Assembly: GCA_016214845.1 (NCBI GenBank) | Contig: JACRMS010000011.1 | Span: 1-63,082, forward strand | Reading direction: 5' to 3' | Origin: Nitrospirota bacterium | Lineage (GTDB): Bacteria; Nitrospirota; Thermodesulfovibrionia; UBA6902 | Length of the DNA stretch: 63,082 nt | Shown: piece by piece, positions 1 to 63,082 of the stretch | Layout: each line of letters starts with the position of its first letter | Numbering within the stretch: position 1 is the first letter of the stretch | Notes under the pieces: model-generated | Databases searched by the model: none | What the model was told of the DNA's origin: nothing | The model's input: the letters and a program-made list of their open reading frames with translations, nothing else | Program-made: the position numbers and the translations under genes

Positions 1-1
1 C

Positions 2-679
2 GACTCGATAAAGTATATGAACAACACATCTGTACCAATTACTCTTATTGAAAGCGATAACCAGTCATGGGCTGACAATCCATCCATAGCGGTTGGTCCA
101 AGCGGAGAGCTTCATGTGGTATATCTAAAGAGTAATAATGCAGCTCCATGGTCAGCTTCGATTATGTACATGAATAAAACCTGCCCGGATTCAGATGGTG
201 ACGGTTATTCATCCGATATAGACTGCGATGATAGCAACGCTGCTATCAACCCCGGCGTAACTGAAATCCCTAATGACGGTATTGACAATGACTGCAATCC
301 TGCAACGCCTGTTGCGGTTGTCTCAGGCTCCGGCATGAATTATCCGGTGCCCGGTTTCAGCGCAACAATGAGTGTAAATGTAAACGACTCAAATCTGTCG
401 GCAGGCAATCTAAAATATTCCTATACCCGTCAGAAGATCAGCCTGATAAGCACATCGATTACCGGCATATCAGCGACAGGCGGCACCGCAAGTGTAACAG
501 GCGCAGGCTCTATGAACGGGATCGCAGGTTATACATTTACAGCAACAATAACAGACGGCAGTCCTGACGGGATGGGCATAGAGGTCCGCAAGCCGGATGG
601 GACTCTTTATTTCAGAGAGCCGTCGGCAGGCGGAACAAGAGCTATATTGAGATGGGGATTTAATATAACGGGACAGTAG
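2..679 (+). CDS. C-terminal part of a secreted MopE-like protein
   Basis: The reading frame is open from the left edge, so the start lies outside the window; 225 residues are visible. Residues about 55-95 form the Asp/Asn/Cys-rich signature DSDGDGYSSD...DCDD...IDNDCN, typical of the putative metal-binding (MopE-type) motif of large secreted proteins. Before it, the pattern SIxYMN occurs twice, about 50 residues apart, next to a segment like a beta-propeller blade (PSIAVGPSGELHVVY). The last 100 residues look like a beta-sandwich. There is no C-terminal anchor. It is probably an extracellular or outer-membrane protein; its substrate and role cannot be told from this fragment. Confidence 0.6.
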   Translation, partial: DSIKYMNNTSVPITLIESDNQSWADNPSIAVGPSGELHVVYLKSNNAAPWSASIMYMNKTCPDSDGDGYSSDIDCDDSNAAINPGVTEIPNDGIDNDCNPATPVAVVSGSGMNYPVPGFSATMSVNVNDSNLSAGNLKYSYTRQKISLISTSITGISATGGTASVTGAGSMNGIAGYTFTATITDGSPDGMGIEVRKPDGTLYFREPSAGGTRAILRWGFNITGQ

Positions 680-684
680 AAAAG

Positions 685-772
685 AGTTGGGAGTTGAGAG
701 TTATAAGTGTAGGGGCGAGGCGGCGCCTCGCCCGATGTTGAAACACACCCCTAACCCCTCTTGATAGAGGGG
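685..772. repeat. Composite intergenic repeat: heptamer array plus two hairpins
   Basis: Three different repeat types sit side by side. Positions 685-708 hold three period-7 units (AGTTGGG, AGTTGAG, AGTTATA). Positions 713-733 form a perfect GC-rich palindrome with arms GGGCGAGGC and GCCTCGCCC and a 3-nt centre. Positions 755-772 form CCCCTC-TTGATA-GAGGGG, a 6-bp stem. The heptamers belong to the family seen at 8737, 18254, 35780 and 57663, and the palindrome resembles the one inside midA at 11851. Confidence 0.75.
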
Positions 773-810
773 AATAAGAGGACGGAATGAAAACTAAGGA
801 GGATTTAAAA

Positions 811-1320
811 ATGAGAAAACTTTTAGCGGCAGCAATTCTTGCAGCGAGTATGTTTGTATGTTCATCAATGGCGTTTGCAGGCACAGGAGCAAATCTGTGG
901 TACAACGAAACGGATTTGGGAAGCGGTCTATGGCAGTATGATTACACTTTTCAAAACACCTCTACTGCAGGCGAGAGTTTGTTTGCAGTGGACCTCTGGT
1001 TTACTCAGATGACGGATGTTACAGATTTACAGCTTCCCTCAGGGTGGGCCTCGGCAGCTCCGGCCCAAACAGATTTACTGGATACCTTTTCAACTTCTCC
1101 TGCTGATGAAATAGCAGCCGGAAGCTCGTTAGGCGGTTTTAAATTTACAACTAATTACAAGGCAGGGAATATTGCCTATGACGCATATTTTGATGACGGC
1201 ACAGGAAACGGTGTTTTATCATCAGGCAGCACTACGCCTGTTGCTCCTGAGCCTGTAAGCTCCATTCTCTTTCTTGTCGGCGGGGCAACACTGGCGGCGA
1301 GACGTTATTTAATAAGATAA
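811..1320 (+). CDS. PEP-CTERM sorting-signal protein, exported
   Basis: 169 residues. The ATG at 811 is chosen over the in-frame ATG at 787 because TAAGGAGG at 795-802 is well spaced before it and the protein then opens with a clean signal peptide (MRKLLAAAILAASMF...SSMAFA). The C terminus is a PEP-CTERM signal: Pro-Glu-Pro about 24 residues from the end, a hydrophobic stretch (SSILFLVGGATLAA) and a final Arg-Arg cluster. Proteins of this class are cut and transferred by exosortase (XrtA type) in bacteria that make exopolysaccharide. The middle part is a short beta-rich domain without a family I recognise. No exosortase gene is in this window. Confidence 0.8.
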   Translation: MRKLLAAAILAASMFVCSSMAFAGTGANLWYNETDLGSGLWQYDYTFQNTSTAGESLFAVDLWFTQMTDVTDLQLPSGWASAAPAQTDLLDTFSTSPADEIAAGSSLGGFKFTTNYKAGNIAYDAYFDDGTGNGVLSSGSTTPVAPEPVSSILFLVGGATLAARRYLIR

Positions 1321-1352
1321 TTAAAAGTCTCAAAAAACCGTCGGCGTTTGTC

Positions 1353-1450
1353 CGTCATGCCCGAAGTCCTTAATCGGGCATCCATTGACTAATAACTGCT
1401 GGATTCCCGCTCAACAGATTGCCAACAGTAGGTGCTTTAGGCACGGGAAT
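1353..1450. repeat. Two intergenic stem-loops of the ATTCCCG/CGGGAAT type
   Basis: ATGCCCGA (1357-1364) pairs perfectly with TCGGGCAT (1374-1381) over a 9-nt loop. ATTCCCG (1403-1409) pairs with CGGGAAT (1444-1450). The arrangement resembles dispersed repeats bounded by GTCAT and ATGAC found in many bacteria; a sister copy is at 2113-2180. The remainder of 1321-1513 shows nothing else I can name. Confidence 0.6.
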
Positions 1451-1513
1451 GACGCCTATATGAGTGCACAAATTATTAGACCCTTGATGAGATAAAAGGC
1501 GGGAGGTGAGTTG

Positions 1514-2065
1514 TTACAAACTTCCCGAACATCCGATCGAATCAAACGCGCGGACGATCCTTTTTTCCTTCTCGGCCCTCTTTGAATCGAGTTTTATAAA
1601 TTCGATCTGCGCGATCGCGGAGGCAAGATGCTTTTTGGAAGGGATGGCATTCATGCTATCGCCGATCACATCTCCTGAAACAGTGTCGAGCACTATCGCG
1701 TCAAAGCCGTCCGTTACGACTGCAAACGGCACCTGGTAGGCATCGAGCAGTCTTGCGCAGGCAAGGGCATGTCTTTCCCGCGATACGAGTGAATCCGGGG
1801 CGCATTTAATTGAGACAAGCTTCCTGCTGTTCATGCAGACGACGAGGTCCACTGTGGATCTAACGGCCTCGCAGTCGATTGTGACATCGAATTCACAGGC
1901 GGCCTCTATCTCATCGCGTGAGTAACCTTTTGTCTCAAGAAGAAATCTTTCAATAAGGTGGCGTACAGCAGCCAGCATGGATTCAGCGGTCTCGAACTCT
2001 TTTTTCAGGAGCGCATTGATCGCCTCTTCCTTGTTATTAAATCCTTCAGGCAGTTTATACTTCAT
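1514..2065 (-). CDS. HsdR_N-like (type I restriction R-subunit N-terminal domain) protein
   Basis: 183 residues, with GGAG upstream of the ATG. The protein matches the pattern of small stand-alone proteins with the N-terminal domain of type I restriction enzyme R subunits: a helical start, then a nuclease-like core (residues about 60-120) with STVDLVV followed by KLVSIKCA. In an active PD-(D/E)xK fold one expects an acidic residue two before the lysine; here it is SIK, so catalysis is doubtful. There is no HsdM or HsdS nearby and no helicase part. It lies downstream of the mla operon on the same strand, separated from the NmrA-like gene by a repeat. Its function is unknown. Confidence 0.6.
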   Translation of the reverse strand: MKYKLPEGFNNKEEAINALLKKEFETAESMLAAVRHLIERFLLETKGYSRDEIEAACEFDVTIDCEAVRSTVDLVVCMNSRKLVSIKCAPDSLVSRERHALACARLLDAYQVPFAVVTDGFDAIVLDTVSGDVIGDSMNAIPSKKHLASAIAQIEFIKLDSKRAEKEKRIVRAFDSIGCSGSL

Positions 2066-2112
2066 ATTATCTCCGCTTTAAGTTATTTCGCTCTGGACCC
2101 GTCAGGCTATCT

Positions 2113-2180
2113 GTCATTCCGGCTTGCCCGGAATCTTTCTTCAGGAAGGATTCCCGACGCGCTTTGCTTGCGGGAATGAC
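2113..2180. repeat. Double stem-loop repeat bounded by GTCATTCC/GGAATGAC
   Basis: The outer ends GTCATTCC (2113-2120) and GGAATGAC (2173-2180) are inverted. Inside, ATTCCGG (2116-2122) pairs with CCGGAAT (2128-2134), and ATTCCCG (2150-2156) pairs with CGGGAAT (2171-2177). It is the same type as the element at 1353-1450. It lies between two minus-strand genes and could act as a processing or termination structure. Confidence 0.65.
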
Positions 2181-2221
2181 AAATTGAAATGTCCATTCAA
2201 TAATATAAAGTATGCCATTAG

Positions 2222-3109
2222 TTACCCTGACAAGTAAATCTTCGCAAAGACATCAGCGAATTCTTCAATGGATGTTTCTGTGGTATTCTCCGGAGTGCGT
2301 GTCAGGTTAACTGCGAACAGGCCTTCGTTCAAGGCCCTGCTCATCTCTACATACAACCTGCTCAGATCTTCGCTCAACCCCGCGCCGATCAGCCCCTTTT
2401 CCGCGTCTTCATAGGAAAACTGCACATACTTCAAGCCGGGTTTGTTTATCTTCTTCCCGAATATCTGAATGGCTTCATTCATTGAGACGTCCCTCTGTCC
2501 GAGGATGTCCCTGACGGATTTGCCGGAGAAGTCCCTCTTCACAAGACGCTCCGCGATAAATTTTGCGATATCCTTTGTGGCTATCATTGCAAACTTAACG
2601 CCGCCGCTGACGGCGGAGCCTGCCATGTCCATATTTTTTATCATGGGAACATACATCAACAGGTTCTCCATGAAATACGTCGGACGCACATGAAGCACAT
2701 TTACATTGTCGAGTTTGTTCAGGCGTTCTTCCTGGTCATGCAGGCCTTTAATGGGGCCGGTTCTATCAGGCAGGTTTGCCCCCTGGCTGCTCAAATTAAC
2801 GACGTGTTTCACGCCGGACTTTCTGATCGCCTCCGCTGTACTCGCCCCGATCTCGTTCTGATAGGCGCGGAAATCTTTGACCGCATAATTGGGAGGTATC
2901 ATCGCAAAGACCGCGTCGGCATTTGAAAAGGCCTTCGCCAGAAATCCGCTGTCCGCCAGATCTCCGGCCGCTGCCTCAGCTCCTTTATCAATGAATCTCT
3001 GCAGCCTGTCCTTACTCCTTCCAACCGCCCTGACCTTGTGCCCCCGTGAGTGCAGATCGTCAACCAGTTTACTGCCTATGTTTCCCGTAGCTCCTGTTAT
3101 AACAAACAT
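2222..3109 (-). CDS. NmrA-like NAD(P)-binding oxidoreductase (atypical SDR)
   Basis: 295 residues. The N terminus has the dinucleotide-binding loop VITGATGNIGS (GxxGxxG, residues 6-12), followed by KVRAVGRS, which places a basic residue for NADP(H) binding. The rest fits the NmrA/HSCARG branch of extended SDR proteins: AxxFAMIPP, VKHVVNLSS and HVRPTYFMEN, without the usual YxxxK pair. Such proteins act as NADP(H) sensors or quinone/azo reductases. The start has AAAGGAG well placed upstream. It follows the cNMP-binding gene by 43 bases, so it may be co-transcribed with the mla operon. The substrate cannot be deduced. Confidence 0.75.
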   Translation of the reverse strand: MFVITGATGNIGSKLVDDLHSRGHKVRAVGRSKDRLQRFIDKGAEAAAGDLADSGFLAKAFSNADAVFAMIPPNYAVKDFRAYQNEIGASTAEAIRKSGVKHVVNLSSQGANLPDRTGPIKGLHDQEERLNKLDNVNVLHVRPTYFMENLLMYVPMIKNMDMAGSAVSGGVKFAMIATKDIAKFIAERLVKRDFSGKSVRDILGQRDVSMNEAIQIFGKKINKPGLKYVQFSYEDAEKGLIGAGLSEDLSRLYVEMSRALNEGLFAVNLTRTPENTTETSIEEFADVFAKIYLSG

Positions 3110-3152
3110 GATACATCTCCTTTCTGATTTTTAGAGTTCAAAGTAATCTCCT

Positions 3153-3623
3153 TTAAAAAACCACAGCAAGCCTTTCAACCACCTTGCGTAAACGTATCGA
3201 AATGATCTGGTTCAGCCCCTGCAATATTTTTATCGCGATATAGGGATGTTCCTTTATGATCGTTTCCAATGACTGATGCCGGAGGACTATCAATTCCGAA
3301 TTCTCAAGGGCAACTACAGTGGTCGAGCGCGGCTGTTTCGGATCGATCAGGGAAAGCTCTCCGACAAAAGACCCCTTGCCTAAAATTGCAATCACGATCT
3401 GCCTGTCTTTAAATTCAGTCTGCTTTTTAACTTCCAGGCGGCCGTAGACAATAAACCCTATAAAGCCTCCGGGGTCGCCTTCATTAAACACAGTCGCGTC
3501 CTTCGGGTAGCCGGCCGCTTCAAGAAAAGGGATGACTTTTTCCATTTCATCATCATTGAGTAAATGGAAAAGGATCAGCTCGTCCCTGCATGAGTAAATG
3601 AGTTCTTTTAATCCTGTGCCCAT
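3153..3623 (-). CDS. Cyclic nucleotide-binding (CAP_ED) domain protein
   Basis: 156 residues, nearly all one cNMP-binding beta-barrel: FNEGDPGGFIGFIVYGRLEV, the phosphate-binding cassette FVGELSLIDPKQPRSTTV (residues about 88-105), then the closing helices. The cassette keeps the G-E-L-S/A-L...R-S/T-T pattern of ligand-binding members. No DNA-binding helix-turn-helix follows, so it is a stand-alone sensor rather than a Crp-type regulator. It starts one base after the mlaC stop codon, so it is very probably part of the mla operon and may tune lipid transport. Its ligand and partner are unknown. Confidence 0.8.
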   Translation of the reverse strand: MGTGLKELIYSCRDELILFHLLNDDEMEKVIPFLEAAGYPKDATVFNEGDPGGFIGFIVYGRLEVKKQTEFKDRQIVIAILGKGSFVGELSLIDPKQPRSTTVVALENSELIVLRHQSLETIIKEHPYIAIKILQGLNQIISIRLRKVVERLAVVF

Positions 3624-3624
3624 T

Positions 3625-4272
3625 TCAGCTCTTTTCCCTCACCGCAGGCGCTCTATCTTCGAGGATGTTTATCTCCTCGAGTTTACTCTTCATTTTCCTG
3701 AGCAGTCCGTTATAAGATTCATTGACGATGATCTGGTTGTACTGGCTCCTGTAGGTGCTGATGAAACTGACCCCTTCTATCACTACATCGTAGACCCACC
3801 ATTTGTCCCCTTTCAGCATAAGCCTGTATTCGATCGGGATGGAGACGTTTTTTGTGACAATGGTGGTGTCGACTTCAGCATACTTGCCGTCACCTTTTAA
3901 GGTCTCTTTGTCGTATGTGATCTTTTCGTCAGTGTATGATTCTATTTTCCCTATGTAAGAGGACCTCAGAAGTTCAGAGAAAAGGCTGACGAACTCTTTC
4001 TTTTCTTCCGCAGTCCTTTCGCTCCAGTGCCTTGCCAGGGAGCGCCGGGACATCTCTTCAAAATCAAAACGGTCGTTGATCAACGCCTTTATCCTTGCCC
4101 TTCTTTCCTGTTTCCTGTCCGGGGCGGAGAGGCCCTTGTCTTTCAATGTATCGATGACGGCGTCAACGGTGGACTTAACGGATTCTGCCGGGGTGTTAAC
4201 TGCCATGACGGGTACGCGGAAGCTCAGGATTGAAAACGCAGTGACAAGCAAAAGTATTTTTATAGTCTTCAT
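3625..4272 (-). CDS. mlaC: MlaC/Ttg2D-like periplasmic phospholipid-binding protein
   Basis: 215 residues with a signal peptide (MKTIKILLLVTAFSILSF...). The body matches the MlaC (Tol_Tol_Ttg2) family: KSTVDAVIDTLKD near the start, RFDFEEMSRRSLARHWSER, then FVSLFSELLRSSYIGKIESY and the strand-rich end WWVYDVVIEGVSFISTYRSQY. MlaC carries phospholipid across the periplasm between the inner-membrane MlaFED complex and an outer-membrane partner. The gene is the fifth of a tightly packed operon and directly follows tolC. Its length is normal for the family. Confidence 0.88.
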   Translation of the reverse strand: MKTIKILLLVTAFSILSFRVPVMAVNTPAESVKSTVDAVIDTLKDKGLSAPDRKQERRARIKALINDRFDFEEMSRRSLARHWSERTAEEKKEFVSLFSELLRSSYIGKIESYTDEKITYDKETLKGDGKYAEVDTTIVTKNVSIPIEYRLMLKGDKWWVYDVVIEGVSFISTYRSQYNQIIVNESYNGLLRKMKSKLEEINILEDRAPAVREKS

Positions 4273-4275
4273 GAT

Positions 4276-5658
4276 CTATCTTTCCTCTGCATAAGAAATT
4301 TCCTCGCCCGCCAGCCCGGAGGCCTGCAGCACATTGGCATAGCTCATATTGAAGTTGTAGACGGATTTAATATATTCCCCCTTCATATTGCCGTACGCCG
4401 CTATCGCGTCAGCGGCGTCCCTGACTTCGCCTATTCCCATATCATAATTCATCACAGAGCCGATCATCCACTTACGCGCAGACTCGAAGGCCTTCCCTGT
4501 GGCTTCAATGCTGTTTTTTGCCTCCATCATTTCCCTGTAAGATTTTTCAACCTGCAGCGGGATCCCGGCAGAGGCGTATTCATGCAGGCTTTGAAGCTTC
4601 AGGTAATCCGCCCGTGCCCGGTGCACCTGCGAGCCGGTTATGCCGAAATCAAAATTCCATTTCATCCCCAGCGCTGCCCCTCCGGCCTGATGCCTGAAGT
4701 AGTCATAGATCCACGGGTTAGTCACCCGGTCCCTTTCAGTGGCGTCCGAATATGAATAGAACGCGGCGGCGAATATTTTGGGATAATAATCAGCTCGCGC
4801 CATATTGAGCAGGGACTCTTTTGCCTTTAAGCCTTCCCTGAGCTGGGCGAACTCGGGCCTTAACTCTCTGCTCTTTGCCGAATAGAAATCCATTTCCCTG
4901 ACATCGGCGTCAACAGGTTTCAGGGCCTCGTCCTTCAGGCTGAATACGGCATTGCCGTCCAGGCCCATAAAGGTGCGCAGCGCGTCCTTGCTAAGGATGA
5001 TGTTCTTTTCCGCTTCCCCCCTGTATTTTGCAAGCAGGCCCTGGTAAGTCTCAAGCTTGTTAAGGTCCAGTTCAGTGGCGCGCCCTGATTCCGAGTCAAT
5101 AAGTTTTCTTGTCTTTTCTATGGTCGAATCAAGATAGCCCTGAATTTCGTCAACCAATTTTTTAGTTTCCAGCGCGGCGAGATGCCCGTAGTAGTATTGC
5201 TTTATCTCAAGGGCCACATCGGTCGCCTTTTGCTTCACCTTTGATTCTTCAACCATGATCCCGTGTGAAGCCGCATTCTTTGCCTCTGTGATTTTTCCGA
5301 AGGTGTAGATGGGCTGCACCACCTTTATATCAGCGCTGCCGAAAACCCCCAGCCCTTCGATCCGGTCATTTCTGTAATCGGAATTGATCTGGTCGCCCCG
5401 TGCCTTGGGTGACGGGCCGAATAACGTCATGACCTCAATCTGGGGGAACCGGTAGCCGTCCGCCTCTTGCAGTCTGGTTCTTGCTATTTCAACCTCCTGC
5501 TGCTGCCCTTTGACCTGAGGGCTGAATCTCAAGGCCGCGCTGATGCATTCATCAAGAGAATAGACCCGCGCCTCCTGAGAAAAGGCTTCATGAGAAATAA
5601 ATACAAGGTGTAACCATAAGATAATGAAACTGAATTTTTTCATCTTGATTATCTTCAC
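4276..5658 (-). CDS. TolC-family outer-membrane channel protein
   Basis: 460 residues. A signal peptide (MKKFSFIILWLHLVFIS...) precedes two long alpha-helical repeats of the outer membrane efflux type; each begins with the family pattern (YSLDECISAALRFSPQVKGQQQEVEIARTR and, in the second half, ELRPEFAQLREGLKAKESLLNMARADYYPKI). TolC proteins form a trimeric channel that spans outer membrane and periplasm. The gene overlaps mlaD by 4 bases (ATGA) and is followed by mlaC. TolC is not part of the classical E. coli mla operon, so here it may be the outer-membrane partner in place of MlaA. An in-frame ATG at residue 6 may be the true start. Confidence 0.87.
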   Translation of the reverse strand: MKIIKMKKFSFIILWLHLVFISHEAFSQEARVYSLDECISAALRFSPQVKGQQQEVEIARTRLQEADGYRFPQIEVMTLFGPSPKARGDQINSDYRNDRIEGLGVFGSADIKVVQPIYTFGKITEAKNAASHGIMVEESKVKQKATDVALEIKQYYYGHLAALETKKLVDEIQGYLDSTIEKTRKLIDSESGRATELDLNKLETYQGLLAKYRGEAEKNIILSKDALRTFMGLDGNAVFSLKDEALKPVDADVREMDFYSAKSRELRPEFAQLREGLKAKESLLNMARADYYPKIFAAAFYSYSDATERDRVTNPWIYDYFRHQAGGAALGMKWNFDFGITGSQVHRARADYLKLQSLHEYASAGIPLQVEKSYREMMEAKNSIEATGKAFESARKWMIGSVMNYDMGIGEVRDAADAIAAYGNMKGEYIKSVYNFNMSYANVLQASGLAGEEISYAEER

Positions 5659-6101
5659 TTATTCTCTTTCTCAAAGATATACTTGCTGATCAGTTCTTCC
5701 AATTCTATCGCGGACTCGGTTTCAAGGACATCCCCGCCCGGCTTTAAATATTTTTCGGAGCCGCCGGGCTTGATCCTGACGAACTTGTCTCCGATAATGC
5801 CCTGGGTCCTTACCGAGGCTATCGAGTCTTCCTGAAGTTTCACCTCCGGGTCAATGAACAGGTCCACGAGGGCCTCATAATTATTAAGGTGAACTTTGCC
5901 GACCTTCCCTACTGTAACGCCTGCGATCTCCACTACAGCTCCTTCCTTAAGGCCGGATATGTTTGCGAAGCGCGCTTTGAGAATATATTGCTTTGTGCCG
6001 AACAATTGAACGTCTCCTAATTTCACTGAAACATAGGCGAGGCATAAAAGTCCGAGAACGATAAAAATCCCCACGCCTGTTTCAATATTGATCTTCTTCA
6101 T
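5655..6101 (-). CDS. mlaD: MlaD-like MCE domain protein
   Basis: 148 residues: one N-terminal membrane anchor (residues about 9-28, GVGIFIVLGLLCLAYVSVKL), then one MCE domain with YILKARFANISGLKEGAVVEIAGVTVGKV and IASVRTQGIIGDKFVRIKPGG. MlaD forms a hexameric ring in the periplasm on top of the MlaE permease and channels lipid. The length is typical. The gene overlaps mlaF and tolC by 4 bases each, which points to translational coupling. Confidence 0.92.
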   Translation of the reverse strand: MKKINIETGVGIFIVLGLLCLAYVSVKLGDVQLFGTKQYILKARFANISGLKEGAVVEIAGVTVGKVGKVHLNNYEALVDLFIDPEVKLQEDSIASVRTQGIIGDKFVRIKPGGSEKYLKPGGDVLETESAIELEELISKYIFEKENK

Positions 6102-6874
6102 ATTGCATCCTCCATTTTGCTTGAATAAAGAGGTCCCATAGTTGTCTCAACATATTCCCTGATGACCGGCTCCCGCGAGAGCTGAAATTCCTCCGGCGTG
6201 AGCACGTCCTGTATGACGCCATCATGCAGGAGGGCCACGTAATCAGCCAGCTTCAGCACCTTGGGAACGTCATGGCTTACGATGACCGCAGTATATCCCA
6301 GCCTCGCCTGTGTTTTAAAAAATACGCGGTATAGCTCCCTGCTCTTCGCGGCGTCAAGGCCGGTCGTCGGTTCGTCAAAAAAAATTATCTTCGGGTCCAG
6401 CACGAGGGCGCGCGCAAGCCCGACTCTCTTTCTCATGCCGCCGCTGAGCTGGGCAGGGTACTTGTCATCCTCTCCTTCAAGGTCCATAATAGCGAGTTTT
6501 TCATGCACGATCTTTCCGACCTCCGCTTCTGTCTTTTTTGTGCGCTCTCTCAGGGGGAGCGCCACGTTGTCATATACTGTCATTGAATCAAAGAGCGCAG
6601 CATTCTGAAAGAGCACGCCGAAATTCATCCTGATCTCCATGAGTTCTTTTTTGCTGACCCCGGTAATTTCCTTCCCGCGAAACAGCACCTTTCCTTTGTC
6701 CGGTTTAATAAGCCCGAGGATGTGCCTGACGATAAGGCTCTTTCCCTGTCCGCTTGCCCCTACAATAACAGTGGTCCTGCCCTCTGTGACGGAGAGATTG
6801 ACCCCCTTTAAAACATGCTGGGAGTCGAATGATTTCCAGACATCGATCAACTCGATCACCGGCTGTGTATTCAT
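6098..6874 (-). CDS. mlaF: MlaF-like ABC transporter ATPase
   Basis: 258 residues. Walker A GASGQGKS is at residues 39-46, the signature is LSGGMRKRVGLARAL, Walker B is IIFFDEPTTGLD, and the switch histidine is in VSHD. The Q in the Walker A loop and the MRKRVGLARA signature are typical of the MlaF/Ttg2A/Mkl branch. It powers phospholipid movement through MlaE in the inner membrane. It overlaps both neighbours by 4 bases. No MlaB (STAS) gene is present in this operon. Confidence 0.93.
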   Translation of the reverse strand: MNTQPVIELIDVWKSFDSQHVLKGVNLSVTEGRTTVIVGASGQGKSLIVRHILGLIKPDKGKVLFRGKEITGVSKKELMEIRMNFGVLFQNAALFDSMTVYDNVALPLRERTKKTEAEVGKIVHEKLAIMDLEGEDDKYPAQLSGGMRKRVGLARALVLDPKIIFFDEPTTGLDAAKSRELYRVFFKTQARLGYTAVIVSHDVPKVLKLADYVALLHDGVIQDVLTPEEFQLSREPVIREYVETTMGPLYSSKMEDAI

Positions 6875-7659
6875 AAAAGCACCGACGTCAGAAAATAATC
6901 AAACAGCAAGATCGTTACCGACGCCATGACCACCGCGCTGGTAGTCGCGTAACTGACCCCCTCAGCGCCGAAGCCTCCTCCTTTTTCCAGATGTACATAA
7001 AAGCCTTTTGAAGCCGTAATCAATATGATCAGGAAACCGAAACAGACCGCTTTTATAAACCCCATATAAACGTCCTGAAACTCGACGTCTTTATACATGC
7101 TTGAAAAATACGCTCCTTCATCGCCCCCCATGAGTTTGACCCCCACGACATAACCGCCAAGAATGCCGACTACATCAAAGATGGAGGTCAGCAGCGGCAT
7201 GGAGATTATCCCTGCGATGAATTTCGGGGCCACAATGTATTTATGCGGGTCAATCGCCATACATTCCAGGGCGTCGATCTGCTCAGAGATGCGCATGATC
7301 CCTATTTCAGCGCAGATGGCGGAACCCGCGCGCCCGGTCACCATAAGCGCCGCGAGCACCGGACCTAATTCCCTGATAAGACTGAGCGCGACAACGGAGC
7401 CGAGAAGCCCCTCGGCCCCGAATTTCCTCAGCGTATGATAGCCTTGCAGGCCAAGCACCATCCCTGTAAAAGCGCCTGTGAAGATGATGACGAATATTGA
7501 GAGCGTGCCTATGACATATATTTGCTTGACGGCAGGGGAGATCTTGTACGGAGGTTTCAGGATATTGATGACTGAGTAAAAAAGAAATACCCCCATCCTG
7601 CCTGTCTGATTGACATAATACAGCGCATTGCCGCCAAGCTTCTCAAAAAAACCGGGCAT
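6871..7659 (-). CDS. mlaE: MlaE-like ABC transporter permease
   Basis: 262 residues from the ATG at 7659, which has GGAG six bases upstream; an ATG four codons earlier (7671) lacks a clear ribosome site. It has several membrane segments and the MlaE/permease signature GLQGYHTLRKFGAEGLLGSVVALSLIRELGPVLAALMVTGRAGSAICAEIGIM, followed by EQIDALECMAIDPHKYIV. It is the inner-membrane core of the Mla complex and heads the operon mlaE-F-D-tolC-mlaC. It is divergent from glyQ across about 200 bases. Confidence 0.92.
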   Translation of the reverse strand: MPGFFEKLGGNALYYVNQTGRMGVFLFYSVINILKPPYKISPAVKQIYVIGTLSIFVIIFTGAFTGMVLGLQGYHTLRKFGAEGLLGSVVALSLIRELGPVLAALMVTGRAGSAICAEIGIMRISEQIDALECMAIDPHKYIVAPKFIAGIISMPLLTSIFDVVGILGGYVVGVKLMGGDEGAYFSSMYKDVEFQDVYMGFIKAVCFGFLIILITASKGFYVHLEKGGGFGAEGVSYATTSAVVMASVTILLFDYFLTSVLL

Positions 7660-7831
7660 CCCATTCTCCATAGCAAAACCATATAAGGCTTAGCAGTATA
7701 ATATTTGTTCCTGAGTATTCGTGCATGTAATAAATTATGTCCTTCTGATGTAATAGGACCGGCGACATTATCTAAGACACTATTATCACAAAATGTCTGA
7801 GAGTTCAAGACATTCAACGCTGGTTACAGGT

Positions 7832-7861
7832 TTGACAAAGTCACATGCTTCCTTTTAAGAT
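7832..7861 (+). promoter_or_regulatory. Candidate sigma70 promoter of glyQ, giving an almost leaderless mRNA
   Basis: TTGACA (7832-7837), an 18-base spacer, then TAAGAT (7856-7861). The first base transcribed would fall at about 7867-7869, next to the ATG at 7870, and there is no Shine-Dalgarno-like sequence before that ATG. This is a sequence match only. Confidence 0.45.
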
Positions 7862-7869
7862 TTTAGCCT

Positions 7870-8742
7870 ATGTATTTACAGGACCTGATCTTAAAGCTGC
7901 ATGAATTCTGGGGAAATAAAGGCTGCGTGATCCACCAGCCTTACGATATCGAAGTCGGCGCGGGCACGTTCAATCCCGCTACGTTTTTCCGTGTGCTCGG
8001 GCCGGAGCCGTGGAAGGCCGCTTATGTTGAGCCTTCAAGACGTCCCACTGACGGCCGGTACGGGGAGAACCCAAACAGGCTTCAGCATTACTACCAGTAT
8101 CAGGTGATAATGAAACCCTCTCCGCCCGACACCCAGGAGCTTTATCTGAAAAGTCTTTCAGCGATAAGCATCGACCTCCTCAAGCACGACATACGCTTTG
8201 TCGAAGACGACTGGGAATCGCCCACGCTCGGGGCCTGGGGGCTCGGCTGGGAGGTCTGGCTTGACGGGATGGAGATAACGCAGTTCACCTATTTCCAGCA
8301 GGTAGGCGGCATTGAATTAAAACCGGTGTCGGTAGAGCTCACTTACGGCGTTGAGCGCATTGCAATGTACCTGCAGGAGGTAGACAATGTCTATAACCTG
8401 AAATGGAATAAGGACATAACATACGGCGACGTCCATCATGAGTCGGAGGTTGAGTTCTCGAAATACAATTTTGACGAATCAGACGCAGGCCTGCATTTCC
8501 TGCTTTTTGAAAAATTTGAGAAAGAATCACTCGCCCTGCTGAAAAAAGGACTCGTGCTGCCCGCTTATGATTTCTGCCTGAAATGCTCGCACAGCTTCAA
8601 CATGCTGGATGCGCGCGGGGCGATAAGCGTGACAGAGAGGACCGCGTACATAGCACGGGTGAGAAACCTTGCAAGGAAATGCGCTGAGGGATATTTAAAA
8701 CTGCGGGAGGAAATGGGTTTCCCGCTGTTAAAGAAAAGTTAA
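7870..8742 (+). CDS. glyQ: Glycyl-tRNA synthetase alpha subunit
   Basis: 290 residues, the usual length. It follows the bacterial alpha subunit closely: [83 protein letters not shown] and [17 protein letters not shown]. These are the class II catalytic motifs for glycine and ATP binding. With GlyS it forms the alpha2-beta2 enzyme that charges tRNA-Gly in the cytoplasm. The stop codon lies within a heptamer repeat array (8737-8764) that separates it from glyS. Confidence 0.97.
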
Positions 8743-8822
8743 GAGTTAAAAGTTGAAAGTTAAAAACTAATGGACCAATCGAATAAAAACAACTCGTCAC
8801 TCGCCACTCGCCACTCGTCACT
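8737..8822. repeat. Inverted pair of period-7 arrays spanning the glyQ-glyS junction
   Basis: The plus-strand units AGTTAAG, AGTTAAA, AGTTGAA, AGTTAAA run from 8737 to 8764 and contain the glyQ stop codon. Four units of the same consensus (AGTNRNR) lie on the minus strand at 8792-8819, read on the plus strand as ACTCGTC, ACTCGCC, ACTCGCC, ACTCGTC. The 27-base space between the arrays holds the glyS start codon. Confidence 0.85.
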
Positions 8823-10848
8823 GCTTCTGGAAATCGGAAGCGAAGAGATACCCGCCCGGTTTGTCCCGAGAGGGCTGGCGATATTGAAAGATGCGCTTGT
8901 TCAGTTTCTGAATAACGCTTCAATCGAATACGGGACAATCTCTGAATACTGCACTCCAAGAAGGCTGACGATATACATTGAAAATGTTTCGGAGATGCAG
9001 AAAGACAGGACAACTGAGACCCTCGGCCCTCCAAAGAAAGTCGCGTTTGACGACAAGGGCAATCCGGCAAAGGCGGCAATCGGCTTTGTCCGATCGCTGA
9101 ATATCAGTGTTGATAAACTCAGGATAGTTCAGACAGAGCGCGGGGAATATATCGCGGCCACTATTGAGGAAAAAGGCAGGGCGACAAAGGAAGTCCTGAG
9201 TGAAGCATTGCCCAAACTCATTTCATCATTACAGCTCCCAAAGACAATGAGGTGGGGTGACGGCTCCCTGAGATTTTTCAGGCCGATCCGATGGATAGCC
9301 GCAATGCTTGGAGGCGATGTGGTCCCGTTTGATCTTGACGGGACCAAGAGCGGCGACATTACATACGGCCACAGGTTCCTGTCGCATGAGGCGATCAGGA
9401 TAAAAGACCCTTCCGAATACCTGTCCCTTCTTTCAAAGGGCGGCGTAACAGCGGACCATGTTGAGAGAAAGAGGGTTATTTCCGAAGGCATAAAAAAGAT
9501 CGAGTCCGAAAAAAATATCAGGGTGCATGAAGATGAGGAACTGCTGGAGCTTGTGACCTTTCTTGTGGAGCATCCGACCCCGGTCCTTGGAAGCTTTGAA
9601 GACAAATATCTTGAGCTGCCCAAAGAGCTTCTCATAACGGTCATGAGGACGCACCAGAAATATTTTTCAACTGAAGACATGCAGGGGCGCATCCTTCCGA
9701 ATTACATCGTTGTGAGCAACACAAGACCAGAGAACAATGACATCGTAAGGAAAGGCGCCGAGCGCGTGCTCCGCGCAAGGCTTGAGGATGCGAGGTTCTA
9801 CTTTATTGAAGACAGGGAAAAACCTTTGTGGGATTACATAGAAAAGTTAAAGAAGGTCACCTTCCAGGAAAAACTCGGGACCCTTTACGATAAGGTTGAG
9901 AGGGTCAAAACTTTATGCTCTTTCATTTCGGACAGGCTTAATTTCCAGCAGAAAGAAAAACTTCTGCGGGCCGCGATGCTTTCAAAGGCAGACCTCGTCA
10001 CCGGGATCGTGAGAGAGTTCCCTGAACTGCAAGGCTACATGGGGATGATATATGCTGTTCATTCCGGCGAAGGCAATGAAATAGCGGATGCGATATACGA
10101 ACACTATCTGCCGAAATCAGCAGGCGGGGCCCTGCCTGCCGGAGAAATGGGAACCATAATCTCTCTTGCGGATAAGGTTGACAACATCGCATCATTTTTT
10201 TATCTTGGGCTGGTTCCATCCGGCTCCGAAGACCCTTATGCATTGAGACGTCAGGCAGCGGGGACAATAAATATTTTGCAGAATAAATATTGTCCCCTGA
10301 CAATTGATATTCTTGTAGACAGGGCGCTTGAAAACCTTCCGGTTTCCCCGGAGAGGAAAGGGGCGTTGTCCGAACAGATATTGCAATTCTTCAGTCAAAG
10401 GCTCGAAGGGATTTTGTTGTCGCAGGGCCATAGCTATGACATAGTCAACGCGGCCCTTGCGGTGAAGAACCTGAACATGAAAGATTTAAAATACAGGATC
10501 GAAGCCCTCTCGGATTTAAAAAAGGACCCGGCGTTTCCTGCTCTCCTTATGGCGGCAAAGAGGGTCTACAATATTCTTGCCAAGGTCAAACCGGGAGAGG
10601 TAAATGAAACTTTATTAAATGAGCCTTCAGAGAAGGACCTGTTCAATACTGCCGGAAGGGTCAGAGATAAAATTGCGGGACAGGACCTTAACAGCCTGTT
10701 CGAGTTTGAAAAACCCATCAATACTTTTTTCGACAGCGTGCTTGTCATGGACAAAGACGAGAGGATAAAGAACAACAGGCTCGCCTTACTGCTCTCGGTC
10801 AGGAATATTTTCGATTACCTCGCCGATTTTTCAAAAATAGTGGAGTAG
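8770..10848 (+). CDS. glyS: Glycyl-tRNA synthetase beta subunit
   Basis: 692 residues, normal length. The beta-subunit pattern begins at LLLEIGSEEIPARFVPRG (from codon 18) and includes LGPPKKVAFDDKGNPAKAAIGF, MRWGDGSLRFFRPIRWI, ELLITVMRTHQKYF and the HD-like region KADLVTGIVREFPELQGYMG, ending in an anticodon-binding domain. The first 17 residues (MDQSNKNNSSLATRHSS) have no counterpart that I know in the family; they are encoded by the spacer and second arm of the heptamer repeat pair. An alternative start inside the conserved region is not apparent, so the repeat seems to supply the start codon. Confidence 0.95.
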   Translation: MDQSNKNNSSLATRHSSLLLEIGSEEIPARFVPRGLAILKDALVQFLNNASIEYGTISEYCTPRRLTIYIENVSEMQKDRTTETLGPPKKVAFDDKGNPAKAAIGFVRSLNISVDKLRIVQTERGEYIAATIEEKGRATKEVLSEALPKLISSLQLPKTMRWGDGSLRFFRPIRWIAAMLGGDVVPFDLDGTKSGDITYGHRFLSHEAIRIKDPSEYLSLLSKGGVTADHVERKRVISEGIKKIESEKNIRVHEDEELLELVTFLVEHPTPVLGSFEDKYLELPKELLITVMRTHQKYFSTEDMQGRILPNYIVVSNTRPENNDIVRKGAERVLRARLEDARFYFIEDREKPLWDYIEKLKKVTFQEKLGTLYDKVERVKTLCSFISDRLNFQQKEKLLRAAMLSKADLVTGIVREFPELQGYMGMIYAVHSGEGNEIADAIYEHYLPKSAGGALPAGEMGTIISLADKVDNIASFFYLGLVPSGSEDPYALRRQAAGTINILQNKYCPLTIDILVDRALENLPVSPERKGALSEQILQFFSQRLEGILLSQGHSYDIVNAALAVKNLNMKDLKYRIEALSDLKKDPAFPALLMAAKRVYNILAKVKPGEVNETLLNEPSEKDLFNTAGRVRDKIAGQDLNSLFEFEKPINTFFDSVLVMDKDERIKNNRLALLLSVRNIFDYLADFSKIVE

Positions 10849-10857
10849 AGGCCTGTC

Positions 10858-11089
10858 CTGCAGCGTCCCACAGATGAACTTATTTCCGAGGCTATATCGT
10901 TGCCTGCAGATATCAGCGCGTTAATAGTTAACAAACTGCTTGAGAGCCTGAATCCAACAACAAAAGAGATTGATGAAATATGGGCGGCAGAAGCAGAAAA
11001 AAAGAGCTGAAGACATCAGGACAGGCAAAGTTAAAACAATTTCAGGAGAAGAAGTTTTCAAAGAGATACGGGACAAATTCTCAGCATAG
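10858..11089 (+). pseudogene. Decayed addiction-module antitoxin component (PF09720-like)
   Basis: The translation reads TDELISEAISLPADISALIV, then NKLLESLNP...IDEIWAAEAEKKS and a stop; shifting frame after a run of seven A (10997-11003) restores EDIRTGKVKTISGEEVFKEI followed by RDKFSA and a stop at 11087-11089. Together this matches the small 'putative addiction module component' family of about 75 residues, whose end commonly reads RxGKVxxIxGEEVFxxIR. No ATG, GTG or TTG start is left at the 5' end, and the frame is broken by one base, so it is probably a remnant. No toxin gene of the usual partner family (RelE/ParE) is adjacent. Slippage at the A-run could in principle join the frames, but the missing start argues against function. 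Confidence 0.6.
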
Positions 11090-11091
11090 AG

Positions 11092-12312
11092 TTAAATATT
11101 CTCCTTCTGGTCCCTTATCGAAAACCCTCGCAGCTCCGGCGAACCTTCACCTTTATATTGGACCATCACATTATGGGTCTCGCCCATGCCCTGCGGGAAT
11201 ATCAGGCCTTTGATCTTTGCCGTTTCAAATTCGTAATCGGGGCTGTCCGCGTAAAGTTCAGTGATGACTTCATCAATGCCTGACGCAATGAGAAAGATCC
11301 CCTGCTGGCAGTAGCCGGTGGTTTTCAGGCCGAGTGCTTCGCCCCATTTTTTCAAAGAGGAAAAATTAACGTGCGCAGTTATGTCCTGTTCCCCAACATT
11401 CTGATACGGGTTTTCATTGACCTGATGTTTGTGATAGCAGAGCAGGGTGCCTTTTGTCCTCTCTTCACTGTAATATTCTTTCGTGGAGTATCCATAGTCA
11501 ATCGTCAAGAGAAAGCCATTTGACAACACTGCGCTAACTTCTTTAAGCCAATCTCTGATTTTCAAATTTATCTCGGTCCTGTAGCCCGGCTGAATGTTAA
11601 TCGAAAACTCTTTGAAATAATCTGTTAGTTTCGGAGAGCTGACTTTATCCCGTATCTCTACAATATTTTCTCCATCAAAATCAATGTAGATTTCATTTAA
11701 ATCTTCTCCCATCTCAACGAGGTGAACAGGGAAGGCGTCGAGCAGTTCATTGGAAAAGATACAGCCGGTGATTTGTCCATTAAATTCCTTCAACGACTTG
11801 ACCCATGTTATTAATTCAGGGTCCGTACCTGCGATCTTTTTCTTGTTTTCGTAGGGGCGGGTTTCAAACCCGCCCCTACAATGCGTGGAAAAATGTTTAA
11901 AATATTCGCCTATCAATTCCCTCTGCTTTTCCTCGAAATGCGCGTACGGTTCAACGATCACATACCGCAATGCTTTCAGAAAATCATCTTTATCATCCAG
12001 TGATGATCTTTGCAGATAATCAAGGATGTCTTTGCAGAGATATCCTGCTCCAGCGCCGATTTCCACCGCGTGAAATACAGACGGCTTGCCCATCACCATC
12101 CACATCTCCATGAATTGTTTTGCGATCATCGCCCCGAATATCGGGTGCAGATGCGGGCTGGTGTAAAAGTCGCCTGCCCTTCCTATCGCGGTTTTATTTG
12201 ATGAATAATATCCAAGACCGGGATAGTAGAGCGCCATGTCCATGAAGGCCTCAAACGTGATAGGGCCTTCCCGCCTGATTCTCTCGATGATCTTTTCTTC
12301 AAGGGGATCCAT
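11092..12312 (-). CDS. MidA/NDUFAF7-type SAM-dependent methyltransferase (DUF185)
   Basis: 406 residues. It opens with the family pattern FEAFMDMALYYPGLGYYSSN, then FYTSPHLHPIFGAMIAKQFMEMW, the SAM-binding loop AVEIGAGAGYLCKDIL, IVEPYAHF, CIFSNELLDAFPVHLVEM and LTIDYGY. The mitochondrial relative (NDUFAF7) methylates an arginine in complex I subunit NDUFS2; bacterial roles are unsettled. Residues encoded at 11851-11879 (around CRGGFETRPY) derive from a perfect palindrome inserted in frame in a loop before ELITWVKSL. The gene lies just downstream of the NuoEF-type formate dehydrogenase operon, 53 bases after nuoF. Confidence 0.85.
   Translation of the reverse strand: MDPLEEKIIERIRREGPITFEAFMDMALYYPGLGYYSSNKTAIGRAGDFYTSPHLHPIFGAMIAKQFMEMWMVMGKPSVFHAVEIGAGAGYLCKDILDYLQRSSLDDKDDFLKALRYVIVEPYAHFEEKQRELIGEYFKHFSTHCRGGFETRPYENKKKIAGTDPELITWVKSLKEFNGQITGCIFSNELLDAFPVHLVEMGEDLNEIYIDFDGENIVEIRDKVSSPKLTDYFKEFSINIQPGYRTEINLKIRDWLKEVSAVLSNGFLLTIDYGYSTKEYYSEERTKGTLLCYHKHQVNENPYQNVGEQDITAHVNFSSLKKWGEALGLKTTGYCQQGIFLIASGIDEVITELYADSPDYEFETAKIKGLIFPQGMGETHNVMVQYKGEGSPELRGFSIRDQKENI
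11851..11879. repeat. Perfect 29-bp palindrome inside midA
   Basis: GTAGGGGCGGGTTT (11851-11864) is followed after one base by its exact reverse complement (11866-11879), giving 14-bp arms. It resembles the GC-rich palindrome at 713-733, which lies in intergenic DNA. Here it is read through in frame by the methyltransferase gene and codes for about ten residues. Confidence 0.85.
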
Positions 12313-12364
12313 GGTAAAAAGTATAACGTAATTGGAATAAAAGCAGGTAGTGATGGTTACTCGT

Positions 12365-13627
12365 TTAGGGTTGTTCTTTTTTCAGAAGGGCTTCGAACTC
12401 TCCTCTGAACTTCTTCACCATGGTCTCAAGGGACATGGCGGCAGCGTCGCCGAGGGCGCAGATCGTGGAGCCTTTTATGTAGCGGCATAACCGCAGTATC
12501 TGATCAATATCGGTTGATGTGCCTTTGCCGGCGACTAACCGGTCTATGAAAAATTTGATCATGTTAGTCCCCTCCCGGCAGGGGGTGCACTGCCCGCATG
12601 ATTCATGGGCATAAAACTTTGCCGTCTTCTGCGCGACAAAAGGGATGGAGACGTCTTCATCAAGCACGATGATCCCTCCGGTCCCGAATATTGAACCTGC
12701 TGATACGAGGGATTCAAAATCCATATCAACATCTATCTCATCAGCCCTGAGGATCGGCGCGGAAAGCCCGCCGGGAATGACCGCCTTCAGGCGTTTGCCG
12801 TCTCTGACACCGCCTGCAACTTCATATATCAGTTTTCTCAACTGAGTGCCCAAAGGATATTCGTAGATGCCGGGTTTATTGACATGACCGCATATGCCGA
12901 AGAGATTGGTCCCGTAGCTCCTTGGCTTTCCGAAAGCCCTGAAGGCGTCGGGGCCGTTCTCAATAATGAACGGGATGAATGCCAGTGTTGAAACATTGTG
13001 TATGACAGTCGGTTCGCAGTAAAGCCCGGCTGTGGCCGGGAAGGGCGGTTTCAACCTCGGCCTTCCGGCTTTTCCCTCTATTGATTCCATAAGAGAAGTT
13101 TCTTCACCGCATATATACGAGCCAGCGCCCCTGAAGACGTCTATGCAGAATTGAAAACCGGAGCCGAGTATATTTGTCCCGCTGTAACCGTTGTCCTCGG
13201 CCTCTTTGATCGCGCGGACGAGCACCTTTGCTATCCAGTCGTATTCGCCCCGTATGTAGATGAAGCCGTGCAGCGCCCCGATTGCGTAGGCGGCGATGGT
13301 CATTCCCTCGATCAAAAGATGCGGATCAAATTCCATGATCTGCCGGTCTTTGAAGGTGCCGGGCTCTCCTTCGTCAGCATTGCAGATGAGGTGTCTTATC
13401 TTTGTCCTGTCGGCTGGGAGGAATTTCCACTTCATACCGGCAGGGAAACCCGCGCCGCCCCTGCCCCTGAGCCCTGACTCAGTGACAATTGAAGCAACAT
13501 TCTCAGGCGGCATTGAAAGGGCTTTTTTAAGCGCCCCGTACCCGCCGTGGGCGGTGTATTTCTTTATTGAATGCAGGTCAACAATTCCGGTTTTTGCTAA
13601 AAGAATATTATCCATCAATCCTGCCAT
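12365..13627 (-). CDS. NuoF-like NADH-binding subunit of formate dehydrogenase
   Basis: 420 residues. GLRGRGGAGFPAGMKWKF binds NADH, CNADEGEPGTFKDR and GAGSYICGEETSLMESIEG line the FMN site, an SLBB segment follows, and ESCGQCTPCREGTNMI plus a later TICALGDAA cysteine bind the 4Fe-4S cluster (N3 type). It is the diaphorase subunit that passes formate electrons to NAD+ (or takes them from NADH). It lacks the N-terminal thioredoxin-like domain of the HndC type and the C-terminal ferredoxin domain. It overlaps nuoE by 13 bases. The operon context (fdhA-nuoE-nuoF) argues for a formate dehydrogenase subunit rather than complex I. Confidence 0.92.
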   Translation of the reverse strand: MAGLMDNILLAKTGIVDLHSIKKYTAHGGYGALKKALSMPPENVASIVTESGLRGRGGAGFPAGMKWKFLPADRTKIRHLICNADEGEPGTFKDRQIMEFDPHLLIEGMTIAAYAIGALHGFIYIRGEYDWIAKVLVRAIKEAEDNGYSGTNILGSGFQFCIDVFRGAGSYICGEETSLMESIEGKAGRPRLKPPFPATAGLYCEPTVIHNVSTLAFIPFIIENGPDAFRAFGKPRSYGTNLFGICGHVNKPGIYEYPLGTQLRKLIYEVAGGVRDGKRLKAVIPGGLSAPILRADEIDVDMDFESLVSAGSIFGTGGIIVLDEDVSIPFVAQKTAKFYAHESCGQCTPCREGTNMIKFFIDRLVAGKGTSTDIDQILRLCRYIKGSTICALGDAAAMSLETMVKKFRGEFEALLKKEQP

Positions 13628-14094
13628 TCCATTTTCTTTATGTCTTCAATCATTGCGTCAACTTTCTCAATGCTCATATCTTCGTAGTGGTCCATGTTGA
13701 TCTGTATTGCAGGCGCATTGCCGCATGAACCGAGACACTCGACGGATGCGATGCTGAACAGGCCGTCCTGCGTTATCTCTCCTTCCTGGACCCCCAGTTT
13801 TTCAGAGAGATGCTTCAGGAGCGATTCACCTTTAAGCAGGGAGCACACAACATTTGTGCAGACCTGGATATGATACTTGCCGATACGCTTTAAACTGAGC
13901 ATGGTGTAAAAACTTGCAGCGCTGAATACGCGCGCCTCAGGGAGGTCCATTATCTTTGCTATCTCCTCCAGATCGTGTTCAGTGATATGGCCGTTCCTTT
14001 TCTGTATCATCGACAGCGCGGGAAGGAGGGCGGATTCCTTCTTCGGGAACCTGTGTATTAATTTGATGATGAGTCTTTTAGTTTTGTCTTCCAT
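13615..14094 (-). CDS. NuoE-like 2Fe-2S subunit of formate dehydrogenase
   Basis: 159 residues from the ATG at 14094; a longer frame would need a TTG within the upstream repeat. The thioredoxin-like 2Fe-2S domain has its four ligands as VCTNVVC (C-x4-C) and ECLGSCG (C-x3-C). The N-terminal helical part (LLPALSMIQKRNGHITEHDLEEIAKIMDLP) is typical of NuoE/HndA. It works with the adjacent NuoF-like protein as the diaphorase pair. The gap to fdhA is filled by a nested inverted repeat. Confidence 0.92.
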   Translation of the reverse strand: MEDKTKRLIIKLIHRFPKKESALLPALSMIQKRNGHITEHDLEEIAKIMDLPEARVFSAASFYTMLSLKRIGKYHIQVCTNVVCSLLKGESLLKHLSEKLGVQEGEITQDGLFSIASVECLGSCGNAPAIQINMDHYEDMSIEKVDAMIEDIKKMEWQD

Positions 14095-14105
14095 TTTAAT
14101 ATTAA

Positions 14106-14229
14106 CCACAGAGGGCACAGAGAACGACAATTAATTTAGCCGCAGATTACACAGATTAAAAAGTTTTTAAAAATCTGCGTATATCCGTGCAATCCCTGGC
14201 CGGGTTTATTTTTCTCAGTGCGCTCTGTG
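14106..14229. repeat. Nested inverted repeat between fdhA and nuoE
   Basis: The outer arms are 14107-14124 (CACAGAGGGCACAGAGAA) and 14212-14229; the second, reverse-complemented, matches at 16 of 18 positions. The inner arms pair CAGATT (14151-14156) with AATCTG (14172-14177), with A/T runs between. Sequences like CCACAGAGGGCACAGAGA and CGCAGATTACACAGATT recur in intergenic DNA of many environmental bacteria. It lies inside the fdhA-nuoE-nuoF transcription unit and could affect stability or relative expression. Confidence 0.7.
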
Positions 14230-14233
14230 TCCC

Positions 14234-16927
14234 TCATTCAGCTTTCTCCAACCTTATCGCGCAGGCCTTGTATTCGGCGGTTGCGGTGACAGGGTCAAAG
14301 GCGTCATTCGTCAGCACATTTGAACATGCCTCATGAAAGTGAAAGCTCATAAAGCAGGTGCCCGGCGGGACCCTTTCCGATATCCATGTCTTTACCTTGA
14401 CCCTTCCCCTGCGCGACACCGCAAGGATATATTCCCCGTCTTTTATATTCAGGTCCCTCGCGTCTTTTTCATTTACCTCGATCAACTCTTCAGGGAATAT
14501 TTCCATGAATCCCGCAGACCTTCTGGTCTGAGTTGCCGTGTGATAATGCCATAGCCTTCTGCCGGTTGTAAGTACAAACGGGTATTGTTCATCAGGCACC
14601 TCTGCCGGAGGCCGCCAGTGCGCGGGCTGGAATGTGGCCTTGCCGCAGGGGAATACGTTATTACAGTAAAGATAACTGGTGCCGGGATGACGGACATCAG
14701 TGCACGGCCATTGAATCCCGTTCTGTTCAATCCTCTCATATGTGATACCGGACATGCTTGGGGTCATGCGGCGAACTTCCTCCCAAATTTCTTCCACGAA
14801 TGAATATCCCATGTCATAGCCCATCCTCTTTGCAAGCTCGCATAAGATCCACCAGTCTTCCTTTGCCTGTCCCGGAGGCCCGACAGCTTTTCTGACCCGC
14901 TGAATACGCCTCTCGGTATTCGTGAAGGTGCCGTCTGTTTCAGCATAACAGGCAGCCGGCAGAACAACATGCGCATACTTCGCGGTCTCAATGAAAAAGA
15001 TGTCCTGCACGATGAGAAGTTCCAGTTTCTCAAGAGCCCTGATCGTGTGCGCCTGGTTCGGTTCGGACATTACAACATTCTCACCGATAAGGTAGAGGGC
15101 TTTAATGTCACCGTGTATCATGCCGTCAAACATTGCGGGTATCTTTGTGCCTTCAGTATCATGCAGGGAACCAACATTCCATTCCTTTGCGAATTTTTCA
15201 CGTATCGCCGGATCAGATACCTTCTGATATCCGGTCAGCACATCCGGCAGCACGCCCATATCACACGCGCCCTGGACATTGTTCTGTCCCCTGAGAGGAT
15301 TAACGCCGGTGAACTCTTTTCCGATATTGCCGAGGAGCATTTGCAGGTTCGCGCAGGTTTTGACATTATCAGTGCCGCTGGTGTGCTCGGTAATTCCGAG
15401 GGTGTAATAAAGCGCGGCCTTCCCTGCGGTACCGAGGACCTTCGCAAACTCTATGATATCGTCAGCCGGGACCCCGCATATTTCAGAGGCGCGTTCGGGG
15501 GGATATTCGCTTACTGTCTTTTTAAGCGCTTCAAACCCCCCGGTATGATTTTCAACGAAATCTTTGTCATGCCATTCATTCTTTATGATCTCGTGCATCA
15601 GGGAATTCAGGAATGCAATATCAGAGCCTACCTTGTGCTGAAAATGCCTCGTGGCCCAGCGCGTAAGGTCGATCTTTCTGGGGTCCGCGACATAAAGCCG
15701 GCCGCCTTTTTTCACGGCCCTCTTCATGCTGTTTGCAATGACCGGATGGGTCTCAGTCGTGTTGGAGCCGATCACGAAGATGACCGGGCTGTTCTCGATC
15801 TCGCCGATCGAGTTGGTCATCGCCCCCGCGCCAAGTGTTGCGGCCAGACCGGCCACGGTAGGAGCGTGTCACGTGCGGGCGCAGTGATCGACATTGTTGG
15901 TGCCGATTGCCGCGCGCATGAATTTCATCATTATATAATTGTTTTCATTGGTGGACCTTGCGCAGCCGATACCTACGATTGAATCAGCGCCGTGGGTCTT
16001 TTTGATCTCCTTGAGTTTATCCGCGATGAAACTGAGTGCCTCATCCCAGCTCACCTCAACAAACTCGCCGTTTCTTTTTATGAGAGGGGACTTCAGGCGT
16101 TCGGGTGAATGAACAAAATCATATCCGAACCTCCCCTTTACACATAAGCTGCCCCGGTTCGGCACCGCATCCTCAACGCCTGTGACCTTTATAATTTCAT
16201 TATTATTGACATGCAGATGCATCTGGCATCCAACGCCGCAATATGGACATGTGGTCCTTACTTCCTTTGTCTCCCAGTATCTTCCTTTTCCAACAGCCTT
16301 CTTTTCGATCAAGGCCCCGGTCGGGCAAAGCTGCACGCATTCACCGCAGATGACACATGAGGACTTTCCCATCGGTTTGTCAGTATCACAGACAACTGTC
16401 ATCTGATTGCTGCGATACCCCATGTCAAGGACTTCATTTACGGCAATATCATTGCATCCGGCAATACAGCGGTAGCACTGGATGCACTTGTTCATGTTTT
16501 TGATTATCATCGGGCTCGATGAATCGACCGGGATGTCTTTTGGTAAAACGGGCAAACTGGATTTTTCAATACCGAGATGATAAGCGGCATCCTGAAGCTC
16601 GCACTCGCCGCTGGCCTCGCATGAAATGCAGTTGTGCTTGCCGGTGGACAAATACAGCTCGACGATCATCTTTCTTGTCTCGATGACGCGTTCGGTATTT
16701 GTGCGCACCATCATTCCGTCCCGCGCTTCAAGGGAGCAGGAGACGCGCAATCCTGGCAGGCCTTCAACTTCAACAACGCATATCCTGCATTTGCCTGCCT
16801 GTCTGGTGCGGGGGTGGTAGCAAAGGGTAGGGATGTAAATGCCATTTTCTCTCGCCGCATTCAGCACGGACCTGCCTTCTGCCGTCTGGATGCTTCTTCC
16901 GTCAATGGTTAACGTTATGTTTTTCAA
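14234..16927 (-). CDS. fdhA: NAD-linked formate dehydrogenase catalytic subunit, selenocysteine-containing
   Basis: 897 residues when the in-frame TGA at 15869-15871 is read as selenocysteine 353. Domains in order: a 2Fe-2S ferredoxin domain (CYHPRTRQAGKCRICVVEVEG), the His-Cys3 cluster HNCISCEASGEC, two 4Fe-4S motifs (CIQCYRCIAGC, CVICGECVQLC), the molybdopterin-oxidoreductase cluster CPYCGVGC...CVKG, then NVDHCART-Sec-HAPTVAGLA, exactly the FdhF-type active-site context, and a C-terminal molybdopterin-dinucleotide domain. It oxidises formate to CO2 (or the reverse) at Mo or W. The start is TTG with GGAG eight bases upstream. With the two diaphorase subunits downstream it forms a soluble NAD-dependent enzyme. 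Without Sec decoding it would look like two genes. Confidence 0.95.
15842..15871 (-). promoter_or_regulatory. Bacterial SECIS element with its selenocysteine TGA
   Basis: TGA lies at 15871-15869. After 18 nt comes the loop GGTCT (15850-15846), closed by a GGCC/GGCC stem (15854-15851 with 15845-15842). The GGUCU loop and the 18-nt distance are as I recall them for E. coli fdhF, where SelB binds this hairpin and inserts selenocysteine. The SelA, SelB and SelC genes are not in the window. Confidence 0.9.
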
Positions 16928-17032
16928 ATAACATCTCCAACTGGAATAGCGATACGCGTATCAATGAATTTAATTTCCATTAAATCATATGATAGCAAAT
17001 ATTACAGGAAGTAGAAGTCCCTGCCGGAATTG

Positions 17033-17974
17033 TTATGAAGTGGATGCTAATTTTTTGAAGTACTTGATCGTCTCTTTAAGTCCGTCTTCAAGCTGGATCT
17101 TCGGCTGCCATTTCAGTTTCTTTTTAGCAAGTGTAATGTCGGGCTGACGTTGTGTCGGGTCATCATGGGGCAGGGGCTCAAAGACAATTTTGGATTTTGA
17201 TCTTGTTAGTTTTATGACCTTCTCGGCAAGTTCAAGGATGGTGAATTCTCCTGGGTTGCCGAGATTCACCGGGCCGGTAAAATCATCGGGGGTAGCCATG
17301 AACCTGATAAAGGCATCGACCAGATCATCAACGTAACAGAAGCTCCTCGTCTGGTCCCCTTTACCGTAGACAGTGATGGGCTTTCCCTGCAGGGCCTGCA
17401 TTATGAAATTACTCACGACACGTCCGTCATTTGGATGCATCCTGGGACCGTAAGTATTAAATATCCTCGCGACTTTTATCCTAAGGTTATGCTGGCGGCG
17501 ATAATCAAAGAACAGTGTCTCCGCGCACCGTTTACCCTCATCGTAACATGAGCGATAGCCGACTGGATTTACATTTCCCCAGTAAGATTCCGGCTGCGGG
17601 TGCACCCGAGGATCGCCGTAAACCTCGGAGGTTGACGCCTGAAGGATTTTTGCCCTGACCCGTTTTGCAAGTCCGAGCATATTGATTGCGCCGTGAACGG
17701 AAGTCTTAGTTGTCTGTACGGGGTCAAACTGATAATGGATCGGGGAGGCCGGGCAGGCGAGATTATAAATCTCATCAACTTCAACATATAAAGGGAAACA
17801 GACATCATGCCGCATGACTTCAAACAAAGGGTCATTAATGAAGCTCATGATATTTGATCGGCGGCCCGTGTAGAAGTTGTCAATGCACAGGACTTCATTC
17901 CCTTCTTTCAACAGCCTCTCGCAAAGATGTGAACCTAAAAATCCAGCGCCGCCTGTAACGAGTATCCTTTTCAT
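17033..17974 (-). CDS. UDP-glucuronate decarboxylase (UDP-xylose synthase)
   Basis: 313 residues from the ATG at 17974, which has AGGGAGATGAC upstream; an ATG ten codons earlier lacks a site. It is an extended SDR with [19 protein letters not shown], then [10 protein letters not shown], the UXS-typical [44 protein letters not shown] and the catalytic YDEGKR pair (Tyr-x3-Lys). It converts UDP-glucuronate to UDP-xylose with bound NAD+. It lies outside the main polysaccharide operon, divergent from it, and could supply pentose for the same surface glycan. Confidence 0.9.
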
Positions 17975-18118
17975 GTCATCTCCCTTTTTAAAATTATTGT
18001 ACATGAATTATTATCTTACTACATTTAATTACATTTTTAATAAGTTATCGGTGTCCTCAGATATTTACTGTAACCGCAAAAAATCGGAAAATTAAAATTC
18101 AATTTGAAATGCCGTATA

Positions 18119-18147
18119 TTGACGGACAATTATAAAATGGGTAATAT
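18119..18147 (+). promoter_or_regulatory. Candidate promoter of the tRNA-Gln/tRNA-Glu genes
   Basis: TTGACG (18119-18124), a 17-base spacer, then TAATAT (18142-18147). The predicted start is near 18154, about 16 bases before the mature 5' end of tRNA-Gln. This is a sequence match only. Confidence 0.5.
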
Positions 18148-18169
18148 AAACGGGTTATGTAGTTGAAAT

Positions 18170-18243
18170 TGGGGAGTCGTCCAACGGCAGGACGGCAGCC
18201 TCTGGAGCTGCTTATAGGGGTTCGAATCCTCTCTCCCCAGCCA
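18170..18243 (+). tRNA. tRNA-Gln (anticodon CUG)
   Basis: The acceptor arms TGGGGAG and CTCCCCA pair over 7 bp, followed by G and an encoded CCA. The anticodon arm is GCAGC-CTCTGGA-GCTGC with CTG at the anticodon position. The T arm contains GTTCGAATC. It reads CAG codons. Confidence 0.95.
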
Positions 18244-18253
18244 ATATAAAACA

Positions 18254-18344
18254 AGTAAGAGGTAAGAAGTAGGAAGTCAGAGACAATAAAGAAAGAGATT
18301 TTAACACTTCTCACATTCTTACTTCTTATTTCTCACTTCTCACT
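18254..18344. repeat. Inverted pair of period-7 arrays between two tRNA genes
   Basis: The plus-strand units AGTAAGA, GGTAAGA, AGTAGGA, AGTCAGA run from 18254 to 18281. Minus-strand units (read on the plus strand as TCTTACT, TCTTATT, TCTCACT, TCTCACT) run from 18317 to 18344. The arms can pair in part, for example TAAGAAGTA. The pair separates tRNA-Gln from tRNA-Glu. Confidence 0.85.
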
Positions 18345-18352
18345 TTTTCACC

Positions 18353-18428
18353 GGTCCCATCGTCTAGTGGCCTAGGACGTGGCCCTCTCAAGGCTAAAAC
18401 ACGGGTTCGAGTCCCGTTGGGACCACCA
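18353..18428 (+). tRNA. tRNA-Glu (anticodon CUC)
   Basis: The acceptor arms GGTCCCA and TGGGACC are followed by A and an encoded CCA. The anticodon arm is TGGCC-CTCTCAA-GGCTA with CTC at the anticodon position, and the T arm is ACGGGTTCGAGTCCCGT. It reads GAG codons. Confidence 0.93.
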
Positions 18429-18552
18429 ATGATTTCAAAATCATCACTGCCTCTTATTGCTGCTGATGGCTTGCAGTAAATCCCGAAACTCTCCCGGTTC
18501 TTGGTCCAGGAAAAATTTCATTCAAAAGTTATATTCATATAATTAGAATAAA

Positions 18553-18643
18553 TTGACACGGCCGGTATTTCATGTTAAAAAAAACTTAATAAAAAGAAGT
18601 AACAAAAAATTCTCTTGACACGGTTGATACTCCGTGGTATAAG
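18553..18643 (+). promoter_or_regulatory. Strong sigma70-type promoter (with an upstream sister) before the riboswitch
   Basis: TTGACA (18615-18620), a 17-base spacer and TATAAG (18638-18643) give a near-consensus promoter with a start at about 18650, just before the riboswitch. The spacer region carries an inverted repeat CACGG-N8-CCGTG (18619-18636) that could be an operator. The nonamer TTGACACGG occurs also at 18553-18561, with TAAAAA 17 bases after its TTGACA, so a second, weaker promoter is possible. Confidence 0.65.
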
Positions 18644-18657
18644 AATTTTATTAATTC

Positions 18658-18768
18658 CCGAAAAGCCAAACCCTTTGCGAGAAGGGGACGGAAAGCACCG
18701 GGTCTTATGAATAGTCAGATAAGACAGCCGAGCTGCCGAAGAATAAACTTGGGCACGCTTGGCTTTTT
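18658..18768 (+). promoter_or_regulatory. c-di-GMP-I (GEMM) riboswitch with overlapping intrinsic terminator
   Basis: It keeps the GEMM-I core in order: CAAACC, a 6-bp hairpin CCCTTT/GAAGGG closed by a GCGA (GNRA) tetraloop (18671-18686), GGACGGAAAGCACCGGG, a second stem GTCTTAT/ATAAGAC (18702-18708 with 18719-18725), and AGCCGAGCTGCCGA. GCCGAGC-TGCC (18727-18737) can instead pair with GGCA (18752-18755) and GCTTGGC (18757-18763), followed by TTTTT, forming an intrinsic terminator. Aptamer and terminator share bases, so ligand binding should prevent termination (an ON switch). The first gene downstream is the wza-like gene at 19257. Discrimination between c-di-GMP and cGAMP cannot be decided by eye. 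Confidence 0.85.
18727..18768 (+). terminator. Intrinsic terminator alternative to the riboswitch aptamer
   Basis: An 11-bp stem (GCCGAGC plus TGCC against GGCA plus GCTTGGC, with one bulged C at 18756) is followed by TTTTT at 18764-18768. Its left arm is the conserved 3' part of the aptamer. Confidence 0.75.
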
Positions 18769-18990
18769 GCATTTATGTTATTCATTTTATTGAATGAATA
18801 ATTGCATCAAAAATTGTCTCATTCTAATTAAGCGTAAATAATTTCTGCTTTCCAGTAGTGGAAAGCAGAAACAGACTTTAATAACCGCATTGGTTACAAA
18901 AAACAATATGTAACTGAAAAGGCGGAGCAGTGCCTGATATATATTTTAAAACCATTCGGGAAAACAATTGATGATCTTATTTAATATGTA
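18769..18990 (+). other. Leader region with two perfect hairpins, no gene seen
   Basis: TTATTCATT (18778-18786) pairs with AATGAATAA (18793-18801). TTTCTGCTTTCCA (18842-18854) pairs with its exact complement (18859-18871) over a GTAG loop. Neither is followed by a T-run, so they are probably RNA structures or protein sites rather than terminators. An open stretch after 18862 (ending KPFGKTIDDLI) has no start codon and no family I know; it may be a remnant. Confidence 0.5.
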
Positions 18991-19003
18991 AGTATACAGG
19001 AAT

Positions 19004-19086
19004 AAAAAACTTCCATGCATGGCATGGGAGTTAATAATAACTAATAAAAAAATGCGAGGTCGGGAAACCAAACACTTAGGGGCTCT
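19004..19086 (-). ncRNA. Candidate small RNA, tandem copy 2
   Basis: On the minus strand TTGTAT (19121-19116), 17 bases, then TATTAA (19098-19093) predict a start near 19086. The RNA would begin with the same segment as its neighbour (CTAAGTGTTTGGTTTCCCG, then ACCTC) and end at a stem CTCCCATG/CATGGAAG (7 of 8 pairs, 19030-19010) followed by six T (19009-19004). Its length is about 83 nt. The -35 is weak. Confidence 0.45.
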
Positions 19087-19118
19087 TTTTGTTTAATAGC
19101 GCGGGTAAGATAAAAATA

Positions 19119-19193
19119 CAAAAAAACGCCCCTGCGTAGCAAGGGCGTAAGCCAGTAAATGATGAGGTCGGGAAACCAAACACTTAGAGGCTT
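19119..19193 (-). ncRNA. Candidate small RNA, tandem copy 1
   Basis: On the minus strand TTGACA (19228-19223), exactly 17 bases, then TTAAAT (19205-19200) predict a start near 19193. About 75 nt later stands a textbook intrinsic terminator: ACGCCCTTGC (19148-19139), loop TAC, GCAGGGGCGT (19135-19126) and a run of T (19126-19120). The RNA contains a C-rich unpaired segment (TTTCCCGACCTC), as in small RNAs that bind ribosome sites. It has no reading frame of note. It is antisense to the leader of the polysaccharide operon. Confidence 0.55.
19120..19148 (-). terminator. Minus-strand intrinsic terminator
   Basis: A 10-bp stem with one mismatch and a 3-nt loop is followed on the minus strand by a run of seven T. 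No protein gene to its right is transcribed on this strand for many kilobases, so it most likely ends a small RNA. Confidence 0.75.
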
Positions 19194-19256
19194 GTTTTTA
19201 TTTAAGCATGTTCATATGGAGATGTCAATATTCCTTAAAATATTCAGGAGTCTTAG

Positions 19257-20273
19257 ATGAAACGCAATAAAACATCTTTGTTATTGCCAAGCGTCGCTGC
19301 CGGATATTTCAACATACTCTTGATCCTTCTCTGCACTTTTTCATGCAGCAGCGTAGACACAATCAAACCGGGCACGGACTCTATTAACAATATGAAGGCC
19401 GCCTCCGAGAGTGAGAAAAGAAATACATTGATCCTGGAGCGGGCGATCAACGCATCCCGTCAGGAAGATTATATTCTTGGACCTGAAGACCTCGTTGAAA
19501 TCGATGTTTTTGAGGTGGATGAATTAAAACGGTCTGCCAGGATCAGTTCAACCGGCTTTATCAATTTGCCCCTTATCGGCAAGATAAACGCATCGGGTCT
19601 CTCTCTGTCTGAGCTTGAAACAGAGATCAGTAAAAGACTTCAGCAGTATCTTCAGGACCCGATAGTGAGCGTATTTATAAGGGAATACAGGAGCCAGAGG
19701 ATAACGGTTTTGGGCGCGGTAAAGAATCCGCAGGTACACAACGTGACCCGCCAGAAATTTTTACTTGATATGCTGTCTTATTCAGGCGGGCTTGCCGATG
19801 ATGCCGGAGATTTATGTTATGTGCAGAGGGGAGGCGGCACCGTCATCATAAGCCTGGATGAGCTATTGATTAAAGGCAACACAAAGCTGAACATACCGGT
19901 TTTTGCCGAGGACGTCATTCATGTCCCGAAAGGCGGGATCGTATTTGTAGATGGAGCGGTCATAAGCCCCGGCTCATTTGTTATAAAGGGAACGGTCACA
20001 TTGACGCAGGCAATTGCGATGGCCAAAGGTCTAAAGTACGAAGCATTGACAGGCCAGCTTAGAATCTATAGAAATTCCGGGACGGATGCAATGGAAACCA
20101 TAGATGTGGATTATGATGCGATCCTGGCGAATAAAGGCGCTGATTTCATTTTAAAAGACAAGGATGTCGTGATTGTGCCTCAAAGCGATGCCAAGGCATT
20201 CCTGAATGGTTTTGTTAAAACAGTCAGGGGCATGGTAACTTTCGGCGGCGCCTCTGTCGGGGCGGGACTGTAG
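19257..20273 (+). CDS. Wza-like polysaccharide export lipoprotein
   Basis: 338 residues. A signal peptide ends near a Cys (LLCTFSCSS), compatible with a lipoprotein although the lipobox is not canonical. The Poly_export domain begins at YILGPEDLVEIDVFEVDEL and continues through ISSTGFINLPLIGKINASGLSLSELE and DPIVSVFIREYRSQRITVLGAVKNP. Two SLBB-like segments follow (VHVPKGGIVFVDGAVISPGSF, VVIVPQSD). Such proteins form the outer-membrane exit for exopolysaccharide. CAGGAG lies 7 bases before the ATG. It is the first gene after the c-di-GMP riboswitch and is followed by its partner, a Wzc-like kinase. Confidence 0.9.
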   Translation: MKRNKTSLLLPSVAAGYFNILLILLCTFSCSSVDTIKPGTDSINNMKAASESEKRNTLILERAINASRQEDYILGPEDLVEIDVFEVDELKRSARISSTGFINLPLIGKINASGLSLSELETEISKRLQQYLQDPIVSVFIREYRSQRITVLGAVKNPQVHNVTRQKFLLDMLSYSGGLADDAGDLCYVQRGGGTVIISLDELLIKGNTKLNIPVFAEDVIHVPKGGIVFVDGAVISPGSFVIKGTVTLTQAIAMAKGLKYEALTGQLRIYRNSGTDAMETIDVDYDAILANKGADFILKDKDVVIVPQSDAKAFLNGFVKTVRGMVTFGGASVGAGL

Positions 20274-20318
20274 CGGAGGTGAGCTTGAATACTAAAAAAT
20301 TTTCCAAGGAGAAGCAGT

Positions 20319-22571
20319 ATGAGTAAATTAGATAGCAGTATTGAGAAGGCTTCCAGGCTGCGCTCTGATGCCGTGCAGGTAATAAGAAAAGAGCCTTTAC
20401 CAGCATCAGCATTTAAAATTCACTCAGAAGATGAAGAAGATCAATCCCATTTAAGAGACTATTTTAATATACTGCTGAAAAGAAAATGGATTGTGATGGC
20501 CTTCTTTATACCGGTCGTTGTAATTGCCGCGCTTGTATCATTCTTTTCGAAACCTTTATATAAATCATCAGCGACCATCCAGATCAAGGCGGAAAGCTCG
20601 AACCTGCTCACCTTTAAAGACATTTACGGCAAGGTGCCTGACCTGGAATATTATGAAACTCAATACAACATACTGAAGAGCCATGCCCTCGCGCAAAGGG
20701 TAGTGACAAGAATGGGGGAAGAGATAGAAAGGGAGGTCGAGCTTGCATCCGGAAATATCATTGATTCAGCATTGCAGCAGATAACAGGCGAGGGTGGGGA
20801 CAATCTGAAATGGGCCGACGCCGGGGCCAGGGACAGGGCATTAACGAATTACCTTGTCAGTAAAATAGAGGTGGACCCTATAAAGAAATCCCAGCTTGTG
20901 AATGTCAATTTCATATCATACGATCCGGTGCTGGGCGCCAATCTCGCCAATACAATGGCCGATGAATACATAAAGTTCACACTGGACAGTAAACTTGAGC
21001 CTACCCGGCAGGCAAAAAACAGGCTCGAACAAGAAGTTGAAGATATGAAAGTAAAGCTCGATAAATCTGAAGAGCAGCTCAACGAATACGTTAGAAGAAA
21101 CCGGATTTTCTTTTTCAATAAAGAACAGAACTACGAGAATATCCTGACACAGAAACTCTCAACACTTTCCAAAGAGCTTAATCAGGCGACAACCGAGAGG
21201 ATTTCCAGGGAAGCTCTTTATCAGGAAGTCGAAAAATCCGGGACCGATTACAGTTTTATCCTCCAGAACTCTCTCATACAATCTCTTACGATGGATTATA
21301 TAAAGCAGGAATCGGAATACGTTAATCTTTTAAAGATACACAAACCCGATTACCCGAAGATGCTCCGTCTCAAAGAGCAGATAGAAAAAATAAAGAGCAG
21401 CATCGAGGCGGAGGAACAGAAGCTTATCAACACTCTGGATTCTGATTATAAGATAGCAGTAAAGAAGGAAGGATATCTGGCGTCCGCAATAGAAGCGCTT
21501 CATAAGGACGTTAATACTTTCCAGGAAAAGATGGGACAGTTGCAGATATTAACGAGAGAAGTCGATACGAACAGAGATCTTCATAACTCTCTTTTACAAA
21601 GACTCAAGGAAGTAGGCATAAGCACAGCGCTCACTGAAAGCAATGTGCAGGTCCTTGACAGGGCGGAAATTCCCAAGGCCCCTTTCAAACCCAATAAAGC
21701 CTTTAACATGGCTTTGGCGCTGATGTTCGGATTGTCCGGCGGAGTTTTGCTCGCCTTCTTTGTCGAATATTTTGACCGCACCATAAGGACACCTGACGAT
21801 GTTGAAAAAAACTCCCCGGTCCGGGTAATAGGTATGGTGCCGATCTCCGGCCAAAAGACTGCAAAGCTTGTCTATGCTAACTCAAATAACAATGAGGCCT
21901 TTACAGAGGCTTTCAGGTCTCTAAGCACTTTTATCCAGTTTACAAATGTCTCCAGTCCGCCAAAGCAAATCCTTGTCACGAGCCCATTGCAGGGAGAAGG
22001 TAAAACCATTTTGGCAGTTAATGCCGCAATGAGCCTTGCAAATTTCCTCGGGAGGGGAGTTGTTATTGATGCCGACTTCAGGAGACCCAAGATCCACACC
22101 TTTTTTGATTTTGATAATTCCAAGGGGCTTTCATCATTTCTCACGGGGGACACGGAGCTTGAGGGATTGGCAAGAAAATCTACCCGTCCCGGACTCGATG
22201 TCATAACCAGCGGTCCGATGCCGCCAAATCCTTCCGAGCTTTTAAACTCTCTTCGCATGAGAGAGCTTGTTGAAGCGCTCTCCTCAAGCTATGACTACGT
22301 GATAATAGACTCCGCGCCGGTGCTGGGAATATCCGACAGCCTGATCCTTTCCGCCCTGGTCGAATCCGTAATATTGGTAGTTAAATCCAGCAACACGCCT
22401 GCTGATGCATTGACCCAGACATATAAGCTTTTGAACAACGTAAATGCAACGATACTCGGTGTTGTAGTAAACGGCGTTAATCCCAAGACGAAATACGGAT
22501 ACGCATATTATCAAAGCCCTTATGGAGACGCAGCAAAGCGCGCCGGTAAATCTGTCGGAAAACAAACATGA
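20319..22571 (+). CDS. Wzc-like chain-length determinant with tyrosine autokinase domain
   Basis: 750 residues. Wzz domain with two membrane segments (around residues 55-75, KRKWIVMAFFIPVVVIAALV, and about 465-485, ALALMFGLSGGVLLAFFVEYF) enclosing a long periplasmic coiled coil. The C-terminal BY-kinase has Walker A SPLQGEGKT (about 555-563), Walker A' VVIDADFRRP and Walker B YVIIDSAPV, and ends in a tyrosine-rich tail (YGYAYYQSPYGD) of the kind that is autophosphorylated. It controls polymer length and export with the Wza-like protein. AAGGAG lies before the ATG. All kinase motifs are intact. Confidence 0.93.
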   Translation: MSKLDSSIEKASRLRSDAVQVIRKEPLPASAFKIHSEDEEDQSHLRDYFNILLKRKWIVMAFFIPVVVIAALVSFFSKPLYKSSATIQIKAESSNLLTFKDIYGKVPDLEYYETQYNILKSHALAQRVVTRMGEEIEREVELASGNIIDSALQQITGEGGDNLKWADAGARDRALTNYLVSKIEVDPIKKSQLVNVNFISYDPVLGANLANTMADEYIKFTLDSKLEPTRQAKNRLEQEVEDMKVKLDKSEEQLNEYVRRNRIFFFNKEQNYENILTQKLSTLSKELNQATTERISREALYQEVEKSGTDYSFILQNSLIQSLTMDYIKQESEYVNLLKIHKPDYPKMLRLKEQIEKIKSSIEAEEQKLINTLDSDYKIAVKKEGYLASAIEALHKDVNTFQEKMGQLQILTREVDTNRDLHNSLLQRLKEVGISTALTESNVQVLDRAEIPKAPFKPNKAFNMALALMFGLSGGVLLAFFVEYFDRTIRTPDDVEKNSPVRVIGMVPISGQKTAKLVYANSNNNEAFTEAFRSLSTFIQFTNVSSPPKQILVTSPLQGEGKTILAVNAAMSLANFLGRGVVIDADFRRPKIHTFFDFDNSKGLSSFLTGDTELEGLARKSTRPGLDVITSGPMPPNPSELLNSLRMRELVEALSSSYDYVIIDSAPVLGISDSLILSALVESVILVVKSSNTPADALTQTYKLLNNVNATILGVVVNGVNPKTKYGYAYYQSPYGDAAKRAGKSVGKQT

Positions 22572-22639
22572 ATATAAAAAGTCTGCCCCAATAATATCTG
22601 TGATAATACCACTGTCAAAAAACATCACGCAGAAGGGCT

Positions 22640-22800
22640 TATGAAAAATTATTTTTGCAAGCTTGCAGTCTCCTGCGCCCGCAAAACAGCATCCCTGATA
22701 AAGGATGCTTCAGAAAGACATGAAGTAACCCGCCAATTCGTAAGCTGTGTTTAAGAAACTTTTCTTGAACACAGATTAGTCAGAAAACATTTTGAGATAT
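22640..22800 (+). other. Intergenic hairpins between wzc-like and wbpB-wbpD genes
   Basis: Two hairpins can be seen in the 275-base gap: AGCATCC/GGATGCT (about 22688-22709, 7 bp) and CTGTGTTTAAGA/TCTTGAACACAG (about 22743-22772, 11 of 12 plus a G-U). No T-run follows either one. No gene is evident. Confidence 0.45.
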
Positions 22801-22846
22801 TTCGCAAGCTGAAATCAGCCCCGCAGGCTGAGCAAGGGGGATTACA

Positions 22847-24433
22847 ATGGAAAACCATGGGAAATTTATTGGCCTTATCGGCCTTGGTTACTGGGGGAAA
22901 AATATCCTCCGTAATCTCTGCGAAATAGGGGCCCTTCACACAGCATGTGACTCCGAGCCGCTGATACTTTCAGAACGGCAGGAAAGGTTCCGGGATATAA
23001 ACTTTACAACGTCCCTTGACGATGTTTTAAATGAGCCTGACATAAAGGCCGTCGCAATCGCCACTCCTGCCGCGACTCACTATGATCTTGTCAAACAAGC
23101 GCTGCTGAAAGGAAAGGATGTCTTTGTTGAAAAACCGCTTGCTTTGAGCGTCAACGAAGGTGAAGACCTTGTGGCGTTAGCCAAAAAAGAAAACAGGGTC
23201 TTGATGGTCGGGCATATACTGCAATATCATCCGGCGGTCAAAAAACTAAAAGAACTTATAGACTCCGGCGAACTCGGCAAGATCCAGTATATTTATTCGA
23301 ACCGCCTTAATATCGGCAAGCTCAGGACTGAGGAAAACATACTCTGGAGTTTCGCGCCCCATGATATTTCGGTGATCCTTATGCTTCTCGGCGAGGAACC
23401 GGTAAAGGTGTCCGCCTTTGGAGGGGACTATCTGAATAGCGGAGTTTATGACACTACACTCACGACTCTGGAGTTTAAAAATGAGATCAAGAGCCATATC
23501 TTTGTCAGCTGGCTTCATCCGTATAAAGAGCAGAGGCTGATCTTTGTCGGTTCAAAGGCAATGGCGGTCTTTGACGACGTGAGCGAAGAAAAACTGTTTG
23601 TCTATCCCCATAAGATAGAGTGGAAGAACGGCAAGATCCCGGTTGCTCATAAGGCTGACTATGATGTTGTGCCGGTAGAAAAAGGCGAACCCTTAAAGCA
23701 GGAGTTAGAGCATTTCGCGGATTGTGTACTTTGGAGGAAGAGGCCGGTAACAGACGGCGTTGAGGGCCTGAAGGTATTAAAAATTCTTGATGCGGCACAG
23801 AAGGGGCTTACAAGAGGAAAAGATGCAAAAACTGAATCCAGGACCCGGAATTATCACCTGCATGAAAGCGCCTATATCGACGCTGACACCAGTATAGACG
23901 AGGGGACCAGGATATGGCATTTCTCGCATGTGCTGAAAGGGTCCCGAATAGGGAAGAACTGCATCATCGGGCAGAATGTCACCGTGGGGCCTGACGCGGT
24001 AATCGGCGACAGGTGCAAGATTCAGAACAATGTGTCGGTATATAAAGGCGTAATACTTGAAGACGAAGTTTTTTGCGGTCCCTCATGCGTATTCACAAAC
24101 GTTTATAACCCCCGGGCCTTCATTGAGAGAAAGCACGAGTTCAGGCAGACGCTTGTTAAAAAAGGCGCGACCCTCGGGGCCAATTCAACTATCGTGTGCG
24201 GGGTGAAGATCGGAGAATACTCCATGATAGGCGCGGGCGCAGTCGTAAAGACCGACGTGCCGGACCACGCCATTGTAGCAGGCGTCCCTGCCAGGCAGAT
24301 TGGATGGACGTGCAGGTGCGGCACGACTTTAAGATTCAATGATAAACAAGGCATCTGTGCTGACTGTGATAATGAGTACATGCTGGACAATGATCATCTC
24401 ATAACAATCAAAGAAAGGGTGCTAAGCAAATGA
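22847..24433 (+). CDS. Fused Gfo/Idh/MocA dehydrogenase and left-handed beta-helix acetyltransferase (WbpB-WbpD type)
   Basis: 528 residues. Residues 1 to about 325 form a Gfo/Idh/MocA oxidoreductase (IGLIGLGYWGKNILRN for NAD+, VFVEKPLAL as the EKP motif). Residues about 335-490 are hexapeptide repeats (IDEGTRIWHFSHV, IGKNCIIGQNVTVGPDAVIGD, IGAGAVVKTDVPDHAIVAGVPAR), as in WbpD-type N-acetyltransferases. The tail carries a CxC...CxxC pair, a possible zinc ribbon. In Pseudomonas, WbpB oxidises UDP-GlcNAcA at C3, WbpE transaminates and WbpD acetylates, giving a 2,3-diacetamido uronic acid. The next gene is a WbpE-like aminotransferase, so the whole sequence fits. Specificity is inferred. Confidence 0.88.
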   Translation: MENHGKFIGLIGLGYWGKNILRNLCEIGALHTACDSEPLILSERQERFRDINFTTSLDDVLNEPDIKAVAIATPAATHYDLVKQALLKGKDVFVEKPLALSVNEGEDLVALAKKENRVLMVGHILQYHPAVKKLKELIDSGELGKIQYIYSNRLNIGKLRTEENILWSFAPHDISVILMLLGEEPVKVSAFGGDYLNSGVYDTTLTTLEFKNEIKSHIFVSWLHPYKEQRLIFVGSKAMAVFDDVSEEKLFVYPHKIEWKNGKIPVAHKADYDVVPVEKGEPLKQELEHFADCVLWRKRPVTDGVEGLKVLKILDAAQKGLTRGKDAKTESRTRNYHLHESAYIDADTSIDEGTRIWHFSHVLKGSRIGKNCIIGQNVTVGPDAVIGDRCKIQNNVSVYKGVILEDEVFCGPSCVFTNVYNPRAFIERKHEFRQTLVKKGATLGANSTIVCGVKIGEYSMIGAGAVVKTDVPDHAIVAGVPARQIGWTCRCGTTLRFNDKQGICADCDNEYMLDNDHLITIKERVLSK

Positions 24434-25602
24434 AACAGATACCAATGCTTGATCTAAAGGGCGAATACGAATATATGAAGGCTGATATAGATTCAGCCAT
24501 TAAACGGTGCCTTGAACACCAGAAGTGGGTCCTCGGCCCTGAGGTAAAGGAACTGGAGGAGACGATAGCTGGCTACGTGAATGTGAAACACTGTGTAGGG
24601 ATATCTTCCGGGACCGATGCCCTGGTCCTTTCACTCAGGGCGCTTGCGATAAAAATAAAAGGCAAAGAGTATTGGGACAGGAATGATCTGATAATAACAA
24701 CACCCTTTACTTTTACGGCTACAGGAGACGCGATACTCCGCGCCGGGGCGACTCCTGTATTTGTCGATATCGACCCTGTCACATACAACATCGATACAGA
24801 CAGGATACTTGAATGTGTCTCATCATCAAAGGGAGAAAATTTTGTAGGCATATTGCCGGTGCATCTTTACGGCCGGGGCTGCGACATGGACAGGTTAATG
24901 GATATCGCAAGAGAATATGATCTCTTTGTCGTGGAAGACGTGGCACAGGCCTTCGGCGGAAGCCATGAGGGCAGGAAACTCGGCTCCATCGGCGCTGCGG
25001 GAATTTTCAGTTTTTTCCCTTCAAAAAATCTCGGCGGGTTTGGCGACGGAGGGATGGTTTCTACAAACGATGATGAGATAGCGGGACTGGTCCGCATGTT
25101 GTTGAAGCATGGCGGAAAAGACAAATACAACGTTGATTATGTCGGCTACAACGCGAGACTCGACACGCTTCAGGCAGCCGTGCTCCTGTCAAAGATCAAA
25201 TACCTGGACGAGTTCAACAGGCGCCGGAGAAACATCGCGGAGATATATACCAGCTCTCTCACAGGCCTTGCAGGATTAATCTTACCGGGCAATAAAGCAG
25301 GGCATGTTTACCATCAATACACAGTGCGTGCATCGAGGCGTATGGAACTACAGGCATATCTCAAGGGAATGGGCATATCCACGATGATATATTATCCGTT
25401 CCCGCTGCACAGGATGAAGGTGTTTGAAGGCAGAATGAATATCCCGGGAGCATTGACCAATGCTGAAAGGGCGGCTGAAGAGGTGTTCTCACTCCCGATA
25501 GGGCCTTTGCAGAAAGATGAAGACACAAAATATGTGATTGATGCGATCAAACGGTTTGTAGAGATCAACCAGGAAAACCACAATATAGTCTCAGTTTATT
25601 AA
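24430..25602 (+). CDS. DegT/DnrJ/EryC1-family sugar aminotransferase (WbpE-like)
   Basis: 390 residues. PLP enzyme with CVGISSGTDALVLSLRAL, VEDVAQAFGGSHEGRKLGSIG and the aldimine lysine K199 in FFPSKNLGGFGDGGM. Family members transfer an amino group from glutamate to a keto sugar nucleotide. It overlaps the fused WbpB-WbpD gene by 4 bases (ATGA), so the substrate is probably the 3-keto uronic acid made by that enzyme. Its length is slightly above the usual 360-380, with an insertion KGKEYWDRND near residue 75. Confidence 0.9.
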   Translation: MKQIPMLDLKGEYEYMKADIDSAIKRCLEHQKWVLGPEVKELEETIAGYVNVKHCVGISSGTDALVLSLRALAIKIKGKEYWDRNDLIITTPFTFTATGDAILRAGATPVFVDIDPVTYNIDTDRILECVSSSKGENFVGILPVHLYGRGCDMDRLMDIAREYDLFVVEDVAQAFGGSHEGRKLGSIGAAGIFSFFPSKNLGGFGDGGMVSTNDDEIAGLVRMLLKHGGKDKYNVDYVGYNARLDTLQAAVLLSKIKYLDEFNRRRRNIAEIYTSSLTGLAGLILPGNKAGHVYHQYTVRASRRMELQAYLKGMGISTMIYYPFPLHRMKVFEGRMNIPGALTNAERAAEEVFSLPIGPLQKDEDTKYVIDAIKRFVEINQENHNIVSVY

Positions 25603-25687
25603 TTTACCGGAAATGGTTTCCTGCTGGGCAGGAATGACACCAGCCGGTCACTCCCATAAAAACGGGAATAAGGAAGGCAGGGCAGGC

Positions 25688-27775
25688 ATGAAGAGTATTG
25701 CAAGCAATACACTCCAGTTCTTAAGAGACTTCATCATCAGCAACAGGCGCGTCATTGTCATCATCGTTCATCTTGCACAAGCCGCACTGGCAAATTACCT
25801 GGCATTTTTTATCAGGTTCGATACAGTCATCCCGCATGAGTATTTCAATATGCTGGTGTATTATCTCCCCGCCCTGTTGGCGATACGCCTTGTTTTTTAT
25901 ATTCAGGCGGGCCTCTATAAAGACATCTGGAAGTATTCAAGCATACGCGACATGGTCAAGATCATAAAATCCGTGACCGTCGGGAGCCTCTTGTTCTATA
26001 TTGCAATCAGGTATTTGATCGGCAATACATCATATCCTCAGTCCATATATATACTTGACGGGTTGCTGCTCATAATTATTTCAAGCGGCAGCCGGCTTTT
26101 CATACGGGTATTCAAGGAATATCTGCACTCCCAGCATCTGGGAAAAAGAATACTTATCGTCGGCGCGGGAGATGCCGGAGTGAAAATTTTCAGGGATATA
26201 AAAAATAATCCTAAATCATACTATGAGCCCATAGGTTTTATTGATGACGATCCTTACAAGAAAGGGCTCGTGATTCACGGTGTCCCGATCTTCGGCCCGA
26301 TCAGCATGATCCCCTATATTATTGAGACAAACAAGCCGGATGAAATTTTAATCACTATTTCCTCAAACAATAACGACAACATCAGGAAGATATATGAATT
26401 ATGCAAGTCATACAACGTCCTGATCAAAAAGCTGCCGGGTATAAACGATATACTCGAAGGCAATATCGCCATGGCTGTAAAACTCGGGCAGCAGCTGGTC
26501 GAAGCCAATATAGTAACGGAAGATAAAGTGCAGCAGGCCCTTGAACTGCAAAAAAAGGAAGGCGGAAGGCTTGGCTCAAAGCTTATTAAACTCGGTCATA
26601 TTTCTGAAGAGAACCTTGTGTCGTTCCTCAATAAGCATCTCGGCATTTCACATATAAAACCGATCTCGCTCGAAGACCTCCTGCAGAGAGAACCGGTAAG
26701 ACATGATATTGAATCCGTGAGGAACTTCATCAAAGGCAAATCCGTGCTGGTGACCGGCGCGGGAGGCTCTATCGGGTCGGAGCTTTGCAGGCAGATAACA
26801 AAGTATCATCCGGCAAGCCTTGTCCTGATGGACAGATACGAAAACACCCTGTTCAGTATTGACCATGAGTTGAGGTGTAATGATGGAAACGGCAACGGGA
26901 AATCCCAGTGCAATATTGTGGCGGCAATCGGAGATATTGTTGACCCGGTGACACTGGAATATATATTTTCAAAGCATAAACCACAGATCGTTTTCCACGC
27001 GGCCGCCCACAAGCATGTGCCGCTTATGGAATATAATCCGATTGAGGCTGTAAAGAACAATATACTTGGCACCAGGAACCTCCTTGATGCCGCATCGAGA
27101 CATTACGCGGAGAGTTTCGTGATGATATCAACGGACAAGGCCATAAACCCAACCAGCATTATGGGGGCCACAAAACGCGTGGCCGAGTTATTGACCCTGA
27201 ACAAAAAATCCGCTTCAGGCACGAAATTTACCACTGTCAGGTTCGGAAATGTCCTCGGAAGCAACGGAAGCGTGGTCCCTATCTTCAAGGAACAGCTAAA
27301 GAAAGGCGGCCCGATAACCGTGACACATCCCGATATGAAGAGGTTTTTTATGCTCATCCCTGAAGCAGTCCAGCTTGTTCTGCTGGCAGCTTCATCAGGA
27401 AACGGCGGTGAGATATTTGTACTTGATATGGGACACCAGATTAAGATAAACGACCTTGCTGAAAGCATCATAAGACTTTCAGGTTTTATTCCTCACAAGG
27501 AGATCAAGATAATGTACACCGGTCTGAGGCCCGGTGAAAAGCTGTATGAAGAACTTTTTGACGTATCTGAAAAAATAATTCCCACTTTCCATAAAAAACT
27601 CAGGATAGCCGTACCCGGTCCCCTGCCCATTGAAAACCTCAATGAATATATTTCAGAATTTGAGGGCATTGTTTCCAATTATGCTGTTGACAGCATAATT
27701 CCCGCCATCCAAAAAGTTGTGCCGAATTATGGCAATGGCAACATGTCATATGCCGAGCATCATATAGGGGTGTAA
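25688..27775 (+). CDS. FlaA1/WbpM-like membrane sugar 4,6-dehydratase with inserted MshEN-type c-di-GMP module
   Basis: 695 residues from the ATG at 25688; an ATG at 25613 would add 25 untypical residues. Four membrane segments lie within the first 150 residues, then a Rossmann domain (KRILIVGAGDAGVKIFRDI). Residues 265-288 and 294-317 are two similar 24-residue motifs (KLGQQLVEANIVTEDKV... and RLGSKLIKLGHISEENL...) joined by KKEGG, the layout of MshEN domains that bind c-di-GMP. The SDR part follows (VLVTGAGGSIGSELCRQI, ISTDKAINPTSIMGATKR) with the Ser-Met-Lys triad of WbpM/FlaA1. The dehydratase acts on UDP-GlcNAc-like substrates. I do not know of the insert as a usual part of this family. 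Confidence 0.88.
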   Translation: MKSIASNTLQFLRDFIISNRRVIVIIVHLAQAALANYLAFFIRFDTVIPHEYFNMLVYYLPALLAIRLVFYIQAGLYKDIWKYSSIRDMVKIIKSVTVGSLLFYIAIRYLIGNTSYPQSIYILDGLLLIIISSGSRLFIRVFKEYLHSQHLGKRILIVGAGDAGVKIFRDIKNNPKSYYEPIGFIDDDPYKKGLVIHGVPIFGPISMIPYIIETNKPDEILITISSNNNDNIRKIYELCKSYNVLIKKLPGINDILEGNIAMAVKLGQQLVEANIVTEDKVQQALELQKKEGGRLGSKLIKLGHISEENLVSFLNKHLGISHIKPISLEDLLQREPVRHDIESVRNFIKGKSVLVTGAGGSIGSELCRQITKYHPASLVLMDRYENTLFSIDHELRCNDGNGNGKSQCNIVAAIGDIVDPVTLEYIFSKHKPQIVFHAAAHKHVPLMEYNPIEAVKNNILGTRNLLDAASRHYAESFVMISTDKAINPTSIMGATKRVAELLTLNKKSASGTKFTTVRFGNVLGSNGSVVPIFKEQLKKGGPITVTHPDMKRFFMLIPEAVQLVLLAASSGNGGEIFVLDMGHQIKINDLAESIIRLSGFIPHKEIKIMYTGLRPGEKLYEELFDVSEKIIPTFHKKLRIAVPGPLPIENLNEYISEFEGIVSNYAVDSIIPAIQKVVPNYGNGNMSYAEHHIGV

Positions 27776-27863
27776 TTACTACACCGTCTTGATATTCGTT
27801 GTTTGCAGCAGTTCTTGTTCGTGAAAGCATAAGCACACTCTTGTCATAAAAAGGGGGAGTGAA

Positions 27864-28031
27864 ATGTACTGGATAGTAATAATAATTGCTTTTGTCGTTG
27901 GAGGCTTCATTGGGATTGCAGTCATGTCCGCCCTGTTCGTTTCAAGAAGGGAGGAAGACAAGATGAACGGCGGTCCAGCGTCTTTTGCAAGGAAGGAAAT
28001 GCAAGAGAAGATCAGGGAGAATATTATTTAA
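27864..28031 (+). CDS. Small single-span membrane protein
   Basis: 55 residues. AAGGGGGAGTG lies just before the ATG. Residues 1-25 (MYWIVIIIAFVVGGFIGIAVMSALF) form one membrane helix, followed by SRREEDK and a charged tail. It recalls small DUF3789-like proteins, but I cannot place it with certainty. It sits alone between the dehydratase gene and rfbF, in the same direction. Confidence 0.6.
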   Translation: MYWIVIIIAFVVGGFIGIAVMSALFVSRREEDKMNGGPASFARKEMQEKIRENII

Positions 28032-28061
28032 GATGCATGTGTTCTTACAAAAGGAGGGAAT

Positions 28062-28835
28062 ATGAAAGCCGTAATACTCGCTGGAGGCTTTGGCACGCGC
28101 CTAACTGAAGAAACCGTTATGAGACCCAAGCCAATGGTAGAGATCGGCGGTAAACCGATCCTCTGGCACATTATGAAAATCTATTCCGCATACGGTATCA
28201 ATGACTTCATTATCTGCTGCGGTTATAAAGGATACATGATCAAGGAATACTTTTCGAAATATTTTATTTACACATCCGATGTCACCTTTGATCTGAAGAA
28301 CAACAATATAAGCGTCCACAAGAACGGCGTGGAGCCCTGGAAAGTCACGTTGGTAGATACCGGTGAAAATACAATGACCGGCGGAAGGCTCAAAAGGGTC
28401 AGGGACTATATCGGCGGGGAGACCTTCTGCTTTACCTATGGAGACGGCGTGAGTGACGTCAATATTGAAAAGTTGATCGATTTCCACAAATCCCGGAAGA
28501 CGTCGGCCACTCTGACGGCGGTCCAGCCGCCGGGAAGATTCGGCATCATAAACATCAATGAGGACCAGGACAAGATAATAAGCTTTAAAGAAAAACCCGC
28601 AGGTGACGGCACATGGATAAATGCCGGGTTCTTTGTGCTTGAACCCGAGGTGTTTGATTATATATCCGGCGACTCGACCGTGTGGGAGCAGGAACCGATG
28701 CAGAGTCTCGCGCGTAAAGGGACATTATCCGCATTTAAATATTCCGGCTTCTGGCACGCGATGGACACCCTGCGGGACAGGAACGTCCTTGAAGAACTAT
28801 GGAACTCGGGGAAAGCGCCCTGGAAGGTCTGGTAG
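28062..28835 (+). CDS. rfbF: Glucose-1-phosphate cytidylyltransferase
   Basis: 257 residues, normal length. MKAVILAGGFGTRLTEETVM followed by RPKPMVEIGGKPILWHIMKIYS is diagnostic for RfbF, as are CCGYKGYMIKEYF and TYGDGVSDVNI. It makes CDP-glucose from CTP and glucose-1-phosphate, the first step to CDP-3,6-dideoxyhexoses and related sugars. AAGGAGGGAAT precedes the ATG. It heads a run of sugar-nucleotide genes on the same strand. The next enzyme of the standard route, CDP-glucose 4,6-dehydratase (RfbG), is not in the window. Confidence 0.94.
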   Translation: MKAVILAGGFGTRLTEETVMRPKPMVEIGGKPILWHIMKIYSAYGINDFIICCGYKGYMIKEYFSKYFIYTSDVTFDLKNNNISVHKNGVEPWKVTLVDTGENTMTGGRLKRVRDYIGGETFCFTYGDGVSDVNIEKLIDFHKSRKTSATLTAVQPPGRFGIININEDQDKIISFKEKPAGDGTWINAGFFVLEPEVFDYISGDSTVWEQEPMQSLARKGTLSAFKYSGFWHAMDTLRDRNVLEELWNSGKAPWKVW

Positions 28836-28839
28836 CAGA

Positions 28840-30039
28840 ATGATAACTTCTGATTTTCTTGTTGTCGGGGGCGGGATAATAGGGATCAATATTGCGAGAG
28901 AGTTGAAAAGGCAGTTTTCAGATTCGAAAATTGTCCTTATTGAAAAAGAGCAGGAATGCGGGCTGCACGCAAGCGGGCGAAACAGCGGCGTGCTTCACGC
29001 GGGCTTTTATTACTCTCCTGACAGCCTCAAGGCAAAATTCACAAGGCTCGGCAATAAGATGATGACGCAATACTGTGAATCAAGGAACCTCAGTATAAAT
29101 AAAAACGGCAAACTCGTTGTTGCAAAGGGTCCCGAAGACCTCCCATTTCTCGACAAGCTGTTGAAAAGGGGCAGAGACAACGGCGTGCAATTAGAGGACA
29201 TTACAGAGGATGAAGCTGTGAGAATAGAGCCGAGGGTGAAGACCTTCGGGAGGGCCATCTTTTCACCTTCAACATCGACCGTTGACCCGAACGCGGTCAT
29301 GCGTGCGATGAAACTTGACGCAATAAAAGAAGGAGTGGAGGTCCATTCCGGCGTCTGTTTCACAAAGAAAAAGGGCAGGGACATTGTGACATCCGCCGGC
29401 ATATTCCAGACAGGTTACCTGGTAAACTGCGCCGGTCTTTACGCTGATGAAATCGCCATGGAATTCGGCTTCTCGGAAAGATACCGCATCCTTCCGTTTA
29501 AAGGGCTGTACTTATATTCCGGGGAGCCGGCAGGTTCGCTGCGCACAAATATTTATCCGGTCCCGGACCTGCGGAACCCGTTTTTAGGGGTCCATTTCAC
29601 TGCTACGGTTGACGGGAAAATTAAAATAGGCCCTACGGCCATACCCGCGTTCTGGCGTGAGCAATACAGTTTTTTTAAGAATTTCAACTTTTCAGAGTTC
29701 CTTGAGATCCTGGGGAGGGAAGCGGGACTTTTTATATTTTCCGGTTTTGATTTCAGGATACTCGCGTTTGAGGAAGTAAAAAAGTATTCGCGCAAGCGCA
29801 TGGTGGCGCTGGCTGCACAGCTTGTAAAAGAAATCAAAACGGAAAACTACAGGAGCTGGGGCAAGCCCGGCATACGCGCGCAGTTATTGGACATAAAAAG
29901 GAAAAAACTTGAAATGGATTTTGTCATCGAGGGTGATGACAGGTCCATGCACGTATTAAATGCCGTGTCCCCCGCGTTCACCTGCTCCATCCCGTTTTCG
30001 CAATACGTCTGCGGGGAAATACAGTCACGGTTGAATTGA
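28840..30039 (+). CDS. FAD-dependent oxidoreductase of the L-2-hydroxyglutarate oxidase type
   Basis: 399 residues. It starts four bases after rfbF. FAD-binding FLVVGGGIIGINIARELKRQ is followed by ECGLHASGRNSGVLHAGFYYSP, the LhgO signature, and INCAG-like LVNCAGLYADEIA. The C-terminal motif SPAFTCSIPFSQYV resembles SPGFTxSxAIA. LhgO oxidises L-2-hydroxyglutarate to 2-oxoglutarate. Within a sugar cluster the substrate may be a hydroxy acid or sugar alcohol instead. The enzyme looks complete. Confidence 0.82.
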   Translation: MITSDFLVVGGGIIGINIARELKRQFSDSKIVLIEKEQECGLHASGRNSGVLHAGFYYSPDSLKAKFTRLGNKMMTQYCESRNLSINKNGKLVVAKGPEDLPFLDKLLKRGRDNGVQLEDITEDEAVRIEPRVKTFGRAIFSPSTSTVDPNAVMRAMKLDAIKEGVEVHSGVCFTKKKGRDIVTSAGIFQTGYLVNCAGLYADEIAMEFGFSERYRILPFKGLYLYSGEPAGSLRTNIYPVPDLRNPFLGVHFTATVDGKIKIGPTAIPAFWREQYSFFKNFNFSEFLEILGREAGLFIFSGFDFRILAFEEVKKYSRKRMVALAAQLVKEIKTENYRSWGKPGIRAQLLDIKRKKLEMDFVIEGDDRSMHVLNAVSPAFTCSIPFSQYVCGEIQSRLN

Positions 30040-30046
30040 ATGTTAT

Positions 30047-30224
30047 CAATGGCTGAAATGAAAGCCTGTTACAGAATTTCTATAATCGACATGATTTTTA
30101 AATTTATGTTTAATGCCATTCAAGATATTTTCTTGACCCTATGCTCTTTGCTCCATGCCCCTGGTTTTTTTCAAGAGGTGTCGTATAGAAATTCTTCCAC
30201 AGCCTTCCATTTCAGCGGCCATTG
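30047..30224. repeat. 178-bp element with long imperfect terminal inverted repeats (MITE-like)
   Basis: The arms 30053-30084 and 30184-30215 match at 27 of 32 positions as inverted repeats, including a perfect GAATTTCTATA/TATAGAAATTC core. An outer CAATGG/CCATTG pair (30047-30052, 30219-30224) extends them. A smaller hairpin TCAAGA/TCTTGA lies inside. No coding sequence is evident. It fills the gap between the FAD enzyme and the SDR gene. No clear target-site duplication was seen. Confidence 0.65.
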
Positions 30225-30262
30225 GAACGTGGTCATGAATAATGCTGCTTAAAGGAGAAGAA

Positions 30263-31315
30263 ATGAAGATATTGATTACCGGAAACATGGGTTACATCGG
30301 GCCGTGCGTAGTGCAGCGGTTGAGGGCTTCTTGTCCCGGCGCTGTATTGGCGGGACTGGACACGGGATATTTTGCGAGCTGCCTGACAAACGCGGAAATA
30401 CTCCCCGAGTGCAGGGTTGATATGCAGTATTTCGCGGACGTGCGAAAACTTCAAATGGACATACTTAAAGACGTGGACGCAATAGTGCACCTCGCGGCAA
30501 TATCAAACGACCCGATGGGCAATACTTTTGAAAAGGTGACCCATGACATCAATTATCTTGCAAGCATCAGCCTTGCAGAGAAAGCGAAAGAAGCCGGGGT
30601 AAAAAGTTTTGTGTACGCGTCAAGCTGCAGCATGTACGGCGCAGCGGATGACGGGCCGCGCACCGAAAGGTCTGCGCTTAATCCGCTTACCGCGTACGCG
30701 AGATCAAAGGTCGCAACTGAAAGGGACCTTGAAAATCTGGCGGACAATAAATTTAAAGTAACTTCACTAAGGTTCTCCACAGCGTGCGGCTTTAGCGAGC
30801 GGTTAAGGCTGGACCTGGTGCTGAATGACTTTGTCGCGTGCGCAGTCTCTACAAAGAAGATCACCATCTTAAGCGACGGAACGCCGTGGAGGCCGCTAAT
30901 AAATATAAAGGACATGGCAAAGGCGATAGACTGGGCGGTAAGCAGGGACCCGCGCAACGGCGGAGACTTTCTTGCCGTCAATGTCGGCAGCGATGAATGG
31001 AACTTTCAGGTCAAGGAACTTGCGGAGGCTGTTGCGGCTGTAATTCCGGGTGTGGATGTTTCAATTAACAAGGATGCGCAGCCGGACAAGCGTTCTTACA
31101 GGGTGAACTTTGAACTGTTCAGAAAACTGGCCCCGGACCATCAGCCCGTAGTTGATATAAAGACAACGGTCAGGGAATTAAAAGAGGGCCTTGAGGCAAT
31201 GCACTTCAGTAACGGTAATTTCCGCAACTCGAACTTTATGAGACTGAAGGCGCTCAATCACTTAAGAGAGCGGGGGTTATTGACGGAGGACCTTGAATGG
31301 GCAACGAACGGGTGA
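30263..31315 (+). CDS. NAD-dependent epimerase/dehydratase (extended SDR)
   Basis: 350 residues from the ATG at 30263, with AAAGGAG upstream. ILITGNMGYIGPCVVQRL binds the nucleotide, VHLAAISNDPMG and YASSCSMYG follow, and YARSK is the catalytic pair. Extended SDRs of this branch are found with rfbF and class III aminotransferases in deoxysugar clusters. It may do the 4,6-dehydratase, epimerase or 4-reductase step on a CDP- or other NDP-sugar; the sequence alone does not decide. It overlaps the next gene by 19 bases. Confidence 0.82.
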   Translation: MKILITGNMGYIGPCVVQRLRASCPGAVLAGLDTGYFASCLTNAEILPECRVDMQYFADVRKLQMDILKDVDAIVHLAAISNDPMGNTFEKVTHDINYLASISLAEKAKEAGVKSFVYASSCSMYGAADDGPRTERSALNPLTAYARSKVATERDLENLADNKFKVTSLRFSTACGFSERLRLDLVLNDFVACAVSTKKITILSDGTPWRPLINIKDMAKAIDWAVSRDPRNGGDFLAVNVGSDEWNFQVKELAEAVAAVIPGVDVSINKDAQPDKRSYRVNFELFRKLAPDHQPVVDIKTTVRELKEGLEAMHFSNGNFRNSNFMRLKALNHLRERGLLTEDLEWATNG

Positions 31316-32634
31316 AAGAGATAATCATGGATTTTTCAAAATCCGGCGCACTCAAGAAGAAGTTTCATGAGATCATCCCCGGCGGTGCGCATACTTATGC
31401 CAAAGGGGACGATCAGTTCCCGGAATTCGCGCTGCCGTACATTGTCAGAGGCGAGGGCTGTCATGTGTGGGACGCGGACGGAAATGAATTTATAGAATAC
31501 GGCATGGGGCTCCGCGCCGTCACGCTGGGACACGCGTACAAGACGGTTGTAGATGCCGCGTGCCGGCAGATGCTGCTTGGCAGTAATTTTAACAGGCCGT
31601 CGGTGATCGAGCTTGAGTGCGCGGAGGAATTGTTAAGCCTGATCGAAGGGGCCGAGATGGTGAAGTTCGGCAAGAACGGATCGGACGTCACAAGCGCGGC
31701 GATAAAACTTTCGCGGGCCTATACGGGCAGGGATATTGCCGCGATCTGCGGGGACCATCCTTTTTTCTCCGCAGACGACTGGTTTATCGGGACCACGCCG
31801 ATGTCTTCAGGTATTCCAAAGGCCGTACAGGACTTGACGGTCAAGTTTAAATATAACGACATCGAAAGCGTTAAAACACTTTTTCAGCAGCATCACGGCA
31901 AGATCGCCTGTTTAATTATGGAGCCTGAAAAGGACAAGGAACCGGTAAATAATTTCCTTCATGAAGTGCAGAAGATCTGCAGAGAGAACGGGACCGTTTT
32001 TGTTCTGGATGAAATGATCACAGGGTTCCGCTGGAACAACGGAGGGGGACAGGGCTATTACAATATAACCCCGGACCTGTCAGCCTTTGGCAAAGCCATG
32101 GGCAACGGCTTTTCCGTGTCGGCATTGGCAGGCAAGAGAGAGTTGATGCAGTTAGGCGGGCTTAGCCATAACAGGGAACGTGTCTTCCTGCTTTCTTTAA
32201 CGCATGGCGCGGAGACCCATTCTCTGGCAGCCGCCCTTGAGACAATGAGGATATATATACGGGAACCGGTCGTAGATTTCCTCTGGCTTCAGGGTGAGAG
32301 GCTCTCGAAAGGGATCAACAGGGCCATTGATGAACACAGGCTTAACGGTTTTTTCGAGATCATTGGAAAACCCTGCTGTCTTGTATATGCAACGCGTGAT
32401 AAAGATATGAAGCCTTCTCAGGCCTTCAGGACATTGCTCCTGCACGAAACAATGAAACGCGGCATCATGGCCACCAGTCTTGTCGTCAGCTACTCTCACA
32501 CCGATGCCGATATTGACAGGACAATAGATGCCTTTTACGAAGTTTTATACATCTACCGCAAGGCGCTGGATGAAGGCATAGATAAATATTTCACGGGAAG
32601 GCCTGTAAAACCGGTGTGGCGCAGGCACAATTAG
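31297..32634 (+). CDS. Class III aminotransferase of the glutamate-1-semialdehyde aminomutase type
   Basis: 445 residues. IIPGGAHTYAKGDDQFPEFALPYIVRGEGCHVWDADGNEFIEYGMG is typical for the GSA-aminomutase branch. FVLDEMITGFRW binds PLP, and K266 in SAFGKAMGNGFS is the likely aldimine lysine. The location inside a CDP-sugar cluster suggests a role in sugar or side-chain amination, not in heme synthesis. GGAGG before the ATG at 31297 supports that start; the ATG at 31327 is an alternative. Confidence 0.83.
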   Translation: MGNERVKEIIMDFSKSGALKKKFHEIIPGGAHTYAKGDDQFPEFALPYIVRGEGCHVWDADGNEFIEYGMGLRAVTLGHAYKTVVDAACRQMLLGSNFNRPSVIELECAEELLSLIEGAEMVKFGKNGSDVTSAAIKLSRAYTGRDIAAICGDHPFFSADDWFIGTTPMSSGIPKAVQDLTVKFKYNDIESVKTLFQQHHGKIACLIMEPEKDKEPVNNFLHEVQKICRENGTVFVLDEMITGFRWNNGGGQGYYNITPDLSAFGKAMGNGFSVSALAGKRELMQLGGLSHNRERVFLLSLTHGAETHSLAAALETMRIYIREPVVDFLWLQGERLSKGINRAIDEHRLNGFFEIIGKPCCLVYATRDKDMKPSQAFRTLLLHETMKRGIMATSLVVSYSHTDADIDRTIDAFYEVLYIYRKALDEGIDKYFTGRPVKPVWRRHN

Positions 32635-32708
32635 CGGTGGTCTATAACTTCTGCCATTTCATTGAAGTCAGTGAATCCGAAATGCCGACCAACAAAAAGG
32701 AGTCCACT

Positions 32709-33944
32709 ATGAACAATAACTACTCATGCCGGTTTTGCGGCAACGAGCTGAGATATACCTTTGTAGATTTGGGCATGTCGCCGCTTGCCAATTCATATCT
32801 GAGGCCGGAACAGCTTCAGCAGGCAGAGGCTTTTTATCCCCTGCACACATATGTCTGCGAGAAATGCTGTCTGGTCCAATTGCCGGAGATGCAGTCACCG
32901 GAAAATATCTTCAGTGATTATGCTTACTTCTCTTCTTATTCGGAATCATGGCTGAGACACGCAAAGGACTATACAGATCTGATGATAGACAAATTCGGAT
33001 TTGACGGTGAAAGCCGTGTCATTGAGATCGCCAGCAATGACGGGTATCTGCTTCAATACTTCAAACAACGCGGAGTGCCGGTGTTAGGGATAGAGCCCGC
33101 TAAGAACGTCGCAAAAGCGGCGCAGGATGCCGGGATACCGACCCTTGTAAAATTCTTTGGCACGCAGACGGCCGCGGAATTGGCGGCAGAGGGCAAATAC
33201 GCGGACCTCCTGATAGGCAATAATGTATTGGCGCATGTGCCGGGCCTCAATGATTTTGTCAAAGGCATGAAGATCATCCTGAAGCCGCGCGGGACCATCA
33301 CGATGGAGTTCCCGCATTTAATGCGGCTGATGGAAGAGAACCAGTTTGATACTATCTACCATGAACATTATTCATACTTTTCTTTAATAGCAGTAAATAA
33401 AATATTCGCGGCGCACGGTCTGAAAATATTCGACGTGAAAGAACTGCCGACCCACGGCGGCTCCCTGAGGATATTTGCCTGTCACAAAGGGGATGATTCA
33501 CGGCCTGAAGACCAAAGCGTAAGCGATCTCATCAGCAAGGAAGATGATTACGGTTTGACCGTGCTGGAACACTACCTGTCGTTCGGCGAAAAAGTAAAGG
33601 CGACCAAGAGAAATATCCTGAATTTCATGATCAATGATAAAAGCCGGGGAAAATCTTTTGCGGGTTACGGCGCGCCCGCAAAGGGCAACACACTTCTGAA
33701 TTATTGCGGCATCAGGTCTGACTTCATAGACTTTACAGTTGACCGGAGTCCGCACAAGCAGGGGCATTTCCTGCCTGGCGTCCACATCCCGATCTGCGGG
33801 CCTGAGAAGATAAATGAAATAAGGCCGGATTACCTGGTCATCCTCCCGTGGAACCTGAAAGACGAGATCATGAAGCAGATGTCCCACATTCGCGAATGGG
33901 GCGGACAGTTCGTGGTGCTGATCCCTGAAGTAGAGGTTTTTTAG
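32709..33944 (+). CDS. Sugar C-methyltransferase (zinc-binding, SAM-dependent)
   Basis: 411 residues from the ATG at 32709, with AAGGAG upstream. The N-terminal zinc site has CRFCG and CEKCCLVQL. The SAM domain has VIEIASNDGYLLQYFKQRGV and LGIEPAKN. The C-terminal C-methyltransferase domain contains FAGYGAPAKGNTLLNYCGI. This three-part layout (Methyltransf_13, Methyltransf_23 type, C-methyltransferase C-terminal) is that of TylC3/EvaC enzymes, which methylate C3 of a 4-keto sugar to give a branched deoxysugar. It fits the neighbouring epimerase and cytidylyltransferase genes. Confidence 0.88.
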   Translation: MNNNYSCRFCGNELRYTFVDLGMSPLANSYLRPEQLQQAEAFYPLHTYVCEKCCLVQLPEMQSPENIFSDYAYFSSYSESWLRHAKDYTDLMIDKFGFDGESRVIEIASNDGYLLQYFKQRGVPVLGIEPAKNVAKAAQDAGIPTLVKFFGTQTAAELAAEGKYADLLIGNNVLAHVPGLNDFVKGMKIILKPRGTITMEFPHLMRLMEENQFDTIYHEHYSYFSLIAVNKIFAAHGLKIFDVKELPTHGGSLRIFACHKGDDSRPEDQSVSDLISKEDDYGLTVLEHYLSFGEKVKATKRNILNFMINDKSRGKSFAGYGAPAKGNTLLNYCGIRSDFIDFTVDRSPHKQGHFLPGVHIPICGPEKINEIRPDYLVILPWNLKDEIMKQMSHIREWGGQFVVLIPEVEVF

Positions 33945-33948
33945 CAGA

Positions 33949-34494
33949 ATGATCTTCACGGAAACAAAATTAAAGGGTGCCTTTATCATTGAGCCGGAAA
34001 GGTTAAATGATGAACGTGGTTTTTTCGCAAGGACCTGGTGCAGGCGGGAATTTGAGGCACAGGGTTTAACCCCCGATCTTGTGCAGTGCAGTGTATCTTT
34101 CAACAATAAAAAATGGACCTTGAGAGGTATGCATTATCAGGCTGTGCCGCGCGGAGAGGCCAGGCTGATAAGATGCACCCACGGCGCTGTTTGTGATGTA
34201 ATCATTGACCTCCGGCAAGAGTCTGAGACATATAAGAAATGGTTTTCCGTAGATCTGACAGCCGCAAACAGGAAAATGCTTTATGTCCCTAAAGGTTTTG
34301 CCCACGGCTTTCTCACACTTGAAGACGACAGCGAAGTTTTATATCAGATGTCGGAATATTACTGTCCCGAATCTGCAAGGGGAGTGAGATGGGATGACCC
34401 GGCGTTTTCCATCCAGTGGCCCTTTGATGTGAGGGTAATATCGGACAGGGACCGGGCTTATCCGGATTTTTGTTCTTTAGCTTTAATATGCTGA
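33949..34494 (+). CDS. dTDP-4-dehydrorhamnose 3,5-epimerase-like protein
   Basis: 181 residues. RfbC-type cupin: LKGAFIIEPERLNDERGFFARTW, CSVSFNNKKWTLRGMHYQ with the catalytic His, EARLIRCTHGAVCDVIIDLR, and VPKGFAHGFLTLEDDSEVLYQMSEYY. It epimerises a 4-keto-6-deoxy sugar nucleotide. With rfbF upstream, the carrier may be CDP rather than dTDP. It overlaps the next gene by 7 bases. Confidence 0.9.
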   Translation: MIFTETKLKGAFIIEPERLNDERGFFARTWCRREFEAQGLTPDLVQCSVSFNNKKWTLRGMHYQAVPRGEARLIRCTHGAVCDVIIDLRQESETYKKWFSVDLTAANRKMLYVPKGFAHGFLTLEDDSEVLYQMSEYYCPESARGVRWDDPAFSIQWPFDVRVISDRDRAYPDFCSLALIC

Positions 34495-35777
34495 TCAACC
34501 CGGACGCAACAGCGCATGAAATGAAGGAGCTTATATACAGGCTGTATCCCGTTTGCCGGAGTATCACCGGTGACGGCTTCAGGGAAACGCTCAGAATTCT
34601 TCGGGAGTACATCCCCGTCGAAGTCCATGAGGTCCCCACAGGCACAGAGGTGTTTGACTGGACAGTGCCAAAAGAATGGAACATAAAAGACGCGTACGTC
34701 AAGAATTCAAAGGGCGAGAGGATAATTGATTTCCGGGAATCCAATCTGCATGTCATGGGTTACAGTGTGCCGGTATGTTCGAAGATGCCGCTGTCTGAAT
34801 TAAGGCAGCACCTGCACACTTTGCCGGAACATCCTGAATGGATACCTTACAGGACTTCGTACTACAAAGAGGACTGGGGCTTTTGCATGAGTCACAGAAA
34901 ATTCCAGGAGCTTCAGGAAGACACCTATGAAGTTCTCATTGACTCCACACTTGAGGAAGGTCATCTGACTTACGGAGAATGTTATATCAAGGGACAGACA
35001 TCAAAGGAGGTCCTGCTGTCATGCCATTCATGTCATCCCTCTCTATGCAACGACAACCTGTCCGGGGTGGCGCTTACAACAGTGTTGGGCAAACACCTGA
35101 GCGCGCTTTTCTTGCGTTACTCTTATCGCCTCCTTTTCATCCCCGGCACAATCGGCTCCATTACATGGCTGTCAAGAAACGAGCAGCGCATACCAAATAT
35201 CAGACACGGACTGGTTGTCACATGCGCAGGTGATCCCGGCAAAGTCACGTACAAAAGAAGCCGCACCGGCAATGCTGAAATAGATAAAGCCGCAGAACAT
35301 GTGCTTAAGCACTCAGGAGACCCTTACGAGATAATGGACTTCACTCCTTATGGTTATGATGAAAGACAGTACTGCTCTCCGGGCTTCAGCCTTCCTGTCG
35401 GCTGCCTGCAGAGGACGCCGCACGGTCAATATCCTGAATACCACACGTCGGCTGATAATTGTGATTTTGTGCGTCCAGTATATCTGGCGGACACACTTTC
35501 AAAATATCTGTCGGTGCTCAGCATTCTTGAAGACAACCGGATGTACCTTAATACCAATCCAAAGTGCGAACCGCAACTGGGCAAGAGAGGACTTTATTCT
35601 GCAACAGGCGGACAAAATCATAACGCTGTTGATCAGATGGCGATGTTGTGGACGCTGAACCTTTCAGACGGGCGGCATACGCTTCTGGATATCGCGGAGA
35701 GGTCGGGAATGGAATTCGATATAATCAGAAACGCATCGCTTGCCCTTCTGAAAAATAATCTGCTTAAAGAAATCTGA
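34488..35777 (+). CDS. DUF4910 (aminopeptidase-like) protein
   Basis: 429 residues from the ATG at 34488. It has the DUF2172/DUF4910 layout: RLYPVCRSITGDGFRETL, GTEVFDWTVPKEWNIKDAYV, NLHVMGYSVPV, the metal-site pattern LLSCHSCHPSLCNDNLSGVAL, and a winged-helix end. These are M28-like zinc peptidase folds found in polysaccharide and antibiotic gene clusters; their substrate is not established. Position between RfbC and a nucleotidyltransferase suggests a role in removing or adding an acyl/aminoacyl group on a sugar. That role is inferred from context only. Confidence 0.8.
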   Translation: MLINPDATAHEMKELIYRLYPVCRSITGDGFRETLRILREYIPVEVHEVPTGTEVFDWTVPKEWNIKDAYVKNSKGERIIDFRESNLHVMGYSVPVCSKMPLSELRQHLHTLPEHPEWIPYRTSYYKEDWGFCMSHRKFQELQEDTYEVLIDSTLEEGHLTYGECYIKGQTSKEVLLSCHSCHPSLCNDNLSGVALTTVLGKHLSALFLRYSYRLLFIPGTIGSITWLSRNEQRIPNIRHGLVVTCAGDPGKVTYKRSRTGNAEIDKAAEHVLKHSGDPYEIMDFTPYGYDERQYCSPGFSLPVGCLQRTPHGQYPEYHTSADNCDFVRPVYLADTLSKYLSVLSILEDNRMYLNTNPKCEPQLGKRGLYSATGGQNHNAVDQMAMLWTLNLSDGRHTLLDIAERSGMEFDIIRNASLALLKNNLLKEI

Positions 35778-35779
35778 TC

Positions 35780-35800
35780 AGTGACGAGTAACGCGTAACG
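35780..35800 (+). repeat. Short period-7 array
   Basis: The units AGTGACG, AGTAACG and CGTAACG follow one another in the gap before the nucleotidyltransferase gene. They match the AGTNRNR family. No inverted partner is seen here. Confidence 0.75.
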
Positions 35801-35822
35801 GGAGCAGAAAGGATTTTTGAAT

Positions 35823-36656
35823 ATGAACCATTATTTACAAAACGGAAATAATCACCGTAAGGTCATAGGGCTGATACCGGCGGGTGGAAAGGCATCGAGG
35901 CTTTCCCGTCTGCCGTGCAGCAAGGAATTATTGCCGGTCGGTTTTTTGAACAATGAACAGAATAACGGCCCGCAGTTGAAAGTGATCAGCCACTATCTTC
36001 TGGAGAGAATGCGCCTGGCAAATATTACAAGGGCATATATTGTCCTGCGTGAAGGCAAATGGGACATTCCAGCGTATTTCGGCAACGGGAAAATAGTAGA
36101 CATGCACCTCTCATATCTGATGATGGATTCGCAGACCGGGATACCTTATACCCTGGACCAGGCGTTCCATTTTGTAGAAGACGCTATAATAGCGCTGGGT
36201 TTCCCCGACTCGATCTTTCACCCGGACCACGCCTTTGAAAAATTGCTTATCAAACAGTCTGAATCCAAAGCCGACATAGTGCTGGGGCTGTTTCCCGCGC
36301 CCAAGCCGCACAAGACCGATATGGTTGACATGGATGACAGCGGACGGATACGTTCAATCCAGATAAAGCCGGACCATACTTATCTGGTATACGCGTGGGA
36401 GATCGCCGTCTGGACGCCCGCCTTCACACGTTACATGCACGAGTATCTTTTGACCAGGCAGGGAAACAACAATCACCAGGACCATGAGAAAGAATTGTAT
36501 ATCAGTGATGTGATCCAGTCCGCGATGTTAGACGACATGAAGGTGGATTCCGTGCTTTTTGAGGACGGCTCCTGTCTTGATATCGGAACTCCCGAAGATC
36601 TGTTCAGCGCTGTCAGGATAACAAGCGAAATGCCGGAAGGGTTTTTAAAGCAATGA
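35823..36656 (+). CDS. Sugar nucleotidyltransferase-like protein
   Basis: 277 residues from the ATG at 35823. VIGLIPAGGKASRLSRLPCSKELLPVGF is the NTP-transferase loop; IALGFPDSIFHPDHAF and LGLFPAPKPHKTDMVDMDDSGRI follow the RfbA pattern. The usual GxGTRL is replaced by GKASRL, so it is a divergent branch, often found beside DUF4910 genes. It probably activates or senses a sugar phosphate; its substrate is unknown. Confidence 0.8.
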   Translation: MNHYLQNGNNHRKVIGLIPAGGKASRLSRLPCSKELLPVGFLNNEQNNGPQLKVISHYLLERMRLANITRAYIVLREGKWDIPAYFGNGKIVDMHLSYLMMDSQTGIPYTLDQAFHFVEDAIIALGFPDSIFHPDHAFEKLLIKQSESKADIVLGLFPAPKPHKTDMVDMDDSGRIRSIQIKPDHTYLVYAWEIAVWTPAFTRYMHEYLLTRQGNNNHQDHEKELYISDVIQSAMLDDMKVDSVLFEDGSCLDIGTPEDLFSAVRITSEMPEGFLKQ

Positions 36657-36675
36657 GGAAATTTTCAGGACGGCA

Positions 36676-37944
36676 ATGTATCTTGCTGATAGAACAGTTA
36701 CCATGAGAATATTAAATGTAATACAGCACGATAGAGGTGCTTACGGCGCGGTTTTTGACCGTCATCTTGCCTTAAGAAAGGCCGGCATTGATTCAACAGT
36801 TCTCTGCAAGAGTGAAAAAAATAATTCATCTGAGATTATTAAATTGAATGTAAGGCCTAATTTAATGGAAAGAACATTTTTTTACTCGCTTAAGAAGAGT
36901 GCAGATTTCTTCGGGTTGAGCCATGTTCCCAACCCGATTACCTCCGGATTTGCCAGGGCCATAAAGAAATTGGAGTTCGATATCCTTCATGTGTGTACCG
37001 CGCGCGGAACTGCTTCCTATCTTGCGTTCCCGGAATTAACAAGCAGGAAGGCGGCTATTTTTACAGTTTCAAGTATGTGGAGTTTTACCGGGCATTGCTT
37101 TCACAGCCTTGATTGCGACCGGTGGAGAACCGGATGCGGAAAATGTCCCCGGTTATCTATTAATCCTCCGGTAAGAAGAGACGCCACACGCATAGAATGG
37201 ATGCTCAAAGACCGGGCATACAGCCATTCGAATCTGACTATTATCACTACAAGTAACTGGCTGACTGAGCAGGTCAAGAAAAGTATGCTCAACCGTTTCC
37301 CCATACATCAAATCCCCCACGGCATAGATACGGATATCTATCACCCACTTGATCCGGGACAATGCCGTCTTGAGCTTGGGATCCCGCCAGGCAAAAAAGT
37401 CCTCATGTTTGCATCTGACAGGATGGACGATTTCCTGAAAGGCGGAGATCTGCTTTTGGAGGCTTTAGCAGGCCTGCCGGAATCTTTAAAATCTGAAACC
37501 GTGCTGTTGCTTATGGGCAATGGAGGCAGGAATATCTCCAATGATATCGGCATGCAGACAGTTGATCTCGGATATGTAAGCGATCATAACCGTAAAGCGC
37601 TCTGTTATTCCGCTGCGGACCTCTTTCTTTTTCCAACCAGGGCTGAAACCTTTGGTCTGGTATCAATCGAAAGCCAGGCTTGCGGCACCCCGGTGGTGTC
37701 CTTCCGTGTCGGAGGAGTTACCGACCATGTGCGGCCCGGCATCACCGGATATTTGGCCGAGCCCGAAAATGCTGAAGATTTCAGGAGCGGCATTATTCAA
37801 CTCCTTGAACACGAAGAGCAACGAGAAAAAATGGGCCGGCAGTGCCGTTCAATTGCCGTGGAAGAATATAACATAAATCTCTGGGCCCAACGCTTTATTG
37901 AAGTGTGCAATTCAATTTATTTGAAAGAGGACCGGAGAAACTAA
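36676..37944 (+). CDS. Family 4 glycosyltransferase
   Basis: 422 residues. GT-B fold: N-terminal MRILNVIQHDRGAYGAVFDRHLALRKAG, then IHQIPHGIDTDIYHP and the donor-site pattern LFLFPTRAETFGLVSIESQACGTPVVSFRVGG (E-x7-E). It transfers a sugar to the growing polysaccharide on the cytoplasmic side. The ATG at 36676 has AGGA five bases upstream; an ATG at 36703 fits the usual family start. A cysteine cluster (FHSLDCDRWRTGCGKCP) of a kind common in this branch may bind a metal. Confidence 0.88.
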   Translation: MYLADRTVTMRILNVIQHDRGAYGAVFDRHLALRKAGIDSTVLCKSEKNNSSEIIKLNVRPNLMERTFFYSLKKSADFFGLSHVPNPITSGFARAIKKLEFDILHVCTARGTASYLAFPELTSRKAAIFTVSSMWSFTGHCFHSLDCDRWRTGCGKCPRLSINPPVRRDATRIEWMLKDRAYSHSNLTIITTSNWLTEQVKKSMLNRFPIHQIPHGIDTDIYHPLDPGQCRLELGIPPGKKVLMFASDRMDDFLKGGDLLLEALAGLPESLKSETVLLLMGNGGRNISNDIGMQTVDLGYVSDHNRKALCYSAADLFLFPTRAETFGLVSIESQACGTPVVSFRVGGVTDHVRPGITGYLAEPENAEDFRSGIIQLLEHEEQREKMGRQCRSIAVEEYNINLWAQRFIEVCNSIYLKEDRRN

Positions 37945-37965
37945 AGTTGACCATATGATCATCCT

Positions 37966-39000
37966 ATGAATAAGGAACAATTGAAGAAAAATATAAAAAA
38001 GATCCCGGGAATCACAAGGGTCCACAGGACAGTCGCAGATGCTGCTTCAGCATTGAGGAAGGAAGAGCCGGGAGACTATCTTTTCAGGGAAAAAATACTG
38101 TCATGGATATCAGAGCCGTCCCTGAAGCGCCAACTGCCGCCTCTTTATCGCCTGTTTGTACCATTCTTTGTTTTTACGGGTTTCAGTAATGATAAAGAGA
38201 ACAGTAAGTTTAGAAGAACAGCCTTCAGCCTGGTATCACGCCTTGCGCAGTTTTTCCGCTTGAGTGACTCAATGCAATTAGACCTGCCTGAGTATAAAGT
38301 TTGTATCAACCTGCTGGACCCACGCTGCTTCAAGGTCATAAGCGAGCTGCTTAATAATACTGCTCTCCTGAGCAATTTTTTGTCAGCAGGCGATACATTC
38401 ATTGATGTGGGGGCCAATCATGGCAGCTACTCTATCCTTGCCAGTAAGTTAATTGGGGCAAATGGCCTGGTCATATCAATTGAACCTCAACCGCGATTAG
38501 CTGAATTGCTGGAGACGTCCCTTTCCTTAAATCAATACAGCAGGTACGAGGTGCATCAGATCGCCTGCGGTGACAGGAATGACTCGGTCGAATTTTACAT
38601 TCCAAATTTCAATTCAGGTGAAGCCGGGATTTTTTCATCTTTATCAGCAAGGCATAAGCATCAGACAGTCAGGGTCCTTCTGAAGCGTTTTGATGAAGCA
38701 TTCGACTGGCGCAGTTATCCGGGCAGGATTTTTCTTAAATTGGACATCGAGGGAAGCGAGTACGCTTTTTTGAATGGAGCCAGGGAAATGATCAGCGCCC
38801 GGAAACCCGTGATCCGGATAGAAATTAACCCGGCTTCTTTGCACAGCGCCGAGGTGACAGTCACGGCCTTCAAGAAGCTTTTATTTGAGCTTGGCTACCG
38901 GCATTTCTTCTATATTGATAATCTTTCGGAGCGCAGGTTGATTGAAGATTTAGATGCCACGCGGGAACGGGACATTGTTGCCATTCCGGCACAAGCATGA
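37966..39000 (+). CDS. FkbM-family methyltransferase
   Basis: 344 residues. The SAM-binding region TFIDVGANHGSYSILASKLIGANGLVISIEPQP and the FkbM end FLKLDIEGSEYAFLNGA are clear. A 130-residue N-terminal part is not shared by all family members. These enzymes O-methylate sugars in glycan clusters. The gene overlaps the next by 4 bases (ATGA). Confidence 0.87.
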   Translation: MNKEQLKKNIKKIPGITRVHRTVADAASALRKEEPGDYLFREKILSWISEPSLKRQLPPLYRLFVPFFVFTGFSNDKENSKFRRTAFSLVSRLAQFFRLSDSMQLDLPEYKVCINLLDPRCFKVISELLNNTALLSNFLSAGDTFIDVGANHGSYSILASKLIGANGLVISIEPQPRLAELLETSLSLNQYSRYEVHQIACGDRNDSVEFYIPNFNSGEAGIFSSLSARHKHQTVRVLLKRFDEAFDWRSYPGRIFLKLDIEGSEYAFLNGAREMISARKPVIRIEINPASLHSAEVTVTAFKKLLFELGYRHFFYIDNLSERRLIEDLDATRERDIVAIPAQA

Positions 39001-39947
39001 CAAATGAGGTTGTTGTGGATTTGGCAATCAGGCAGATCATAAATCATCTAAGAGGCAGGCATAAAAAATCGGCTGCTGCTCCTGAAAGAAAACAGGAATG
39101 GTCCATAGGAATTTACAAAGGAGACTCACCTGTTTCAATCAAACCGGTGGCTGATGTGCGCAATCCTGTGCTGTCACGAGCTCATGTATCAGACGCAAGG
39201 GCAAGATACATTGCCGATCCGTTTATGGTCCACTCGTCCGGCAGATGGTTCATGTTTTTCGAAGTATTAAACGGGGAAACCGGCCGGGGTGAGATAGGGT
39301 TGGCCACAAGCGCAAACGGGCTGGACTGGAAGTATGAGAAAATCATTCTGGCTGAGCCTTTTCACATGTCTTATCCGTATGTGTTTGAATGGCAAAAGGA
39401 ATATTACATGATCCCCGAGGCCTGGAGAAGCGGGGGAGTGAAGCTGTACAAGGCCCGCAATTTTCCTGACGACTGGTCATGTATCGGCAATATGCTCTGC
39501 GGAGAGCGCTTTGCGGACAGCTCCATTGTCAGGCATAACGGTAAATGGTGGCTGTTTACGGACGCAGGGGCCAGCTACAAATCACCTTCACTGCGACTGT
39601 ACCATTCGGAAGATCTTATGGGAACGTGGGTTGAACATCCGCTAAGTCCGGTGCAATCCAGTCCGCACACTGCCAGACCAGGCGGCAGAATAGTATGTGC
39701 CGGCGGACAGCTTATGCGCTTTGCTCAGGATGTTTTTCCGGTATATGGCAGTCAGGTGCATGTCTTTGAGATTCAGGAGCTGTCTCCCGCTGCATACAAG
39801 GAAAAACAGGTTACAGCGGGGCCCTTGTTGTCGGCTGGCAGTGACATCTGGAACAGCGGAGGGATGCATCATGTGGACCCTCATCGATTGGCTGACGGGA
39901 CCTGGCTGGCGTGCGTAGACGGATTTTTATGGCGTGAGCAGAAGTGA
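38997..39947 (+). CDS. Five-bladed beta-propeller protein (GH43-like / GINT1 N-terminal type)
   Basis: 316 residues. ARYIADPFMVHSSGRWFMFFEVLN, IGLATSANGLDWKYEKIILAEP, SYPYVFEWQKEYYMIPEAW and FADSSIVRHNGKWWLFTDAG are blade repeats of the GH43/GH68-like fold. The closest layout I know is the 'glucosamine inositolphosphorylceramide transferase 1 N-terminal' family, common in polysaccharide clusters. Whether it hydrolyses, transfers or just binds sugar is open. It has no signal peptide, so it probably acts in the cytoplasm. Confidence 0.75.
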   Translation: MTNEVVVDLAIRQIINHLRGRHKKSAAAPERKQEWSIGIYKGDSPVSIKPVADVRNPVLSRAHVSDARARYIADPFMVHSSGRWFMFFEVLNGETGRGEIGLATSANGLDWKYEKIILAEPFHMSYPYVFEWQKEYYMIPEAWRSGGVKLYKARNFPDDWSCIGNMLCGERFADSSIVRHNGKWWLFTDAGASYKSPSLRLYHSEDLMGTWVEHPLSPVQSSPHTARPGGRIVCAGGQLMRFAQDVFPVYGSQVHVFEIQELSPAAYKEKQVTAGPLLSAGSDIWNSGGMHHVDPHRLADGTWLACVDGFLWREQK

Positions 39948-39995
39948 CAAGGGATATGGATTGAATTGTTGTAAAGAATGAGGAGTGGAAAGATA

Positions 39996-40871
39996 ATGGT
40001 CAAGTCATTTGAAAGAAAACCGGAAACAGGTACTTCAAACATAGATAGCGGGAGCGCTGCAGTAACTATTATCAAACCTGAATCCGGCTGGGGAATGCGC
40101 GACTTCAGGGAGCTGAAAGAATACCGGGACCTGTTCTTTTCCCTTGCATGGCGCAGTATTAAAGTATTATATGCCCAAACCGTGCTGGGTCTGTCCTGGG
40201 CAATTTTGAGGCCTCTTATTCAGATCGTTATTTTCAGCATTATTTTCGGGAGAGTTGCCAAATTGCCTACGGAAGGCGTGCCTTATTTTCTTTTTTCGAG
40301 TGTTGCAATTGTCCCCTGGACCTATATATCTCAGTCGATATCAGAATCCAGTGAAAGCCTGGTTGCCGGGCAGGGTATGCTGGGAAAGGTATACTTCCCC
40401 AGGTTGATATTCCCGCTTACGCCTGTACTTTCCAGGCTGGTTGATTTCGGGATATCCATGATAATTATTTGTTTCACTATGCTTTACTATCATGTTCCCC
40501 CCACATGGAACCTGCTTTTATTCCCGTTGTTTGTTTTGTTGATGGCGTCTATTCCCGCCGGCATCGGTCTGTGGTTGTCCTCTCTTGCCATCCGCTTCCG
40601 TGACGTAAGACACGCAATGCCGTTTGTGATTCAAATGTTGATCTACACCGCGCCCATAGTATATTCCGCATCATCGATTCCTGAAAAATACCGCCTGATA
40701 TATTCACTGAATCCTATTGTGGGAGTAACGGAAGGGTTCCGGTCATGTTTGTTAGGCACATCCATTCCCTGGCTGTATATTCTGCCTGGAACAATTACTT
40801 CTTTTATTCTTGTTGTCAGCGGGGTCTGGTATTTTAAGCGGATGGAAAGAATCATTGTTGACGTGATTTAA
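39996..40871 (+). CDS. wzm: ABC-2 polysaccharide export permease (Wzm-like)
   Basis: 291 residues from the ATG at 39996, with GAGGAG about 10 bases upstream; an ATG at 39978 is possible. About six membrane segments. The start of the core, FRELKEYRDLFFSLAWRSIKVLYAQTVLGLSWAILRPL, is typical of O-antigen/teichoic-acid exporters, as is AIRFRDVRHAMPFVIQMLIYTAPIVYS. It forms the inner-membrane channel for a lipid-linked polysaccharide with the ATPase encoded next. Confidence 0.92.
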   Translation: MVKSFERKPETGTSNIDSGSAAVTIIKPESGWGMRDFRELKEYRDLFFSLAWRSIKVLYAQTVLGLSWAILRPLIQIVIFSIIFGRVAKLPTEGVPYFLFSSVAIVPWTYISQSISESSESLVAGQGMLGKVYFPRLIFPLTPVLSRLVDFGISMIIICFTMLYYHVPPTWNLLLFPLFVLLMASIPAGIGLWLSSLAIRFRDVRHAMPFVIQMLIYTAPIVYSASSIPEKYRLIYSLNPIVGVTEGFRSCLLGTSIPWLYILPGTITSFILVVSGVWYFKRMERIIVDVI

Positions 40872-40896
40872 TGAGAAAATCTTCTAAAGGAATGAA

Positions 40897-42246
40897 ATGA
40901 ACAGTGGAGAAACAGTAATCAGAGCAGAAAATTTAAGCAAGTGCTACCGCATTGGTCTGAATGAAAACGTTAATGACAGTCTTGCCAGAAATGTATTTGA
41001 TTTTATAAAAAGCCCTGTCAAGAACTATCGCAGGCATCGCTCTCTTTACAACTTTGACGATGTAAAATTGAATCCCGCCGGTAATAGTCCGGCGGATATT
41101 ATCTGGGCGCTGCGGGATGTCTCCTTTGAGGTGAAGCAGGGTGAGATAGTCGGCATCATCGGAATGAATGGCGCCGGGAAATCAACCCTTCTGAAAATTC
41201 TTTCCCGGATCACAAATCCGACAAGCGGACACGCTGAAATTCGCGGAAGGATTTCAAGTCTTTTGGAGGTGGGGACCGGGTTCCATCCCGAACTGACAGG
41301 CAGGGAGAATGTATATCTTAACGGCACCGTCCTGGGCATGAGAAAAAAAGAAATAGACCGTAAATTTGATGAGATTGTGGACTTCTCGGGAGTGGAAACG
41401 TTTATAGACACGCCTGTCAAGCGTTATTCCAGCGGAATGAAGGTCCGTCTTGCCTTCGCGGTTGCAGCGCATCTGGAGCCTGAGATATTGCTTGTGGACG
41501 AGGTGCTCGCCGTAGGAGATGTTCAATTCCAGAAAAAGTGCTTAAGTAAAATGGAGAGCGTAAGCCGGCATGGAAGAACGATCCTCTTTGTGACTCACTA
41601 CATGCAGGTCGTTACCCGCTTATGTCCCCGTACTATCTTATTGAATGGAGGCGCTGTTAAGGCGGACGGCCCGTCTCATAATATAGTAAGCATATATATG
41701 GATTCTGAAAAAGGCACCAGGCCGGAACGTGTATGGCCTGTTTTGACTGATGCGCCGGGTGATGATACTGTGAGATTGCGCGCGGTCCGGGTACGGACAG
41801 AAGACGGCCGGATCATGGACGTTTTGAATATAGACAAACCGTTGGTTGTTGAGATGGAGTATGAAGTTCTCCGTCCCGGCTATTCACTCTGCGCATATAT
41901 CAGGGTCATTAATGAAAATGGAATAACTGTCTTCGAATCTTACGAAAATGATCCGGTATGGAAGGGCGTCCCCCGTCCGTCCGGACGATATGTGAGCGCT
42001 GCCAGGGTCCCGGGGGATTTGCTGGCAGAGGGAATGTTTTATGTTGCGCCGGCCTTAAGGTCCGTAAATCCTCCGATGCGCAGGTTCCGGGTTGACGACG
42101 CTATCGCGTTCAGGGCCGTCAACCCTCTGCACAGTGATTCATCTATTGAAGACTATATGGGCGGGCAGGATGGAGTAGTAAGACCGCATTTGGACTGGGA
42201 AACTCAAATTAACCCCATCGGAAGCAAGATACAGTTGAATAGATAG
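40897..42246 (+). CDS. wzt: Polysaccharide ABC exporter ATPase with C-terminal carbohydrate-binding domain (Wzt-like)
   Basis: 449 residues. Walker A is GMNGAGKSTLLK, the signature is YSSGMKVRLAFAVA, and Walker B is ILLVDEVLAVGD. The first 250 residues form the ATPase; the remaining 200 form a Wzt_C-like beta-sandwich (VRTEDGRIMDVLNIDKPLVVEMEYEVLRPG) that in E. coli O9a recognises the chain end cap before export. An extended loop before Walker A (residues 25-65) is common in this branch. It works with the preceding permease. Confidence 0.93.
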   Translation: MNSGETVIRAENLSKCYRIGLNENVNDSLARNVFDFIKSPVKNYRRHRSLYNFDDVKLNPAGNSPADIIWALRDVSFEVKQGEIVGIIGMNGAGKSTLLKILSRITNPTSGHAEIRGRISSLLEVGTGFHPELTGRENVYLNGTVLGMRKKEIDRKFDEIVDFSGVETFIDTPVKRYSSGMKVRLAFAVAAHLEPEILLVDEVLAVGDVQFQKKCLSKMESVSRHGRTILFVTHYMQVVTRLCPRTILLNGGAVKADGPSHNIVSIYMDSEKGTRPERVWPVLTDAPGDDTVRLRAVRVRTEDGRIMDVLNIDKPLVVEMEYEVLRPGYSLCAYIRVINENGITVFESYENDPVWKGVPRPSGRYVSAARVPGDLLAEGMFYVAPALRSVNPPMRRFRVDDAIAFRAVNPLHSDSSIEDYMGGQDGVVRPHLDWETQINPIGSKIQLNR

Positions 42247-42313
42247 CATGAGCATTAAGAATGTGTAATAACTTTACATTTCACGATATATCCGCAAAAA
42301 AGAAAATAGCAAA

Positions 42314-43225
42314 ATGATCCTGCCGAATTTTTTGATCATAGGAGCCCAAAGGTCCGGGACAACTGCACTGTACCATTTTTTAAAACGTCATCCCCAGATA
42401 TTTATGCCTGGAATAAAGGAACCCAAGTTTTTTTTATTTGATGACAGGATGCCGGACTTTAATGATACACACGACCGGGAGGCAGCGGTAGCCAGGTATA
42501 AAACAATGTTCAGCAGATCAGTTACCAACTTTGCGGATTACGCGGCATTGTTTCAACAGGTAAAGAACGAAAAGGCTGTCGGAGAAGCGTCTCCGCATTA
42601 TCTTTATAGCCCGGAGGCCCCTCTGCGCATATCCAAATTAATACCGGAGGTAAAGCTTATAGCTGTTCTCCGTGATCCGGTTGACAGGGCGTATTCGAAC
42701 TATTTTTTAGATATTGCAGAGTTTGGCGGGGAAATGCTGATAAGTGATTTCGTCCTTGCAATTAATGAAGAGAATATCGATACGGAGGATATTTGGTCAG
42801 GCAGCCGTCATTACGCGCGTAAAGGGTTCTACTATACGCAGTTAATGCGGTATCTGAAAATTTTCAGCAGGGAAAGGGTAAAAGTATATCTGTATGAAGA
42901 GTTAAAGGATGACCCTGTCGCTGTGGTGAAAGACATTTTTAAATTTTTGGATGTAGACGATACATTCGTTCCTGATAATATTTTTAATAAATATACCGAA
43001 GCTATCAATAACAGTGAAAGCAGTCCGCGTTGTTTGATCAAAAGCATATTGAAATATTTTCCCCCGAACAGGCTGACCCGTTCATTTGATTCCAAAGATA
43101 ACAAGCCTGTCAGGCAGCCAATTCCACCGGAGGTACGAAAATACCTTGTCCAGATATACAGGAAGGATATTTTGGGCCTTCAGGACCTTATCCAGAGAGA
43201 CCTTTCAAAGTGGCTTGCTGTATAA
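42314..43225 (+). CDS. PAPS-dependent sulfotransferase
   Basis: 303 residues. The 5'-phosphosulfate loop is LIIGAQRSGTTALYHFLKRHP, followed by KEPKFFLFD. The 3'-phosphate motif is LIAVLRDPVDRAYSNYFLD. The family (Sulfotransfer_1) puts sulfate on hydroxyls of sugars or lipids, here presumably the surface glycan. No PAPS synthesis genes are in the window. Confidence 0.9.
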   Translation: MILPNFLIIGAQRSGTTALYHFLKRHPQIFMPGIKEPKFFLFDDRMPDFNDTHDREAAVARYKTMFSRSVTNFADYAALFQQVKNEKAVGEASPHYLYSPEAPLRISKLIPEVKLIAVLRDPVDRAYSNYFLDIAEFGGEMLISDFVLAINEENIDTEDIWSGSRHYARKGFYYTQLMRYLKIFSRERVKVYLYEELKDDPVAVVKDIFKFLDVDDTFVPDNIFNKYTEAINNSESSPRCLIKSILKYFPPNRLTRSFDSKDNKPVRQPIPPEVRKYLVQIYRKDILGLQDLIQRDLSKWLAV

Positions 43226-43250
43226 GACAGGCCGCAAAAGGAACAGCTTT

Positions 43251-44036
43251 ATGAAAATAGCCCTCATACAACTGAATATCGAGTGGGAATCGAAAACATC
43301 AAACAACAACAGCGCCGGGCTATTTATCGAAAAAGCCGCTTATGAGGGATGCGATACAGTTGTCTTCCCCGAAATGTTCAATACCGGCTTTTCCATGAAT
43401 ATGTCTTCAATTGCTGAAGATGCGAACGGGGAAACATCTTCGATATTGTCAAAGCTGGCAAAGCAGTACAATGTCAATGTCATAGCGGGATTTCCGGTAA
43501 AGTCACATTACGACAATAAAGCCGAAAATATTGCAGTCGTCTATGACCGCAGCGGAGCCCTCATCGCAAGATATTCAAAATTGCATCCGTTCTCCTTTGC
43601 GGGAGAGGAGCAGTATTATTTTGCCGGTAACAGCGCCGTCACCTTCAATATAGAGGGAATGCCGTCAAGCATTTTTATCTGTTACGACCTGAGATTTCCT
43701 GAAGTCTTCAGGATTGTGGCCAGGGAAGTGCAAGCGGTATTTGTAATCGCTAACTGGCCTGCTTCACGAAAAGACCACTGGGAAACGCTCCTGAAAGCCA
43801 GGGCGATTGAAAATCAATGTTATGTGGTAGGGGTCAACAGGACAGGGACCGATGGCAACGGCATCCGGTATCCGGGGGACTCGCATATTTTCGGCCCATC
43901 CGGAGAGAAGATATGCTCGGGGGGGGAAGAAGAATTTCTCACTGGCGAAATTGATCCCGGCCAAGTCATGAAAACGCGTCTGAGGTTTCCGTTTTTAAGT
44001 GATATGCGTCCGGTCAATCCGGTTGTTTTGTCTTAA
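43251..44036 (+). CDS. Carbon-nitrogen hydrolase, omega-amidase/nitrilase type
   Basis: 261 residues from the ATG at 43251. The Glu-Lys-Cys triad is in VVFPEMFNTGF, YSKLHPFSF and IFICYDLRFPEVFR. The sequence fits the YafV/NIT2 branch, which hydrolyses omega-amides such as 2-oxoglutaramate. In this place it may cleave an amide related to glycan decoration, or simply be a housekeeping repair enzyme at the end of the operon. A 100-base gap with a promoter-like sequence follows it. Confidence 0.88.
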   Translation: MKIALIQLNIEWESKTSNNNSAGLFIEKAAYEGCDTVVFPEMFNTGFSMNMSSIAEDANGETSSILSKLAKQYNVNVIAGFPVKSHYDNKAENIAVVYDRSGALIARYSKLHPFSFAGEEQYYFAGNSAVTFNIEGMPSSIFICYDLRFPEVFRIVAREVQAVFVIANWPASRKDHWETLLKARAIENQCYVVGVNRTGTDGNGIRYPGDSHIFGPSGEKICSGGEEEFLTGEIDPGQVMKTRLRFPFLSDMRPVNPVVLS

Positions 44037-44047
44037 TCATATCTGAA

Positions 44048-44076
44048 TTGATAAATAATCTGTCAAAAATTAAATT
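44048..44076 (+). promoter_or_regulatory. Possible promoter for the phosphatase operon
   Basis: TTGATA (44048-44053), 17 bases, then TAAATT (44071-44076). The region is A/T-rich and follows the end of the polysaccharide operon. It is a weak match and rests on sequence only. Confidence 0.3.
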
Positions 44077-44134
44077 CACACTTCAACTAACTTTTTCTTA
44101 ACTACACTAACAATTAATAATCAAGGAGGGAAAC

Positions 44135-44746
44135 ATGAAAAAACCATGTTTATCAACAAACAATCACGAAAAAATTTCATCCAATCCAATCTATCTGCTT
44201 TTGCTGGCTGCGATATTCCTTGTCTTTGCAGCAATGACATCCATGTTAAATACATCATTTGCGCAAGCCGGGCCGATAGTCAGTATCTCAGAAGGTGATG
44301 AATGGCATTATTTTAAAGGAACGCAGAAGCCGCCGCGCGGCTGGAACAGAAACGGCTTTGATTACAGCAACTGGCAAAAAGGACCGTCAGGCTTTGGATA
44401 CGGCAAGACTTCCAACAAGACCAATCTTGGCGACATGCGGGGCAATTATTCCACTGTCTATGCACGCAGTGAGTTTGACATCAATAACATTTACGCAGTT
44501 GGCGGCATGACCCTGTCCTTGTTCTGTGACGGCGCATTTGTCGCATACCTTAATGGCATAGAGATCATCCGGAATGACTCAGGCCGCATGGCAGAGCAAT
44601 TTGATGTCAGCGGGTTTATACACGAATTATTACCGGGTAAAAACGTGTTGTCCGTCGAGTGCAGTAATGATGATATAAACAGCAATGATTTTTCTTTTAT
44701 TCCATACTTTAAAATTCTTGAGTCTCAGAAGGGGGGTATACAATGA
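44135..44746 (+). CDS. Exported beta-sandwich protein
   Basis: 203 residues. AAGGAGGG precedes the ATG. A long signal region (IYLLLLAAIFLVFAAMTSML...AQA) is followed by a domain with GDEWHYFKGTQKPPRGWNRNGFDYSNWQKGPSGFGYG, the opening seen in galactose-binding-like domains attached to large secreted proteins of environmental bacteria. It overlaps the giant phosphatase gene by 4 bases (ATGA), so the two are translationally coupled and may act together outside the cell. No catalytic residues are evident. Confidence 0.75.
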   Translation: MKKPCLSTNNHEKISSNPIYLLLLAAIFLVFAAMTSMLNTSFAQAGPIVSISEGDEWHYFKGTQKPPRGWNRNGFDYSNWQKGPSGFGYGKTSNKTNLGDMRGNYSTVYARSEFDINNIYAVGGMTLSLFCDGAFVAYLNGIEIIRNDSGRMAEQFDVSGFIHELLPGKNVLSVECSNDDINSNDFSFIPYFKILESQKGGIQ

Positions 44747-47700
44747 TTAACAAGAAGTTGTCAAAAATTAATCGGAATTGGACGCACAGGGCTTTGCGGT
44801 CTTCAATAAACATTCTGCTGATCTTGGCATTTTTTATTCTGATACCCGGCAGAGCAGATGTGTATGCTGGAAATGCAAAATACATTATTCTGATGGTTGG
44901 GGACGGCTGGGGGCCGAAGGCCATGGAGGCAACAAATAAATACACAGGCACAACCCCCCTTTATCAGAGCGACCCGAACTGGTCCAGGCATTGGGTGTCA
45001 ACATATCCTATCGGAGGCAGTTATGACACAAACCAGGCCTGGTCGAATTTTAATTATGTAATGACAGGCTACGGAGACAGTTCCGCCTGCGCGACTTCTC
45101 TCTATACCGGGTTCAAGACTGCAAACGGACGGGTTACTGTGTCTGCTGACGCCTCACAGGCATTTTTCTCACTCGGTGAGAGGGCAAAAGAGTTCACTAT
45201 GGCGTCAGGCGCCATAAGCACGGTCCCTATTTCACATGCAACGCCGGGCGGATGGGTTGCCCATAATGATGACCGAGGCAATACATTTGCCATAGCAGAC
45301 GAGGGACTTTTTGGAGACCCTAACACCACCGGCACTACTGCTACGGACTGGAAGTATGGTGGAGGTCACGGGCCATCGCCTGTGACAGACGTCCTCATCG
45401 GGACCACCGGCTCGACCTATGTCAGCAGTCAGATATTGACCAAACTGAGGGGCGAAAACGGGCAGGCCGGAAAGCATGTGCTGGTTGAAAGACAGAGCGG
45501 AGTAGATGCAGGAAATACCCTGATGGCTGCTGCCAACAATGTTAATACAACCAAGCTGACGGGCTTATTTGAACATACTTATCATAATGCGGACAATTCC
45601 GGTTATACCATCGAAAACCCGACCCTTTCCGAAAGCTCTCAAGCGGCATTAAAGGTATTAAGCAAAAATCCGAATGGGTTTGTGCTTATGATCGAAGGCG
45701 GCGCTATTGACTGGGCTGCCCATGCAAACAATCTGAATCAGTTGATCGGTGAAGAGAAAGACTTTGACGATGCTGTTCAGACCGTCATTGACTGGGTAGA
45801 CGATCCAACTAATGACAGCAACTGGAATAATACGCTGGTTATAATTACCGGTGATCACGATTGCGGCTACCTTACCGCCGGGAAAAATATATTTCCCGCG
45901 AACCCTTCAACACACGCAAATATTCCTCTTGGCACGGTCAACAACACAACGCTTGCCAAAGAAAAAATTGTTTCAGGCACCGGCGGGCGCCGTGCAAGCT
46001 GGGAGGACACTGACGGAGACAGTGTTATAGACGCGGGTGAAACTGTGTACTGGTACTGGCATTCCGGAGATCACACAAACTCCCTGATCCCTCTGTATAC
46101 ACGTGGCGCCGGCTCGGACCTTTTCGCAGTGTACGAAACAGGCAATGATACGGTACGCGGAGCTTACCTCGATGAAACAGCCGTGTTTAATGTGATGGAC
46201 AACTCCATCAAGAACCCGACCTGTACTCCAACCGGTTCTCTTGCCATAGCTCCCGACCAATCGCTCTATGGCAATCCCATAGACCTTACATCCATAGTTG
46301 CAGCAAGCGATGCCGCAAACCTGTCATTTTCGGTACGGTCCGATAATGGCTCCTGTACGGTGAACCCGAATGGGACATTTATAGATACTGAAAACTATTC
46401 AGGTACTATCACGCAGGGGACCGGCACCTTTACGGTTTCAACTTCCAAGGCTGGATTTTATGGGGCCAATGCCCTCCGGGCCAATCAGCCCGGTCCTATT
46501 CGCGCTAATTGCCCTGCCGTTGATCAGGGGAAGGAATATGAGGTTTACTTCTCTGAAACCGGGACTTACACAGTGTGGACGAGGAACTGGTCATTTGACC
46601 AGACCAGTGACTCAATATTTATAGGACTGGACGGCAACTGTTCCGGCATCATAAGCCAGGATGATTCTTCAGGAGCGACCTGGAACCAGTGGATATGGAC
46701 CAAGAAAGCCATGTCAGGAACAACCAATACCATTAATGTCACCACCCCCGGCCTCCACAAAATAAACATATGGATCCGCGAAGCCGATCACAGGATAGAC
46801 GGCCTTTATATAACGAAGGGGACAGAAACGCCCACTGACGCCTCGCATGGCGTTCAGATCAATCCGGCCAACTGCGTTTCAACTATCTTCACCGGCGATC
46901 AGGCGGCAGCGCAATCTTTAAATACGGCGGGATGGACAAATGGAATTAAACAATTTCAGGCATCCGGTGAAGATGTCAGATGCCTTGTCCCGATTACATC
47001 CGTAAGCGGTACGTTTACCTTTAACAGCACTGTTCCCGGCGCTGACTCTCTCCTTGTTTCAAACAACACTGCTATTGCTTCTGTTGATCCTATTGAGGGA
47101 GATGCGGGACTGGTAATGCAGCGCTTCAGGGTAGACAGTAATTCCGTGCAGAACGGGCAGGTTGTGCTTACCGCGCTTTCCCTGTCTGACGAAGGAACTG
47201 CTGCCGATATTACAGATGCAAAAGTATATATATCGACAACCAGTTCAGCTGCGCTTCCTCCCGACGCAGTCTTGATAGGGAGCACAGGCGTGTGGGACGG
47301 CACAGCCAGGATACTATCGCTCAATGGAGGGGCAACTGCGGACCGGACGGTCACAAGCGGAACTTCCAAGTATATTTACATCGTTTATGACACTACGCCC
47401 GGAGAGGCCGGTAATACGATCCAGTCCCGTGTTGCAACTGTCTTTGTTGCTTCGCCTGATTTAAGTGACGGGAATGCCGGCAGTTCAAATCTGCTCACTA
47501 TTGATCCCTGTAACAAGACAGGGGCCGTCGCGATAACATCCGGACAGACACTGAATGGAAGTCTTGTAGACCTCACATCAATTGTCACTGCAACTAATGC
47601 TGCAAATGTAATTTATACAGTGACGGAATATGGTTACTGTGACGTCAATCCAGGCGGCACGTTTTTCCAGGCAGAGAAATTTAATTCGACAATATCACAG

Positions 47701-50700
47701 GGTACAGGCTCATTTTCTTTCCTGAATGGTATATCAGGATTTTTTGGAGAGGGTTATCTCAGAAGTGTCAAGACCGGGACCCCCAGGGCCAGCTGTCCTG
47801 CAATTGACGAGGGGAAAGAGTACATATTCAATTTTCCTGTAGCAGGGCAATACAAGGTATGGATGAGGGGCTACACGGTAGACCCAGCCGGCACAGATGA
47901 CTCCGTGTTTTACGGGCTGGACGGCAATTGCATCGAAGTTTTAACCGAAACCGAGAACAAACCCAAAAATGCATGGGTATGGACAAATACATCGAACCGT
48001 ATTGGCGACCCTCCGGCTTATCCTCTTAACATTGCTTCACCCGGCATTCACACTGTCAATATATGGGTCCGTGAAAACGACCATGTATTAGATGGTATTT
48101 ATCTGACAACGGGTACTGAAACTCCAACAGACAGCCAGCATGGCATTGAGATGGACCCTACTTATTGTCCTAAGACACTCTTTTCAGGCAATGCAACTCA
48201 GGCGCAGACAGTAAATGCAACAAACTGGTCCAACGGCGTTAAAACCATTCAAGTGACCGCTGACGATGCTGTATGCGGTACCCATATGGTGCCTGTAAGC
48301 GGGACCTTTACCTTTGACAGGAACAATCGTCCCGTATCATCCATAACAGATCCGGTTGACGGAGCAACATTAACCAGCAGTTCTGCTGATCCTTATGTGA
48401 TTAGCGGTACAGCCAGTGATGATGAATCAGTAAATCATATAGAGGTCTCAACAGACGGAGGACAAACATGGCAGTTGGCAAACTGTCCTAATTGTGCCGG
48501 GGCAAGTGTGAACTGGACCTATAGCTGGACGCTTCCTGCCAACGGGACTTACGTCATAAAAAGCAAAGCCACAGACAATAGAGGCGTGGCAAGCCTACCG
48601 AGTCAAAGCGTTACAGTAACAGTATTCAGGGGCGGGCCTTCGATAACCTCTACTATTCCGGCAAATGGGACAACGGCAGTTGTGTCCAACGCCCCGGTAA
48701 CGATCATCTGGGACAGGGATGTCGACTGTTCAACAGTGACAAATCCCAATGTGACCATAAGCCCTGCCCCTACATCATGGAACAAGACCTCCTGCAGCGG
48801 GAGCCAGGCCGTATTTACGCCGGGCGGCCAGTCTGTATTGACCACCTATAACATAGCCATCACAACAGCAGTGAAGGACACTGCCGGCAACCCGATGGCG
48901 GCTAACTACCAATTCTCTTATACAACCGGTGAGCCTTCAGCTCCGGCTTCCGCAATAACTGGTCCGTTAAACGGCTCAAAGATCAACAGCAGCGCTCCCA
49001 ATCCATATACCGTGACCGGAACAGCCAATGACAATAACGCAGTTCAAAAAATAGAAGTATCAACAAACGAAGGAGGCACCTGGAACCTTGCAACATGCAG
49101 CGGATGCGGCACCGCAAGCGCGACCTGGACCTATGCCTGGACATTGCCTGCTGACGGCACGTATACGATACGCAGCCGCGCTACAGACACCTCAAACAAT
49201 GTTGAGACGCCTTCGGCGGGAAATACTGTAATTGTTGACAGGACCTCGCCTTCGGTAAGCAGCACCATACCGGCCAACGGATCAACGGGCGTGGCTGTTA
49301 ATGCAAGTATAGCCATCTCCTGGAATACCAATATAGACTGCGCGACTGTCAGCACTGCGACGGTAACATCCAACAGCCCTAACTGGACACGTTTATCATG
49401 CAATGGGAACCTGGCCATGTTCGGCGCCACAGGTCAAGCTGAATTTACGCTCTACAATGTAACCGTAACTACAGGTGTAAGAAATGCGGCAGGCATTTAC
49501 ATGAGCGACAACTATCAGTTCTCATACAGGACCAATAAAGTGCCTTCCCTGTCCATCCTCCAGCCGGACGGCGCCGGTGATTCATTAAAGGCAGGCAATC
49601 CTTTCAATGTAACATATACCCTCGATGATCCCGATCATGTTGTGACAGCGGCATTCTACTATGACACTGACAACACGGGATATAACGGCACGGCAATCGC
49701 CGGCGCATGCGCATCAGCCGCTGAAGGCGCAGGCATAACGTGTGCCTGGGACACAACAGGCATGAATTCTCCGGGAATGCCGCCCAAGACTTTTTATATC
49801 TACGGCATAACCAATGACGGGTTCGGGGACATCAGGAATTATTCGAGCGGGCCGGTCACCATTTATCCTCCAAATGAGCCACCGGTATTGTCGATCTCTG
49901 AACCAAACAGCAGTAATGATACCGTTGTTGCCGGTGATACGTATAACATTACATATGTACTTACGGACCCCAATATCGACGACACGGTGACGGCAGCTTT
50001 TTACTTTGATACTGACAACACAGGGTATGACGGCAATCCGGTCAGCGGCGCATGCGCTTCAGCCCCTGAAGGCACGAACGTGACCTGTCCATGGAACACG
50101 ACAGGGATGACTCCCGGCGCTTATTATGTCTATGGCATAACAGGTGACAGCGGCGGCACGGTCAAAGCGTATTCACCGGGACAAGTTACGATTGTCGCGA
50201 CCAACTCCCTTCCGGCAATTTCAGTCCTTCAGCCTGACGGTATAGATGATGCTATCAGACCAGGCGACCCTTACAATATTGTCTATACCCTCTCTGACAT
50301 TGATGAAACGGTAACGGCAAGGTTCTATTATGATGTTGATACGGATGACACTAACGGGATCGGAACACTCATAAACGAATGCTCCGCAGCTCCCGAAGGC
50401 ACGGGAGTAACATGTACATGGATCAATACCGCCGGCCTGACGCCCGGAATTTATTACATATACGGCAGGGTGCAAGACAGGACAGGAGCAATTGTGCATG
50501 TCTATTCAGGTCCGATAACAACAGAGGTGGTCCCGCCATCGGTCATTTCCACCGCTCCTGCAAATGGAGCAGCCGCGACAACGCTTAATGGCGCTGTGAC
50601 CATCAACTGGAACGAGGCGGTGAACTGTGCGGCCGTCAACGAAACAACTGTGACCATAAGTCCTGCCGCAGGCTGGACAAAGACCTCCTGCAGCGGAACA

Positions 50701-53700
50701 CAGGCAGTGTTTACCCCGGCCGGACAGGCTGAGGTGACCGCGTATACAATTACAGTGACCACGGCAGTCACAGACATCGCCGGCAATCATATGACTGCTG
50801 ATTATCTGTTCTCGTATACAACTGCAGATGTGACAGGTCCTTCCGTCACTTCCACTTCTCCATCTAACGGAACAGCAGGGACAGCGATAGACAGCGCGGT
50901 GACCATCAACTGGAATGAGTCGGTCAATTGTGCGGCCGTCAACGAAACGACCGTAACCATAAGTCCTGCCGCAGGCTGGACAAAGACCTCCTGCAGTGGA
51001 ACACAGGCAGTGTTTACTCCGGCCGGACAGGCTGATTCAACAGTCTATACGGTAAACGTCACTACTGCGGTGACTGATACCGCCGGCAATCCAATGTCTT
51101 CCGCGTATCAGTTCTCATATACCACGAATGTACCTCCGTCTTTGAGCATTTCAAAACCGGACGGAACAGAAGGGACCGTGACAACAGGCGATTCGTTCAA
51201 TATCACCTACACTCTCAGCGATCCTGATAATACTGTGACCGCTGTGTTCTACTATGACACTGATAAATCGGGCTTTAATGGTACTGCAATTGCAGGGGCC
51301 TGCGCCCTTGCTGCTGAAGGTTCGAACATTTCATGCGCATGGAATACTGCCGGTATGCAGCCTGGCAGCTACTATATTTACGGCATCACAGGCGATGGAA
51401 GCGGAAGCGGTTCTTGTGCTACCCGTACATGGACCGGACTCGGCATCGATAATCTTGCGTCAAATGCTCAGAACTGGTCAGGCAATACAGTTCCTCAGAA
51501 TTGGGACAATGTGATCTTTGACGGCACTTCCGTAGAGAATTGCGATTGGGACATTAACGCATCGCTTTCATCATTAAGCCTCAATTCAGGATATTCCGGC
51601 ACGGTGTCCGTTAATTCCATTCTGTTAATTAGTGGAGATTTAATTGTCTCTGACGGAATTCTAATACAAAATGAAAATATTACAGTCGGCAGCGGCGGCG
51701 GAAGTTGCAGCGGCGGCAGCCAGGTCGGTGCATACTCACCGGGGCATATAACAATCAACAATGCAGGAATAACAGTTACTCCTGCAAGCGGGCTGGTGAC
51801 TACGGAAGCAGGAGGCACAGATACTTTTACAGTAAAGCTCAACAGCCAGCCTTCATCTGACGTAACGGTTGCACTGAGCAGTTCAGACACGACAGAAGGG
51901 ACAGTATCGCCGTCAAGCCTGACATTTACAACCGCGAACTGGAACCTGCCTCAGACAGTGACTGTAACCGGAGTTAACGATTTCATAATAGACGGCAGCA
52001 TTGCCTATACCATAGTGACGGCAGCGGCAACGAGCACGGATATCAATTACAACGGACTGGTTGCGCCGGACGTATCGGTAACAAACACAGACAATGATGT
52101 TGCAGGTATTACAGTAAATCCGACAAACGGACTGTCGACAACAGAGGCAGGCGGCACAGCGACATTCACGGTAGTGTTAAACAACCAGCCGACAGCGGAT
52201 GTAACGATCGGCCTGAGCATTTCAGACACGACAGAAGGGACAGTATCGCCGTCAAGCCTGACATTTACTCCGGCAAACTGGAATATTTCCCAGACGGCGA
52301 CCATAACCGGAGTAGATGATTCAGCGCAGGATGGCGAAAAAGCATACACCATAATGACGGCAGCGGCAACGAGCGCTGATGTTAATTTTAACGGGGTGGA
52401 TGCTTCGGATGTGTCTGTAACAAACACGGACAATGATGTTGCAGGCATAACAGTAAATCCGACATCGGGACTTTCGACAACAGAGGCAGGCGGCACAGCG
52501 ACATTCACAGTAGTACTTAACACCCAGCCTTCATCTGACGTAACAATTGCCCTGAGCAGCTCAGACGAAAGCGAAGGCGCTGCATCACCGCCCCTTACGT
52601 TTACTTCAGAAAACTGGAATCTGCCTCAGACCGTGACTGTTACAGGTGAAGACGATTTCATAATAGACGGCAGCGTTGCCTACACCATTGTTACAGCAGC
52701 GGCAACAAGCGCGGACATTAATTACAACGGGCTGGATGCGCCTGACGCCTCGGTAACAAACACAGACAACGATGTTGCAGGTATTACAGTAAATCCGACA
52801 TCGGGACTTTCGACAACAGAGGCAGGCGGCACAGCGACATTCACAGTAGTACTTAACACCCAGCCTTCATCTGACGTAACGGTTGCACTGAGCAGTTCAG
52901 ACACGACAGAAGGGACAGTATCGCCGTCAAGTCTGACATTTACAACCGCGAACTGGAACCTGCCTCAGACAGTGACTGTAACCGGAGTTAACGATTTCAT
53001 AATAGACGGCAGCATTGCCTACACCATAGTGACGGCAGCGGCAACGAGCACGGATATCAATTACAACGGACTGGTTGCGCCGGACGTATCGGTAACAAAC
53101 ACAGACAACGATGTTGCAGGTATAACAGTAAATCCGACTGCGGGATTGTCGACCACAGAGGCAGGCGGCACAGCGGCATTCACGGTAGTGTTAAACAACC
53201 AGCCGACAGCGGATGTAACGATCGGCCTGAGCAGTTCAGACACGACAGAAGGGACAGTATCGCCGTCAAGCCTGACATTTACAACCGCGAACTGGGACCT
53301 CCCTCAGACAGTGACTGTAACCGGGGTTAACGATATCACTATTGACGGCAACATTACATTCACTATAGAGACTTCAGCGGCCACAAGCCCGGACCTGAAT
53401 TACAACGGGATAGATGCTGATAATGTTTCCGTAACGAATAGCGACAATGATGCAGCCGGCATGACGATCACACCGTTGTCAGGACTAACTACCACGGAGG
53501 CCGGCGGGATTGCCATCTTCACCGTTAAACTGAATACTCCACCCACGGCAAGTGTAACTATCGCGCTGAGCAGTTCAAACACGGCAGAGGGCACGATCAA
53601 TAAAACGAGTCTCACGTTTACTACATCGAACTGGAACACCCAGCAGGCAGTTACTATAACCGGAGTAAATGATCCAATAGATGACGGTAACGTTGCCTAC

Positions 53701-55344
53701 TCGATAGTTACAGCGGCCGCAACCAGCGATGATATTAATTACAACGGTGTGGATGCCGCGGATGTATCGGTTACCAACACCGACAATGACACAGCAGGCA
53801 TCATAGTGACCCCGGCCAGCGGATTGGTTACATCAGAAGGAGGCCTGACAGCGACCTTTAGCGTCGTGCTCAACAGCCAGCCTACTGCGGATGTAACGAT
53901 TGCGCTGAGCAGTTCAAACACTGCAGAGGGCAATGCATCCCCTGCAGTCCTGACGTTTACTTCAGCTAACTGGAATACAGCACAAACAGTGACGGTGACG
54001 GGAGCGAACGATGACGTACAGGATGGAAACGTAGCTTACACAATTATCACAGGAGCAGCCGCAAGCCCGGATAGCAATTACAACGGAAGGGCCGTATCTG
54101 ATGTTAGCGTGACGAACACTGACAATGACGTGGCTGGAGTAACAGTCAGCCCGGCCAGCGGATTGACAACAACGGAGGCAGGCGGCACAGCGACCTTTAC
54201 TGTAAGGCTTAACACACGGCCGACAGCAAGTGTAACTATCGCGCTGAGCAGCACAAACACTAACGAAGGAACGGTATCACCTTCAAGCCTGACATTTACC
54301 TCTGTGAACTGGAGCGGTGAACAGACGGTGACCGTAACAGGGGTGAATGATTTTGCGATAGACGGTAATGCAACTTTCACAATCATTACAGGAGCCGCGG
54401 CAAGCTCTGATGTTAATTACAGCGCAATGGCTGTCTCAGACGTGAGCGCAACCAATATGGACAATGACGCGGCCGGAGTGACTGTTACCCCGACCAGCGG
54501 GCTGACGACAACAGAGTCAGGAGGCACAGCGACATTTACTGTAGTCTTAAACGCCATACCGGCAGCGGAGGTGACGATCGGCTTGAACAGTTCAGACTCA
54601 ACAGAAGGGACAGTATCGCCTTCAAGCCTGACATTTACCTCCGCAAACTGGAACGTTGCCCAGGCAGTGACAGTGACCGGGGTGGACGATTCAGCATATG
54701 ATAATGATGTCTCTTATGTCATACAGACTGCGGCGGCATCAAGTACAGACCCGCTCTACAGCGGGGTAGATGCTTCGGATGTGTCAGTAACGAATGTGAA
54801 CAATGATGTGCCCGGCATAACAGTAACGCCGACGAGCGGCCTGACGACAACAGAGGCAGGCGGCGCAGCGACCTTTACTGTAGTGCTTAACAGCCAGCCG
54901 TCTTCGGATGTAACTGTCGGCCTCAGCAGCAGCAATACTTTAGAGGGGAATGTATCTCCTGCAAGCCTGACATTCACATCAGCGAACTGGAGTACACCGC
55001 AGCTTGTGACCGTCACTGGCGCAAACGATGATGTTGCTGATGGCAACATTCAGTACACCATAGTAATCGCACAGGCCGTAAGCACGGACGGCTATTACAA
55101 TGTCATAAATCCTGATGACGTGAGTGTAACTAACACCAACGATGATGTGGCAGGGATAGTAGTAACGCCGACGAGCGGCCTGACGACAACAGAGGCAGGC
55201 GGCACTTCGACATTTACGGTAGTAATGAACAGTCAACCAACAACGGATGTGACGATTGCCCTGAGCAGTTCCGACACTACCGAAGGTAATGTGTCACCTG
55301 TGGGCCTTACGTTTACTTCATGTCTCAGATGTATCGGTAACTAA
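44743..55344 (+). CDS. Giant secreted alkaline phosphatase with Ig-like and Calx-beta-like repeats (frame broken near its 3' end)
   Basis: 3533 residues to the stop. A signal peptide (residues 20-42) leads into an alkaline phosphatase domain: metal ligand D54 in LMVGDGWG, D112 and nucleophile S113 in GDSSACATSLYTG, EGGAIDWAAHANN, TGDHDCGY and SGDHTN. Two CBM6/35-like modules follow (about 46384-46890 and 47655-48165), then Big_5 and other Ig-like modules, a QPDG-type module seen four times, and an insert (51411-51720). From 51763 come 113-residue repeats ending in SVTNTDND, Calx-beta-like. The frame ends at TFTSCLRCIGN* where a repeat is cut short; the natural protein continues in the next two segments. 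It is probably a surface or released enzyme that frees phosphate. Confidence 0.85.
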   Translation: MINKKLSKINRNWTHRALRSSINILLILAFFILIPGRADVYAGNAKYIILMVGDGWGPKAMEATNKYTGTTPLYQSDPNWSRHWVSTYPIGGSYDTNQAWSNFNYVMTGYGDSSACATSLYTGFKTANGRVTVSADASQAFFSLGERAKEFTMASGAISTVPISHATPGGWVAHNDDRGNTFAIADEGLFGDPNTTGTTATDWKYGGGHGPSPVTDVLIGTTGSTYVSSQILTKLRGENGQAGKHVLVERQSGVDAGNTLMAAANNVNTTKLTGLFEHTYHNADNSGYTIENPTLSESSQAALKVLSKNPNGFVLMIEGGAIDWAAHANNLNQLIGEEKDFDDAVQTVIDWVDDPTNDSNWNNTLVIITGDHDCGYLTAGKNIFPANPSTHANIPLGTVNNTTLAKEKIVSGTGGRRASWEDTDGDSVIDAGETVYWYWHSGDHTNSLIPLYTRGAGSDLFAVYETGNDTVRGAYLDETAVFNVMDNSIKNPTCTPTGSLAIAPDQSLYGNPIDLTSIVAASDAANLSFSVRSDNGSCTVNPNGTFIDTENYSGTITQGTGTFTVSTSKAGFYGANALRANQPGPIRANCPAVDQGKEYEVYFSETGTYTVWTRNWSFDQTSDSIFIGLDGNCSGIISQDDSSGATWNQWIWTKKAMSGTTNTINVTTPGLHKINIWIREADHRIDGLYITKGTETPTDASHGVQINPANCVSTIFTGDQAAAQSLNTAGWTNGIKQFQASGEDVRCLVPITSVSGTFTFNSTVPGADSLLVSNNTAIASVDPIEGDAGLVMQRFRVDSNSVQNGQVVLTALSLSDEGTAADITDAKVYISTTSSAALPPDAVLIGSTGVWDGTARILSLNGGATADRTVTSGTSKYIYIVYDTTPGEAGNTIQSRVATVFVASPDLSDGNAGSSNLLTIDPCNKTGAVAITSGQTLNGSLVDLTSIVTATNAANVIYTVTEYGYCDVNPGGTFFQAEKFNSTISQGTGSFSFLNGISGFFGEGYLRSVKTGTPRASCPAIDEGKEYIFNFPVAGQYKVWMRGYTVDPAGTDDSVFYGLDGNCIEVLTETENKPKNAWVWTNTSNRIGDPPAYPLNIASPGIHTVNIWVRENDHVLDGIYLTTGTETPTDSQHGIEMDPTYCPKTLFSGNATQAQTVNATNWSNGVKTIQVTADDAVCGTHMVPVSGTFTFDRNNRPVSSITDPVDGATLTSSSADPYVISGTASDDESVNHIEVSTDGGQTWQLANCPNCAGASVNWTYSWTLPANGTYVIKSKATDNRGVASLPSQSVTVTVFRGGPSITSTIPANGTTAVVSNAPVTIIWDRDVDCSTVTNPNVTISPAPTSWNKTSCSGSQAVFTPGGQSVLTTYNIAITTAVKDTAGNPMAANYQFSYTTGEPSAPASAITGPLNGSKINSSAPNPYTVTGTANDNNAVQKIEVSTNEGGTWNLATCSGCGTASATWTYAWTLPADGTYTIRSRATDTSNNVETPSAGNTVIVDRTSPSVSSTIPANGSTGVAVNASIAISWNTNIDCATVSTATVTSNSPNWTRLSCNGNLAMFGATGQAEFTLYNVTVTTGVRNAAGIYMSDNYQFSYRTNKVPSLSILQPDGAGDSLKAGNPFNVTYTLDDPDHVVTAAFYYDTDNTGYNGTAIAGACASAAEGAGITCAWDTTGMNSPGMPPKTFYIYGITNDGFGDIRNYSSGPVTIYPPNEPPVLSISEPNSSNDTVVAGDTYNITYVLTDPNIDDTVTAAFYFDTDNTGYDGNPVSGACASAPEGTNVTCPWNTTGMTPGAYYVYGITGDSGGTVKAYSPGQVTIVATNSLPAISVLQPDGIDDAIRPGDPYNIVYTLSDIDETVTARFYYDVDTDDTNGIGTLINECSAAPEGTGVTCTWINTAGLTPGIYYIYGRVQDRTGAIVHVYSGPITTEVVPPSVISTAPANGAAATTLNGAVTINWNEAVNCAAVNETTVTISPAAGWTKTSCSGTQAVFTPAGQAEVTAYTITVTTAVTDIAGNHMTADYLFSYTTADVTGPSVTSTSPSNGTAGTAIDSAVTINWNESVNCAAVNETTVTISPAAGWTKTSCSGTQAVFTPAGQADSTVYTVNVTTAVTDTAGNPMSSAYQFSYTTNVPPSLSISKPDGTEGTVTTGDSFNITYTLSDPDNTVTAVFYYDTDKSGFNGTAIAGACALAAEGSNISCAWNTAGMQPGSYYIYGITGDGSGSGSCATRTWTGLGIDNLASNAQNWSGNTVPQNWDNVIFDGTSVENCDWDINASLSSLSLNSGYSGTVSVNSILLISGDLIVSDGILIQNENITVGSGGGSCSGGSQVGAYSPGHITINNAGITVTPASGLVTTEAGGTDTFTVKLNSQPSSDVTVALSSSDTTEGTVSPSSLTFTTANWNLPQTVTVTGVNDFIIDGSIAYTIVTAAATSTDINYNGLVAPDVSVTNTDNDVAGITVNPTNGLSTTEAGGTATFTVVLNNQPTADVTIGLSISDTTEGTVSPSSLTFTPANWNISQTATITGVDDSAQDGEKAYTIMTAAATSADVNFNGVDASDVSVTNTDNDVAGITVNPTSGLSTTEAGGTATFTVVLNTQPSSDVTIALSSSDESEGAASPPLTFTSENWNLPQTVTVTGEDDFIIDGSVAYTIVTAAATSADINYNGLDAPDASVTNTDNDVAGITVNPTSGLSTTEAGGTATFTVVLNTQPSSDVTVALSSSDTTEGTVSPSSLTFTTANWNLPQTVTVTGVNDFIIDGSIAYTIVTAAATSTDINYNGLVAPDVSVTNTDNDVAGITVNPTAGLSTTEAGGTAAFTVVLNNQPTADVTIGLSSSDTTEGTVSPSSLTFTTANWDLPQTVTVTGVNDITIDGNITFTIETSAATSPDLNYNGIDADNVSVTNSDNDAAGMTITPLSGLTTTEAGGIAIFTVKLNTPPTASVTIALSSSNTAEGTINKTSLTFTTSNWNTQQAVTITGVNDPIDDGNVAYSIVTAAATSDDINYNGVDAADVSVTNTDNDTAGIIVTPASGLVTSEGGLTATFSVVLNSQPTADVTIALSSSNTAEGNASPAVLTFTSANWNTAQTVTVTGANDDVQDGNVAYTIITGAAASPDSNYNGRAVSDVSVTNTDNDVAGVTVSPASGLTTTEAGGTATFTVRLNTRPTASVTIALSSTNTNEGTVSPSSLTFTSVNWSGEQTVTVTGVNDFAIDGNATFTIITGAAASSDVNYSAMAVSDVSATNMDNDAAGVTVTPTSGLTTTESGGTATFTVVLNAIPAAEVTIGLNSSDSTEGTVSPSSLTFTSANWNVAQAVTVTGVDDSAYDNDVSYVIQTAAASSTDPLYSGVDASDVSVTNVNNDVPGITVTPTSGLTTTEAGGAATFTVVLNSQPSSDVTVGLSSSNTLEGNVSPASLTFTSANWSTPQLVTVTGANDDVADGNIQYTIVIAQAVSTDGYYNVINPDDVSVTNTNDDVAGIVVTPTSGLTTTEAGGTSTFTVVMNSQPTTDVTIALSSSDTTEGNVSPVGLTFTSCLRCIGN
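51411..51720 (+). other. Domain inserted within a repeat module of the giant phosphatase
   Basis: The fourth QPDG-type module runs to YYIYGITGDGSGSG and resumes with GSQVGAYSPGHITI. Between them stand about 100 residues (RTWTGLGIDNLASNAQNWSG, VPQNWDNVIFDG..., repeated SL/IL turns) resembling a beta-helix start, flanked by Gly-Ser-rich linkers. Confidence 0.6.
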
Positions 55345-55894
55345 CACCGACAACGACGTGGCAGGAATAGTAGTAACGCCGACAAGCGGACTGACGACAA
55401 CAGAGGCAGGCGGCGCAGCTACCTTTACAGTAGCGCTCAACAGCCAGCCTACAGCGGACGTGACGATCGGCTTAAGCAGTGGCGATACCACAGAGGGCAC
55501 TGTATTACCTGTAAGTCTTACGTTTACTTCAGCTAACTGGAATGCAGCACAAACAGTGACTGTGACGGGAGCGAACGATAACGTACAGGATGGTAACATT
55601 GCCTACATAATCATTACCGGGGCGGCATCAAGTGTTGACGTTAACTACAGCGGTATGGCTGTCTCAGATGTATCGGTAACGAACACTGACGATGCTGACA
55701 CTGCAGGGATAACGGTAACGCCGACAAGCGGACTGACGACAACAGAGGCAGGCGGCACTTCGACATTTACGGTAGTAATGAACAGTCAACCAACAACGGA
55801 TGTGACGATTGCCCTGAGCAGTTCCGACACTACCGAAGGTAATGTGTCACCTGTGGGCCTTACGTTTACTTCACGGAGCGGCATCAAGCACTGA
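55289..55894 (+). CDS. Continuation segment 1 of the giant repeat protein (frame +2)
   Basis: The meaningful frame begins at 55322 (VSDVSVTNTDNDVAG) and holds one full repeat unit plus a second that stops short after SPVGLTFTS at 55873. The ATG at 55289 (MCHLWALRLLH) is only an accidental start within the neighbour's repeat. The piece is in frame with neither flanking segment. It is best seen as part of one gene spanning 44743-57653 that is broken by deletion or misassembly. Confidence 0.6.
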   Translation: MCHLWALRLLHVSDVSVTNTDNDVAGIVVTPTSGLTTTEAGGAATFTVALNSQPTADVTIGLSSGDTTEGTVLPVSLTFTSANWNAAQTVTVTGANDNVQDGNIAYIIITGAASSVDVNYSGMAVSDVSVTNTDDADTAGITVTPTSGLTTTEAGGTSTFTVVMNSQPTTDVTIALSSSDTTEGNVSPVGLTFTSRSGIKH

Positions 55895-57653
55895 CGGCAA
55901 CTACAGCGGTATGGCTGTCTCAGATGTATCGGTCACTAACACTGACGATGCTGACACAGCAGGCGTAACCGTAACGCCGACGAGCGGACTGACGACCACA
56001 GAGGGAGGCGGTGCAGCTACCTTTACAGTAGTGCTCAACAGCCAGCCTACAGCGGATGTGACGATCGCCATGAGCAGTTCCGATACTACTGAGGGTAATG
56101 TATCACCTTCAAGCCTTACGTTTACAACCGCGAACTGGAACACACCAAAGACAGTGACTGTTGCAGGCGTTAACGACTTCATAATAGACGGCAGCATCGC
56201 CTACACCATAGTGACGGCAGGGGCGGCAAGCGCGGATGCCAACTACAATAGCATGGATGCCCCGGATGTGTCGGTAACGAACACTGACAATGACGTCGCA
56301 GGCATAACAGTAACGCCCACGAGTGGACTGACGACCACAGAGGCAGGCGGCACAGCGACATTTACAATAGTGCTCAACAGCCAGCCTGCATCGGATGTCA
56401 CCATCGGCTTAAGCAGCGGCGACACCACTGAGGGCAGTGTATCACCTTCAAGTCTGACTTTTAATTCAGCAAACTGGAACACCCCGCAGACTGTGACCGT
56501 AACAGGCGTAAACGATGATACAGATGATGGTGATATCGCCTACACCATAGTGACGGCAGGAGCAGCAAGCACGGATGCCAATTACAACGGACTGGATGCT
56601 TCGGACGTGTCTGTAACAAACACTGACAATGACGTTGCGGTCATAACAGTAACGCCGACGGGCGGACTGACGACAACAGAGGCAGGCGGCGCAGCGACAT
56701 TCACGGTAGTATTGAACAGTGCACCCACAGCAGATGTCACGATCGCCCTGAGCAGTTCAGACACCACAGAAGGCAATGTGTCACCTTTAAGCCTTACGTT
56801 TACTTCCGCGAACTGGAACACACCAAAGACAGTGACTGTTGCAGGCGTTAACGACTTCATAATAGACGGCAGCATCGCCTACACCATAGTGACGGCAGGG
56901 GCGGCAAGCGCGGATGCCAACTACAATAGCATGGATGCCCCGGACGTGTCGGTAACGAACACTGACAATGACGTCGCAGGCATAACAGTAACGCCCACGA
57001 GCGGACTGACGACCACAGAGGCAGGCGGTACAGCGACATTTACAGTAGTATTGAACAGCCAGCCTTCTTCAGACGTAACGATTGCACTGAACAGTTCAGA
57101 CGCAACAGAAGGCAATGTATCACCTTTAAGCCTTACGTTTACCTCAGCAAACTGGAACTCCCCGCAGACTGTGACCGTGACCGGGACAGATGATTTCGCA
57201 GATGACGGTAACATTACCTACACCATAGTAACGGCAGCAGCATCGAGCTTAGACGCCAGTTACAATGGTATTAATGCGCCGGATGTGGCAGTCACAAATT
57301 CAGATGATGATACGGCAGCCATATTTGTTGAGCCTGCAAGCGGATTGACGACCACGGAAGACGGCGGTGTAAACATGTTCATGATTGTGCTTGAAAGCCA
57401 GCCTGCAGCGGACGTGACGATAGCGCTTAGCAGTTCAAATCCAAATGAAGGCACTGTCTCAGTGGCAAACATTACCTTTACGACTGAGAACTGGGCTGAT
57501 ACACAATTTGTGATCATAACCGGCGTGAACGACTTTGTAGTGGACGGCGATGTGCAGTACACAGTAGTAACGGCGCCTGCGACAAGCTCAGACCCGATTT
57601 ACAACGGTATGAACGCATCAGATATATCGGTCATAAATCTGGACAACGATTAA
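55842..57653 (+). CDS. Continuation segment 2, C-terminal part of the giant repeat protein (frame +3)
   Basis: The meaningful frame begins at 55875 (GAASSTDGNYSGMAVSDVSV) and contains five complete repeat units, the last more divergent (AAIFVEPASGLTTTEDGGVN). It ends at SVINLDND with no membrane anchor, PEP-CTERM or autotransporter part, so how the protein is held at the surface is unclear. The apparent ATG at 55842 lies in the neighbour's reading frame and is not a credible start. Confidence 0.65.
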   Translation: MCHLWALRLLHGAASSTDGNYSGMAVSDVSVTNTDDADTAGVTVTPTSGLTTTEGGGAATFTVVLNSQPTADVTIAMSSSDTTEGNVSPSSLTFTTANWNTPKTVTVAGVNDFIIDGSIAYTIVTAGAASADANYNSMDAPDVSVTNTDNDVAGITVTPTSGLTTTEAGGTATFTIVLNSQPASDVTIGLSSGDTTEGSVSPSSLTFNSANWNTPQTVTVTGVNDDTDDGDIAYTIVTAGAASTDANYNGLDASDVSVTNTDNDVAVITVTPTGGLTTTEAGGAATFTVVLNSAPTADVTIALSSSDTTEGNVSPLSLTFTSANWNTPKTVTVAGVNDFIIDGSIAYTIVTAGAASADANYNSMDAPDVSVTNTDNDVAGITVTPTSGLTTTEAGGTATFTVVLNSQPSSDVTIALNSSDATEGNVSPLSLTFTSANWNSPQTVTVTGTDDFADDGNITYTIVTAAASSLDASYNGINAPDVAVTNSDDDTAAIFVEPASGLTTTEDGGVNMFMIVLESQPAADVTIALSSSNPNEGTVSVANITFTTENWADTQFVIITGVNDFVVDGDVQYTVVTAPATSSDPIYNGMNASDISVINLDND

Positions 57654-57662
57654 TTGGTTTAC

Positions 57663-57739
57663 AGTAATGAGTGACAGGTAACGAGTGACGGGAATACAAG
57701 GAGGCTTGACTCGTTACTTGTTGCTCGTTACCAGTAACT
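57663..57739. repeat. Inverted pair of period-7 arrays
   Basis: The plus-strand units AGTAATG, AGTGACA, GGTAACG, AGTGACG run from 57663 to 57690. Five minus-strand units run from 57705 to 57739. GGTAACGAG (57677-57685) pairs exactly with CTCGTTACC (57724-57732). The 14-base space contains AAGGAGGCT. It lies between the giant gene and the kinase gene. Confidence 0.85.
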
Positions 57740-57745
57740 TTGTGT

Positions 57746-58912
57746 ATGCCTCGTCAATACAGCTACATAAACATTAACGACTACTACTTCTGTCTCCAGC
57801 AAAATCCCGCTGTGCTGGCATGGATACTTTTCTTCAGGAGGGATGAACTGATCGCAGTCAAGCCCTGGCTTGCGAAAGACTTCCCACTGTGGCGAACGAC
57901 TTATTTCAGGCACCGCTGGAAGCTTATTAAAAGTGACTTGAACACAATTGCTTTCTTTTTGCAGTGCAGGCTCAACTTGAGGAAGGCGGAGAAGGTGCGT
58001 CTGCCTGTGTATGGACAGTTCGGAGTGCCTGTTCATAAGGGATATAAGATATTTAATATTTTTAACGGAACGGCAACAAAGATATTCGATGCGGACGTGA
58101 ACATTTTAAGCGTTCTTGGTGAAATCGATCAGATGAGGAGGGCTTCACTGATCGACTTTGCGCCTTCGCTGAAAAGTTGGGACATTGACGGAAAATTTTA
58201 CGAAGAAGAATACATAAACGGCAGCGTGGAAATTTCTCAGAGATCGCTTGATTCCGCGGTCTTTTTAAAAACGTTTTGCCGTGAAGTGGTCCCGTGCATC
58301 AGCAATCTTATGGCATTTGAAAAACCCGCACAGAGAGACTTAAAGGAATATGCCGGTGAGCTTATCACAGATTTAGAGGTTGGTATTTCATCAATGAAGG
58401 CATCAAAAGCAAATGAAGTCGACATGATAATGAACTTTGTTCATTCAATGGCGGAAAATTTACATGCAGACGGAAGCCGTTCAGTGTATCTTGCTTTTAC
58501 CCACGGAGATTTTTGTCCTGCAAATATTTTGCGCACAAAAGGCGGAATCAAATTTATCGATTGGGAGAGCGCGGCTTACAGGAGTATGCTGTTCGATTTT
58601 TACAGCTATTTCTTTTACCGGCCTGTCTGCCTGGAATGCGATATTGATAAAATGCATTCGGAGATAAACGGAGCCCTGCCGGCGCTTTTCTCAAGGCTGA
58701 ATTCCGGGATGACGGATTTGCCCGCGCATATAGCAGATTCAGCAGATGTATACCGCAAGCTCTATTATCTTGAACTGATCTGCAAGCTCGTGGAGCGCAA
58801 GTCTACAGACAACCGGCTGGATATCATGGATTACATCAGGCGGTATATCGGGGCGTTTAACAACTACGAGCAATATGCATCAAGAGAGGATGCCGGCATA
58901 TGTGCGGCATAG
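57746..58912 (+). CDS. Aminoglycoside phosphotransferase-like kinase
   Basis: 388 residues from the ATG at 57746 (a TTG two codons earlier is possible). The kinase signature FTHGDFCPANILRTKGGIKFIDWESA gives the catalytic HxDxxxxN and the metal-binding D. The N-terminal part is divergent and lacks an obvious glycine loop. In sugar clusters such kinases phosphorylate small molecules or sugars. It overlaps the asparagine synthase gene by 13 bases. Confidence 0.78.
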   Translation: MPRQYSYININDYYFCLQQNPAVLAWILFFRRDELIAVKPWLAKDFPLWRTTYFRHRWKLIKSDLNTIAFFLQCRLNLRKAEKVRLPVYGQFGVPVHKGYKIFNIFNGTATKIFDADVNILSVLGEIDQMRRASLIDFAPSLKSWDIDGKFYEEEYINGSVEISQRSLDSAVFLKTFCREVVPCISNLMAFEKPAQRDLKEYAGELITDLEVGISSMKASKANEVDMIMNFVHSMAENLHADGSRSVYLAFTHGDFCPANILRTKGGIKFIDWESAAYRSMLFDFYSYFFYRPVCLECDIDKMHSEINGALPALFSRLNSGMTDLPAHIADSADVYRKLYYLELICKLVERKSTDNRLDIMDYIRRYIGAFNNYEQYASREDAGICAA

Positions 58913-60750
58913 CAGGAGAATTGAGATTCAGGTCTGAAAAGTCGCAATGCGCCGACTGGGACAAGATCAGCTCTATGATGTCCCGCCGGGGGCCGGATGA
59001 CGATGGGATATGGATGGACGATGGATACTGCACATTAGTGTTTCGCAGGCTGGCGATAATCGACTTAAGCAGAAAGGGCCACCAGCCCATGACCGCAGGC
59101 AATGACCGTTATTCGCTGGTATTTAACGGCGAGGTCTATAACTTTATCAACCTGAGAAAGCAATTGATAAACCGCGGGGTCCAATTCCGGTCGCATGGTG
59201 ACAGTGAAGTCGTACTGCATGCATTAATTGAGTGGGGCGCTGAAGCGCTTGCAAAGTTCAACGGGATGTTTGCGCTCGCTTTTTACGACAGGGCTGAAAA
59301 GAAACTGCTGCTGGCGCGCGACCACGCTGGCATTAAACCTCTGTATTATTTAATATGCCCTGACGGCGTTGTGTTCGGCTCTCAGTACAACCAATTACTG
59401 GCGCACCCCTTGAGTAATAATCTTCATACATCTGAAGCGGCGTTGGGACTTTATCTGCGCCTGGCGTATATTCCGGCCCCTTATGGCTTGTTAGAGAAAA
59501 CGCATATGCTTGAACCGGGCATGTGGATGGAGATCTCCGCGGAGGGACATGTTAAACAAGACCGCTTTTTTATTTTCCCTCATCATGCAGCGCCGTCATT
59601 GCGGGGTGAAGAAGCAATTGAGGCAATTGATGAAGCGGTATCTGCGGCTGTAAAGAGGCATTTAGTCAGTGATGTCCCTGTGGGGGCTTTCTTGTCCGGA
59701 GGAATCGACTCGCCGTTAGTAGTAGCCATGATGCGCTCAGTCAGTACGAATGCCATAAATACATTTACAATCGGGACAGGCGAAAGAGAAACAGATGAAT
59801 CTGAAGACGCAATGACCTATGCGCGGGAGATCGGGGTAGAGTGTAAGGTTGAACATTCAACTCCCGGGCAGGCGGTCGATTTAATTGACGATGTCATAGA
59901 TGCCTGCGGAGAGCCATTTGGCGACTACTCGATATTTCCGACCCTGATGGTTTCAAGATTGGCCAGCCGTGATCATAAAGTTGTACTTTCAGGAGACGGC
60001 GGCGATGAATTGTTCTGGGGTTATCCGGCCCGCTTTATAACACTTCTCAATCTGGCCAGAGATTTCAGGATGCCGCAGTGGCTGAGAAAGATACGATGGG
60101 GAGTGAACAGGACTTTTTTAAGAGGCAGCAAAAGCAGGTTTGCGCTTATGGGTTCACTGGGAGACTGTCATCGCTCCATGCACAATCATCTTCCCGAGAC
60201 GCTTCTGAATGAGGTATTTCCTTCGCTGCCGGCCTGGCCTTCAGACTGCGATGCTTATGCATATACTGTCTGCGAGCCTGACCGGGCCGCGCAATTTTCC
60301 CGCTGGAACGAATTTGTTTACCATTTAACAATGGTGCTGATGAAAGTTGACAGGGCCAGCATGCATCATTCGCTTGAAGTGCGTGTTCCCTTGCTCGACC
60401 GCGAGGTGATAGAAGTCGCAGCAAAAATTGACTGGCGGGATTGCATGAACGCTGATCAGGGAATGGGGAAATTACCGTTAAGGCGCACATTGGCCAGATA
60501 CGTAAAGCATACGACTTACGCAAAGCGCGGCTTTGAAGTCCCGATGGCGGCATGGCTCAGGACATCGTTGAAAGGGTTTTTCGAGGAATTCGTCCTGAAA
60601 CGGCCTGACATCCTGGGGCTTGAAATTAATCGAAAGGCCTTGCGCAGAATATTTGAACTGCATGTTAACGGAGAGCGCAACTATGCATGGGGGCTTTGGC
60701 CGCTGCTCAGCCTCTCTTTGTGGGACAAAAGACATTACAGCCGCGCATGA
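58900..60750 (+). CDS. Asparagine synthase (glutamine-hydrolysing) family protein
   Basis: 616 residues. MCGIAGELRF puts the catalytic Cys2 of the glutaminase domain in place; RRGPDDDGIW, RLAIIDLSRKGHQPM and LVFNGEVYNF follow. The synthetase domain has LSGGIDSPLVVAMM for ATP and LSGDGGDELFWGY. AsnB-type enzymes in polysaccharide clusters often amidate uronic acids, which would fit the WbpB/D/E-type uronic acid genes upstream. It overlaps the following gene by 4 bases. Confidence 0.92.
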   Translation: MCGIAGELRFRSEKSQCADWDKISSMMSRRGPDDDGIWMDDGYCTLVFRRLAIIDLSRKGHQPMTAGNDRYSLVFNGEVYNFINLRKQLINRGVQFRSHGDSEVVLHALIEWGAEALAKFNGMFALAFYDRAEKKLLLARDHAGIKPLYYLICPDGVVFGSQYNQLLAHPLSNNLHTSEAALGLYLRLAYIPAPYGLLEKTHMLEPGMWMEISAEGHVKQDRFFIFPHHAAPSLRGEEAIEAIDEAVSAAVKRHLVSDVPVGAFLSGGIDSPLVVAMMRSVSTNAINTFTIGTGERETDESEDAMTYAREIGVECKVEHSTPGQAVDLIDDVIDACGEPFGDYSIFPTLMVSRLASRDHKVVLSGDGGDELFWGYPARFITLLNLARDFRMPQWLRKIRWGVNRTFLRGSKSRFALMGSLGDCHRSMHNHLPETLLNEVFPSLPAWPSDCDAYAYTVCEPDRAAQFSRWNEFVYHLTMVLMKVDRASMHHSLEVRVPLLDREVIEVAAKIDWRDCMNADQGMGKLPLRRTLARYVKHTTYAKRGFEVPMAAWLRTSLKGFFEEFVLKRPDILGLEINRKALRRIFELHVNGERNYAWGLWPLLSLSLWDKRHYSRA

Positions 60751-61730
60751 GAAAAAATGAACACATCCCTCCACTGGTGACAATCGCCATACCGACATTT
60801 AACAGGGGGAACAGCTATTTAAAGGATTCACTCAAAAGCGCAGTGAGTCAGACGTATTCAAATGTTGAGATAATCGTTTCAGACAATGCCTCAACGGACA
60901 ACACGGAAGAACTTGTGAGGGCATTCAATGATCCGCGGATAAGATATTTCAGGCACAGCAGCAATAGAGGAGCTACGCACAATACTAATTTCTGTGTACA
61001 ACAGGCACGAGGAGATTATTTCCTGCTTTTACACGATGATGATCTCATAGACAATGATTTTTTAAGCTCATGCATGGAAGCCGTGAATTACGATACCTGT
61101 TTCGGTGTGGTCCTTACAGGGACCCGCATAATTGACAGTGACGGCGCAATAGTACGTGAAGATACGAATAAGGCGGAGGGGTTTTCAACAACGGATTTTT
61201 TTCTTTCCTGGTTTGATTATAAGGTGCCTGTATATCTTTGCAGCACGCTGTTTAATACCGGAAGATTAAGGGAAATGGGCGGGTTCAAGTCTCCGAAAAA
61301 TCTTTATGATGATGCCGCTGCACTGTTTCAGCTGGCAGCCAAATTCGGGAGGAAAGACGTGCGTGATGTTAAAGCCGGTTTTCGCAGACATTCCGACAAC
61401 AGCGGTTCGGTGGCCTTGCTTAGTGACTGGTGTGAGGACAGCCTTTATCTATTAAACGTTATGTGTGATCTGGCCGGGGACAAAAAGGAACTTCTGAGAA
61501 ACAAAGGGATGACTTATTTCTGCATTGTAAACTATATCTATGCAGCGAATATACCAACTTTTATAAAGCGTATTTATGCTTATTTTACAGTCTATAAAAA
61601 GTTTGAATATTCCTATTCTCCCTTTCATTACATTTTCGCCCGTAACATGTTGTATAACTCGGCCTGCCGCATTCTGGGCTTCCTTAAAAGGCAAATGAGA
61701 AAAGCATTGTCATTTGCGCCGGTGCAATAA
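60747..61730 (+). CDS. Family 2 glycosyltransferase
   Basis: 327 residues from the ATG at 60747 (ATGA overlap with the preceding stop). GT-A fold: VTIAIPTFNRGNSYLKDSLKSAVSQTYSNVEIIVSDNASTD and the DxD-type FLLLHDDDLIDNDFL. It adds a sugar to the surface glycan. It shares its stop codon base with the start of the next glycosyltransferase gene (TAATG). Confidence 0.92.
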   Translation: MRKNEHIPPLVTIAIPTFNRGNSYLKDSLKSAVSQTYSNVEIIVSDNASTDNTEELVRAFNDPRIRYFRHSSNRGATHNTNFCVQQARGDYFLLLHDDDLIDNDFLSSCMEAVNYDTCFGVVLTGTRIIDSDGAIVREDTNKAEGFSTTDFFLSWFDYKVPVYLCSTLFNTGRLREMGGFKSPKNLYDDAAALFQLAAKFGRKDVRDVKAGFRRHSDNSGSVALLSDWCEDSLYLLNVMCDLAGDKKELLRNKGMTYFCIVNYIYAANIPTFIKRIYAYFTVYKKFEYSYSPFHYIFARNMLYNSACRILGFLKRQMRKALSFAPVQ

Positions 61731-62737
61731 TGCGAAAAGACCGACCGTTGTTTTCGATAATAATGCCGAACTACAACAAGGGGAAATATATTAAAGAGAG
61801 CATTGAAAGTGTTTTAGCGCAGAACTTTACCAACTGGGAATTAGTCATCGCTGATGATGCGTCCACTGATAATTCATTGGACGTTATAAAGACATTTCTC
61901 AATGACAGGAAAATAAAATTGATCAGGAACGAAACCAACAAAGGCGTCGCATACGCTGCAAAACAGGCGGTTGAAGCCTCCTCCGGCGAGATAATCGGCA
62001 CACTGGATTCCGATGATGTCCTTCTTGAGGATGCATTAACGGTCATGGTTGACGAACATATGTCGAATCCCGGACATGGGTTGATATATTCAAATCATTA
62101 TAAATGCGACAAGGACATGAGAATACTTGGTGAGGCAGCCTGGCTTGATATATTGAATGACGGTAAGTGCCTCCAGAAAATTTTACTTGAAAGGCAAGCT
62201 GAAGCGGCAATATCAACCGCGTTTCGCACGTTCAAGAGAAGCGCCTATAACATGACGGATGGTTATGATGTTACTTTATCATGTTACGAGGACAGGGACT
62301 TATATTATAAACTGGAAAAAGTGACCGGGATCAAAGGCATAAATAAATGTCTTTATTGTTACAGGGACAATAATGAAACGGGGGCATACAGGAACAATTC
62401 GAAAACGCTGTATTACTGGTTTGTCTGTGAATATAAAGAAACCAGGCGAAAATCGGGCGTAAATCTGCCCTCTGCCGGCAAGGAGAAAATCTCTCCATTC
62501 CTGTCAAATATAATGTTCATGACCTTATGCAAATATTCTGACATCAGCAGGGAGAAACTGAGGGAAAGACTTCGATACTTTCTATTGGAAACGGGGTATG
62601 ACAATTTAAGAAACAATAAATTGTTGGCGTTTCTTTACTTCCTTAATTCGTTTATCTACGGCTATACCCCGATTACCTTGAGCAGGATAAAAAAATTTAT
62701 TTCTCATGAACTGCCCGAAAGCGCATATATTAAATAA
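61730..62737 (+). CDS. Family 2 glycosyltransferase
   Basis: 335 residues. FSIIMPNYNKGKYIKESIESVLAQNFTNWELVIADDASTDNS and IGTLDSDDVLLEDAL are the nucleotide and metal sites of the GT-A fold. It overlaps the previous gene by one base, so both are in one operon. It is more A/T-rich than its neighbours, but the difference is mild. Confidence 0.92.
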   Translation: MRKDRPLFSIIMPNYNKGKYIKESIESVLAQNFTNWELVIADDASTDNSLDVIKTFLNDRKIKLIRNETNKGVAYAAKQAVEASSGEIIGTLDSDDVLLEDALTVMVDEHMSNPGHGLIYSNHYKCDKDMRILGEAAWLDILNDGKCLQKILLERQAEAAISTAFRTFKRSAYNMTDGYDVTLSCYEDRDLYYKLEKVTGIKGINKCLYCYRDNNETGAYRNNSKTLYYWFVCEYKETRRKSGVNLPSAGKEKISPFLSNIMFMTLCKYSDISREKLRERLRYFLLETGYDNLRNNKLLAFLYFLNSFIYGYTPITLSRIKKFISHELPESAYIK

Positions 62738-62810
62738 ATGATTATAGGGAAATGTATCAAAGATGCTTGTTGTTTTGCAATGAAAACTCTTAACAGAAAG
62801 GAGGAAACAC

Positions 62811-62864
62811 ATGACATATTGGCAGAGTCCATGTTTGGTCAGTAATAGGACGGGAAGCAATTGA
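62811..62864 (+). CDS. 17-codon open frame with strong ribosome site
   Basis: AAAGGAGG stands 6 bases before the ATG. The product would be MTYWQSPCLVSNRTGSN. It lies 66 bases before the next gene. It could be a leader peptide, the start of a broken gene, or chance. Confidence 0.3.
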   Translation: MTYWQSPCLVSNRTGSN

Positions 62865-62929
62865 GGTTTCTTTTGAATCAAAGAGCAGCATCATAATTAA
62901 CCTGAGTTAAAGCAAAAAAGGAGGAGACG

Positions 62930-63082
62930 ATGAAGAAGACGGTGTTAATATTAATGGCAGGGTTGTTATTTATTGGAGTGAATGTATATGCAGCGGGGGA
63001 CTTAACGGTAAGCGGCAAGCTGGGAGTGGGGACGTCAAGCCCGGCCAATAATTTAGAAGTTGTCGGCACGACGAAGTTTACA
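62930..63082 (+). CDS. N-terminal part of an exported protein
   Basis: 51 codons to the right edge. AAAAAAGGAGGAGACG precedes the ATG. A signal peptide (MKKTVLILMAGLLFIGVNVYA) leads into AGDLTVSGKLGVGTSSPANNLEVVGTTKF, the pattern of secreted tail-fibre-like or endosialidase-like proteins with repeated LxVxGxxGxGTxxP turns. The rest is beyond the window. Confidence 0.75.
   Translation, partial: MKKTVLILMAGLLFIGVNVYAAGDLTVSGKLGVGTSSPANNLEVVGTTKFT

Follow-up and report, generated by a model that had tools for sequence, protein, structure and literature searches.

We analysed a window of 63,082 nt, the whole stretch of contig JACRMS010000011.1 from a Nitrospirota genome, in which a row of polysaccharide genes on one strand encodes a Wza-type export protein, a Wzc-type protein, a Gfo/Idh-hexapeptide protein, a DegT-type aminotransferase, a nucleotide-sugar dehydratase, an RfbF-like nucleotidyltransferase, more sugar genes, ABC export and glycosyltransferases. 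The row is headed by a predicted c-di-GMP-I riboswitch, which precedes wza by 515 nt and the dehydratase gene by ~7 kb, and the dehydratase itself carries a small insert between its N-terminal Rossmann domain and its catalytic short-chain dehydrogenase/reductase (SDR) domain (Table 1). Further along the polysaccharide region, positions 44743-55344 (+) encode a protein of 3533 aa that has an alkaline phosphatase domain at its N-terminus as well as bacterial Ig-like domains.

Table 1. Coordinates of the features discussed, in positions of the window
Feature	Position	Strand	Evidence
Promoter-like TTGACA-17-TATAAG just ahead of the riboswitch	18615..18643	+	Read from sequence
c-di-GMP-I riboswitch aptamer (RF03167, c-di-GMP-I-GGC)	18656..18741	+	66.7 bits (gathering 59), E 4e-14; RF01051 64.6 bits (gathering 35)
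Predicted intrinsic terminator hairpin (18726-18764) and U run, overlapping the 3' part of the aptamer	18726..18769	+	Fold z -5.3, -24 kcal/mol
Wza-type polysaccharide export protein (Poly_export, SLBB)	19257..20273	+	Pfam
Wzc-type chain length/ATPase protein (Wzz, GNVR, AAA_31)	20319..22571	+	Pfam
Gfo/Idh dehydrogenase fused to hexapeptide acyltransferase	22847..24433	+	Pfam, NCBIfam
DegT-type sugar aminotransferase	24430..25602	+	Pfam, 358 bits
695-aa WbpM/PglF-type UDP-GlcNAc 4,6-dehydratase with MshEN_N insert	25688..27775	+	PF02719 384 bits; PglF 5bju E 2.4e-84; fold match 5bjw E 4.5e-31
Predicted helices at the N-terminus, read as a membrane anchor (residues 20-145)	25745..26125	+	Model shows long hydrophobic helices; WbpM is known to have a membrane anchor (PMC8987622)
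CoA_binding_3/Rossmann domain (residues 81-246)	25928..26425	+	PF13727, 47 bits
MshEN motif I, KLGQQLVEANIVTEDKVQQALELQ (residues 265-288)	26480..26551	+	NF053729
Five-residue spacer KKEGG (residues 289-293)	26552..26566	+	Sequence; KKEGG also in a PilB-type ATPase of this genome
MshEN motif II, RLGSKLIKLGHISEENLVSFLNKH (residues 294-317)	26567..26638	+	NF053729
Linker from insert to catalytic domain (GISHIKPISLEDLLQREPV...)	26639..26743	+	Residues 318-346 83% pairwise identical, above either motif and the SDR domain
Catalytic SDR domain with T482-D483-K484, M492 and K496	26744..27607	+	PF02719 (Polysacc_synt_2), matched over residues 353-640; PglF alignment

The dehydratase and its insert

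The dehydratase lies in an open reading frame spanning 25613-27775 (+), within which the start at 25688 is the most plausible because alignments of orthologues begin at about residue 2; the coding part thus runs from 25688 to 27772 and specifies 695 aa. Among solved structures, PglF of Campylobacter jejuni is the closest; both the sequence and the structural model align to it, and the TDK...Mx3K signature is present at the aligned residues. Since a published table assigns these residues to the WbpM/PglF class (PMC8987622), we place the enzyme there and not with the short FlaA1 type: of the earlier FlaA1/WbpM-type assignment, the WbpM half stands and the short inverting FlaA1 class drops out. 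Judged by its sequence, the enzyme is a membrane-anchored WbpM/PglF-type UDP-GlcNAc 4,6-dehydratase, predicted to dehydrate UDP-GlcNAc. It shares with the retaining dehydratases of this class the membrane anchor and the Rossmann domain, both N-terminal to the SDR domain, together with the signature and the PglF fold, and it differs from them in the insert: plain relatives pass from GxVS straight to an ISQIKP linker. A plain WbpM-type dehydratase without the insert is also encoded in the same genome (G000:C8:28577-30292).

The preliminary description had read the insert as an MshEN-like module of two 24-residue motifs joined by five residues, at positions 26480-26638. Both the position and the layout are exact, as the start at 25688 places codon 265 at 26480 and the end of codon 317 at 26638, with residues 265-288, 289-293 and 294-317 forming a 24-5-24 arrangement. 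The NCBIfam model NF053729 (c-di-GMP_motif; 'c-di-GMP-binding domain-containing protein, MshE-related') matches the full protein with 56.1 bits (E 2.3e-15, profile positions 1-52 of 53) and the excised stretch with 60.9 bits, at a curated cut-off of 38 bits. Searches of PDB chains with phmmer return Thermus thermophilus PilF (E 6.7e-15) and MshE (5htl, E 1.4e-9). These profile scores rule out a chance match; in a shuffle test, none of 20,000 shuffled sequences matched a loosened 24-5-24 regular expression, a pattern that the real motif II also fails, at H304.

Structure prediction, one of the checks proposed at the outset, points to the same domain. Modelled alone, the insert forms four helices (pLDDT 80), and its best structural match in the PDB is c-di-GMP-bound MshE (5htl_B), with a deviation of 0.9 Å over 54 columns at 50% identity. 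The Foldseek E-value of 7.7e-3 (probability 1.00) is only modest, which we attribute to the shortness of the query.

The profile check suggested together with it fared differently. PF05157 gives no match at E <= 1 in a Pfam scan of the full 695-aa protein. In the pilus-type ATPases of the same genome, the PF05157 match begins at the end of the NF053729 match to the 53-aa motif; the Pfam model therefore describes MshEN_C, a subdomain absent from the dehydratase, and the proposed test was mis-aimed. Since the full MshEN domain as modelled by PF05157 is not found, we class the insert as MshEN_N only, i.e., as an MshEN_N-type domain by profile and predicted fold, corresponding to the c-di-GMP-binding half without MshEN_C. 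With MshEN_N of MshE (PDB 5HTL; NF053729) it shares the tandem motif, the predicted fold of four helices, the two glycines and the leucines of motif II, whereas the dehydratase has neither MshEN_C nor an ATPase, carries the module internally and not terminally, and deviates at K265, N274, H304 and H317. The claim of an MshEN_N-type module between the Rossmann and SDR domains is thus borne out by the profile, the predicted fold, the site of insertion and the conservation of ligand residues across the family.

Ligand positions and predicted c-di-GMP binding

Four residues that correspond to contact positions of MshE, G267, G296, L310 and L314, do not vary among the 24 family members compared; Q288 is present in 23 of them, and position 317 is Q in 17 and H in 3. 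Ligand positions have an entropy of 0.57 compared with 1.64 for the non-core rest, lower than random motif positions (p 0.0002). Their conservation is not clearly higher than that of core positions (p 0.08), and part of it may therefore be a folding constraint. Over its whole length, the insert is as conserved across the family as the SDR domain (74% pairwise each).

Set against the ligand pattern RLG...LxxxLxxQ of the two motifs, the copy in the window retains the two glycines, the two leucines of motif II and Gln288. Through N274, H304 and H317, neither of its halves fits the relaxed motif as published (PMC5013675), to which six other members of the family conform in each half. K265, N274 and H317 had been listed at the outset as deviations that might alter affinity. 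All three are real, and the list missed H304, at motif II position 11, which is normally L, V or I. The consequences drawn from them hold in part. Lysine at the first position of motif I is no weakness, since GSPII-B of PilF also begins with K and binds c-di-GMP with a KD of 6 nM, and its K167R variant binds 25-fold more weakly (PMC11731258). H317 is a real concern because histidine occupies the matching terminal Gln position of motif I in PilF GSPII-A, which, with other changes besides, is non-binding (PMC12002112). The GSPII-A, B and C domains of T. thermophilus PilF are among the closest known systems and belong to a pilus ATPase.

In a rival reading, the insert keeps the MshEN_N fold and has lost useful c-di-GMP binding in the window copy, as in PilF GSPII-A and XpsE, and now serves as a structural spacer or a protein-protein contact. 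The three deviations, the failure of both motifs and the GSPII-A precedent argue for it, as do relatives with poorer motifs than the window copy, e.g., one (L069) whose spacer has three residues and in which R and D each replace a Q. The retained glycines, leucines and Gln288 and the conservation of ligand positions across the family speak against it, and the motif II variant Q218E of GSPII-B still binds at 460 nM (PMC11731258). We consider loss of binding unlikely, at odds of about one in four. MshEN_N of MshE, taken by itself, has an affinity for c-di-GMP of 0.35 uM (PMC5013675). Because the window copy fails the relaxed motif twice and six relatives pass it, binding is more probable for the family than for this copy: the fused family is likely to bind c-di-GMP, and for the window's own copy, which is among the weaker ones, the chance of binding is about even to moderately good.

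The ligand might instead be 3',3'-cGAMP or another nucleotide, as MshE binds cGAMP weakly and some GEMM-I riboswitches sense it (PMC6274999). The affinity of MshE for cGAMP is far below that for c-di-GMP (PMC5013675), and the genome holds 22 GGDEF matches, which makes this identity of the ligand very improbable.

Distribution and origin of the fusion

The preliminary description had proposed a search for other proteins that pair MshEN with Polysacc_synt_2, and such proteins exist. A scan of one genome per species across 84,980 species returned 23 fused loci, all in Nitrospirota except two in Planctomycetota MAGs of anammox bacteria, one Scalindua and one Anammoxibacter. By shared contigs, the window falls into one family with a Thermodesulfovibrionia MAG. 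When genomes of the class were searched with a profile, 30 of 230 carried the fusion, which was cleanly separated from ATPases: fusions scored 102 bits or more across the full profile, ATPases at most 93 bits over the insert alone. A seemingly partial match in Bacteroides (L092) proved to be a plain dehydratase without the insert, and a search of viral contigs returned no relative. An assembly or frame artefact joining a piece of a pilus ATPase to a dehydratase, suggested by the unusual architecture and the draft state of the genome, is refuted by this recurrence of the same fusion at the same site in independent assemblies, in the class as in the planctomycete MAGs.

The site of insertion is fixed: plain relatives read '...GKVS-ISQIKPLSFEELLQREPV', and in fused ones the domain lies between the GNxx and GISHxKP segments. 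In a tree of the SDR region, built without the insert, all fused rows fall on one side of a single branch (83/95; 84% of bootstrap trees) and both planctomycete copies are nested inside the fused clade: the fusion goes back to one insertion. The planctomycete copies are likely to be explained by later transfer. Among four MshEN domains of the genome that we compared with the insert, the closest is that of a PilB-type ATPase, identical at 33 of 53 residues and sharing the K, the N at position 10 and KKEGG; by this likeness, a PilB-type pilus ATPase of the same lineage is the most likely donor.

At two related loci (L057 and L070), a DegT-type open reading frame and a separate Bac_transf initiating sugar-phosphate transferase lie ahead of the dehydratase, with the transferase directly upstream; at L061, DegT precedes the fused gene. 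At L061 and L070, an UpxY antiterminator stands ahead of DegT and an NtrC-type regulator follows the dehydratase. In the subclade L061-L066, the open reading frames reach 909-939 aa, and their extra N-terminal part is an initiating sugar-phosphate transferase (L061 and L064 were scanned, and L066 reads alike; e.g., L064:2522-5323). From these neighbours and this transferase fusion, the dehydratase most likely supplies the priming sugar.

The riboswitch and proposed control of precursor supply

We searched window positions 18000-36000 for riboswitches and detected the aptamer, whose 3' part is overlapped by a strong hairpin with a U run, a predicted terminator. Ligand binding would be expected to prevent termination, and we therefore predict an ON switch. 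The promoter-like element just ahead was omitted by a consensus promoter scan because position 6 of its second hexamer is G. Between the riboswitch and wza, two identical 24-nt copies of GAGGTCGGGAAACCAAACACTTAG (19056-19079 and 19164-19187, +), each followed by a T-rich stretch, have no further copy in the genome within 3 mismatches. An aptamer heading a gene row with a competing terminator is the arrangement of c-di-GMP-I (GEMM-I) riboswitches, from which the window differs in that the RNA would work alongside a protein sensor encoded in the same row.

A riboswitch ahead of fused genes in general is rejected. On contigs with a fused gene, a position upstream of it was seen only in the window, in G009, where a matching arrangement of riboswitch and hairpin precedes the fused-gene cluster (73.2 bits), and in G008, where the match is below the cut-off. 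This small number of genomes counts against the full explanation given below. The search returned no riboswitch at 19 fused loci, each taken with at most 4 kb of flanking sequence; on the fused-gene contig of G127 riboswitches lie downstream of the gene, and in G158 some 57 kb away. Within the window, the riboswitch was detected independently of the protein motif and, as annotated, points to the same messenger.

Our best full explanation is that an MshEN_N domain derived from a PilB-type ATPase was inserted once into the hinge of the dehydratase, where it lets c-di-GMP gate the first committed step of glycan synthesis; we assign it a probability of roughly 0.55. The analysis establishes the identity, site, conservation and single origin of the domain, the sugar-pathway setting and the homology of the riboswitch. 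The ligand would bind both motifs of the four-helix bundle, and the signal would pass from the bundle to the catalytic domain via the strongly conserved GIS(H)xKPISLEDLLQREPV segment. High c-di-GMP would most probably lead to more 4-keto-6-deoxy-GlcNAc nucleotide, activation and not inhibition being expected by analogy with NfrB (PMC8669469). As the product of the dehydratase would feed a DegT aminotransferase and an initiating sugar-phosphate transferase, control at this enzyme would be control of the first committed step of a surface glycan. In the window, c-di-GMP probably turns on transcription too, via the riboswitch, and a single transcript would extend from there to the dehydratase.

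Catalysis need not depend on the hinge, because the catalytic half of WbpM is active without the N-terminal region (PMC8987622). A serious rival follows from this, in which the domain binds c-di-GMP without acting on catalysis and controls membrane recruitment or assembly with the initiating transferase, the aminotransferase or export proteins. The fusion of the dehydratase to the transferase in the L061-L066 subclade and the adjacency of the two elsewhere fit recruitment; on the other side, the strongly conserved EDLLQRE segment ties the insert to the catalytic half, and its anchor side (256-261) is of low confidence and probably flexible. On balance, control by recruitment without an effect on catalysis seems rather unlikely.

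Gating of catalysis, combined with the riboswitch, would amount to control at two levels in one operon, where an RNA switches the row on and c-di-GMP gates the enzyme of the first step, and related bacteria would unite the sensor, the sugar-making enzyme and the transferase that loads the lipid carrier in one polypeptide. We offer this combined scheme tentatively, as a possibility somewhat short of even. c-di-GMP is known to act on polysaccharides through polymerases, glycosyltransferases, export and transcription. If the proposed gating is true, control of a nucleotide-sugar dehydratase would shift the point of control to the supply of precursor, ahead of any commitment of the lipid carrier, and one signal may control the surface coat twice, through riboswitch and enzyme insert.

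The precedent is NfrB of E. coli, a c-di-GMP-activated GT2 protein in which a C-terminal MshEN controls an EPS glycosyltransferase (PMC8669469). Both systems would place surface polysaccharide synthesis under MshEN control; NfrB acts at polymerisation, whereas the target in the window is nucleotide-sugar synthesis and the module is internal. MshEN fusions are already known in ATPases, a glycosyltransferase, REC, HD-GYP, CheA, CheX, cyclases and kinases (PMC5013675, PMC8669469), and in the main texts of the open-licence literature we found no description of MshEN in a nucleotide-sugar dehydratase. A direct test is possible with the purified domain, point variants and natural relatives whose motifs are better or worse, and the riboswitch provides an independent read-out of the same messenger.

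Further MshEN-like sequences occur in the same genome: a 706-aa protein that by eye resembles a CheA kinase, with an MshEN motif in its middle (G000:C38; L047:289-2406, -), a 128-aa protein consisting of several MshEN half motifs and little else (G000:C18; L043:1300-1683, -), and two proteins of a single region (G000:C33; L004/L005/L045) in which PF05157 matches are followed by repeated 'RTxLAxxRTGLAFxRTG' stretches that look DUF202-like by eye. The N-terminus of the NCBIfam model TIGR03029 (EpsG tyrosine kinase) matches window positions 26480-26638 (E 1.3e-5), which hints at MshEN-like motifs in another exopolysaccharide family.
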